The translations under genes and the position numbers were made by a program. A stretch of DNA of 36,928 nt from Elusimicrobiota bacterium (GTDB taxonomy: Bacteria > CG03 > SLGR01 > PWQF01). Positions 1 to 36,928 of this stretch are shown piece by piece. The notes under the pieces are model-generated. The model was given only the letters and a program-made list of their open reading frames with translations, was not told where the DNA came from and ran no database searches. Each line of letters opens with the position of its first letter. The first letter of the stretch is position 1. The stretch is from NCBI GenBank assembly GCA_003557485.1, contig PWOI01000180.1, forward strand, positions 1 to 36,928, written 5' to 3'.

Positions 1-552
1 CCGGAAGCGCTTCTTCTTGCCGGGGTAATAATGAGCGCCCTGGTTTCATCTGTAACATTTGTGATAATGGTTCTTAACAGGGACACAATATATAGAGTGC
101 TTTTTTTTCTTACCGGAAGCCTTCAATTTATAAACGCAAAAGAACTGGTTTTTGCTTCAGTAGTCACTGCGGCCGGCTTAATTATACTTCTTTTTAAATG
201 GAGGCAGATGGATATAATGACTCTCGGCGACGATGAGGCCATATCTCTGGGTATCGACGCTCCGAAGGAAAGAAAAATTCTTTTTGCTGTTTCCACGCTG
301 ATAGTTGCGGCCGGCGTATCTGTTGCCGGCATTATAGGTTTTGCGGGACTGGCTGTTCCTCATATAGTAAGGCTTGCCGCAGGCGCATCGCACAGAAGGC
401 TTATTCCTCTCTCAGCTCTTTTAGGAGCCGGTTTTCTTGTTTTCTGCGATGTGCTTGCAAGAGGGCTTTTCGCTCCGATGGAAATTCCGGCAGGCATAGT
501 AACTGCGGTTTTCGGAGCGCCTTTTTTCCTTTACCTGCTTGTAAAAAGATGA
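1..552 (+). CDS. FecCD/BtuC-family ABC transporter permease, 3' part
   Basis: This is the C-terminal 183 residues of an inner-membrane permease that imports an iron chelate, heme or cobalamin. The frame is open from base 1, so the start lies upstream of the window; the first in-frame ATG at 31 is internal. Visible family features are the cytoplasmic coupling stretch (LGDDEAISLGID), followed by the GIIGFAGLAVPHIVR motif typical of BtuC/FecD/FhuB, and hydrophobic helices on either side. Full-length family members are about 330 residues, so nearly half is missing. The stop codon overlaps the next gene's start as ATGA (549-552), which implies translational coupling to the ATPase. The substrate cannot be read from the permease alone; the BtuB-like receptor downstream makes cobalamin or a siderophore equally reasonable. 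Confidence 0.93.
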   Translation, partial: PEALLLAGVIMSALVSSVTFVIMVLNRDTIYRVLFFLTGSLQFINAKELVFASVVTAAGLIILLFKWRQMDIMTLGDDEAISLGIDAPKERKILFAVSTLIVAAGVSVAGIIGFAGLAVPHIVRLAAGASHRRLIPLSALLGAGFLVFCDVLARGLFAPMEIPAGIVTAVFGAPFFLYLLVKR

Positions 553-1310
553 ATATAAATGTTAGCGGCCTGACCGGTGGTTATAAAAAAGGGTTTAAAC
601 TAAAGGATATTAACTTCAGCGCACCCACCGGAAGTTTTACGGGTTTGATAGGACCCAATGGCAGTGGAAAGTCAACGCTCTTAAAAATGATTGCAGGTAT
701 TCTAAAACCCGAAAGTGGAGAGATTAAAGCCGGCGGGTTAAGTATCCCGGAAATCAGCGCAGGCCGCAGAAGCCGTATAATATCCTACCTCCCGCCGGCA
801 TCGCCCTCATTATTTCCTTTCACAGTTTTTGAAACGGTTCTGATGGGGCGCAATCCCTGGCAGGGAAAATTTTCTCCGGAAACGCGTCAGGACAGAGAAG
901 AAGCGCTTAAGGCAATGAAACTTGTTGGAATAGAATTTTTTAGGGATCGGCTTGTTTCCAGCCTTTCAACGGGAGAAAAACAGAAGGTCCTTCTTGCCAG
1001 GACTATATGCCAGCAGTCCAGTGTTATGCTTATGGATGAGCCGGTTAGCCATCTGGATATCCATCATATAAGACAGGTTTTTTATCTGCTCAGGAAAATA
1101 AACAATACGGGTGTAACTGTAATCGCCGCTCTTCACGATATTAATCTTGTTACTGCTTACTGCGGTCGTGTGGCGGTCCTCAGGGACGGCATAATGGTTG
1201 AATCCGGAAGTCATCCCAGTAAGGTAATAAATAAAAGTTTTCTGGAAAATATTTACGGTAAGGGAATAAGGGTAGAAGAAGTGGGAGGAAAAAAATATGT
1301 GTTCCCATAA
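549..1310 (+). CDS. ABC transporter ATP-binding protein, FecE/BtuD type
   Basis: This is the cytoplasmic ATPase that powers the permease encoded just upstream. All catalytic motifs are intact: Walker A GPNGSGKST (35-43), signature LSTGEKQ (139-145), Walker B ending MLMDEP (D163, E164), D-loop SHLD, and the switch histidine in ALHDINL. At 253 residues it has normal family length. The start overlaps the permease stop by four bases. The D-loop and the C-terminal segment (KVINKSFLENIYG) follow the iron-siderophore/cobalamin subfamily. It is useful as an internal contrast to the degenerate FtsE-like ATPase at 15751, which lacks several of these residues. The family assignment is secure and the substrate is unknown. 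Confidence 0.95.
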   Translation: MNINVSGLTGGYKKGFKLKDINFSAPTGSFTGLIGPNGSGKSTLLKMIAGILKPESGEIKAGGLSIPEISAGRRSRIISYLPPASPSLFPFTVFETVLMGRNPWQGKFSPETRQDREEALKAMKLVGIEFFRDRLVSSLSTGEKQKVLLARTICQQSSVMLMDEPVSHLDIHHIRQVFYLLRKINNTGVTVIAALHDINLVTAYCGRVAVLRDGIMVESGSHPSKVINKSFLENIYGKGIRVEEVGGKKYVFP

Positions 1311-1334
1311 GAATAATGAAAGGGGAGTTTTAAA

Positions 1335-3347
1335 ATGACAAGGAAAGCAGTTCTGGTGTTTATTATTGTTGCGTTGGGAGGATACTTTCAGGCCGCAGCA
1401 GGTGAATATATCGGAGACCTGGGGGAGATAGTTGTAACCCCCGCCAGGAGTGTTATTGAGGCTTACCGCTGGCCCGGCTCTGTAAGTGTTATAAGCCGCC
1501 AGGATATTGTTGAAAGCGGAGCCCGGACCGTGGACGAGCTTCTCTCTTCCCTGGAGGGTGTCAGCGTAAATAATCTTACCGGTACTGAGGGGAGGGCAAC
1601 CGTTGATATAAGGGGCACGGGAGAAAATTCCCACCTGCGTACGCTAATACTCCTGGATGGCCGTAGAATCAACAGGGTGGATATGGGAGAGGTCAACTGG
1701 CTTGAAATTCCGATGGTGTCAATTGAGAGAATAGAAGTAGTACGCGGTCCTTCGGGCGTTATGCACGGCAGCAGCGCTGCCGGCGGAGTGATAAACATAA
1801 TCAGCCGTTCGGATGAACCCTACGAGACGCTTGAGCTTAAAGCCTCCGCTGGCAGCTACGGCGTTTTCGGGCAGCAGTTCAGTTACTCAAGAGGGAATAA
1901 GGCGCGCGGAGTCTTCCTTTCCGCCGATAGGCGAACCGAGGATGGCTACCGCCTCAACAGCGCTGCGGGTTCGGAAGGAATATCTCTGTTTTACAGGGAA
2001 GGAGGTCTGCCGGCGGGTATAAACTGTACGGTGAGGGCTTCCTATATTTCTTCATCTTACCAGATGCCGGGGGGGTTGACCCTGGAGGAGCTCAAAGAGG
2101 ACCCAAAGCAGGCAAGATATACTGATTTCGATGAATTCTGGAATCCGGTCAGAAAGGATAACAACAGCGATGAGTCCTCCGAAACCCGCAGTGAAATATC
2201 CGGAGAGTTTGGGGTTCCCATCAGTCCGTCGGTTTCATTTACCCTTAATACTGCATATTCTCTCCGCGAAGAGCAGGTTGATATGGCTTCATTTCCAAGT
2301 TTCTTTGACCGCGATATGAACTCCGTCTCCATTTCGCCGGCTCTGGGTTTTGAAACGGAGGTGCGGTCTGTAAAGGTTAATGCGCTGGCTGGAGGAGATT
2401 TTTACAGGCACAGTCTTGATGTAAGTCTTTTTGATTCGGAGGAAAGGAACAATGAGAAATCTGCAACAAGTATATCTATGCCTGTTTACGGAGGATATGT
2501 TCACGGAGAAGTTCAGCCGCATAGAAGCCTTATACTATCCGGCGGCTACCGTATTGAAGAAGCTTCAATAGAAGTAGAGCATGGTTCTGATATTATCAGT
2601 TTTAAAGAATCGCGCCTTCATACAGGAAGCGCTTTCAGAGCAGGAGCGGTACTTATTCCAGTTTCGGGTATAAGAAGCTACGTATCGTATGGAACACACT
2701 ACCGCTATCCGGCTACAGACGAACAGGCTTCTTACCAGGGATGGGCGGCTGGCTTTTTACACGACCTGGATGCGGAACACGGCTACTCTGTTGAAGCCGG
2801 GATAGGCGTTGCTTTTGGCCGGATAGCTTTTCTTGATATTTCCGCATACCGTATGATAATTGATGATATGATATCTTTTGATACTGATCCTGCTGTTTTG
2901 AAAAATGTAAATATGGACAGGACCCGTCGTGACGCTATGGAAGCCCGCCTGCTGATGCCTGCGGGAAATGTGAATTTAAAGCTTGGAGCTTCTACAGGAA
3001 AAACTTTATTTGAAAAAGGAGAAAACAAAGGAAAAGAAATGCCGCTTGTTCCTGCGTATGAGTATACCGTTGCTCTTAGTGCTCCGGTATATCCCGGTGT
3101 CCGACTGCGCGCCGGGGCAGATTATACAGGCCCGCAATATGCCGGCGGCGATTATGCCAACGTAAAAGATAAACTCAAGGCTTATGCAGTTGTAAATACC
3201 GCGTGCATAATAAATATTGTGCAGAATGCAGAGTTAATGTTAGGCATCAGGAATCTTTTTAATGAAAAATACAGCACTTCCTATTTTGATGCCTGGTATC
3301 CCGCCGCGGGAAGGAATTATAATGTATCTGTTCGGGCTCTTTTTTAA
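1335..3347 (+). CDS. TonB-dependent outer-membrane receptor, BtuB-like
   Basis: This is an outer-membrane beta-barrel that binds a scarce ligand and imports it using energy from TonB. The 670-residue product begins with a signal peptide (1-23), then a BtuB-style TonB box (GEIVVTPAR, 30-38). The plug domain follows at about 45-155, with the typical IRGTGENSHLRTLILLDGR and RIEVVRGPSGVMHGSSAAGG patterns. The rest is barrel, with the conserved late motif LGIRNLFNEKYS and a C-terminal aromatic residue (RALF), the usual barrel-assembly signal. It starts 24 bases after the ATPase stop, with GGGGAG upstream as ribosome binding site, so all three uptake genes probably share a transcript. The BtuB-like TonB box and plug suggest cobalamin, but heme or siderophore receptors of this size also exist. 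No TonB/ExbBD genes are in the window. Confidence 0.93.
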   Translation: MTRKAVLVFIIVALGGYFQAAAGEYIGDLGEIVVTPARSVIEAYRWPGSVSVISRQDIVESGARTVDELLSSLEGVSVNNLTGTEGRATVDIRGTGENSHLRTLILLDGRRINRVDMGEVNWLEIPMVSIERIEVVRGPSGVMHGSSAAGGVINIISRSDEPYETLELKASAGSYGVFGQQFSYSRGNKARGVFLSADRRTEDGYRLNSAAGSEGISLFYREGGLPAGINCTVRASYISSSYQMPGGLTLEELKEDPKQARYTDFDEFWNPVRKDNNSDESSETRSEISGEFGVPISPSVSFTLNTAYSLREEQVDMASFPSFFDRDMNSVSISPALGFETEVRSVKVNALAGGDFYRHSLDVSLFDSEERNNEKSATSISMPVYGGYVHGEVQPHRSLILSGGYRIEEASIEVEHGSDIISFKESRLHTGSAFRAGAVLIPVSGIRSYVSYGTHYRYPATDEQASYQGWAAGFLHDLDAEHGYSVEAGIGVAFGRIAFLDISAYRMIIDDMISFDTDPAVLKNVNMDRTRRDAMEARLLMPAGNVNLKLGASTGKTLFEKGENKGKEMPLVPAYEYTVALSAPVYPGVRLRAGADYTGPQYAGGDYANVKDKLKAYAVVNTACIINIVQNAELMLGIRNLFNEKYSTSYFDAWYPAAGRNYNVSVRALF

Positions 3348-3358
3348 CAAAGCAGAAT

Positions 3359-3387
3359 TTTACTTTTCAAAATTTTATTTGTATACT
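3359..3387 (+). promoter_or_regulatory. candidate promoter of the histone-like gene
   Basis: TTTACT (3359-3364), 17 bases, then TATACT (3382-3387). Four of six bases match in the -35 box and five of six in the -10. It lies in the 81-base AT-rich gap before the lysine-rich gene, which also has a strong ribosome site AGGAGGTG (3416-3423). AT-rich sequence gives chance matches, hence modest confidence. Confidence 0.4.
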
Positions 3388-3428
3388 TATTTTTAAAGTT
3401 AGCGGGGTAAAGCGCAGGAGGTGCAATT

Positions 3429-3776
3429 ATGGCCAAGAAAAGCGTGAAGAAGAAGGCGGCGCCGAAAAAGAAAACGGCTACAAAGAAAAAAGCAGTTAAA
3501 AAGAAAACAGCTGCAAAGCCGGCGGCAAAGAAAAAAGCAGTTAAGAAGAAAACAGCTGCAAAGCCGGCGGCAAAGAAAAAAGTAGCTAAAAAGAAAACAG
3601 CTGCAAAGCCGGCGGCAAAGAAAAAAGTAGCTAAAAAGAAAACAGCAAAAAAAGCAGCCCCGAAAAAAGCGGCAAGATGCTCAGCCTCTGTCAAGGACAA
3701 AAAATCAGGAAAGAAAAGACAGTGCAAGGGTAAAGCCGCAGGAAAATCCAAGTACTGCGTAACACACAAAAAGTAG
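3429..3776 (+). CDS. histone H1-like lysine-rich protein with Cys/His C-terminal motif
   Basis: This 115-residue, extremely basic protein is built of KKK-A/T/V-KK and AAKPAA runs, like the C-terminal tail of eukaryotic histone H1 and the HctB/AlgP-type bacterial proteins. Such tails bind DNA or RNA non-specifically; nucleoid compaction is the likely role, by analogy. The body contains three full copies and one partial copy of a 15-residue repeat. The last 32 residues differ: Cys-x14-Cys-x10-Cys-x2-His (ending YCVTHKK), a spacing seen in small putative zinc-binding tails of the RCKATTKKGKQCK...YCWQH kind. The combination suggests a basic tail attached to a small metal-binding head. It has the best ribosome site in this part of the window (AGGAGGTG, five bases before ATG), consistent with high expression. 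It is followed after ten bases by tRNA-Asp. Confidence 0.85.
   Translation: MAKKSVKKKAAPKKKTATKKKAVKKKTAAKPAAKKKAVKKKTAAKPAAKKKVAKKKTAAKPAAKKKVAKKKTAKKAAPKKAARCSASVKDKKSGKKRQCKGKAAGKSKYCVTHKK
3482..3646 (+). repeat. in-frame 45-bp tandem repeat, 3.7 copies
   Basis: Units at 3482-3526, 3527-3571 and 3572-3616 plus a 30-base partial unit at 3617-3646. Each begins AAAGAAAAAAG and ends GCAAAGCCGGCGGC. They encode a Lys/Ala/Pro-rich 15-residue unit. Units differ by only a few bases, mainly GCAGTT versus GTAGCT, so copy number is likely to vary between strains by slippage or recombination. Confidence 0.9.
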
Positions 3777-3786
3777 TTTAAAGAGC

Positions 3787-3864
3787 GGGGTGGTAGTTCA
3801 GTTTGGTCAGAACGCCGGCCTGTCAAGCCGGAGGTCGCGAGTTCAAGTCTCGTCCACCCCGCCA
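3787..3864 (+). tRNA. tRNA-Asp(GUC)
   Basis: The cloverleaf folds fully. Acceptor GGGGTGG (3787-3793) pairs with CCACCCC, discriminator is G, and CCA is encoded (3862-3864). The anticodon stem-loop CCGGC-CTGTCAA-GCCGG carries anticodon GTC. The T-arm is GCGAG-TTCAAGT-CTCGT. The D-arm starts with TAGTTCAG as in E. coli tRNA-Asp. It begins ten bases after the lysine-rich gene's stop and may be processed from the same transcript. Confidence 0.97.
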
Positions 3865-4002
3865 CTTATTAACGTTGTCCCGTTCTATGATCTGAATTTC
3901 ACATTTCAGGCGCGGATGTTTTTTGTTTTTCCGTGTTTAAATAGAAAGAAAAAATAGTTTCTATGAAAAAACATACGATCTGCAGCCATATTTTTAGAGA
4001 AA

Positions 4003-4021
4003 ATACAGCCCCTTGCTGTAT
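4003..4021 (+). other. small perfect hairpin in the leader of the coiled-coil operon
   Basis: ATACAGC (4003-4009), loop CCCTT, GCTGTAT (4015-4021): a perfect 7-bp inverted repeat 24 bases before the first giant gene. There is no T-tract, so it is not a terminator. It could be an operator or an RNA structure near the ribosome site. The rest of the gap between the tRNA and this gene (3865-4045) is AT-rich; I saw no convincing promoter or other gene in it. Confidence 0.4.
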
Positions 4022-4045
4022 AACAGAAGAGACCTACCTCTGTAA

Positions 4046-7000
4046 ATGAGTAACAGAAACAGCCAGGAAAAACAGTCCGAAATAAGAATTAAACTTTCTG
4101 CGAAGAAAGACGCGCGCCTACGGCTGGAGGAAGCCCTCAAAGATTTTAACCCTGAAAAAGACGGGGAAAAGATAAGCAAAATAAAATCAACTCTGAAAAA
4201 AATTGATGCAGAAATAACCGTGCTTGAAAAAAAGCTTGAGAATCCGGAACCCGCACAGAATTCTTCCGAAGGTGAAACCTCTTCCAGGTCAATTGAAGAA
4301 ATAGACCTTTCCAGAAAAAATCTTGACATAGAGGTAGGTGATATGAAAGAGCAGATTTCCCGCGAAAGAGTAATGTGGGAAAATAAACTCTCTGCTAAAC
4401 AGAGGGAAATAAATTCCCTGAAAGCCCGCATGGATCTCAGGCAGGCAAAACTGAGAGCCGAATACCAGATGAAAAAAGCCGAGCTTGAAAGAACCAGAGA
4501 TGAACTCGAGCAGAAGCTTAAAGGGGAATCGGAGGGAATTGAGAGTTTTAACCAGGAAAGAGAGAGATGGAAAACCCGTCTTTCTGAAAAACAGCAGATT
4601 ATTGACAGTCTTAAAGTTGAAATAGCTTCCGTTAAATCCCGTTACAATTCACAGACACAGCAAATAAAGGATGAATATTCACAGCGTATTGCAGAAATAG
4701 AGGAGTCAGAAAAACATATAACAGAACGCGGCAAACGTGAATCAGAAAGCCTCAAGTCCGAAATTTCAGCCCTGCAGAGAAAAATAATAGAACAGCAGAG
4801 CCTGCTGGCTGCCCGCCAGGCCTCTCTTGACAGGGTAAGGGACGAACACATAAGAGAGCTTGAAGGAGTCCGGGAAGGTCATTTTAACGAACAGGCCCGT
4901 TTGCATGAAGAAAAGAACTCCCTTGAAGCGGAATTGAAGTCAGAAATAGAAAGAAAAACATCTGATATTTCAGATCTGAAAAAACAGCAGGCCAGGCTTG
5001 AACAGCGCATTGAAGCTCAACGGGAAGAGTCAAGTGCTCAGCTAGCGCGCCTACGGGATAAGATGAAGAATAGCCTTTCCGAAAAAGAAAAGGAAAAAAC
5101 AGAATTGATAGAAAACCTCGGTGTTCTGAAGAAGCAGGCCGCCGAGGCGGAAAAAAATTATTCAATTTATCTGAACCGCCTAGAAGGTGAGAAAGAGATT
5201 TTAATAAACACGCATACAAGGGAGAAACAGGAGCTTGAAAGTAAAATAGAAGGACTTAAAGACAGCAAGGATACTCTTAATGCGGAACTTGAAAGAGATC
5301 GGGGAAAATTAACAAACGCTCTACATCAGAAAGAGCGCCAGCTGGCTGACCTGCAGGAGCAAAAGTCGCTTCAGGAAGCCAAGATGAGAGAGCAGATAGC
5401 CGGCCTTGAGAATAAGCTGCTCGAATTGCGCTCAGAAATGGAACACCGGGAAACTATAAATTCTCAAAAAGAAAAAGAGCTTGAAAAAGAAATAGGGCTC
5501 AAAGAAGAAGACCTGAAAAGGACGAATGCAGAAAACGTTGAAAGAATAAAGGCCCTGAAGGAAACTGTAAGCGAGCTTAAACTTAAAATAACGGGACTTG
5601 AATCCGAGAAGGAAAGTGTTCGGAGCGCCCTTGAGGACGAAATTGAAAAAATAGACAGGCAGTTGACAGTCAGGCTAACTGAAAAGGAAAAAGAAATTGA
5701 AGGCCTCAAGTCTGAAAAGGCAGAACTTAAGGCGCGTATTTCGTCTTCGGGTCAGGCGGGCCAGCTTGAGAAAAAAGCTCTTGAAGATACTATATGTGAA
5801 CGTGAAAAAGAAATAAACCGGTTACTATCTCTTATAGAAAAGGATGAAAAAAATATTGAGGACCTTAAACTTCAACTGAGGCAGAGAGATGAAAAAATAG
5901 AAGTCCTTAAGGATTCTGCATCCGCTTTTTCCGGGGAGCTTACAGTCCAGAAAGAGGCAAGACTCCGCAAGGAAGAGTCATTTTCAGAGATTCTCAGGGA
6001 AAAAGAAAAGGAGCGTGCTTTGCTTCTTGAAAACCTTAGGGAAAAAGAGTCCGGGATTGAAGAGCTTAAAGATAAGTCCGGCCGTATGCTGGGTGAAATA
6101 GAAGAATTAAAAAAATTAAACTCTGACTTGTCTGCCCGAATTGCTGCTGCTGATGAAGCCCGTCGGCAGGAAAAATCCGCATTTGAAAATACCGTAAGGG
6201 AAAGAGAGAGGGAAATAGACGGGCTTCTGGAAAGGTTGAGGGAAAGCGGGGATAAAGCCGCTGAACTCTCAAAAGAACTCAGGAGCAGGCAGGAAGACAT
6301 AAAAATTCTTCAATCAGAAAAATCTTCCCTTTCATCTTCCCTCTCGGCATCCAGGGCAGCTTCTGAATCCCGCATAAACGCTCTTTCAGACACCATAGCT
6401 GAAAAAGAAAAAGAAATTAATAAAATTCTGGGCCGCCTTAATGAAGAAAAAAAATCTTGTTCGGTTCTTTCCTCAGAACTTGAATCTGCCCGAAGAGAAC
6501 ACGAAAAAGAAATTGAAACAAGCCGAAGGAATATAGCAAAACTGTCCGATTCTTTTGCAGAAGCCCGAGAACGTTTTGCATTGGAGGAGGGCAGGCTCAA
6601 GGAGCGTATTGTTGCTCTTGAAAACGAAAATTTAATAGTTGAAAATACGTACTCGGAAAAACTTGTTCAGCTCCGGCTTGAGCTTGAAAACAGCGAGCGT
6701 GAGAAAGATTTACAGCGCCAGGAACATCAGCAGGAAAAAGAATCTATTCTTTCCAATTTGCGAGGGGCGGACGAGCGATATGAGAACCTTAAAAAGAATT
6801 TTGAATCAGCTTCGGAAAAAATAATTCGGCTTACGCAGAAGAACAGTCAACTGACAGACAATATGGAGGAAAAAGCGAACTACTATACTGCAAAAATTTC
6901 TTCTCTTGAAGAAGAAATATCAGAGTTAAATTGCTCTCATTCGCGTGAGGCTGCCCGTCTTTCGGGTAAAATAAAAGAAGCGGAAACCCTTGCCGAAGGC

Positions 7001-8752
7001 CTCCGAGAGCAGATAAATACGCTCAGTAAAAAATATGAAAAAGAAAAATCTCATTCGGAAAAAACAATAAATGCACTTTACGTGCAGGTCCGTGACGCGG
7101 AGGCCTCCCGTCTGCTTGAAGTTGAGAAAAAAGACGGGGAGATAAGCAACCTGCGGGAAGAAGTGAACCGTATAAAACTTTCCCACGTGAACGAACTGGC
7201 CGAAAAGGAAAAAACTATAAACGCACTGGAAGAAAAATACAGAACTGAAAAGATCAGTCTTGAATCAGAACTGCAGAATATTGAAAATATTAGTGAAAAA
7301 GAAATGGGCCGAATAAAGGAACAGAAAAATCAACTAGAAAAAGACCTGTCTGAACAGATCCGAATCAAACAGGAGGAGATTGACAGGCTTCTGGTTGAAC
7401 ATGAGAAAGAAATGGACAGCTTAAAGAGAAGGGAAAAAGAAACGGTAAAAATTTTAAATAAAGAAAACGAAGAAATAAGAAAACGATCCGACGGAGAAGT
7501 TTTTAACCTTAGGGAAGAAATAAATAAACTTAAAAGCAGCCTTGACCGGAAAACATGGGAGGTTAATAAAGTGAGAGAAGAACTGGAAAGCATATTAGAA
7601 GAATTTGAAGAGAGAGTAAATGCCCGCAAAAAAATATTAGAAGAAAAACTTGCTGCCAGAGACGATCATATAAATACCCTGAAAAAAGAAAACGAAGAAG
7701 CGAAAAAAGCTCTCATGGAAAGAATAGAGGAACTTAAGGACGCCTCCCGCCGGCTGCAGCAGCAGCTGGAAGAAGACCGCAAAAAATGGAGGCAGGAATA
7801 TGCTTCCAAAAAACAGGAATACAATATGCTTAAAGAGGAAAAAGACTCCCTGCAGAGAGAACTTAATCAAGAAATGTCTTCAAAGGAAACTCTCTGGCTT
7901 GAAGAAAAGAGGAATATTCTCAAGGAGCTGAATAAACTTAAAAGCCGCGTTGAAACAGAAATACCGGCTAAGCAGTCCGCTATTGAAGAGCTTGAACGCC
8001 GCCTACGGGACTCTTCTTCCCGGGTTGATGAACTTAAGAACGAATTAACGGGAAAAACCCGCTCTCTAGGAGATTCCCTTAAAAAACTTGAGGAAGAAAA
8101 CTTAAAGCTCAGGGCGTCCGTCACCGAAAAGGAATCACAGATTGCTGCCCGTGAGAAATCTTTTGAAAATGAAATATCCATATTAAAAGAAAAACTTGAG
8201 TCAAGAATTATTACTCTGCAGGAAGAACTGAAAAGCCTTAAGATGGAAAATTCCCAGTTAAAAGCAAGGCTTTCCGAGCATGCCAGTCTTTTTGCATACG
8301 AAACTGAAGAAAAAAGAAAAGAGATTTCAGAGATACGAAGCCGCCTTGAAAAAAATCTGGAAAAATTTCCATCAGGTGGTGAATATCCCGCGGAGAAGTC
8401 CGGATCAGCTGCCGGGCTTACTGAGAAGAAAAAGAAGAAAAAATCTGTAAAAGCCGCCGGCCCCGGAAAGAAATCCGTCAAGAAAAAATCTTCAGTTTCA
8501 AGTGCCGTGCCGAAAAAAAAGGAAACCCTTGAGATAAGGCAAAAGATTGATAAAATAAAAATAAATATAAAAGAACTTAAAAACAAAAATAAAAAAGATA
8601 TTAGTGATCTGGAAAAAAAATACCGGAAAGCTTCAGATTCTTCAAAAAAAACAGAACTGAGGGAAAAGCTTGTAAAAGCGGAGAACCAATGGAAGGAAGA
8701 AGAAAAAAAGCTGAAGGCGCAATTGTCAGATCTTAAAAAAAGAATGAAATAA
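4046..8752 (+). CDS. giant coiled-coil protein 1 (1568 residues)
   Basis: The protein has no signal peptide or transmembrane segment, so it should be cytoplasmic. The N-terminus (1-75) contains prolines. From 70 to 1306 I find no proline at all: about 1240 residues of Glu/Lys/Arg/Leu-rich heptads predicted as nearly continuous coiled coil. Over its full length such a rod would be about 0.23 micrometre (0.1485 nm per residue). Residues 511-845 form a gapless 67-residue tandem repeat. Six tryptophans (111, 175, 1171, 1248, 1284, 1549) mostly sit in a W-x3-L-x2-K type motif shared with the next protein. Around 1458-1492 is a lysine-rich low-complexity linker, then a short C-terminal coil. The coding frame is uninterrupted. 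BLAST-type hits to myosin tail, SMC or Golgi proteins would be compositional only, since there is no motor or ATPase head. A scaffold or cytoskeletal filament is my inference; function is unknown. Confidence 0.88.
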   Translation: MSNRNSQEKQSEIRIKLSAKKDARLRLEEALKDFNPEKDGEKISKIKSTLKKIDAEITVLEKKLENPEPAQNSSEGETSSRSIEEIDLSRKNLDIEVGDMKEQISRERVMWENKLSAKQREINSLKARMDLRQAKLRAEYQMKKAELERTRDELEQKLKGESEGIESFNQERERWKTRLSEKQQIIDSLKVEIASVKSRYNSQTQQIKDEYSQRIAEIEESEKHITERGKRESESLKSEISALQRKIIEQQSLLAARQASLDRVRDEHIRELEGVREGHFNEQARLHEEKNSLEAELKSEIERKTSDISDLKKQQARLEQRIEAQREESSAQLARLRDKMKNSLSEKEKEKTELIENLGVLKKQAAEAEKNYSIYLNRLEGEKEILINTHTREKQELESKIEGLKDSKDTLNAELERDRGKLTNALHQKERQLADLQEQKSLQEAKMREQIAGLENKLLELRSEMEHRETINSQKEKELEKEIGLKEEDLKRTNAENVERIKALKETVSELKLKITGLESEKESVRSALEDEIEKIDRQLTVRLTEKEKEIEGLKSEKAELKARISSSGQAGQLEKKALEDTICEREKEINRLLSLIEKDEKNIEDLKLQLRQRDEKIEVLKDSASAFSGELTVQKEARLRKEESFSEILREKEKERALLLENLREKESGIEELKDKSGRMLGEIEELKKLNSDLSARIAAADEARRQEKSAFENTVREREREIDGLLERLRESGDKAAELSKELRSRQEDIKILQSEKSSLSSSLSASRAASESRINALSDTIAEKEKEINKILGRLNEEKKSCSVLSSELESARREHEKEIETSRRNIAKLSDSFAEARERFALEEGRLKERIVALENENLIVENTYSEKLVQLRLELENSEREKDLQRQEHQQEKESILSNLRGADERYENLKKNFESASEKIIRLTQKNSQLTDNMEEKANYYTAKISSLEEEISELNCSHSREAARLSGKIKEAETLAEGLREQINTLSKKYEKEKSHSEKTINALYVQVRDAEASRLLEVEKKDGEISNLREEVNRIKLSHVNELAEKEKTINALEEKYRTEKISLESELQNIENISEKEMGRIKEQKNQLEKDLSEQIRIKQEEIDRLLVEHEKEMDSLKRREKETVKILNKENEEIRKRSDGEVFNLREEINKLKSSLDRKTWEVNKVREELESILEEFEERVNARKKILEEKLAARDDHINTLKKENEEAKKALMERIEELKDASRRLQQQLEEDRKKWRQEYASKKQEYNMLKEEKDSLQRELNQEMSSKETLWLEEKRNILKELNKLKSRVETEIPAKQSAIEELERRLRDSSSRVDELKNELTGKTRSLGDSLKKLEEENLKLRASVTEKESQIAAREKSFENEISILKEKLESRIITLQEELKSLKMENSQLKARLSEHASLFAYETEEKRKEISEIRSRLEKNLEKFPSGGEYPAEKSGSAAGLTEKKKKKKSVKAAGPGKKSVKKKSSVSSAVPKKKETLEIRQKIDKIKINIKELKNKNKKDISDLEKKYRKASDSSKKTELREKLVKAENQWKEEEKKLKAQLSDLKKRMK
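5576..6580 (+). repeat. 67-residue (201-base) protein tandem repeat in giant protein 1
   Basis: Five consecutive 201-base units begin at 5576, 5777, 5978, 6179 and 6380. They align without gaps at the protein level but are strongly diverged in DNA. In units 2-5, E8, E10, E12, L17 and L30 are invariant; position 16 is L or I, position 20 L or I and position 34 mostly L. Examples of the unit start are ALEDTICEREKEI, AFENTVREREREI and ALSDTIAEKEKEI. The second half of unit 1 matches unit 3 (EIEGLK...ARI against EIEELK...ARI), so the phase extends upstream. Unit 5 decays towards its end. Confidence 0.75.
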
Positions 8753-8754
8753 AA

Positions 8755-11700
8755 ATGTCACTGGAACAGTTAAAAAAACAGATAGAAGAACTTAAAACTC
8801 GCCTTCGCGACAGACAGGCTGAGTTTGACCGGAGTTTGCGTGAAAAAGAAGAAGAGAACGTAAGGATTCGCAGGGAGCACGAATTCAAAAAATCCGGTCT
8901 CGAGGATGAAATAGCGGCACTGAAAGAAAGGATTGCAAATTTAAGGGCTGACAGGGAAACCCGCCTCGCAGAAGCAAACAGGGATTTCTCATCAAAGATA
9001 TCTGAAAAGGAAGAAACAATAAACCGGCTTCTCAGAGAAAAGAGGGAGGAGGCCGAAAGCCTCCGGCTTCGAGCCGAAAAACAGCAGGCTGAATATGAGC
9101 AGAAGATTTCCTTCCTTGAATCTAAAAAAGAAGAAATTGAAACCTCTCTGAAAAAAGTATCATCCGACCTTAACGATTTAAGAAATAGGCTCGAAAAAGA
9201 AAAGAACGCCCGTATTTATGACAATCAAATAAACAAGGCCAACTTTGAAAAAGAAAAATCCCTTCTGCAGCAGGAATATACCGAAAAAGAAAACCGGGTT
9301 CAGGAAGAAGCGGAGACGCTAAGGGAGCAGCTGTCTTTTCTTAAGCAGAAGCTTGGAGAAAAGGAGGAACGGCTTGCCGGGGAACGCAGGATAAGGGAAT
9401 CAGAGATACGGTCCCTAAAGGAAAAAAGCCGCAGCCGCGAAACTGCTCTTGAAAATCGTCTCGCAGAATTGAATGAGCATAAAGAGAACCTAAAAAGCGG
9501 GCTGGAAAGAATAAAAAAGGAAAATGCCGGAATACTGTCTTCAAAAGAGGATGAAAACCGGATATTGCGCAGCCGCCTTACCCTTCTTGAAGAGGAAAAT
9601 GCCGAAAAGATAGCTTCCGCCAATGAAGAAATAGAAAATTTGAGAGGGGCTCTTGGCAGGCTCAGGGCTTCAACAGCCCGTGAAATAGATGAAAAGGAAC
9701 GTTCTGCTGCGCGCCGCGAGGAAGATCTTCGGGAGGAAATAAAGAAGCTTGATGTTGATAACAGGCGTCTTGAAAAAAATCTTTCCGAAACTCTGGATCT
9801 TCTGCAGTCCGAAAAGAAGAACTTTACCGAAAAATATCAGCGACTGACCCAGGATTTTCAGACAGAATCAGCCAGAAAAGATATAGCTCTGGAAGAGCTT
9901 CGCCAGGAATATACCGAACGGATAGACCAGCTTACTTCTGAACTTGAAACAACCCGCAGCGCCCTTGAAAAAGCCCTTGAAGAAAAAGAAAACCTGCTGG
10001 ACGATTTCAGAAAACGCCTGGCCGGCCGCCAGGATGAAATAGACCTCCTTAACCGCCGTCTCAGGCAGCTTAACTCCGAAAAAGAGGATCAGCTAAAAAG
10101 AAAAGAAGACGAATTTTTAAGGATGGAGGACGATTTAAAAACACGCCTGAACAATACAGCGGCCCGCCTTGAGGAGGAAAAATCTACTCTCAGGAAAAAA
10201 CTCTCTTCCCTAAAAGAAGACTATCACAGCCTGCAGCTGGATAAAGACAAGACAATCCAGTCCCTTATAGAGCAGCTTAATGCCAAAGAATCTGAAATGA
10301 ACAACTTCAGAAAGGCTGTTGTTGAAGAAGAAGCAATGTGGCAGGAGAGACTGAGCGAGGCCCGGCAGGACAGGGCTGTCACAGAACAGGAAAAAAACGA
10401 AAAAGAAGAAGAGCTTAAGAAACTTCGCCTGCGCCTGGAACAGGAAACCCGGGATATGGCCGAAACCCTGGAAAATAAACGCCAGCACTGGGAATGGCTC
10501 ATAGCTCAGAAACAGGCCGAGATAATCCGCCTCAAGGAAGAGCACGGAAGGGAAATGCTGGACCTTAAAAAAGAGTATGAAGACAAACAGGGAGAACTGG
10601 AGTTCTCACGTAAGGGAATGGAGAATGCGGTCAGGGAACTTTCCGATCGGATGGAAAAAGAAAGGGCCGGGCACTATGAATCCCTTAGAGAAAAAGATGA
10701 ACAGATTTCCCAGCTAAGGCAGCAGATATCTCAGAATGAAGAAAGAATAACCCGTCAGTACGAACAGGAAATAAGAGTTCTTAACCAGCGCCGTGACAAA
10801 CTTCTACGCCAGGTTGATGAGGCCCGGGCTAAAATGCAAGCAAGGGAAGAAGCCTGGGAGGAAAAAATACTGATTAAAAGTTCCGAGATCGAAGATGCCA
10901 GGCAGAAGATGAAGGACCGTGAGGAAGAACTTTACAATATATGGAAAGAAAAACAAAAAACTGCAAATGACAAAATTCTTCAGCTTACGCGAGAGATAGA
11001 GCGGGTTAAATCTTCCCGTGAGGGAGAAATAGAACAGCTTACGGATTCTCTCCGCAGGCAGGAGGAAATTAACCGTAGTTCGGGCGTTGAAAATATTAAA
11101 AGAGAAAAGGAAATAGAAGCTCAATTCAGGGAAAAACTTTTTATCCTTGAAAAAGAAAAAGATAATTACAGCAATGAATTGAAAGTTGTAAGGGATCAGC
11201 TCAATGCGGAAAGAATAAGGGCTTTTAAGCAGCTCAGGGAAAAGTCAGATGAAATAGAATCTGTCCGGGCCGAGGCGTCACGCAGCAGTGAAAACATCCG
11301 CGAAGCGTACAGTGATAAAATGGCGACTCTTCAGAGGCTGAAGGAAAGAGTTAAAGAACTTGAAGCCGAAAAGGAAGGGATAAAATCTTCCCTTGAAGCC
11401 GAACTTAAAAACCGGCAGGAAGAAAGAAACCGCCTTGCTGTTAAATACCGCGCCGACGAAGAGAGGATGCAGGAACAGGCAAGGGAACAGAAAGTTCAGT
11501 ATGAGGAAAGGATAAGAGAGCTTACCCACCAGTTGAACCTTCTTAAGGAAAGGGAGAAACAGCTTTCCGAGACTCTGGGCCGCACCGAAATTGATTCGCA
11601 GGAGGAAGTTGAAAAACTCCGCAGGGAGTTTTTAGAAAAAGAAAGACAGCTTATCGGTGAGTTTTCCGAAAAGGAAAAGGGGCTCATTGCAAGAAAAAAC

Positions 11701-13563
11701 CAGCTTGAGGAAGAACTTGCAAGAACTGAAGGGGACCTTCGCCGGGCCCGTGCCGACCTTCAGGAAAAAGAAACACAGGTTAGAACCCAGCTGAGCGGCG
11801 AGTACGAAGGGCGTATATATAAACTTAAACTTGACCAGGCCCTGGCCTCTTCAGAACTGGAGTGGGTAAAAGAGAAACTTGATCTGGAGAAGAAAAGGTG
11901 GCAGCAGATAATAAACGATGCCGAAGAAGAAAAAACAAAAATCAAAACCCGCTTCAGCGAAAGGTCAGAAGAACTTGAAAACAGGTATACGGAGCGGCTT
12001 GAAGAAGTTGAAATCCGTCGCCATCAGATTGAAATAGAAAGAAATTCATTTGTCGAAAAAATAAGCGAGCTCAGGCAGCAGCAGAGCGAAACAGTGGCCC
12101 GCCTTAACGGAGAGATGGATTCTCTCCGTCAGGAATACCAGAAACGTATAGCGGAGATAAAGTCCGGCTACATGGAAGCCCAAGCTGAATCTCTCCATAT
12201 ACGCCAAAAACTTGAAGCCCGTGTCAATGAACTTGAGAACGAACTGCGGTGCAGGGAGGATGCGGACGGAAGGCTCAGGTCCGAAGCCGAAGCTGCCCGA
12301 AATGAAATAGAAACCCTTAAAGACCGTCTTCATGCAGCCGGTTTGGAGTCATCTGAAAAAATACGGCAGGCCCGCGCTGAATCTGCCGAAAAACAGGAGA
12401 AAATTGAAAATGAATTCAAATCAGTTCTGTCCGGACTTGAACGGCAGATAGAAGACAAACGCTTTAAGCTGCATCGCAGCGAAGCGGAAATATCCAGGCT
12501 TAAAGAAGAACTTTCTGAAGAAAAGAAAAGAAAAACAGCCCGGGAGCAGGACATTAGTGGCCAGGTACAGGTACTTCAGGATAAAGAAAACCGGCTTACA
12601 GAACGTATTTCTCTCATTGAAGAAGAAGTCAAGCGCCAGGAAAAGAGAGCTGAATTTGCAGAGCTTCAGCTGCAGTCTTCGCGGCAGGATTTAGAAACTG
12701 AAAGACAGCGGTGGGAAAGCGAAGTTGAAAGAGTAAAAGAAACCGGCCGGATGCGGGGGAAAATTGTAGAGGATAATTTAAGGCAACTCAAAGAAACCAT
12801 AGAATCGATAAGAAAAGAGAAAGATTCCCTTCTGTCCGTAATTACCGGTTCGGAAGAAAAGGTCAAACATGCCCGGGAAGAACTGGCAAGGGAAAGAGAG
12901 AAAGCGGACAGGGAGATTCAGCAGAAACATCTCCAGATCGAAGCCCTTAACGAAAAAATAAATGAACAGGAACGTTCCTGGCGCCGCCGTCTTGAGGACC
13001 ATGAAAGCCAGTTGAATATGGAGTTCCGGAAAACACTGGACGAAAGGCAGCAGCAGTGGCAGGAGATGTACCAGTCCCGGCAGCAGGAACTTCTTGATTC
13101 CAGGAAGAGGGTTGAGGAGTCCCTGGAGGATCTTCGCCGTGAAAAACTGTCAAACGAAAGGATGTGGGACCTTCGCCTCAAAGAGAAGGAGGATGAGCTT
13201 AAGGAAATTCAGCTTCAGAAAGCCCAGAACGAATCCAGGTATTCTTCCCTTATAGGTAAATATAAGGAAGAGCTTAGCCGTCTGCGCTCCAGGTACAACA
13301 GACTTTCGGAGGATCTTTCGGATAGAGAAGAACTTAACAGGGAACTCAGGGCCAGGATGGCCCAGCGCGACATTCAGTGGAAGACTGCTTACCGCAATAA
13401 AGTTATAGAAAACAGCAAACTTTTATTTGAGATTCAGCAGAACAGGAAGAATTTCATAAGCAGATTTTTAAACCGTATAAGCGGCGCTGAAGAAAAAAAG
13501 AAAGAAGAGTTTGATCGCCGTATTGTAAAAGAAGTAAAAGAAAACCGTCATATCATCCAATGA
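8755..13563 (+). CDS. giant coiled-coil protein 2 (1602 residues)
   Basis: A second cytoplasmic rod starts two bases after the stop of the first. I find no proline in all 1602 residues and only one cysteine (in ELRCRED), so nearly the whole chain should be one coiled coil of about 0.24 micrometre. It has no globular head, signal peptide or membrane helix. Twelve tryptophans (529, 579, 581, 701, 730, 1037, 1049, 1320, 1409, 1435, 1471, 1542) cluster in the C-terminal two thirds. Many lie in a motif W-x3-[LIYV]-x2-[KR]-x3-[IL] (for example WEWLIAQKQAEI, WDLRLKEKEDEL). The same motif occurs in protein 1, which supports common origin. The last 60 residues are basic and end in a short amphipathic stretch (NFISRFLNRISG). 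The stop overlaps the next start as ATGA. The two rods and the following membrane protein are therefore probably made together; co-assembly is inferred. Confidence 0.88.
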   Translation: MSLEQLKKQIEELKTRLRDRQAEFDRSLREKEEENVRIRREHEFKKSGLEDEIAALKERIANLRADRETRLAEANRDFSSKISEKEETINRLLREKREEAESLRLRAEKQQAEYEQKISFLESKKEEIETSLKKVSSDLNDLRNRLEKEKNARIYDNQINKANFEKEKSLLQQEYTEKENRVQEEAETLREQLSFLKQKLGEKEERLAGERRIRESEIRSLKEKSRSRETALENRLAELNEHKENLKSGLERIKKENAGILSSKEDENRILRSRLTLLEEENAEKIASANEEIENLRGALGRLRASTAREIDEKERSAARREEDLREEIKKLDVDNRRLEKNLSETLDLLQSEKKNFTEKYQRLTQDFQTESARKDIALEELRQEYTERIDQLTSELETTRSALEKALEEKENLLDDFRKRLAGRQDEIDLLNRRLRQLNSEKEDQLKRKEDEFLRMEDDLKTRLNNTAARLEEEKSTLRKKLSSLKEDYHSLQLDKDKTIQSLIEQLNAKESEMNNFRKAVVEEEAMWQERLSEARQDRAVTEQEKNEKEEELKKLRLRLEQETRDMAETLENKRQHWEWLIAQKQAEIIRLKEEHGREMLDLKKEYEDKQGELEFSRKGMENAVRELSDRMEKERAGHYESLREKDEQISQLRQQISQNEERITRQYEQEIRVLNQRRDKLLRQVDEARAKMQAREEAWEEKILIKSSEIEDARQKMKDREEELYNIWKEKQKTANDKILQLTREIERVKSSREGEIEQLTDSLRRQEEINRSSGVENIKREKEIEAQFREKLFILEKEKDNYSNELKVVRDQLNAERIRAFKQLREKSDEIESVRAEASRSSENIREAYSDKMATLQRLKERVKELEAEKEGIKSSLEAELKNRQEERNRLAVKYRADEERMQEQAREQKVQYEERIRELTHQLNLLKEREKQLSETLGRTEIDSQEEVEKLRREFLEKERQLIGEFSEKEKGLIARKNQLEEELARTEGDLRRARADLQEKETQVRTQLSGEYEGRIYKLKLDQALASSELEWVKEKLDLEKKRWQQIINDAEEEKTKIKTRFSERSEELENRYTERLEEVEIRRHQIEIERNSFVEKISELRQQQSETVARLNGEMDSLRQEYQKRIAEIKSGYMEAQAESLHIRQKLEARVNELENELRCREDADGRLRSEAEAARNEIETLKDRLHAAGLESSEKIRQARAESAEKQEKIENEFKSVLSGLERQIEDKRFKLHRSEAEISRLKEELSEEKKRKTAREQDISGQVQVLQDKENRLTERISLIEEEVKRQEKRAEFAELQLQSSRQDLETERQRWESEVERVKETGRMRGKIVEDNLRQLKETIESIRKEKDSLLSVITGSEEKVKHAREELAREREKADREIQQKHLQIEALNEKINEQERSWRRRLEDHESQLNMEFRKTLDERQQQWQEMYQSRQQELLDSRKRVEESLEDLRREKLSNERMWDLRLKEKEDELKEIQLQKAQNESRYSSLIGKYKEELSRLRSRYNRLSEDLSDREELNRELRARMAQRDIQWKTAYRNKVIENSKLLFEIQQNRKNFISRFLNRISGAEEKKKEEFDRRIVKEVKENRHIIQ

Positions 13564-15746
13564 TAAAAAGAATACTTGGAGTTTTTATAAGGCCTGTCCA
13601 GACTATAAGGAATATCTCCAGGGATGAGCCGCTTTTCTCCGGCCTGCTGATTTTTGCCGCCGGCATACTTGTCGCCAATGCCGGGCTTGTGAGGAATTTT
13701 ATGATGGACGGAAGGGCGGGAATATTTAACATGTTTGCGCTGCTTTTCTTCTGGGCCGGAGGGACTGTAATAGTTTCACTTTTTATAACAGGAGTCCAGA
13801 AGCTGATAAATCCTATGACTTCTTCGGTTCTTGATACAGAGCGTTTCCGAAAACTTATAATCACGGAGTTTCATATAGCTGCGATTTTAATCCTTAGTCC
13901 TGTTTTAGGAATGGTGTTTTCGGCGGTAGTGACCTGGGTTATACTTATTGCATGGCTTATTATACTTACAATGGCGGCAGTTTCATCCCTGTGGAACGTA
14001 ACCGAAATTAAGGCTGCGCTTTCAGTAGTTATTTCAGTATTGATTGTTTTTGTCGGAGCGCGTTTGCTCGACCCGTCTAACGGTTATGTTTACACTTCCG
14101 AATTTGAGGAGTTCAGCAGGGAACTTTCGTCAGGCATTACGCCGCTGCATTACGGTATACTGGGGTTTGACGAAAAAAGCAATATAGAAAGAAACAGGAA
14201 AGCAATACTGAAGGCTGCCGCAAGCTATATAGATGAAAGCCCGGGTTCACGGGCCGTTCCCTTTGCTTTTGTTACAAAGGGCGCGATTTTGGAGGCAGAA
14301 GGCCGGAAAGACGAGGCAGCTTCAATTTACAGGGAAATTGTAACAGAGCACGAATATGTGCCCGCACCTGTTTATAAAACTGCAATGCTTCGCCTTTCGA
14401 TGCTAATCTCTCCCGGGGAATACAACCTTCTTCCGGTTGATGTTACTCCGGCAAGGTTTATGAGAGTTCTAAGGCTGTGGAGGCTTCCCGTTTATCTTTC
14501 TTACTACCGCGGCAATATGGAGAGAGTAGGCACAATAAAGGAAATGATAAACACGGAGGATATTGATTTAATAGAAAGCCGGATGGATATGATTGAGAGA
14601 AACTTCCGGGATACCGATTTTATGGATGATATTTTTTACTGGCTGGCCCGCCGCTATGAACGGGAGGGAGACGCTGCGTCAGCTATTTATTATTATGAAA
14701 AAACCTATCGCAGCCCATACTCTACGTTTCCTGACAGGACTGCGGTGGAGACTTCTATGGGCTACATAGCATCTCTTGCGGGCCTGGATGAAATACTTCT
14801 CGAGCAATACCGCGCACCTGAAGCTATGCTTTCCGCTGCCCGTATTTACCGGGAAAAGGGAGACCCGGATACTGCCCGGAGAATTATAAGTACTCTTCTG
14901 AGACGGTATTCCCTGCACGGGGCCTGTAGCCGGGCGCTTGAATTAAAAGCCGAGATTTATGAGGAAAAAGGGAATTTCAAAAAGGCGGCTTCTATATATG
15001 AAAGAATAATGGAGAATTATCCCATGTCCGACATAGTTCCCCGGGTTAAAGAAAAAAGAAATATTATTCTCCGAAACATAGGTAATGCTGATATTTTGTC
15101 CGGTTATATAGCCGGGCGGGCTCTGTGGAGGGAAGGCCGCTATACGGATGCATTATCGGTTTACAGAGCCATAATTGAGAACTATCCGGAAACTCTCCTG
15201 GCCGCGCATCTTCAGTACGGTATAGCTTCCTATTACAGGTCCGCGGGAAGATATATGCAGGCGCTCCGCGAGTTCAGGGCCGGTCACGAAAAGTTTGCCG
15301 GAACCGATTACGGTTTTGAAAGCGCTCTTATGGCAGCGGAGATTCTCTCTGAAAACATGAGACATTACCGGCAGGCTTCTGGCTGGCTTCTTGAAATATC
15401 AGAACAGTATTCTCCGGAATTCCGGTCTTCTCTTAGCGGTCTTTCACCTGCTTACCTAGTGTTGAAGTCTGCAGAAATATCCGCCTCTCAGCTTGGACAC
15501 TACCGCAAGGCAATAAGGAGTTATGATTCGATACTGGAAAGATATTCCGATCCCGAAGCTGAAGCGGAGGCTCTCTATAAAAAAGCCGTAATATATGAGG
15601 AAGTATATAGACTTTACTCAGACGCCGCCGAGACATATAGCCGGATAGTATCTGAATATCCATCCACTTCTTTCCGGGACGCCGCTTACTCTAGGCTTGA
15701 AGATATTTATGACAAAGGAGTAAAGCACCTCAACAGGTTTTACTGA
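13560..15746 (+). CDS. Yip1-like membrane domain plus TPR repeat protein
   Basis: A 728-residue two-part protein. Residues 1-175 resemble bacterial Yip1-domain proteins: a PVQTIRNISRDEP opening followed by about five membrane helices, ending near VVISVLIVFVGARLL. Residues 190-728 are a soluble solenoid of tetratricopeptide-like helix pairs, clearest at EEKGNFKKAASIYERIMENYP, EGRYTDALSVYRAIIENYP and SDAAETYSRIVSEYP. These recall the outer-membrane lipoprotein BamD and YbgF/CpoB type repeats. No signal peptide is seen, so the repeat part could face either side. It overlaps giant protein 2 by four bases and precedes the FtsE-like gene by four. Inference: a membrane anchor or adaptor linking the coiled-coil rods to the FtsEX/EnvC-like complex. 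Family membership of the TPR part is clear; the Yip1 label is moderate. Confidence 0.82.
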   Translation: MIKRILGVFIRPVQTIRNISRDEPLFSGLLIFAAGILVANAGLVRNFMMDGRAGIFNMFALLFFWAGGTVIVSLFITGVQKLINPMTSSVLDTERFRKLIITEFHIAAILILSPVLGMVFSAVVTWVILIAWLIILTMAAVSSLWNVTEIKAALSVVISVLIVFVGARLLDPSNGYVYTSEFEEFSRELSSGITPLHYGILGFDEKSNIERNRKAILKAAASYIDESPGSRAVPFAFVTKGAILEAEGRKDEAASIYREIVTEHEYVPAPVYKTAMLRLSMLISPGEYNLLPVDVTPARFMRVLRLWRLPVYLSYYRGNMERVGTIKEMINTEDIDLIESRMDMIERNFRDTDFMDDIFYWLARRYEREGDAASAIYYYEKTYRSPYSTFPDRTAVETSMGYIASLAGLDEILLEQYRAPEAMLSAARIYREKGDPDTARRIISTLLRRYSLHGACSRALELKAEIYEEKGNFKKAASIYERIMENYPMSDIVPRVKEKRNIILRNIGNADILSGYIAGRALWREGRYTDALSVYRAIIENYPETLLAAHLQYGIASYYRSAGRYMQALREFRAGHEKFAGTDYGFESALMAAEILSENMRHYRQASGWLLEISEQYSPEFRSSLSGLSPAYLVLKSAEISASQLGHYRKAIRSYDSILERYSDPEAEAEALYKKAVIYEEVYRLYSDAAETYSRIVSEYPSTSFRDAAYSRLEDIYDKGVKHLNRFY

Positions 15747-15750
15747 TAAA

Positions 15751-16410
15751 GTGCCCCCCCTGCTTAAAGCAAAGAACATATTCCTCCGGACTTCCGGAAA
15801 TCCCCGCCGGGAAATACTTAGAGATATAAACCTGGCGGTTGAGGAGGGGGTTATGGTTCTTCTCCGGGGGCCTTCGGGCAGTGGTAAAACTAAGCTTCTG
15901 CAGGCGCTTTCCGGCAGGCTTATGCCGTCCTCCGGTAAAGTTCTGTTCTGCGGTGAAGATATCTATGGACTTAAGGGGCACTCACTCAGAGACTTTCGCG
16001 CCCGCTGCGGTTTTGCGTTTGAGAAGGATACATTTATAAATTCCCTTTCTGTTTCCGGTAACCTTTCCGAAATAATAAGAGCGCTGGGCATTCCTTCAAA
16101 AGTTGCTTTTGACAGGATCATGCATGTTCTGAAGCTTTGTTCTCTTATTAATTCAAGGGATATTCTTCCGGAAAATCTTTCTTCCGGAGAAAAGAAACTC
16201 TTCAAGCTGGCTCTGGCGCTTGTAAAAGAACCTGAAGTTTTTCTTTTAGATTTTAACCTCTGCATGGATTCACTTTCCCTTGAGATAGCCCGTATTCTGA
16301 AGTCAATATCTTCAAGGGGCGGCGCTATTATGGTAACTGCAGCGGATTACGGACGCGGCTCTCTTCCCTGCGATATATGTCTGGATATTCAAAATGGCGA
16401 AATCAGGTAA
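15751..16410 (+). CDS. ftsE: FtsE-like ABC ATPase lacking hydrolysis residues
   Basis: In E. coli FtsE binds FtsX, and the complex activates septal amidases through EnvC. The 219-residue length fits. Walker A GPSGSGKTK (40-48) and signature LSSGE (143-147) are present, so nucleotide binding is plausible. Other residues are changed: the Q-loop glutamine is Glu91 (FAFEKDTF), the catalytic glutamate after the Walker B aspartate D167 is Phe168 (LLDFNL), the D-loop region is altered, and the switch histidine is Ala197 (MVTAADYG). Such changes would be expected to abolish or nearly abolish ATP hydrolysis. The start is GTG at 15751; an upstream extension meets TAA at 15721 with no other usual start. 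It overlaps ftsX by 17 bases. The identity rests on neighbours as well as sequence; a generic ABC ATPase is the alternative. Confidence 0.8.
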   Translation: MPPLLKAKNIFLRTSGNPRREILRDINLAVEEGVMVLLRGPSGSGKTKLLQALSGRLMPSSGKVLFCGEDIYGLKGHSLRDFRARCGFAFEKDTFINSLSVSGNLSEIIRALGIPSKVAFDRIMHVLKLCSLINSRDILPENLSSGEKKLFKLALALVKEPEVFLLDFNLCMDSLSLEIARILKSISSRGGAIMVTAADYGRGSLPCDICLDIQNGEIR

Positions 16411-17191
16411 AATTTTTTCATATATATTCATTTTCCTGGGAACTCTATTGATTTGGGCTGCAGTATCGGCCCGTCGTATTCCCGGAGCAGCGGAAAGCCT
16501 GATAGCGCGGGAAGTTGATGTTATAGTATATGTGAACGAGACAGTTTCTGCCGGAGATATAAATATTTTTATTGATAAGTTTCAGGAAATACCTCCTTTT
16601 TTCTTTAAGGATTTCAAAACCTCCCTTCAGGCTCTTGAAGAGCTTAAAAAAGACAGAGTGATCGCTGCCGAACTTGACTCAATAGACAGAGAGTTTTCTC
16701 CTCCTCATACCTTTATTCTCGGCATTCGCCGGGTTGATCCAGCCGCTATTTCATCAGCGTTTCCCCGAATAAACAGGATGGAAAACGTCGAGTTTGTAGA
16801 TATTCCGTTAGAGGAAATATTCGCAGCATCCTCTTTTCTTAATCGTTTGGGTCTGTTCAGTAATATTTTAACTCTTATCTTCTGCGCCGCCGCGATGCTC
16901 TTAATATACTTTGGGTCTCTTTTCTATTATTATTTCTTTTCTGAGATAATAGATGCGGTTTCTGACCTGGGCGCTCCGTTTATAAAGATGGTATCTCCAG
17001 GTGTCGTCAGGCAGTTTTTTGCCGGTATTTTATGCGCCCTCGCGGCCTCTTTTCTCTTCTACTTCGGTTCTTTGCTTTCAGCGGTTCCGGTTTTTAGTAT
17101 TCAGGCAGTTCTTGTTTCTGCATTACTTGCGGCAGCCCTGTCACCTTCTTTTTTTATTTTGATATGCGTAATTTCATTAAAAAAGCGATAA
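16394..17191 (+). CDS. ftsX: FtsX-like cell-division ABC transporter subunit
   Basis: The 265-residue integral membrane protein has the FtsX layout: one N-terminal helix (about 7-26), an extracytoplasmic domain (about 34-150), then three helices (about 153-180, 205-228, 234-260). The extracytoplasmic part begins with the typical REVDVIVYVNE strand and contains a fiskeqAl-like helix (FKTSLQALEELKKD). E. coli FtsX is 352 residues; the difference is mainly a longer cytoplasmic N-terminus there. In FtsX the external domain contacts EnvC or another hydrolase partner, and an envC-like gene follows directly, overlapping by 28 bases. FtsX is not a transporter in the usual sense but transmits a conformational signal. 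How that could be driven with a degenerate FtsE is a puzzle. Confidence 0.85.
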   Translation: MAKSGKIFSYIFIFLGTLLIWAAVSARRIPGAAESLIAREVDVIVYVNETVSAGDINIFIDKFQEIPPFFFKDFKTSLQALEELKKDRVIAAELDSIDREFSPPHTFILGIRRVDPAAISSAFPRINRMENVEFVDIPLEEIFAASSFLNRLGLFSNILTLIFCAAAMLLIYFGSLFYYYFFSEIIDAVSDLGAPFIKMVSPGVVRQFFAGILCALAASFLFYFGSLLSAVPVFSIQAVLVSALLAAALSPSFFILICVISLKKR

Positions 17192-18321
17192 TCTTTCTTG
17201 TTTTTCTTTTTTTGCTCATCACGGAGATCTATTCCGGAGATGAAATAAATACCCTCAGGCATCAGATATCAGGCCAGGAAGAGGAACTTCACTTTATTGA
17301 AAATGAGATAAGGAACCTGAGGTCAAGACTCCGCCTTCTCACAGAAAGAGAAAAAGAACTGACAGGAAAACTTAATGACCTGGACAGGCAGATAAATGTC
17401 CGGCAGGCGCGGCTTTCCCGGGTAAGGAGTGACATAGAGACTGTCAGCAGGAGAATAACCGAAGCCGAGGATGCCATAAGAAAAAAAGAGAGGCAGAAAA
17501 CCGGGTACTGCGACGACATACAATGTCTGGCCCGCGCTTACTATTACAGGGCCTCAAGAAATTCCCGTCGCAGCTGGGTTTCCCTTCTTTTTGGAAAAGA
17601 GAGCAGAGATGATTTTGTTCTTGCATATATGGTCCGCGAGCCGGTAAGTGAATATGTCAGGACAGAAGCTGAAATAAGCCGTACAATTCAGGAAACGGAG
17701 CAGCTCCGCATTAAGAACATTCAGCTTACGGGACTTAAAAAGGAACTCGTGGAAATTCAGGACGGGTTTATAGAAAAAAGGAAAGCCCAGCTTGATATTG
17801 TGAGAGAAATAAGGCAGCAGCAGTTAGCGCGGCAGCAGGAAATAAGACGTATGGAAGAAGAAAAACAAAACCTGAAAGAACTGATAGAGTCTTTACGCCA
17901 CAAGGCCGAGAGCCTTGAAGCCCTGAAGCAGCTGGCCGAAGATTTTGCCCGGGGGAAGGGGATGCTTGCCTGGCCGGTCAGTGGGGAAGTTGTTTCAAGG
18001 TTCGGCAGGCAGAGACATCCTACGCTCGATACCCATATTTATAATCGAGGTATAGAGATAGAAATACCCGGTACCGCAGAGGTAAAATCAGTTGCCGGAG
18101 GTGAGGTTGTCTTTGCGCAGGAGTTCAGAGGTAAAGGCAATATGGTTGTAATAGATCATGGAAATAATTATTATACTATATACGGAGGGCTTGACATAAT
18201 ACAGGTGCAGGTCGGAAATCTGACAGAACCCCTTGACAATTTAGGTACGGTATCAGGCAGGCTCTATTTTGAGCTTGGCCGCGAATCCGAACCCGAAGAC
18301 CCCCTCCTGTGGCTTGAATAA
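17164..18321 (+). CDS. envC: EnvC-like murein hydrolase activator (degenerate LytM)
   Basis: A periplasmic 385-residue protein. The signal peptide is about 1-24, a long coiled coil covers 28-260, and a C-terminal LytM/M23 fold starts at WPVSGEVVSRFG (270). The zinc ligands of active M23 peptidases are lost: the HxGxD motif reads N294-R-G-I-E298, and the HxH motif position is Gly342 (YTIYGGL), although H332 in DHGNNY remains. The final LHFEL motif reads LYFEL. This pattern matches EnvC, which is inactive itself and switches on amidases when FtsEX opens it. Gene order ftsE-ftsX-envC supports the role. The start is inside ftsX (28-base overlap); the signal peptide immediately following it supports this choice. 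The amidase partner is not in the window. Confidence 0.88.
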   Translation: MRNFIKKAIIFLVFLFLLITEIYSGDEINTLRHQISGQEEELHFIENEIRNLRSRLRLLTEREKELTGKLNDLDRQINVRQARLSRVRSDIETVSRRITEAEDAIRKKERQKTGYCDDIQCLARAYYYRASRNSRRSWVSLLFGKESRDDFVLAYMVREPVSEYVRTEAEISRTIQETEQLRIKNIQLTGLKKELVEIQDGFIEKRKAQLDIVREIRQQQLARQQEIRRMEEEKQNLKELIESLRHKAESLEALKQLAEDFARGKGMLAWPVSGEVVSRFGRQRHPTLDTHIYNRGIEIEIPGTAEVKSVAGGEVVFAQEFRGKGNMVVIDHGNNYYTIYGGLDIIQVQVGNLTEPLDNLGTVSGRLYFELGRESEPEDPLLWLE

Positions 18322-18348
18322 AGAAATATAGAATGGAGTTTAAATAAA

Positions 18349-19623
18349 ATGAAGAAAAATATAACAGTTTTCCTGACAGCTTTAATTATAAGCAGTGCGG
18401 TTATGGTTACCGTATCTGTCGTGCCTGTTTTTCTCCAGAGCCGCCCTGGCGCGGATAACTCGCCTCAACAGGATATTCAGGAGTATATGCGCCTTTTTTC
18501 CGACGCTTTTACCATTATACGGGACAACTATGTGGATGAAATGCCCGTTAAAGATATAATTTACGGCGCAATAGACGGCATGATAGGAGTCCTTGACGAT
18601 TATTCCCAGTTTATGGAGCCTAAAAGGGCGGACCGTATAAGGGAGGATTCCGAGGGAGAATTCGGGGGGCTCGGTATAAGAATAACAAAGGAAGGCGAAT
18701 ATATAAAAGTTATTACGCCGATGCCTGAAACTCCCGCCTACAGGAAAGGAATACTTCCCGGTGACCTTATTATTGAGATTGACGGGGAAGCCGCGCGCGG
18801 CATATCTATGGAAGATGCCGTAAACAAACTTCGGGGTCCGGAAGGTACGGAAGTAACGATCAGTATAAGACGAGAAGGGGAGGGAGAACTTATAAAATAT
18901 ACAATAGTGCGCGATACTATTGTCCCGCGTAAAGTATTCGGGAGGATGATAAATCCGGATATCGCGTATGTAAGGCTTACCGATTTTTCCGGCAACGCGC
19001 CTGAAATGTTCAAAGAAACCCTTCAGGATAAATTGAACGGGGGAGCCGCCTCATTTATACTTGATCTGAGAAATAATCCCGGCGGCCTTTTAAAAGCAGC
19101 TATAGAAATCTCTGAAATGTTTCTTTCCCGCGGAGATCTTGTGGTATATACCAAGGGAAGGGCTCCCAATCAGAGCCGGGAGTTTCATTCCCGTTCAAGG
19201 CCGGTCGCGCCGGAAATTCCGATGATAATACTTATAAACAGGGGCTCGGCCTCCGGATCGGAAATTGTAGCCGGTTCGCTGCAGGATCACGGCCGCGCCA
19301 TACTATTGGGGGAGAAAACCTTCGGAAAGGCGTCGGTCCAGTCAATAATAAACCTTGAGGACGGGTCTTCTCTGCGCCTTACGACTGCCGAATATTTTAC
19401 TCCCGGCGGAAATCCTATTCATGGAGAGGGTGTGTCTCCTGATATAGAAGTAAAACTTACAACCGAAGAAAAACGTCTTATGGCGGAAGAAAGATACGAA
19501 CTTTACACTCTGTCTGAAGAGGAGCGCGTTGAAAGAGAATCCGAAATAAGGGACCCTCAGCTTGATCGGGCTGTTGACATAATGAGAGCCCGCGCTATTT
19601 TTATGAGGGGCAATAAAGATTAA
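18349..19623 (+). CDS. ctpA: C-terminal processing peptidase, S41 family
   Basis: A secreted or membrane-anchored serine protease of 424 residues. The N-terminal hydrophobic segment spans about 5-30. A PDZ domain follows at about 100-185, with the carboxylate-binding FGGLGIRI loop and IIEIDGEAARGI. The S41 core is at about 190-385. The catalytic Ser302 lies in RGSASGSEIVAG and Lys327 in KTFGKASVQ, 25 residues apart, the same spacing as in E. coli Prc. Family members trim periplasmic proteins, including peptidoglycan hydrolases and their regulators, which fits the envC-like neighbour. It starts 27 bases after envC, preceded by GGAG. Its stop codon is embedded in the proposed start of the next gene. 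Confidence 0.95.
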   Translation: MKKNITVFLTALIISSAVMVTVSVVPVFLQSRPGADNSPQQDIQEYMRLFSDAFTIIRDNYVDEMPVKDIIYGAIDGMIGVLDDYSQFMEPKRADRIREDSEGEFGGLGIRITKEGEYIKVITPMPETPAYRKGILPGDLIIEIDGEAARGISMEDAVNKLRGPEGTEVTISIRREGEGELIKYTIVRDTIVPRKVFGRMINPDIAYVRLTDFSGNAPEMFKETLQDKLNGGAASFILDLRNNPGGLLKAAIEISEMFLSRGDLVVYTKGRAPNQSREFHSRSRPVAPEIPMIILINRGSASGSEIVAGSLQDHGRAILLGEKTFGKASVQSIINLEDGSSLRLTTAEYFTPGGNPIHGEGVSPDIEVKLTTEEKRLMAEERYELYTLSEEERVERESEIRDPQLDRAVDIMRARAIFMRGNKD

Positions 19624-20683
19624 ATCTCCGGGGATCCGCGCTTTTTTCAGCGCGGTAGTCATTCTAATAGCGTCAGTTTCGCTTCTTTACCTCTATTTAT
19701 CTCTCAGGGTACGTGACCTGTCGCCGGATGCCCGCGCCCTTAACAGTGAAATAAACTCGGTTCTTTTCGGCCACGGCTTAACCGATGCCGATATAACTCG
19801 CCAGTATCAGACACAGATGAAACGCGGCCGGTTTGAATGGATACAGTATACCAGGGAGATTTCTCTTCCTTCGGGAAAATACTCCGGTATTAAAGAGGAT
19901 ATACGCAGGGTATCCGGAACTCTGGAATTTGAAGAAACAGAGAGAACACCTCAAAAGGCCCGGATAAAAATATCTAAAAATAACGCCGTTCTTTCCGATA
20001 TAGTCTTTTCTCTTATTCCCGAAAAAGGCCTTCTTGCAATAGTGATAGATGACCTGGGTTACAGCCGCAACATAGAGCCGTTTACCTCTCTGGAAATACC
20101 CCTTACATATGCGGTTATTCCGGGATTGCAGTTTTCAGGCAGTATAACCGAAACGCTGCGTGCAGGAGGACATCATTATATAATCCATATGCCAATGGAG
20201 CCCCAAGACTCTTCCCTTATTGATAAGAATAATATGCTTCTGGTTTCAATGGATGAAGACAGCATACGCGCATCCCTTTCCGCTGCTCTCAGGAGCGTGC
20301 CGGGAGCCGGAGGTCTGAATAACCACATGGGTTCCAGGTTTACTTCTGACGCTGATGCCGTCAGGCGCCTTGTAACTATCTTAAAAGAGAAAAATCTTTT
20401 CCTGGTTGATTCCAGGACCTCAGGAGAGTCCGTCGCATATTCTACTGCCCGTGAAGCCGGTGTTCCGGCAGCTCAGAACAACTTTTTTATAGACAATCAG
20501 GCCGATTACGATTACATATACAAGCGTATGGAGGAGCTTACCCGTAAAGCCGCCGCAAGAGAATCAACTATTGCAATAGGACACATCCAGAACATAAATA
20601 CAGCCCGGGTACTGAAGGAGTTTATTCCGGAGATGAAAAAAGCCGGTATAATATTTGTTACAGTGGAAGAGTTGCTGAGATGA
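19619..20683 (+). CDS. divergent polysaccharide deacetylase, probable ATT start
   Basis: A YibQ-type (DUF610) putative carbohydrate deacetylase, commonly found next to envC and ctpA. From the first in-frame ATG (19817) the product would be 288 residues without any export signal. The frame stays open upstream to a stop at 19604, and that extension encodes a clear membrane anchor (AFFSAVVILIASVSLLYLYL). It has no ATG, GTG or TTG codon. ATT at 19619 sits eight bases after GAGGGG (19605-19610) and shares one base with the ctpA stop (ATTAA), so I choose it; the product has 354 residues. Catalytic-domain motifs, numbered from ATT, are IDDLGY (D144, D145), HMPMEP (H190) and NHMGS (H236). Periplasmic action on glycan, perhaps peptidoglycan, is inferred. 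The end overlaps tsaD by four bases. Confidence 0.82.
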   Translation: MKSPGIRAFFSAVVILIASVSLLYLYLSLRVRDLSPDARALNSEINSVLFGHGLTDADITRQYQTQMKRGRFEWIQYTREISLPSGKYSGIKEDIRRVSGTLEFEETERTPQKARIKISKNNAVLSDIVFSLIPEKGLLAIVIDDLGYSRNIEPFTSLEIPLTYAVIPGLQFSGSITETLRAGGHHYIIHMPMEPQDSSLIDKNNMLLVSMDEDSIRASLSAALRSVPGAGGLNNHMGSRFTSDADAVRRLVTILKEKNLFLVDSRTSGESVAYSTAREAGVPAAQNNFFIDNQADYDYIYKRMEELTRKAAARESTIAIGHIQNINTARVLKEFIPEMKKAGIIFVTVEELLR

Positions 20684-21630
20684 AGGTTCTGGGAATTGAA
20701 AGCACTTGCGACGAGACAGCCGTTGCCGTCGTAGACGGCACTGAAATTCTTTCTCATAAGATAGCCTCCCAGACTGAGATTCACGCGCTTTACGGGGGAG
20801 TTGTTCCGGAAATTGCTTCCCGGGAACACCTCAAAAGAATCAATATTCTTCTCCGGGACGCCCTTCTTGAATCCGGTGGCATAGATAGTATCGAGGGTAT
20901 AGCTGTGGCCGCCCGGCCCGGCCTTGAGGGCTCCATACTTGTAGGACTGACGGCAGCCCGTACACTTTCATTCCTGACGGGGCTCAGGCTGGAGGAGGTG
21001 GACCACCTGGAGGCCCATCTTTTTGCATGGCCGTTTCTTGAAAAACTTACGCCGCCGGGACTTGGCCTGGTTGTTTCGGGAGGGCATACCCGGCTGGTCT
21101 ATATTAAAAAATGGGGCGATTACGAGATAATATCCGATACCCGGGACGACGCCGCCGGTGAATGTTTTGATAAGGTGGCTTCAATGCTTCAGTTAAAATA
21201 TCCGGGAGGTCCGGAAATAGAAAAGGCTGCAAAAGAAGGAGACAGAAAAAGGTTTATTTTTCCCGTTGCAAATCTGAAAGGAAGCCTTGATTTTTCATAT
21301 AGCGGGCTTAAGACATCCGTTCTATATAAAATTAAATATGATTTTAATGGGAAACTGTCGGAAAAAGACAGAAAAGATATCGCTGCTTCATTCCAGGACG
21401 CCGCCTTCAAGCCTCTTGTAAAAAATGCGATTGATGGAGCGAAAAAAACAGATTCTGGATGGATTCTTGTATGCGGAGGGGTTGCCGCAAATTCCCGCCT
21501 CCGTGAAATGTTCCGGAAACCGGCAGAAATGGCGGGAATTAAAACGCTTTTTCCTCCGCTCAAACTCTGCACCGATAACGCTGCCACCGTTGCGGCCTGC
21601 GGTGAATTTTATTTAAAAAAAACTGATTAA
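20680..21630 (+). CDS. tsaD: tRNA threonylcarbamoyladenosine transferase TsaD
   Basis: TsaD, with TsaB and TsaE, transfers the threonylcarbamoyl group to A37 of ANN-decoding tRNAs in the cytoplasm. The 316-residue protein starts with the standard VLGIESTCDETAVAVV. It carries the iron-binding HLEAH motif (H109, H113), the nucleotide-binding LVVSGGHTRLV, the DDAAGECFDKVA stretch and the later CGGVAANSRLR. The last of these contains the ASNH/N-type contact region. It is slightly shorter than E. coli TsaD (337). It is the last gene of the long + strand run, coupled to the deacetylase by ATGA. Its last four bases overlap the end of the reverse-strand gene, and no terminator is visible between them. 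Confidence 0.96.
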   Translation: MKVLGIESTCDETAVAVVDGTEILSHKIASQTEIHALYGGVVPEIASREHLKRINILLRDALLESGGIDSIEGIAVAARPGLEGSILVGLTAARTLSFLTGLRLEEVDHLEAHLFAWPFLEKLTPPGLGLVVSGGHTRLVYIKKWGDYEIISDTRDDAAGECFDKVASMLQLKYPGGPEIEKAAKEGDRKRFIFPVANLKGSLDFSYSGLKTSVLYKIKYDFNGKLSEKDRKDIAASFQDAAFKPLVKNAIDGAKKTDSGWILVCGGVAANSRLREMFRKPAEMAGIKTLFPPLKLCTDNAATVAACGEFYLKKTD

Positions 21631-22361
21631 AGCGAAATCCTGGCACCCAGGGCTGTATGAAACCCCACCCCGGAATCGCTTTCGCTTGTTATATCCAGTC
21701 CGAAACCCAGAAATAAAGCGGGTATAAGGTTAAGTTCGCTTCCTATATTGAACCTGAGAAGGTTCTCAGTCGGCTTAATTTTACCTGCAGCTTCGGTCTT
21801 AAACTCTCCCGAAAACATTTCGTAAGAAACACCGGCGTACGGAGTTACAATAAAAAACTTCTTTGAAGCGGCTGCTCCTATAGTCGTGGCAGTTATGGTT
21901 ATGTCATCGGCACTGAGGCGGTTCATTCCCGCTGTTACTGATACGGCAGGCATTGGAGAAAAGAATCTGTCCTGAAAAATAGAATACCTTATTCCTCCCC
22001 CGATTATATCCACACCTGATTTTTCAACGCTTATTGACATAAATCTTCCGTATATGTCAAAATCCCCGGGGAGCCCTGCTTCAACTGAGAAAAAAGGAAC
22101 AGGCAGTATTGAAACACCCAGAACATCATTATCTTCCGATACCGCGGGCATTCCCATCCTTGCAGCTACTTCTACTCCGGGAAAAGAGAGAGAGCCTGCC
22201 CTGGTATTCATTCCTGCAGAAATGCCGAGGCCAAAATCGCGAACAACCGGTGTCAGGGCTTTTTTAGATTCTTCTTTAATTGCGTCATCTACCCATCCGG
22301 ACAGTGCGTGGCCGGCAGATAAAATAACAATGGCAAAAACTAGAAAAAACTTATTTAACAT
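21627..22361 (-). CDS. predicted outer-membrane beta-barrel protein, function unknown
   Basis: This is the only convincing reverse-strand gene. The 244-residue product has a signal peptide (1-21, ending GHALSG). After a short helical segment come alternating amphipathic strands (for example VEVAARMGMP, FDIYGRFMSI, GIRYSIFQ, FLGFGLDITS, GFHTALGARISL), as in small outer-membrane barrels that sample bilayer or ligand. The C-terminus ends RISL, not in an aromatic residue, which is weak for a barrel signal. A strong ribosome site lies at 22370-22375 (AGGAGG on the reverse strand), eight bases from the ATG. It converges with tsaD, overlapping by four bases. I do not recognise the family beyond this shape. 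Confidence 0.8.
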   Translation of the reverse strand: MLNKFFLVFAIVILSAGHALSGWVDDAIKEESKKALTPVVRDFGLGISAGMNTRAGSLSFPGVEVAARMGMPAVSEDNDVLGVSILPVPFFSVEAGLPGDFDIYGRFMSISVEKSGVDIIGGGIRYSIFQDRFFSPMPAVSVTAGMNRLSADDITITATTIGAAASKKFFIVTPYAGVSYEMFSGEFKTEAAGKIKPTENLLRFNIGSELNLIPALFLGFGLDITSESDSGVGFHTALGARISL

Positions 22362-22399
22362 AATAGAAACCTCCTATAAAATATCTCAAACCTGCTATA

Positions 22400-22428
22400 A
22401 ATTTAACATAAATAAAATTTTTAGTAAA
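22400..22428 (-). promoter_or_regulatory. candidate promoter of the reverse-strand barrel gene
   Basis: On the reverse strand TTTACT (22428-22423), 17 bases, then TAAATT (22405-22400), about 40 bases before the gene start. The interval is very AT-rich, so the match is only suggestive. It lies back to back with the tmRNA promoter. Confidence 0.4.
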
Positions 22429-22441
22429 GAGCGCTCTGTCA

Positions 22442-22470
22442 TTGAAATAAAACATCTTTTGTGCTAGCAT
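22442..22470 (+). promoter_or_regulatory. promoter of tmRNA gene
   Basis: TTGAAA (22442-22447), 17 bases, TAGCAT (22465-22470) with TGC just before the -10. The RNA 5' end follows eleven bases later. The -35 matches five of six consensus bases. The same -10 and spacing recur before pilM. Confidence 0.65.
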
Positions 22471-22480
22471 TAACTATAGA

Positions 22481-22831
22481 GGGGGCGATATGGGTTCGAC
22501 AGCGGCATGGCTTTAAATCGCGAGTCGCAGGCAGCGTTTGTCGGTAACGCTTAAAAACCGTCAAAAAGTAAACGCAGACAATAATCTAGCGTTGGCAGCC
22601 TAACACAGGCAGCCTGCCCCGGTGGGTTTACCCGCTGGCCTGCCGAAGGGTATCATAAAAACGGGAGTAGCTGGGATGAACCCCCCTGGCATTTCGGCGA
22701 AAACTTAAGGGGAAACCTTCCGCATACCGTCTGTTCCGGGCCGGTGCGGAAGAAATTAAACCGGAACTAAGCCTGTAGAAGCTTCGGTTGGCGGCTGCTG
22801 GACGCGGGTTCGATTCCCGCCGCCTCCACCA
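22481..22831 (+). ncRNA. ssrA: transfer-messenger RNA (tmRNA)
   Basis: tmRNA rescues stalled ribosomes and tags the unfinished protein for proteolysis. The 5' end GGGGGCG plus ATATGGGTTCGACAGC is the standard tRNA-like half. The 3' half has the T-arm GCGGG-TTCGATT-CCCGC and the acceptor CGCCTCC, then A and an encoded CCA. The tag frame reads to TAA at 22601-22603. Starting at GCA (22574) it gives ADNNLALAA; starting at GTA (22568) it gives VNADNNLALAA. The ALAA ending is the classic protease signal. GCA is the more usual resume codon, so I prefer the shorter form. It is one-piece, not the permuted two-piece type. Confidence 0.97.
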
Positions 22832-22913
22832 TTTGGGTATATTTCGGGTACATAGTAACGGCTCTATTTTTTGCACACCCTATGTTTTTCAAACTTTACA
22901 GACGAGGTTTACC

Positions 22914-22942
22914 TTGCAAAAAAAATGAAATTGTGTTAGCAT
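22914..22942 (+). promoter_or_regulatory. promoter of pilMNOPQ operon
   Basis: TTGCAA (22914-22919), 17 bases, TAGCAT (22937-22942), 25 bases before the pilM start. The -10 region GTGTTAGCAT is nearly identical to GTGCTAGCAT before tmRNA, so both probably use the main sigma factor. The ribosome site AGGA is at 22957-22960. Confidence 0.6.
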
Positions 22943-22967
22943 ATCACCAATAAAACAGGAAAAAAAT

Positions 22968-24074
22968 ATGACTCCATTATTACCGGGTAAAAAAGATGTT
23001 CTTGGGGTAGATCTGGGCAGTTCCAGGGTCAAGGTTTTAGAGCTTAAGACCTCCGGCAGCCGGATTACCGTTGTAAACTATGCCGAAGACGACATAAGCG
23101 CCAAGTCTATAACCGAAAAGTCTCCGGAAGAGCGTCGTGAGATTTATATTGAAGCGCTGAAAAATTGCCTTAAAAAAAGAAAATTCGGCACAAAAAGCGC
23201 TGCCGTTTCCGTTTCGGGCAGTTCAGTGATAGTAAGGTTTGTAAAGTTCCCTAAAATGAACCCGGAAGACCTGGAAAAAACCCTTCAGTTTGAGGCCGAA
23301 CCCCATATTCCTTTTGATATACAGGATGTTGACATGGATACCCAGATTATAGGGGATGTTGAGGAAGAGGACCAGTTAAAAATGGAAACGGTCCTTGTCG
23401 CCAGCAAGAAAGAAACCATCAGAGAAAAAATAGAAATACTTGAAAAAGCAGGGTTGAAACCGGTAGTAATAGATGTTGACGCTTTTGCCCTTGAAAACGC
23501 CTATGAAACAATAAACGGAGAGCAGGGTGCGGATTCCGGTATGAGCATGATTGTAAACATAGGGGCTTCCGTGACCAACATAAGCATTGTTGAGGGGGGA
23601 ATTTCAAAAGTTGTGAGGGACCTTTATACGGCCGGAAACAGTTTTACACGCGCTTTGCAGAATGCTCTTCAGCTGGATCCCGTAAAAGCTGAAGAAATAA
23701 AAAAACAGCATGGTCTCTCGGGCGCTCCGCAGGAGGGATCAGGAGACTCCGGAGATATAGCGGCCCAGGCTTACAGCGCAATGTACCCGGTAATGAGGGA
23801 GCTAAATTCGGAAATGCAGCGCAGCATAGATTATTTTACCGGGCAGCAGTCCGGGCAGGGTGTAAATATAAAAAATATCATAATTTCTGGAGGAGGAGCC
23901 TCAATGAAATTCCTTCCTGACCTTGTACATGCGGACTTGGGTATCCCGGTAGAAGTCTTCCGTCCGTTTGAAAAAGCTTCGCTTGCCGATAAATCAATGC
24001 AGGTTGACCTGTCCAGTCCGGCCCTTGCTGTTGCCGCAGGCCTGGCTCTCCGGAAAATAGGCGACCATAAGTAG
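22968..24074 (+). CDS. pilM: type IV pilus assembly ATPase PilM
   Basis: PilM is a cytoplasmic actin-like protein that forms a ring beneath the pilus machine and holds the N-terminus of PilN. The 368-residue protein begins with the phosphate-1 motif VLGVDLGSSRVKVLEL and later has the second actin-type motif MIVNIGASVTNISIV and the SGGGASMKFLPDL adenosine-site stretch. The FPKMNPEDLEKTLQFEAEPHIPF segment is diagnostic for PilM. It is the first gene of the classic pilM-N-O-P-Q order. A one-base gap separates it from pilN, whose product should provide its INLIP partner peptide. Confidence 0.96.
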   Translation: MTPLLPGKKDVLGVDLGSSRVKVLELKTSGSRITVVNYAEDDISAKSITEKSPEERREIYIEALKNCLKKRKFGTKSAAVSVSGSSVIVRFVKFPKMNPEDLEKTLQFEAEPHIPFDIQDVDMDTQIIGDVEEEDQLKMETVLVASKKETIREKIEILEKAGLKPVVIDVDAFALENAYETINGEQGADSGMSMIVNIGASVTNISIVEGGISKVVRDLYTAGNSFTRALQNALQLDPVKAEEIKKQHGLSGAPQEGSGDSGDIAAQAYSAMYPVMRELNSEMQRSIDYFTGQQSGQGVNIKNIIISGGGASMKFLPDLVHADLGIPVEVFRPFEKASLADKSMQVDLSSPALAVAAGLALRKIGDHK

Positions 24075-24075
24075 A

Positions 24076-24645
24076 ATGATCAAGATAAACCTCATTCCCA
24101 AAGAGATAGAAGCAAAAGCTGCCAAAAAGAAAAAGGGAGTCCTTATTGCCGGAGCCGTTATTGTTTTTCTTGCTGGAGTATTCGGCATTTATATGTTTCG
24201 GGTAACCGAGCTGAGAGGTTTAAGAAACAGAATAGCGCAGGTTGACAGGGAACTCAGGTCCCTGCGTCCTGTTGTGGACAAGGTGAGACAGATAGAAAAC
24301 CAGAAAAACGGTTTAAACAGAAAGATTACCGTTATAAAAGATCTGATGCAGGTGCGCCTTACTGCTCCTGTATTTATGGAAGACCTGGCGGCTGCTATTC
24401 CCGAAGGCGTGTGGCTTAGTGCGATATCTACTGTCCCCGGTGAAGGAAGCCTTCAGTTAACCCTTGGTGTTATGGCAAGGGATAATTATGCGGTAGCGGA
24501 TCTGTTGAACGCATTGGAACTCTCGGAAAATTTTTCAGAGGTGCAGTTTACCGGTCTTTCTTCTACTACTCACGGTGAAGAGGAAGTCCGGACTTTCAGT
24601 TTAAGATGCAGGTATCATTTCAAGGAGGCTTCTGATGGGGCTTGA
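24076..24645 (+). CDS. pilN: type IV pilus inner-membrane protein PilN
   Basis: PilN is a bitopic inner-membrane protein that links PilM to PilO. The 189-residue chain opens with MIKINLIPKE, matching the conserved INLLP peptide that binds PilM. A basic stretch and one membrane helix follow (about 24-42, GVLIAGAVIVFLAGVFGIY), then a periplasmic coiled coil (50-95) and a ferredoxin-like domain. The end overlaps pilO by 11 bases. Length and layout are normal for the family. Confidence 0.94.
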   Translation: MIKINLIPKEIEAKAAKKKKGVLIAGAVIVFLAGVFGIYMFRVTELRGLRNRIAQVDRELRSLRPVVDKVRQIENQKNGLNRKITVIKDLMQVRLTAPVFMEDLAAAIPEGVWLSAISTVPGEGSLQLTLGVMARDNYAVADLLNALELSENFSEVQFTGLSSTTHGEEEVRTFSLRCRYHFKEASDGA

Positions 24646-25183
24646 GCTCGGAACAGGCGAAGTTACTAAACAGCAGAAAATTATTCTAGGTATTCTTGCT
24701 GTAGTAGGATTTATATATTTCTATTCAAGCGTTTTTGCTCCGATAAGCGGGAATATACAGGAAGCCGAAGGAGAGCTGCAGAGAAAAAGAAACGAACTTA
24801 CAGAGATGCGCGTAAGGGCTGACCAGCTGGATGCCCTTGAAAAGGAGTTTGAAGTTCTGGCCGGGCACCTTAAAAGGACTGAAGAACACCTTCCGCGTTC
24901 CGAAGAACTTCCTGAATTCATTAAAACAATAACCAGCCTTGCCGGCCGCTTTGATATGGACGTAAGGTCTCTTTCCGTTCAGAGCGTCACTACCGGGGAA
25001 TATTACAGAAAGCATCCCTATAGAATGGAGTTGAGCAACGACTACCATGCTCTGGGACATTTTTTTGCCGAACTGGGCCAATTAGACCGTATTTTCGGGA
25101 TAAGGAACCTTAATATTTCAGGCTCAGAAGAGGGTAGGGTGATAGCTAACTTTGATATAGTGGCTTATACTTTCATAGACTGA
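24635..25183 (+). CDS. pilO: type IV pilus inner-membrane protein PilO
   Basis: The 182-residue PilO forms a heterodimer with PilN and connects to the PilP lipoprotein. A short cytoplasmic N-terminus is followed by one helix (about 15-33, IILGILAVVGFIYFYSSVF), a coiled coil (40-80) and the periplasmic domain with the LPRSEELPEFIKTI entry and the typical YHALGHFFAELGQLDRIF stretch. The stop TGA shares its final A with the ATG of pilP. The family call is clear from sequence and position. Confidence 0.94.
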   Translation: MGLELGTGEVTKQQKIILGILAVVGFIYFYSSVFAPISGNIQEAEGELQRKRNELTEMRVRADQLDALEKEFEVLAGHLKRTEEHLPRSEELPEFIKTITSLAGRFDMDVRSLSVQSVTTGEYYRKHPYRMELSNDYHALGHFFAELGQLDRIFGIRNLNISGSEEGRVIANFDIVAYTFID

Positions 25184-25638
25184 TGGATATAAAAAAGTTT
25201 TTAATTATTATTTTTATTCTGACCGCTGCAGGATGCGGACGCCGGGACGATCCTCGAGATATGCCGCGGCGCCGTCCGGTTGCAATCGAAATAGAGGAGC
25301 CGGAAGAAATAAAAATACCGGAATATACTTACGGTGGGTCTGTTTACCGCAACCCTTTTCTCCCCGCAGGGATACGGTCACGTGCCGATTATACTGAAGA
25401 ACTGTTCGCGCAGGATATTAACCTGGCAGGCTTAAGGGTAACCGGAATTATATCGGACAGGAAAAGCAAATACGCAATACTGTCTGGTGCCGGAGAATAT
25501 TATATAGTGAGGGAAGGCCGCCTGTTGGATGAAGAAGACAGGCCGGTTTCGGGTGTGGCCGCGATAGTCGGCGATGATAAAGTCACCCTTATAACTGAAG
25601 ACGAAAGGACTATCAGTCTGCCGGCCCCCCAATGGTAA
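25183..25638 (+). CDS. pilP: PilP-like pilus lipoprotein
   Basis: A 151-residue lipoprotein with a signal sequence and lipobox TAAGC (Cys18) that bridges the PilNO complex to the PilQ secretin in the periplasm. After a disordered charged linker (19-50) comes the short motif YRNPFLP, then a small beta domain (LAGLRVTGIISDRKSKYAILS, then YYIVREGRLL) that matches the PilP/GspC homology fold. The sequence itself is weakly conserved in this family, so position between pilO and pilQ carries much of the weight. Next gene starts 46 bases downstream with its own ribosome site. Confidence 0.87.
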   Translation: MDIKKFLIIIFILTAAGCGRRDDPRDMPRRRPVAIEIEEPEEIKIPEYTYGGSVYRNPFLPAGIRSRADYTEELFAQDINLAGLRVTGIISDRKSKYAILSGAGEYYIVREGRLLDEEDRPVSGVAAIVGDDKVTLITEDERTISLPAPQW

Positions 25639-25684
25639 AAATAGAATTAGCAGTAACTTAAAAAATAAAAGAGAGGCCAATAAA

Positions 25685-27508
25685 ATGAAAAAAATAATAA
25701 TAGCTGTAATACTGTTTGCTTTGCCCCTGGCACCGTCGATTTCAGGCAGACAGGCAGACAGCGGGGAAAAACTGCTCAATGTGGAAGTTTCGGAAAAATC
25801 GCCAGGAGCAGCCAGAATTATTATGCATACAAGCGGCAGGGTTCGGTTTCATGTTTTCAGGGTTTCGGACCCGCCCCGTCTTGTGGTTGAAATGGTTGAT
25901 ACTCTGAATCAATGGGAAGAAAGAGAATCGGACATTTCCGGGTCCATAGTGAAAAGGGTCCGGGCCGGGCAGTATAAGTCAGAGCCGACAAAAATAACCA
26001 GGGTTGTCCTTGATATGAACATTGATGATTATATACACGATGAAGTATCAACAGATAAAGAAATAACTATACTTGCAAGCCTTACAGAGGATAAGATGGC
26101 AAAACTTGAAAAAGAAAGACCAGATAAAAAAATCCGGCTCAGCCTGGAACCAAATATACCTACACCGGAACACCAGCAGCAGATCGAAGCAATAAGAAGG
26201 CAACGGCTTGAGCGTGAAGCTGAAAGAAAGGCGCGTCTGGAAGAAATCAGCCGTCTTAAGAACCAGCTTGAAGAAATGAGAAAGAAAGACGTAATTCCCG
26301 GAAGTATAGTAACGGAACTCAGCCGTGAAAATGTCTCTTTTAACTTCAGGGACGCCGATATAAGGGAAGTCCTGAGAGCCTTTGAGCAGAAGCTCGGCCG
26401 GAACATAATTCCTACCGACCAAGTAACCGGAAGGGTTACCCTTAGGGTAAGAGATGTGCCTTTCGATGAAGCGTTTGCCCTTCTTCTTGAAAGGAGAGGG
26501 CTTGTAGTCATACAGACCTCGGCAAACATACTCGAAGTAATGCCCCGGGAAAATATGCCTGTTAAAAGGCAGACTTTCAATGTCCGCAACAGGGATGCTT
26601 CAGATATGAACACCACGCTGAACAATCTTCTAACGGCAAATGAAACTGAAAATGCAAGAATAGCTGTAGATGAAGCAACAAACTCACTTATAGTATCAGC
26701 TCCGCCGGATATACTTGAAAGGATAGAACTGATAGTAAACAGTCTTGATATAAGAGAACCACAGATAAAGATAAAGGCGCGTCTTATAGAAGTCGTTGCT
26801 GACGATGGAATTGATACCGGAGTTAGCTGGGCGGCCCACAGCGAATTTGAATCCAGCGAGGAAATAGAGAGGGGCCGCGCCGTTTATCCCGCTGCGGACT
26901 ATGAATTCGACCCTGTAACAGGAGAAATAGACAGTCGCCGTACAATAGAACGCTATACTTCAGGACTCACACTTGATATTTCTGCCGTTATGGACGATGT
27001 AAGCTTATACGGCCTGCTTAATTTTCTTGCTACAAAGACCAGGGCAAAAACTCTTTCCGAGCCTACAATACTTACCCAGAACAAGAGGGCGGCTAATATA
27101 CATGTAGGGACCGATCTTCCCATAAGGACAGTCCAGAGGACAGCTGAAGGACTTGTCGAGAATGTTGAGTTCGTGCAGGAAGGGGTGCGCCTTGATGTTA
27201 CTCCCTCGGTTGCGCCGGGAAGTGATCAAATAACCCTTGATGTTAATGTCAGCGTTTCGGAGCTTATAGGTTTCAGGGCGGATTTGCCGATGATAGGCGA
27301 TCGGGCAGCCAACACCCTGATAACAATTCAGGACGGCAAAACAGTTGTTATAGGAGGCCTCATAAGAGAATCCGAACGCTCTGAAGAAACAGGGGTTCCT
27401 CTACTCAAGGACATCCCTCTGCTGGGGTATCTTTTTAAACGCCGCACCGCCGGTAAAGACAGAAGTGAACTTCTGATATTCCTTACTCCCGAGCTGGTCA
27501 TAGACTGA
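25685..27508 (+). CDS. pilQ: type IV pilus secretin PilQ
   Basis: PilQ forms the outer-membrane gated channel through which the pilus exits. The 607-residue protein has a signal peptide (1-21) and an N-terminal AMIN domain (about 27-115, with SGRVRFHVFRVSDPPRLVVEM) that binds peptidoglycan. A charged helical linker at about 155-205 contains a predicted coiled coil. The secretin N0/STN domain (FNFRDADIREVLRAF) and N1 domain (RNRDASDMNTTLNNLL) follow. The secretin core then runs to the C-terminus with LSEPTILTQNKRAANIHVG and VPLLKDIPLLGYLFKRR. Only one AMIN domain is visible; many PilQ proteins carry two or three. The ribosome site GAGAGG is at 25671-25676. Confidence 0.96.
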   Translation: MKKIIIAVILFALPLAPSISGRQADSGEKLLNVEVSEKSPGAARIIMHTSGRVRFHVFRVSDPPRLVVEMVDTLNQWEERESDISGSIVKRVRAGQYKSEPTKITRVVLDMNIDDYIHDEVSTDKEITILASLTEDKMAKLEKERPDKKIRLSLEPNIPTPEHQQQIEAIRRQRLEREAERKARLEEISRLKNQLEEMRKKDVIPGSIVTELSRENVSFNFRDADIREVLRAFEQKLGRNIIPTDQVTGRVTLRVRDVPFDEAFALLLERRGLVVIQTSANILEVMPRENMPVKRQTFNVRNRDASDMNTTLNNLLTANETENARIAVDEATNSLIVSAPPDILERIELIVNSLDIREPQIKIKARLIEVVADDGIDTGVSWAAHSEFESSEEIERGRAVYPAADYEFDPVTGEIDSRRTIERYTSGLTLDISAVMDDVSLYGLLNFLATKTRAKTLSEPTILTQNKRAANIHVGTDLPIRTVQRTAEGLVENVEFVQEGVRLDVTPSVAPGSDQITLDVNVSVSELIGFRADLPMIGDRAANTLITIQDGKTVVIGGLIRESERSEETGVPLLKDIPLLGYLFKRRTAGKDRSELLIFLTPELVID

Positions 27509-27514
27509 TTATTA

Positions 27515-28099
27515 ATGACTGTTGAGAAGGGCCGGCAGTATCTTAAGGAAAAAAACTACCCGCTGGCCGTCAGGGAATTTAAATCCGCTGCGGAAAAGTC
27601 ACCCGAAAACAGCGAAACTCATTATTTTCTTGCGCTCTCTTATGTTCTTATGGGTAAAAGGACAAACGCGGAGGAATGGTTTCTTCTTGCCGAATCACCC
27701 GTACGGAATGCCTTAAAAATAGACTCTTCACAGGAAAAGTACCATGACCTTCTTGTAGAAATTAAGTCGCTTGCCGGAAAACTGGATGAGCTGAGCAGGG
27801 AATACAGGAGAAAAATAGATGAAGAATCCGGCCACATCTATGCAAGGATGCTTGAAAAAATAGCAACTATCGGTGTTCTTTCCATACCCGCTACGGAAGA
27901 AAGACCCGCTAAAGTCAGACATAAAGGCTATATCTTTATACACTACTTTTTTATTCCGGCAACCGCTGCTGTTGGGGCTGCGCTGTGGATACTGGGGATA
28001 CATACGCCGATTAGAAATCTTGCGTTAATGATTTTAGCTCTCTATGTGGTTCTGCGAATCTTCTCGGGTATCAGATTTGAAAAAGACCGCAGGTGGTAA
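27515..28099 (+). CDS. TPR plus two-helix membrane protein after pilQ
   Basis: A 194-residue protein of unknown function. Residues 1-60 form one to two tetratricopeptide-like repeats (QYLKEKNYPLAVREFKSAAEK, then SETHYFLALSYVLMGKRTNAEEW). A helical, charged middle (65-120) follows, and two membrane helices sit near the C-terminus (about 142-163 and 166-185), separated by HTPIRN. It starts six bases after pilQ without a good ribosome site, so translation probably depends on pilQ. The place at the end of the pil operon suggests a helper of pilus assembly, comparable in role but not in sequence to the PilF/PilW pilotin TPR proteins, which are lipoproteins. The product has no signal peptide. This role is inferred. 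Confidence 0.8.
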   Translation: MTVEKGRQYLKEKNYPLAVREFKSAAEKSPENSETHYFLALSYVLMGKRTNAEEWFLLAESPVRNALKIDSSQEKYHDLLVEIKSLAGKLDELSREYRRKIDEESGHIYARMLEKIATIGVLSIPATEERPAKVRHKGYIFIHYFFIPATAAVGAALWILGIHTPIRNLALMILALYVVLRIFSGIRFEKDRRW

Positions 28100-28109
28100 T
28101 TGCCATCTG
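28090..28109 (+). other. short hairpin at the end of the pil operon
   Basis: CAGGTGG (28090-28096), a six-base loop containing the stop codon, then CCATCTG (28103-28109): seven pairs including one G-U. No T-tract follows, so it is at best a weak pause or RNA-end signal. It lies immediately before the pepM promoter. Confidence 0.3.
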
Positions 28110-28111
28110 AC

Positions 28112-28140
28112 TTGAGAGAATCCCTGCTAATTTATATAAT
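28112..28140 (+). promoter_or_regulatory. strong promoter of phosphonate gene cluster
   Basis: TTGAGA (28112-28117), 17 bases, TATAAT (28135-28140): five of six and six of six consensus bases. It lies 42 bases before the PEP mutase start, which has ribosome site AAAGAGGG (28167-28174). Among the best sigma70-type matches in the window. Confidence 0.75.
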
Positions 28141-28182
28141 ACCTTAAGTTAAAAAGTTTTAAACCGAAAGAGGGATATACAT

Positions 28183-29520
28183 ATGTCTGAAAAAGCAAAA
28201 AACGTTTATGTTGGAATGAGCGCCGACCTGGTCCACCCCGGCCATCTTAATATAATAAAAGAGGCCTCAAAACTCGGCAGGGTAACCATAGGCCTTCTCA
28301 CGGATGCGGCTATAGCAAGCTATAAACGTCTCCCCTACCTTGAGTTTGAGCAGCGCAAGGCCGTGGTTGAGAACCTTAAAGGAGTGGATAAAGTAGTTCC
28401 CCAGGAGACTTTGGATTACCGCCCCAACCTTGAAAAAATCCGTCCTGATATAGTAGTCCACGGGGATGACTGGAAGGAAGGGGTTCAGCAAGAGGTCCGC
28501 CAACAGGTAATAGATACGCTTAAAAAATGGGGCGGCAAACTTGTTGAAGTTCCCTACACAAAAGGAATATCCTCCACAATGCTAAACCGCGCGGTCAAAG
28601 AAGTAGGCACAACCCCCGAGATACGCCTTAAGCGCCTTAAGAGGTTAATAAAGTCAAAGAAAGTTGTTCGTATTATAGAGGCTCATAACGGACTGACAGG
28701 ACTTATTGCCGAAAACACCAGAGTGAAAATTAACGGCGTAACAAAGGAGTTTGACGGTATGTGGGCCAGCAGCCTGACCGATTCTACGGCAAAGGGAAAG
28801 CCCGATATTGAGGCCGTTGATATATCCCAGCGCATTAGTAACATAAACGATCTTGCGGAAGTTACCACCAAGCCTGTAATATTCGACGGCGATACCGGAG
28901 GCCAGAGCGAGCATTTCGTATTTACCGTGCGAACTCTGGAGCGGCTGGGGGTTTCGGCAGTTATAATAGAAGACAAGGTCGGATTGAAGAAAAACTCTCT
29001 TTTCGGAACCGATGTAGAGCAGCAGCAATCGCCTATAGATATGTTCTGCGAAAAGATAAAGTCCGGAAAACAGGCCCTGGTAACAGACGATTTTATGATA
29101 ATAGCCAGGATAGAAAGCCTGATACTCAAAGCCGGCCTTGATGATGCTTTAAAACGCGCCGAAGCCTATATCAATGCGGGTGCTGACGGAATAATGATAC
29201 ATTCAAAAGAGAAAACACCTGATGAAATTCTTGAGTTCTGCAGCAGATATAAAAAGTTTGCCAGGAAGGTTCCCCTGGTTGTTGTCCCCAGCACCTACGA
29301 TACCGTTTACGAGGAAGAGCTTGCCGAAGCCGGTGTAAATATTGTTATATATGCCAACCAGCTTCTCCGCAGCGCCTACCCGGCAATGGTTGATACTGCA
29401 AAGACAATACTTCAGTCCGGCAGGGCTTATGAAGCCAGGAAAAACCTGATGCCTATCAGCGAAATCATATCCCTTATTCCCGACTGCATAGGGAAAGAAA
29501 AACAGTGCGAAACGGAATAA
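28183..29520 (+). CDS. PEP mutase fused to N-terminal cytidylyltransferase-like domain
   Basis: The C-terminal domain (about 150-435) is phosphoenolpyruvate phosphomutase, which rearranges PEP to phosphonopyruvate, the first step of nearly all phosphonate biosynthesis. It has the mutase-defining [10 protein letters not shown] (263-272), the DGDTGG metal-site motif and MWASSLTDS. The isocitrate-lyase-like relatives lack the EDK...NS signature. The N-terminal domain (about 5-140) is a nucleotidyltransferase of the CTP:phosphocholine/glycerol-3-phosphate type, with HPGH (18-21) and [10 protein letters not shown] (127-136) intact. It may make a CMP-linked phosphonate, by analogy with known phosphonate cytidylyltransferases; I infer this. 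The 445-residue length equals the two domains. Phosphonopyruvate decarboxylase follows after 19 bases. Confidence 0.94.
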
Positions 29521-29539
29521 AATTTTCCCGCTTTTTGCC

Positions 29540-30688
29540 GTGACAGGCTCAAAGATAGACTGTTCCCGGTTTTTTAAATTCCTCACCGGCGCCGGTATTG
29601 AGTTTTTTACCGGAGTGCCCGATTCTCTTCTTAAGGACTTCTGCGCTTATGTAAGCGACAATATTGGATGCGATAACCATATAATAGCCGCAAATGAGGG
29701 TAATGCCATTGCGTTGGGCTGCGGCTATCACCTGGCAACGGGTAAAACACCGCTGGTATATATGCAGAACTCCGGATTGGGAAACTCGGCAAATCCGATT
29801 CTTTCACTCGCCGATAGCCAGGTTTACTCCATACCGCTTGTTATGGTGATAGGCTGGAGGGGTATGCCCGGAGTCAAAGACGAGCCTCAGCATATAAAAC
29901 AGGGAAGGGTGCAAAGCGTCCTACTTGATGCCATGGAGATACCCTATGAAGTCCTTAAACCCGACACCGATGATGCAGTTTCCGCCGCGCAGAGGATAAT
30001 AGATACGGCCCGCAGGGAAAACCGCCCCGCGGCAATAGTTGTGCCCCCGGGTTCTTTTTGCGGATATAAGCTTTCCGGGGAGCTGCCCTGTGAATTACCT
30101 ATGACCCGGGAAGACGCGATAGGAATAATAGTTTCAACTCTTGAAGATGACGCTGTAATAGTTTCAACCACCGGCAAGACATCCCGGGAGTTGTACGAGT
30201 ACCGCCACGGCGCCGGACAGGGCCACGAAAAAGATTTTCTTACCGTGGGCTCAATGGGACATACCTCCCAGATAGCCCTTGGAATATCCCTAAATACAAA
30301 TAAAAAAGTTATATGTCTGGACGGAGACGGTTCGGCAATAATGCATATGGGTTCCATGGCCGTCAATGCCGGCCGTGGTCAAGGCAATTTTATTCACATA
30401 GTGATTAATAACGGCGCTCACGATTCAGTAGGGGGCCAGCCGACCTGCGGCTTTGAGATTGATTTTGTAACCGTCGCCCTCGGCTGCGGATATGAGCGGG
30501 CTATAAAAGCCGACACGGAGAAATCCTTAAAAAAATCACTGAAAACTCTTCTTTCTGCCGGTGAAGGCCCCTGTTTTCTTGAAGTAAGGGTTAAAAAAGG
30601 TGCGCGCGCAGACCTTGGACGTCCCGCGACTACGCCTGTGGAAAACAAAAAAGCTCTGATGGAATTCCTACGGCAGAACGATAACTGA
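29540..30688 (+). CDS. phosphonopyruvate decarboxylase
   Basis: This thiamin-diphosphate enzyme decarboxylates phosphonopyruvate to phosphonoacetaldehyde, pulling the unfavourable mutase reaction forward. The 382-residue protein has the N-terminal catalytic ANEGNAIALGCGYHLATGK segment and YMQNSGLGN. The diphosphate/Mg-binding motif LDGDGSAIMHMG (from 260) is followed by NNGAHDSVGGQPT. These match the family closely. The start is GTG at 29540; no good ribosome site is visible and the distance to the previous stop is 19 bases, so a slightly different start is possible. The usual third enzyme, an aminotransferase, an alcohol dehydrogenase or a phosphonoacetaldehyde-handling enzyme, is not adjacent. 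Confidence 0.93.
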   Translation: MTGSKIDCSRFFKFLTGAGIEFFTGVPDSLLKDFCAYVSDNIGCDNHIIAANEGNAIALGCGYHLATGKTPLVYMQNSGLGNSANPILSLADSQVYSIPLVMVIGWRGMPGVKDEPQHIKQGRVQSVLLDAMEIPYEVLKPDTDDAVSAAQRIIDTARRENRPAAIVVPPGSFCGYKLSGELPCELPMTREDAIGIIVSTLEDDAVIVSTTGKTSRELYEYRHGAGQGHEKDFLTVGSMGHTSQIALGISLNTNKKVICLDGDGSAIMHMGSMAVNAGRGQGNFIHIVINNGAHDSVGGQPTCGFEIDFVTVALGCGYERAIKADTEKSLKKSLKTLLSAGEGPCFLEVRVKKGARADLGRPATTPVENKKALMEFLRQNDN

Positions 30689-30691
30689 CCG

Positions 30692-32275
30692 GTGAAAAAA
30701 ACAACCTGTTTTATTCTTGTCGCTTTTCTTTTATTTCCATCATCAGTTTTTGCCGGTATAAGGATAAACAATCCCTACGGAGAGGTTAATTTCGAAAGGT
30801 TCGGCAGGTATAAATCCAACCTGCATACCCATACTTCTGAAAGTGACGGGGAGTTTGACCCCGGCAAGGTTATCAGTCTTTATTCAGGCAATAACTATGC
30901 TGTACTGGCTATTGCCGACCACGATGTATGCGGACCGGGAGGAAACTGGGGAAATATGCAGCCGGAAACTACCTGGCCCTGGACAGACTGGATTGATAAT
31001 GAAGCTTCCGTAATTAATATCCGGGAAGGGATCCAGAGAAGCGCTTTCTTTTCGGATTTGGGTCAGGATGGTGTTCTGGCTGTAAGGGGTAATGAATTAA
31101 GCGAGCATCACCATACGGGCTCCTACTTCAGTGATTTAGGTTATATATTCAACCCCTCTATAGATGAACACGATTATTTTTCTGATATAGAGGACAGCGG
31201 GGGACTGGCAATGTTTTTTCATCCCGGAAGATACGACTATCCCCCGTTCTGGTACAATAGCTTTATAGATACCTACAGGGAGGCAATATTCGGGATAGAG
31301 GTCTATAATATGGGTGACAGGTATCCCGGTGACAGGGCTTTCTGGGACGCCGTGAACAGATCAAGAGAACCTGGCGACCTTATATGGGGCTTCTCAAACG
31401 ATGATATGCATACCTCCGAGCATCTGTTCAGGAATTATAATATTCATTTCCTTCCGGAAGTGACAGAAGAAAGCCTTATAGATAACCTTAAAACAGGCGC
31501 CCTGACTTTTTCCTTTGAACCCGGTGGAAGCGGAGATGCTCTTGCTCCTAAGCTGGATAGGGTAACTGTAGACGGGACAAATATAACCCTGTCAGCTTCC
31601 GGTTATGATTCAATATACTGGTATGATTCAGCAACTGCTGTAATTCACGAGGGATCCACAATTGACGTCAGAGAAACAGACTCAGTCTTTGTCCGGGCGG
31701 TGCTGCAGAACAGCAGCGGCCGCACATATACCCAGCCCTTCGGTATTGAATCGGGCCGCTCCCCAATTCTTGAAAACCATTATTTCGGATACGGGAAAGG
31801 ACACGGAACCTATATGGACCCTGAAACGGTAGCTATTGACGGCTGGATGTTCTGGGGCGGCGGCTGGTGGGCAGAGAGCGGCAGCGGAGACCCTGCCGCC
31901 TATAAAGGCAGCCATATGATAAAAAGATGGGAGCCGGGTACGGGAATCTTTCAGGATTTCAGCGCTCAGGCAGGTCAGGTATACTCTCTCAGCCTGCGGG
32001 CGATTGACAATGAAGAGGAACCTATGAACAAGTATTCCTCTCTCGTACTTTGCGTGGAATGGTTTGACCATAATGAAGAGATGATAGGCAGTAAAGTTGA
32101 GATAGATTCTCTCCGTGGCGGCGGAGACCTTGACTTATGGGTCAGCCTGTCGGGAACGGCATCCGCCCCCCAAGGAGTTTCCTACGGACGTTTTCTCGTA
32201 GTTACACAAGAGGAAGGTGATGACCTCTGGGAAGGAGCTGTTTACTATGATAATGCTTCAGTATTACTCCGCTGA
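30692..32275 (+). CDS. secreted PHP-domain protein with C-terminal beta-sandwich
   Basis: The 527-residue product starts at GTG, three bases after the decarboxylase stop, and has a signal peptide (1-21, ending SVFAG). A PHP-type metal-dependent hydrolase domain follows, with HTH (45-47, NLHTHTSESDG) and DHD (76-78), and later histidine clusters (SEHHHTG, MFFHPGRYD, NDDMHT). PHP enzymes cleave phosphate esters or related bonds; the substrate is unknown. From about 345 to 527 is a tryptophan- and glycine-rich region (DGWMFWGGGWW) that looks like a carbohydrate-binding beta-sandwich. Secreted PHP proteins with such domains are usually seen near cell-surface or polysaccharide genes. Its presence in a phosphonate operon is uncommon, to my knowledge. 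A role in trimming or modifying an exported glycan is inferred. Confidence 0.85.
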   Translation: MKKTTCFILVAFLLFPSSVFAGIRINNPYGEVNFERFGRYKSNLHTHTSESDGEFDPGKVISLYSGNNYAVLAIADHDVCGPGGNWGNMQPETTWPWTDWIDNEASVINIREGIQRSAFFSDLGQDGVLAVRGNELSEHHHTGSYFSDLGYIFNPSIDEHDYFSDIEDSGGLAMFFHPGRYDYPPFWYNSFIDTYREAIFGIEVYNMGDRYPGDRAFWDAVNRSREPGDLIWGFSNDDMHTSEHLFRNYNIHFLPEVTEESLIDNLKTGALTFSFEPGGSGDALAPKLDRVTVDGTNITLSASGYDSIYWYDSATAVIHEGSTIDVRETDSVFVRAVLQNSSGRTYTQPFGIESGRSPILENHYFGYGKGHGTYMDPETVAIDGWMFWGGGWWAESGSGDPAAYKGSHMIKRWEPGTGIFQDFSAQAGQVYSLSLRAIDNEEEPMNKYSSLVLCVEWFDHNEEMIGSKVEIDSLRGGGDLDLWVSLSGTASAPQGVSYGRFLVVTQEEGDDLWEGAVYYDNASVLLR

Positions 32276-32283
32276 AAACTCCC

Positions 32284-33054
32284 GTGAAGTTTAATAAGAA
32301 AATAAGGAGAGCCCTCCAGAAACACCATCCTCTTGCCCGCAATATTGACAGTCGGGTGCGTTTGAGCTGGGTCCTTAAGAGAAGCGCCGTATCCAATAAA
32401 AACTGGTACTGCTATTTCAGAATACCTAAATGCGCCAGTTCTACAGTGATAAGGACTCTTGCCAGTTATGACCCTTTTATACCCTTCAGTGAAAAAGACA
32501 GCAGGGGCTCCTTGGCAAAAAAAAGTTTCAGCGGACTCCGCTCCGCAAGAGCCCTCAAACTGAAAAGCTTTGTAAAGAAATATTACCTCTTTACATTTGT
32601 CAGGAATCCCTATACAAGGCTGCTTTCTTCCTATAAATCAAAAATAGCAGGCTCCGACAGCCCACGGTACGAGCCTGCCCGGCAGTTTATCCTCTCAACC
32701 TCTTCCGACAGAAAACTTTCTTTTGAGGGCTTTATCAGATACCTGGAATCCGGAGGTCTTTTCTCTGATCCCCACTGGCTTCCTCAGACCTCAATGCTCC
32801 CGGTCAAACCAGGTGATATTGATTTCATAGGACGTGTTGAAACAATAGATAAGGATTTGGAGATAATTATAAACAAAATTTTCGGTGAAGGGACTTACAA
32901 AGGCGCCGCCGTACGCACAGTCGGCAGAACGGAAAGCTCCTCACAGACAGGCGATTATTATAATACTGAAACCGCCGCCCGTGTTCTGATCCTGTACAGA
33001 CAGGATTTTGACAGCTTCGGTTACAGTCACGATCCTGCTCTTGACAAACCTTAA
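32284..33054 (+). CDS. carbohydrate sulfotransferase-like protein (Sulfotransfer_2)
   Basis: A 256-residue cytoplasmic protein starting at GTG, eight bases after the PHP gene. It has the PAPS 5'-phosphosulfate loop FRIPKCASST (45-54) and the 3'-phosphate motif FVRNPYTRLLSSY (105-117), both in the order and spacing of the Sulfotransfer_2 (HNK-1/chondroitin type) family. No membrane anchor is present, unlike eukaryotic Golgi members. The likely reaction transfers sulfate from PAPS to a sugar hydroxyl of a surface glycan or glycolipid precursor; the acceptor is unknown. The 3' end of the gene contains the promoter of the following regulator. Confidence 0.9.
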   Translation: MKFNKKIRRALQKHHPLARNIDSRVRLSWVLKRSAVSNKNWYCYFRIPKCASSTVIRTLASYDPFIPFSEKDSRGSLAKKSFSGLRSARALKLKSFVKKYYLFTFVRNPYTRLLSSYKSKIAGSDSPRYEPARQFILSTSSDRKLSFEGFIRYLESGGLFSDPHWLPQTSMLPVKPGDIDFIGRVETIDKDLEIIINKIFGEGTYKGAAVRTVGRTESSSQTGDYYNTETAARVLILYRQDFDSFGYSHDPALDKP

Positions 33055-33069
33055 TTGTTGTGTTACTAT
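33041..33069 (+). promoter_or_regulatory. promoter of regulator-wzz-licD genes, inside sulfotransferase 3' end
   Basis: TTGACA (33041-33046, perfect), 17 bases, TACTAT (33064-33069). The -35 box is inside the last codons of the sulfotransferase gene and the -10 is ten bases after its stop codon. It is 28 bases before the regulator start, so the downstream genes can be expressed independently. Confidence 0.7.
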
Positions 33070-33097
33070 CATTTAAAACATACTAAACGATATAAAT

Positions 33098-33580
33098 ATG
33101 AAAGAAAAAAACATACAGACAGAATTTGCAAACGCAGCCGGAATGCTTGCTTCCAGACTGAGCCTTTCCCCTATAGCCGGACAGATTTACGGCCTTCTCT
33201 ATATGTCCCCCGAACCTGTATCTCTAAACGAAATGGTTAAAAAACTAAACATAAGCAAAGGCTCCGCTTCCATAAACGTTCGCACGCTTGAGTCCTGGGG
33301 AGCAGTAAAAAAGGTTTGGGTAGACAATTCCCGTAAAGATTACTACGAGGCAAATACCGACACCCTTGATATAGTCTTCCGAAAACTCAGGGACGGACTT
33401 GATCGGCGCCTTAAAGACCTTGGAAATGAGCTCAGCGGTATACAACAGTCTGTCAGAGAAAAAACCAATTCTTCTGAAGAAAAAAATTTCTACGCAGAGA
33501 GATTGAAAAATGCAAAGGATATGTATAATAAGGCAATGCAGTTGCTTGATTTGCTATCAGGTAGTGCGGAGGCTGATTGA
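33098..33580 (+). CDS. GbsR/MarR-type transcriptional regulator
   Basis: The 160-residue protein has a winged helix at about 30-90: GQIYGLLYMSPEPVSLNEM, then the recognition-helix region ISKGSASINVRTLESWGAV and a wing with YYEANTD. This is the GbsR subgroup pattern ("KGSASxNLRxLExWGxV"). A helical dimerisation part follows (95-155). GbsR-type proteins are known near exopolysaccharide and osmoprotectant genes. Here it precedes a Wzz-like gene by 24 bases and is probably its own operon's regulator; the short AT-rich leader (33055-33097) is the obvious place for an operator. Confidence 0.88.
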   Translation: MKEKNIQTEFANAAGMLASRLSLSPIAGQIYGLLYMSPEPVSLNEMVKKLNISKGSASINVRTLESWGAVKKVWVDNSRKDYYEANTDTLDIVFRKLRDGLDRRLKDLGNELSGIQQSVREKTNSSEEKNFYAERLKNAKDMYNKAMQLLDLLSGSAEAD

Positions 33581-33604
33581 ATATAAAAAGGAGATAAAGA
33601 AAAA

Positions 33605-34405
33605 ATGAACGAAATAATTAAAGATGATGAAATTGATTTGAGAGAAGTATTCGGAGTACTTAAAAAAAGAAAAGTTTTCATAATACTTCTTGTGGCTGTC
33701 TGCGCCGCACTGGCAGCCCTTTTTACATTGATGATACCTGCAACCTATACCGCAACAAGCGCAACCCTTACGGTTATGCAGGAGCCGGCCCCTCACGAAA
33801 GGTTAATGACATCCTATGAAGTAATGAATAAAATCAGGGAAAAAGCCGGAGACGAAGCGGTAGCGAATTCAAAATTCAAATCAGAGACAGATCGTCAAAG
33901 AGAAACTTTGATATTTGCGGTGACATCCCCGGATCCTGCTGTTTCTGTTGAACTGTCCCGTTTATGGGCCGGTATTTATTCAGAAGCATACCTTTCTATG
34001 AAAAGGGAAGAAATAGAAAGCATTAAAAACAGAATCCGTAGAATGAAAAAAGAACTTGAAAACTATCCCAAGTACCGGAGCCTGCGGGAAATTCAATTAG
34101 AAGACCTTCAATACGACAGGGGAGGGGCAAGAGAATACGCATCGGTTGTTCTTGAAGTGCATCCGTTTTACCAGGCCTTTGAAAGTGAAATAGCCCGTGA
34201 AAAAGTAAACCTGAGCTATATGAGAATGGAAACCGATAGTTTTGCCATGCACGTTCACGAACCTGCTGTTCTGTCTCAGGCAAAGGAAAACCCCCGTCCG
34301 CTGGCAAGGAATATACTTCTTGCAGTAGTTCTTTCTTTGTTTGCGGCAGCAGTCCTGATATTTATATACGAGTTCCTTAAAGGAGCCGTGAGCAGGAATA
34401 AATAA
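33605..34405 (+). CDS. Wzz-family polysaccharide chain-length/co-polymerase protein
   Basis: An inner-membrane protein of 266 residues. A conserved N-terminal IDLREVFGVLKKRK leads into the first helix (about 29-50), the periplasmic domain starts with ATYTATSATLTVMQE, and a helical hairpin occupies about 120-180. The late LSQAKENPRPLARNIL stretch contains the proline-rich motif just before the second helix (about 235-258), as in Wzz and GumC-type proteins. Such proteins set polymer length or guide export; no tyrosine-kinase domain follows. The ribosome site AAAAGGAG lies about 12 bases upstream. The polymerase and flippase genes are not in this window. Confidence 0.9.
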   Translation: MNEIIKDDEIDLREVFGVLKKRKVFIILLVAVCAALAALFTLMIPATYTATSATLTVMQEPAPHERLMTSYEVMNKIREKAGDEAVANSKFKSETDRQRETLIFAVTSPDPAVSVELSRLWAGIYSEAYLSMKREEIESIKNRIRRMKKELENYPKYRSLREIQLEDLQYDRGGAREYASVVLEVHPFYQAFESEIAREKVNLSYMRMETDSFAMHVHEPAVLSQAKENPRPLARNILLAVVLSLFAAAVLIFIYEFLKGAVSRNK

Positions 34406-34409
34406 AAAA

Positions 34410-35090
34410 ATGCGGAAACCCTCTTTTTCAGAGATAGATAGCGAAAAACTAAAAAAACTTGTTTCAGATATGAAACAGGTAAAAAAGCGTCTTGAGCAAT
34501 CCGGCGCTTCTGTTTATCTTTCTGGTGGGACCTTATTGGGAGCTGTCCGCAGCAATGATTTTATTCCCTGGGACTGGGATGTGGAATTTATGGTTCACAG
34601 GAAAAATTTCAGACGTAAACAGTTTATGAAAACTATTCTTAAGGATGGTTATAATATTAAACAATCCTTTCTTTCTGGGCCTCCAAAAATATCGGTGCAA
34701 TCAGTAGTTGAAATTGAAATTTTTGAATTCAGGGAAGAAGAAAAATATTACAGTTGCAGCTATAAACTAAGAAATAGACACGATATGCGAATCCTGCGCA
34801 AATTTTTCAGGAAACCTTCTAAAATAAATTTCAAGGGAATCAATTTTGCAGTGCCTTCTCCTGTTGAGGATTTCCTGACTTGGCGTTATGGTGACTGGCA
34901 GAACCCGAAGGAAACTTCCCGGAGCAAAAAGACCTATCTGACAGAAAACTTTTCTCCCAACAGGCATAAAAAAAAGAAAAAAGGTTTAATATATTATACG
35001 ATGAAACTACCCCGGAAACTGGCAAAAAGCTGTGATATGCTTATTGTAAAAATACTGGGTTGCTGCAGTAAGAGGAAAACGCTTTTATGA
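34410..35090 (+). CDS. LicD-family transferase 1
   Basis: LicD proteins transfer phosphocholine (from CDP-choline) or similar phospho-groups to glycans, and belong to the nucleotidyltransferase fold shared with fukutin. The 226-residue protein has the hallmark LSGGTLLGAVRSNDFIPWDWDVEF (GG at 39-40, DWD at 55-57) and a C-terminal motif SPVEDFLTWRYGDW. The remaining C-terminus is very basic (KKKKK), perhaps for membrane association. It starts five bases after the Wzz-like gene and overlaps the next gene by four. Base composition looks more AT-rich than in the genes upstream. The donor is unknown; a CMP-phosphonate is an attractive possibility. Confidence 0.88.
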   Translation: MRKPSFSEIDSEKLKKLVSDMKQVKKRLEQSGASVYLSGGTLLGAVRSNDFIPWDWDVEFMVHRKNFRRKQFMKTILKDGYNIKQSFLSGPPKISVQSVVEIEIFEFREEEKYYSCSYKLRNRHDMRILRKFFRKPSKINFKGINFAVPSPVEDFLTWRYGDWQNPKETSRSKKTYLTENFSPNRHKKKKKGLIYYTMKLPRKLAKSCDMLIVKILGCCSKRKTLL

Positions 35091-35743
35091 ACTCAAAAAA
35101 AGAACTGGATATCCAGCAAAAGATCTGTCAGGAGCAGAATGCTAAACTGAGAATACGCTCTAAAGAAGAGCGTCTAAAACATGCCCTGGGTATGATGGAA
35201 GCAAAAAAAATATTTGAAAATCTCAATATTCCATTTTATATGGGCGGAGGTACTCTGTTGGGAGCATACCGTGAAAATGACTTCATACCTTGGGACTGGG
35301 ATATTGAATTTGACTTTAAATATGAGGAAGTGAAGAAAAAAAGAGAAGATATTAAATCGGCTTTCAAAAAAGCTGGATTTAAGTTGAAAGGAGAACGCAC
35401 TAAAAAGAAGAACTGGAAACTGACCTTTGAAAAATATGGCACTAGTTACGAGCTTATGGGGTGGTACAAAAAAGGTGGTTTGCGCCGTCGCCGTCACAAT
35501 AAAATTAAGGACAAGTTTTTTAGGGAATATACCTTTATAGAGTTTTATGGAGAAAAATTTCCGTGTTTAGCCCCTATAGAAGAATTTCTCACGTATCATT
35601 ACGGAGACTGGCATGAACCTAAAAGAACATCCGTTAAAGATGAATATCTGTCTCCGGAATTTTTTGTGCAGAAAGAAAGTACTTTCAACAAATTGAAGAA
35701 TATTTTAAAGGTAAGTAAGAATAACCGAAAAAGCAGCGGGTAA
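35087..35743 (+). CDS. LicD-family transferase 2
   Basis: A paralogue of the preceding gene, overlapping it by ATGA. The 218-residue protein has the same active-site signature, MGGGTLLGAYRENDFIPWDWDIEF (GGG at 53-55, DWD at 70-72), and the same late motif, APIEEFLTYHYGDWHEPK. It has an added N-terminal helix of about 20 residues relative to copy 1. Similarity is clear in these blocks and low between them, so the duplication is old or the two came together. Two LicD genes in tandem suggest two acceptor positions or two donors. Base composition is AT-rich like its neighbour. Confidence 0.88.
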   Translation: MNSKKELDIQQKICQEQNAKLRIRSKEERLKHALGMMEAKKIFENLNIPFYMGGGTLLGAYRENDFIPWDWDIEFDFKYEEVKKKREDIKSAFKKAGFKLKGERTKKKNWKLTFEKYGTSYELMGWYKKGGLRRRRHNKIKDKFFREYTFIEFYGEKFPCLAPIEEFLTYHYGDWHEPKRTSVKDEYLSPEFFVQKESTFNKLKNILKVSKNNRKSSG

Positions 35744-35782
35744 AGAACTCAAAAAACAGCGATATCATTTAACTTTAAACTA

Positions 35783-36928
35783 ATGACAAAAAGTATAAAC
35801 AAAAAAGAACTTAATATAATACTCGCCGAAGGTGAAGGTTATCACACAGAATTTAAGGAAAAATGTGACAAAAGCCTGTCTCGAGAACTAGTAGCATTTT
35901 CTAACTCTTCTGGCGGGAAAATTCTACTTGGGGTGAAAGATAACGGCAAAATAAAAGGTATAAAGATTAATAATCAACTCAAGTCCTCTCTTCAGGATAC
36001 GGCAAGAAACTGTGATCCTCCGATTGTTTTTGAACTCTTTGAAATGGGAAATATTGTAATCCTAAAAGTCCCCGAGGGAAAAAACAAGCCTTACCAGTGC
36101 AGGGACGGCTTTTTCATAAGAGCAGGAGCTTCTACCCAGAAGATGAAACGGGATGAAATCTTAAAATTTATTGTTTCAGAAAGCGTTATTCATTTTGATC
36201 AAACAACTAACCATAAATTTAAAATTGAAAAAGACTTTGATTTTGAAAAGTTCAGCAAATTCATAGATAACGCAGGTATTTCTCTTCCGGGCACCGGATA
36301 CAGGGATGTGTTGCGGAATCTGGGACTTGGGACCAAAGAAAAAGGGAGTTTTTTTCTTAATAACGCCGGAGTATTGGTCTTTGCAAAAGACGCTTCAAAA
36401 TTCTTTAGGCAGGGCTTTGTAACCTGTGTTCTATACAAGGGAAAGGATAAGAGCAAAATACTTGACAGAAAAGATTATAAAGACGATATAGTCTCAAATT
36501 ATTATAACAGCGTAATGTTTCTTGAAAAACACCTCAACCTGGAGTATGTAATAAAGGGTGCGGGCCCAAGAAAAGAGGTTTACGAAATACCTCGTGAAGC
36601 TTTCAGGGAAGCACTGCTGAATGCCCTTATTCATCGTGATTATTACGATGATAGAACAGGGGTTTTTATTGAAATATTTGATAATAAGCTTATTATAATA
36701 AACAAAGGTAGACTGTTATTTGATAAAAAATATCTTGGGAAGATAAGCCTCCCGAGGAATCCTCTTCTTTTTGATATATTCTACAGGTTGGGTTTGATAG
36801 AAAAAGTGGGGTCGGGAATAAGCAGAATAAAGTCTCAATGCCGCAGTTCCGGTATCAGGACGGAGTTCGATACGGGGGAATTTTTTATTGTGATTTTTCA
36901 CAGGAGAAAGACCCCCCAGAAAACCCCC
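35783..36928 (+). CDS. AlbA_2/HATPase_c_4-domain protein, 3' end beyond window
   Basis: The frame is open from ATG 35783 to the window edge (382 codons), so the C-terminus is missing. The N-terminal Schlafen-type AlbA_2 domain (about 10-120) shows TEFKEKCDKSLSRELVAFSN followed by SSGGKILLGVKDNGKIKGI. The middle carries FFLNNAGVLVFAKD. Then comes the GHKL-like HATPase_c_4 part, EAFREALLNALIHRDYYD, with IIINKGRLL and a late VGSGISRIK. This domain set is common in proteins annotated as transcriptional regulators or helicase-related, with some implicated in defence. The actual role is unproven. It begins 39 bases after the second licD gene with no clear ribosome site or promoter, and may be a separate acquisition. 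Confidence 0.88.
   Translation, partial: MTKSINKKELNIILAEGEGYHTEFKEKCDKSLSRELVAFSNSSGGKILLGVKDNGKIKGIKINNQLKSSLQDTARNCDPPIVFELFEMGNIVILKVPEGKNKPYQCRDGFFIRAGASTQKMKRDEILKFIVSESVIHFDQTTNHKFKIEKDFDFEKFSKFIDNAGISLPGTGYRDVLRNLGLGTKEKGSFFLNNAGVLVFAKDASKFFRQGFVTCVLYKGKDKSKILDRKDYKDDIVSNYYNSVMFLEKHLNLEYVIKGAGPRKEVYEIPREAFREALLNALIHRDYYDDRTGVFIEIFDNKLIIINKGRLLFDKKYLGKISLPRNPLLFDIFYRLGLIEKVGSGISRIKSQCRSSGIRTEFDTGEFFIVIFHRRKTPQKTP

Follow-up and report, generated by a model that had tools for sequence, protein, structure and literature searches.

Two giant coiled-coil rods encoded at the head of an FtsEX-EnvC operon with a degenerate FtsE

FtsEX is understood to work through an ATPase cycle: FtsE binds and hydrolyses ATP and thereby drives EnvC and the amidases. 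The locus described here, carried on a 36,928-nucleotide stretch of DNA that was analysed as a whole (hereafter the window), resembles the FtsEX-EnvC-amidase system of Escherichia coli and Pseudomonas aeruginosa, taken together with SddA (YibQ), in the fold of its FtsX, in a coiled-coil EnvC with a degenerate LytM domain, in the presence of an SddA-type deacetylase within the run and in the location of the amidase elsewhere in the genome. It differs from that system in an FtsE without the catalytic glutamate and the H-loop histidine, and in an operon headed by two giant rods and a Yip1-TPR protein. Extra cytoplasmic cofactors of FtsEX, one of them coiled-coil, have a precedent in SweD and SweC of the Bacillus subtilis FtsEX-CwlO system, which we compared by description; these are 13-16 kDa proteins with a single transmembrane segment, in contrast to the rods, and their FtsE remains an ATPase.

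All genes of the locus lie on the + strand. The first rod gene (rod1, 4046..8752), delimited as an open reading frame, encodes a coiled coil of 1568 aa and is separated by 2 bp from the second (rod2, 8755..13563), which encodes a coiled coil of 1602 aa; both open reading frames fall where the initial annotation had placed two adjacent giant rod genes of these lengths. They are followed by genes for a 728-aa Yip1-like protein with TPR repeats (13560..15746), an FtsE-like ABC ATPase (15751..16410), FtsX (16394..17191), an EnvC-like activator (17164..18321), the S41 C-terminal processing peptidase CtpA, assigned by profile matches (18349..19623), an SddA/YibQ-like divergent polysaccharide deacetylase (PF04748; 19655..20683) and TsaD (20680..21630), the final gene of the conserved run. 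The gene content previously given for this range, from the Yip1-TPR protein to the deacetylase, was recovered, with the amendment that the last open reading frame (20680-21630) is tsaD. The tight packing also described for it extends from rod1 to ctpA, where the spacings after the rod pair are -4, 4, -17, -28 and 27 bp, and breaks down at the deacetylase, whose first ATG (19817) leaves a gap of 193 bp. This start is too late, because homology extends upstream at least to 19655. In the interval 19619-19817, 5' of that ATG, the deacetylase frame stays open with no ATG, GTG or TTG seen, and a non-standard start (an ATT overlapping the ctpA stop codon) is possible. The YibQ type corresponds in E. 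coli to SddA, a septal deacetylase of denuded strands that is commonly linked to envC (PMC12440217).

Several features were observed on either side of the operon. Upstream, between a TonB receptor gene and tRNA-Asp, the hairpin CGGCTTTGCAGCTG occurs three times at a 45-bp spacing (3508-3611). Downstream, a tmRNA gene (22481-22831) precedes a cluster at 22968-27508 comprising pilM, pilN, pilO, one unassigned gene and a secretin gene with an AMIN domain, and the segment at 28183-30688, which adjoins Wzz, LicD and sulfotransferase genes and encodes a PEP mutase carrying a cytidylyltransferase domain and then TPP-enzyme domains, is likely a phosphonate pathway.

The proline pattern reported earlier was reproduced: rod1 carries prolines at residues 36, 67 and 69 and then only at 1307, 1442, 1448, 1473 and 1489, and rod2 carries none. 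Conserved blocks of rod1 comprise an N-terminal segment at residues ~15-40, which includes P36, and residues ~1162-1250, and the protein ends in a Pro/Lys-rich break (~1440-1490) followed by a C-terminal helix. The hydrophobic stripe of the window's pair has a period of 3.576 residues in rod1 and 3.581 in rod2, with a power of 68 and 107, respectively, where a shuffled 56-residue window averages ~2.5. The hydrophobic spectrum peaks at 3.565-3.581 residues in every rod of all lineages, corresponding to neither a heptad nor a hendecad, and the stripe is coherent across hundreds of residues, the phase of rod2 being nearly constant over ~1200 residues. Slices of 320 residues gave 3.54-3.59 for rod1 and 3.58-3.59 for rod2, with a single end slice of the G005 rod2 at 3.52, whereas the E. 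coli MukB and SbcC arms and the EnvC coil used for comparison gave 3.38-3.50. Given that a free alpha-helix has 3.63 residues per turn (PMC9858780), a period of 3.58 would imply a very slight left-handed supercoil, and the rods would be nearly straight because their stripe repeats at this interval. A long myosin-like charge repeat was sought in the rods, and no outstanding peak emerged.

Between families of the window's order the rods share 31-36% identity over their full length, and dN/dS is 0.17 for rod1 and 0.10 for rod2. The rods are thus under purifying selection and, given also their coherent stripe, are more than a product of chance. Their high E/K/R content would suit single alpha-helices (ER/K-type spacers) or low-complexity drift, but the coherence of the stripe, a core face that is ~40-50% Leu/Ile, the strong purifying selection and the full-length conservation make such a reading very hard to credit. 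We regard it as similarly far-fetched that the rods are SMC/Rad50-like chromosome proteins: SMC coiled-coil models do match them weakly and far below the cut-off (E values of 8e-12 and 5e-11 for rod1 and 2.6e-4 for rod2), but these matches are confined to coiled-coil stretches, no Pfam ATPase head was found in the rods, and their 3.58 period lies outside the range of the MukB and SbcC arms. Identities as SMC/Rad50, DivIVA or phage-family proteins were all pursued with profile searches, which gave no real match.

Among known cytoskeletal proteins, crescentin and other intermediate-filament-like proteins resemble the rods as long cytoplasmic coiled coils with probable membrane association. These proteins are defined by a heptad rod with a local stutter (PMC10873595), whereas the rods described here are much longer, encoded in tandem and built on a continuous 3.58 period, with no heptad rod and stutter. 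Scy, FilP and DivIVA offer a further likeness, being large coiled-coil proteins that organise growth or division, but Scy and FilP have Ala-rich cores with a hendecad repeat, in contrast to the Leu/Ile core and 3.58 period of the rods, and a DivIVA-type N-terminal domain, sought with Pfam, is absent from both rods. Rod1 belongs to no Pfam family, and rod2 has no Pfam match, no solved relative in the PDB and no match among PHROG phage families. A search of the open-access literature, which covers the field incompletely, returned no description of such rods, and as far as these searches show they constitute an undescribed coiled-coil family.

Short basic amphipathic segments were identified near the C-termini of the second rods: RKNFISRFLNRI in the window (residues 1564-1575; 13444..13479, +), RKGVVRKLLGAF in G005, KKGILKKIFG in four genomes of a sister family (f5) and RKGFFSRLFGK in a member of family f6. 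These resemble the C-terminus of E. coli MinD (KKGFLKRLFGG; NC_000913.3), and the core of the sister-family segment is nearly identical to that of the MinD membrane-targeting sequence (KGILKKIF vs KGFLKRLF), although in MinD the tail is carried by a ParA-type ATPase and here by a rod of 1190-1650 aa. The likeness was first noted in members of the order and in G008 and G014, and then recurred in G009, G011 and G013. A pattern describing the tail, defined post hoc from these sequences, has exactly one match in each of the 11 second rods, no more than 38 residues from the end, and none in 10 first rods, where shuffling leads to an expectation of ~3 matches over all rods combined.

The initial annotation had proposed that the rods are anchored by the TPR protein. 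The Yip1 assignment of this protein has a Pfam score of 21.9 bits against a cut-off of 28.6, and its structural model contains five membrane helices, in a domain at residues ~25-170, followed by a well-predicted TPR solenoid at ~180-727 (mean pLDDT 80). Positive-inside reasoning on the sequence indicates that the N-terminus is probably cytoplasmic and the TPR part periplasmic. In G005 both the rods and the transmembrane domain are kept and the TPR part is absent. A role for the TPR part as cytoplasmic anchor is therefore unlikely, and the MinD-like tail of rod2 is, judging from its sequence, a better candidate.

The division module downstream of the rods departs from the canonical one in its ATPase. 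In the window's FtsE, Walker A is intact, the Walker-B glutamate is replaced by phenylalanine, the H-loop histidine by alanine, and the signature motif is altered. Across the five order members, FtsE has an intact or near-intact Walker A, reads D-F-N or D-L-N instead of D-E-P in Walker B and lacks the H-loop histidine; in five outgroup loci, FtsE keeps both DEP and ATH. The H-loop histidine is also lost in f5, where G009 and G015 retain DEP in Walker B, and in two rod-free outgroup loci (G130 and G110), so that FtsE degeneration may extend beyond the rods. The dN/dS of FtsE (0.15) is close to that of a BtuD-like neighbour (0.17). An FtsE constrained like an ordinary ABC ATPase but devoid of its catalytic residues is probably a subunit that is used and does not hydrolyse ATP. 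No FtsE at all, and hence no canonical second copy, scored above the curated cut-off in the 16 genomes of the phylum, a strict threshold with which a divergent second copy would be compatible. A published degenerate FtsE was likewise absent from the open-access literature we could search, whose coverage is incomplete. In E. coli, expression of FtsE D162N blocks septal synthesis, while in one mutant background a separation defect is still suppressed by interaction with EnvC in the absence of hydrolysis (PMC7343993), results in view of which a non-hydrolysing FtsEX is not absurd.

FtsX matches TIGR00439 below the cut-off (E 1.9e-6), and its structural model (mean pLDDT 69) adopts the FtsX fold with a periplasmic domain, the best match being the FtsX chain of P. 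aeruginosa FtsEX/EnvC (8i6o, E 9.2e-8). EnvC consists of a signal segment, a coiled coil and a LytM domain without metal ligands, a loss that is expected for an activator. Amidase_3 proteins were found in 12 of the 16 genomes of the phylum, including one in G000, and FtsZ in 15 of them; MreB is also present.

To place the locus in context, we compared it across the same 16 genomes. The order rods-Yip1-ftsE-ftsX-envC-ctpA-sddA-tsaD is kept in four genomes from three families of the window's order (G000, G001, G002 and G005), and part of the operon is found, as far as the contig ends, in G004 and G007. A rod profile search recovered these orthologues, each in single copy, and otherwise only fragments in G007 and G006. 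The G006 fragment opens its contig and comprises just 46 residues of rod1 before a stop and unrelated sequence (L081:1-160), and from its sequence would be a truncation or misassembly. The Yip1 transmembrane domain occurs once in each of six genomes of the order and nowhere else in the phylum.

The tandem rod pair is present in all three lineages of the phylum that were sampled, and its linkage to ftsEX in two. In f5, the run ftsE-ftsX-envC-ctpA-sddA-tsaD is preceded by genes for a nucleoside phosphorylase (PNP), a DUF5693 protein and a pyruvyl-transferase, and the rods, proline-poor coiled coils of ~1154-1160 and 1203-1211 aa, are encoded divergently beyond them. First-rod matches were obtained in seven of seven f5 genomes and second-rod matches in six, the contig of G015 stopping inside the first rod. 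The G011 first rod is split between two open frames (L141:5444-8907), possibly by a frameshift or a sequencing error. The phosphorylase, DUF5693 and pyruvyl-transferase genes, the last of them CsaB-like, form the start of the f5 ftsEX operon (L052:5397-8957), a gene content that suggests a tie to surface polysaccharide. In profile comparisons of rod1 with rod2, and of the order's rods with those of the sister lineages, cross scores reached ~25 bits at most, no clear gain on the 23 bits of a reversed-sequence control; a block-shuffle control was discarded, as it contained fragments of the model's own sequences. The case for common ancestry of the two rod sets is built on their size, period and tail and on the tandem order, not on alignment.

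In six f5 genomes (G008, G010, G011, G012, G014 and G015) the rods lie next to the ftsEX operon or to genes upstream of it, in some cases across joined contig ends. The conserved synteny sought as a check on the original proposal is therefore found in the order and in most of f5, while in G009 (f5) the rods lie with other genes on a contig away from ftsEX, in G013 (f6) two tandem rods, of 1163 and 1250 aa, are flanked by electron-transfer flavoprotein (ETF) genes and a pseudopilin gene, and the Yip1 adaptor is missing outside the order. Linkage of the rods to ftsEX is accordingly not universal, given these two genomes, and the outcome that the initial annotation had named as refuting its proposal is in part what was observed. 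None of 18 deacetylase loci from other phyla, several of which keep ftsE-X-envC-ctpA-sddA, has a giant coiled coil nearby; this survey serves as a neighbourhood control and not as a census, because flank lengths differ and some loci lack ftsE.

Two further explanations bear on this distribution. The rods could be a cytoskeleton or tether of a general kind, membrane-bound and coiled-coil in the manner of crescentin or golgins, that serves shape or polarity and shares an envelope neighbourhood with ftsEX but exerts no physical control over FtsX-EnvC. The persistence of the pair away from ftsEX in G009 and G013, the divergent orientation of the f5 rods with the PNP, DUF5693 and pyruvyl-transferase genes interposed before ftsE, and the presence of both MreB and FtsZ are in keeping with such a scaffold, which we consider a real possibility, though clearly less than probable. 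Against it, two lineages show ftsEX linkage, each in an arrangement of its own, and in the window's order rods and ftsEX form one tight operon. We favour rods coupled to FtsX-EnvC over a general scaffold that neighbours ftsEX. In sister lineages, the second rod gene faces a convergent T2SSG-type pseudopilin gene with a conserved VLWME end (L136:910-1632; L057:850-1533; L142:1762-2433). With this arrangement in most of the sister-family genomes checked and in G013, and with pilM, pilN, pilO and the secretin gene downstream in the window, the rods might instead scaffold a type IV pilus or type II secretion-like machine; this is improbable, as no pseudopilin gene stands beside the rods in the window's order, a 410-aa gene intervenes in G008, and the whole division operon and the tmRNA gene separate the pil genes from the rods.

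Our preferred reading, advanced tentatively and not far short of an even balance, is that the rods form a membrane-tethered coiled-coil pair that, in the window's order, is coupled to FtsX-EnvC in place of ATP hydrolysis. The rods would be a phylum-specific cytoplasmic pair, each ~230 nm long if one continuous helix (~170-185 nm in the sister families), assembling as coiled coils in the cell, and rod2 would be tethered to the inner membrane through its putative MinD-type amphipathic tail. Co-expressed in the window's order, as the operon would have it, with the Yip1-like protein and the FtsEX-EnvC-CtpA-SddA module, the pair may place FtsX at a membrane site or keep it there and, by rod-Yip1-FtsX contact, set the timing of amidase activation by EnvC in division or cell separation. 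With an FtsE that has kept Walker A and lost its hydrolysis residues, the rods would take over from the ATPase cycle by mechanical or positional control. Weighing against this coupling are the incomplete linkage, the restriction of the Yip1 protein to the order, the lack of a clear profile match between the order's rods and those of the sister lineages, and the imperfect correspondence between FtsE degeneration and the rods. Of the interpretation first offered for this locus, a TPR-anchored filament scaffold that positions or triggers murein hydrolysis, the operon conservation is supported, the TPR anchor is unlikely and the linkage is not universal; it had overlooked the loss of the FtsE catalytic residues, and filament formation and a trigger role may be entertained as conjecture. 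That the two giant near-straight rods, one of them MinD-tailed, represent a new class of cytoskeletal tether driving or gating FtsX-EnvC amidase activation instead of FtsE hydrolysis is a stronger claim, and one we think rather unlikely.

The rods combine an unusually uniform period with a putative membrane tail resembling that of MinD. Retaining FtsX, EnvC and an amidase, with a degenerate FtsE and with rods heading the operon, this lineage offers a natural test of the purpose of the ATPase cycle and of whether murein cutting can be triggered by force or position alone.

Follow-up and report, generated by a model that had tools for sequence, protein, structure and literature searches.

The FtsEX systems studied to date differ in what they require of ATP: depending on the species, amidase activation needs its hydrolysis, its binding or neither. 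In E. coli, a hydrolysis-dead, ATP-bound FtsEX (E163Q) activates EnvC-AmiB in vitro; activation is brought about by ATP binding in P. aeruginosa, is nucleotide-independent in V. cholerae and uses hydrolysis in M. tuberculosis (PMC11139282). The E. coli FtsE mutant D162N still supports cell separation if NlpD is present, and the hydrolysis-dead FtsEX with this substitution blocks septal synthesis through FtsA; E. coli FtsE also docks on the conserved C-terminal peptide of FtsZ (PMC7343993). A preliminary description of the locus reported here started from the premise that, in characterised FtsE, EnvC is activated through FtsX only when ATP is hydrolysed. This premise holds only in part, as the E. 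coli, P. aeruginosa and V. cholerae data show (PMC11139282, PMC7343993).

We analysed a window of 36,928 nucleotides (contig C31 of a 2.07-Mb Elusimicrobiota draft genome, 86.6% complete), which exhibits an intact ORF corresponding to an FtsE devoid of the residues expected for ATP hydrolysis (Table 1). The E. coli FtsE sequence served as the yardstick for the motif positions. The alignment confirmed what had been described for the Walker A motif and the LSSGE signature, which remain, and for the Q-loop Gln and the Walker B glutamate, which are replaced by Glu91 and Phe168. The loss of the switch His also stands; its position, previously given as Ala197, is one residue further on, and as residue 197 is an alanine too, the conclusion is unaffected. 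The D-loop, absent from the earlier list, is likewise degraded. As described before, the frame is coupled on both sides, with a 4-nt gap upstream and a 17-nt overlap with ftsX.

Table 1. Features of the locus in the window
Feature	Coordinates	Strand	Basis or remark
Canonical ABC ATPase, importer type (control)	549..1310	+	motifs canonical
Giant coiled-coil protein CC1, 1568 aa	4046..8752	+	no TM/signal
Giant coiled-coil protein CC2, 1602 aa	8755..13563	+	no TM/signal; conserved C-terminal block
Yip1-like membrane protein, 728 aa, with 5 TM helices and TPRs at the C-terminus	13560..15746	+	order-specific
FtsE, 219 aa, predicted ATPase-dead	15751..16410	+	GTG start, intact ORF; ABC-type NBD
Walker A GPSGSGKT, residues 40-47, kept	15868..15891	+	alignment with E. 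coli FtsE
Q-loop Gln replaced by Glu91	16021..16023	+	alignment with E. coli FtsE
Signature LSSGE, residues 143-147	16177..16191	+	alignment
End of Walker B (DEP to DFN): D167 retained, Phe168 in place of the catalytic Glu, then N169	16249..16257	+	alignment
Switch His position, Ala198	16342..16344	+	alignment
Divergent FtsX, 265 aa, with 4 TM helices and a large periplasmic loop following TM1	16394..17191	+	profile, hydropathy
Amidase activator of EnvC type, with signal/TM, a coiled coil and a degenerate LytM domain	17164..18321	+	top PDB match 8tzk
CtpA/Prc S41 peptidase, conserved neighbour	18349..19623	+	domain match, synteny
Divergent polysaccharide deacetylase, YibQ-like, conserved neighbour	19817..20683	+	true start may be upstream

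The closest NCBIfam model for this ORF is FtsE (TIGR02673, equivalog), the top match, with a score of 101 bits, below the curated cut-off of 264.85 bits. An AF2 model (pLDDT 87) exhibits the NBD fold, and its best fold match in the PDB is the FtsE of the FtsEX structure 8ymc, with MacB and LolD folds ranking close behind. A quick tree, computed after removal of the motif columns, groups the genes of the window's order inside FtsE (SH-aLRT 93; 88 for the order plus its sister family) and separate from the LolD of the same genomes, its long branches leaving the exact placement unsure.

The gene directly adjoins ftsX. The FtsX of the window exhibits the expected topology and scores weakly (27 bits against an NCBIfam cut-off of 255); all PDB matches of its profile are FtsX chains, and two orthologues of the order match PF18075. 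In the downstream EnvC, the zinc His of the LytM domain is replaced by Asn294 and the HxH motif is lost, so that a coiled coil is combined with a LytM domain lacking zinc ligands; its best PDB match is the EnvC of the V. cholerae complex. The ftsX and envC genes overlap by 28 nt. As the FtsE, FtsX and EnvC genes overlap or nearly touch, they are likely to be expressed from a single transcript. TsaD is also among the surrounding genes, and the window's genome holds further LytM proteins. FtsZ matches were found in 15 of the 16 genomes of the phylum and Amidase_3 matches in 12 of the 16, the window's included. The FtsZ C-terminal tail motif is kept in the two order members that were read (IPAYLRRKEKD in G005 and IPTFMRNREEK in G007); we take these tails to resemble the conserved C-terminal peptide of FtsZ. 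FtsA exceeds its cut-off in the window's genome and in most of the phylum, with no strong match in G001 (82% complete) and G006 (66% complete). A loss of FtsA removing the need for hydrolysis is thus rejected.

The locus shares with the FtsEX-EnvC systems (type VII ABC) of E. coli, P. aeruginosa and V. cholerae the FtsE-FtsX-EnvC set, the NBD fold, the four-TM FtsX, a degenerate LytM EnvC, a partner amidase, FtsA and FtsZ, as well as CtpA and YibQ-like neighbours of EnvC (envC and yibQ being linked in E. coli). Unlike those systems, the window FtsE lacks the three hydrolysis residues and the D-loop, and both FtsE and FtsX score far under the NCBIfam equivalog cut-offs. The E. coli laboratory mutants E163Q and D162N likewise place a non-hydrolysing NBD under FtsX, and recruit or activate EnvC. 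In contrast to these, the loss in the window is natural, fixed and affects several motifs together, and D162N blocks septal synthesis in E. coli. FtsEX-RipC of M. tuberculosis is similar in its mechanotransmission from FtsEX to a cell-wall hydrolase, and differs by its high basal ATPase, its dependence on hydrolysis and the absence of EnvC.

Six orthologues from four families were found in the order (the window, G001, G002, G004, G005 and G007); each exhibits the triple loss (Q-loop Gln, catalytic Glu and switch His) and sits immediately ahead of FtsX-EnvC. The orthologues thus share the three changes, a point that the preliminary description had proposed to check. Since six independent genomes exhibit the same losses, assembly error and chance are ruled out. 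G001 belongs to the same genus as the window (74% identity in FtsE) and was the sole true orthologue named by a single-protein search for related loci. No FtsE was found in G003, where the contig stops at EnvC, or in G006 (66% complete); every genome of the order is a draft split into many contigs. The end of Walker B reads D-[FL]-N in 6/6 members. The LSSGE signature is limited to the window's genus, the remaining members exhibiting LSRTE, LSSAE, LSSVE or LSFIE. The Walker A Lys, the Walker B Asp and the signature Ser are invariant among the six, and the 22 positions of 219 without variation include five of the eight P-loop columns (hypergeometric p = 3e-4, from as few as six sequences), a pattern which fits a retained capacity to bind phosphate. 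In f5, a sister family within this phylum, the FtsE gene has the same neighbours, arranged as FtsX-EnvC-CtpA-YibQ-TsaD. Its Q-loop segment is deleted, and the switch His is gone in 7/7; the catalytic Glu is an Asp in the g7 genomes and is retained in G009, G011 and G015. The loss is partial across the phylum and complete in the window's order.

The pseudo-FtsE is under strong purifying selection. Between the window and G001, its dN/dS is 0.155, compared with 0.183 for FtsX, 0.142 for EnvC, 0.060 for CtpA and 0.160 for the canonical ABC ATPase at the start of the window, the values (NG86) being approximate with a dS near 1. The latter protein, previously proposed as a normal control, indeed exhibits canonical motifs. 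Together with the intact frame and the order-wide conservation, this ratio bears out the earlier statement that the gene is not simply decaying. A search for a second, intact FtsE, also suggested before, found none in the assemblies: the NCBIfam cut-off (264.85) is exceeded in 0/16 genomes of the phylum, against 7/14 control genomes, a negative that carries the caveat of the 13% missing from the window's genome. No genome yielded more than one FtsX locus. The better-scoring NBDs inspected in the window's genome are LolD, MacB and one adjoining a MacB-type permease; the inspected better scorers against the FtsE model, which are of LolD, MacB and ABC3 type and come with permeases of their own, were rejected as candidates.

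Outside the phylum, FtsX was sought with PF18075 in 193 genomes and the adjoining NBD was read. Of 90 FtsE genes beside FtsX (82 family codes), 78 keep all three residues. The switch His is absent in the other 12, some of them highly divergent and perhaps not all true FtsE genes; three of the 12 also lack the Gln and three the Glu. The triple loss was found in none of the 90. As every departure from the canonical set includes the His, the comparison suggests, without proving it, that this residue is lost first; in the window's lineage the three losses were probably stepwise, with the switch His gone before the catalytic Glu. The survey also points to repeated loss of the FtsE switch His in several lineages, of which the literature searched contained no description. 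G082 and G130, the closest outgroup sequences according to the profile, exhibit a Lys or an Asn in place of the switch His. Like the window FtsE, the partly degenerate FtsEs of G082, G130, G110, G157, G054, G093 and G024 lie beside FtsX, lack the His and often have a degenerate signature; unlike the window's order, they keep the Q-loop Gln or the catalytic Glu. Divergent FtsEs beside FtsX in lineages outside the phylum (L214, L220, L199 and L215) exhibit an altered P-loop or signature, an altered His or a Glu-to-Gln change. At 18 of the 110 FtsX loci surveyed (L124, L162, L164 and others) no ABC NBD was detected nearby; some of these are contig ends, and others may reflect split ftsE and ftsX.

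We consider it probable (about 0.62) that the true FtsE of this lineage has turned into an ATPase-dead NBD, a scaffold that holds FtsX for EnvC recruitment. FtsEX would probably work here as a fixed clamp and not as an ATP-driven switch. The pseudo-FtsE would dimerise beneath FtsX, perhaps holding nucleotide without turnover, and keep FtsX in the EnvC-recruiting state; the degenerate LytM domain of EnvC would then activate the resident Amidase_3, with timing provided by recruitment to the FtsZ ring and by other inputs instead of the ATPase cycle. A structural NBD, with or without bound nucleotide, is favoured because published activation does not always need hydrolysis. The static nucleotide clamp previously envisaged is compatible with the conserved P-loop, and the degenerate signature in 4/6 orthologues weakens the idea of a nucleotide sandwich. 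Against this reading, hydrolysis-dead FtsEX blocks septal synthesis via FtsA in E. coli; FtsA being present here, the FtsA link would have had to change in the window's lineage. An order in which the hydrolysis residues are gone and the gene is kept amounts to a natural experiment on the need of FtsEX for ATP.

The upstream genes raise the question of a role for a scaffold. CC1 and CC2, which exhibit 7- and 11-residue periodicity, are probably cytoplasmic rods, judging from their sequences; Pfam yields no usable family for them, the ZapB and DUF641 matches being below cut-off. The order CC1-CC2-Yip1/TPR-FtsE-FtsX-EnvC is kept in G001, G002 and G005, and in part in G004 and G007, whose contigs end. 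From hydropathy only, the five predicted TM helices and the positive N-terminus of the Yip1/TPR protein predict that its TPRs are periplasmic. In G005 this gene is reduced to its membrane domain, the TPR part being absent, and no Yip1 domain was found in f5. Two f5 loci (L110 and L112) carry a different long coiled-coil protein (more than 1000 aa), encoded on the opposite strand at a distance of a few genes upstream of FtsE. It is improbable that the FtsE loss originated with the rods or the TPR protein, because the TPRs are predicted on the periplasmic side and are missing in G005, and because the f5 FtsE is degenerate without a Yip1/TPR gene. The same observations speak against the proposal that the pseudo-FtsE anchors a coiled-coil scaffold, the rods, with the Yip1 protein, binding the NBD and gating FtsX-EnvC mechanically or spatially instead of ATP. 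The conserved gene order, the absence of TM or signal sequences from the periodic coils and the highly conserved C-terminal block of CC2 speak for such an arrangement, which we nevertheless regard as rather unlikely, the link between the coils and the NBD being one of gene adjacency. It is doubtful that FtsEX is naturally ATP-independent here with the pseudo-NBD coupling the CC1/CC2 and Yip1 scaffold to EnvC-amidase activation; if true, a cytoskeletal partner, and not ATP, would gate septal wall cutting.

Residual catalysis is another matter. A weak ATPase, hydrolysing ATP slowly through non-canonical residues, would agree with the invariant Walker A Lys, Walker B Asp and signature Ser and with the Glu or Asp kept by sister-family members; it is made improbable by the Phe or Leu at the catalytic position, the loss of the switch His and the Q-loop Gln in 6/6, the lost D-loop and the signature degenerate in 4/6. 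Heterodimeric ABC proteins with one degenerate site exist, a precedent for an intact NBD (LolD-, MacB- or ABC3-type) coming from elsewhere to pair with FtsX or with the pseudo-FtsE and form a heterodimer with one active site. The genome does encode intact type VII NBDs, but those inspected adjoin, or are fused to, their own permeases, and we hold this pairing very improbable. Finally, the divergence of FtsX could be read as that of a lineage losing FtsEX, with ftsE decaying; the low dN/dS, the intact frame and the synteny across four families leave this reading scarcely credible, and we reject it.

Several other features of the window deserve mention. A Lys/Ala-rich repeat protein resembling histone H1 (about 3427-3780, + strand) lies immediately ahead of a tRNA-Asp (3787-3864). 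A tmRNA with the tag ADNNLALAA is found at 22481-22831, followed at 22968-27508 by genes that read, on inspection by eye alone, as the type IV pilus set PilM, PilN, PilO, PilP and PilQ, in this sequence. The segment 28183-35743 encodes a PEP mutase/cytidylyltransferase fusion, a TPP enzyme, a Sulfotransfer_2 protein and two adjacent LicD-family proteins, possibly a cluster for phosphonate or choline-type surface decoration.
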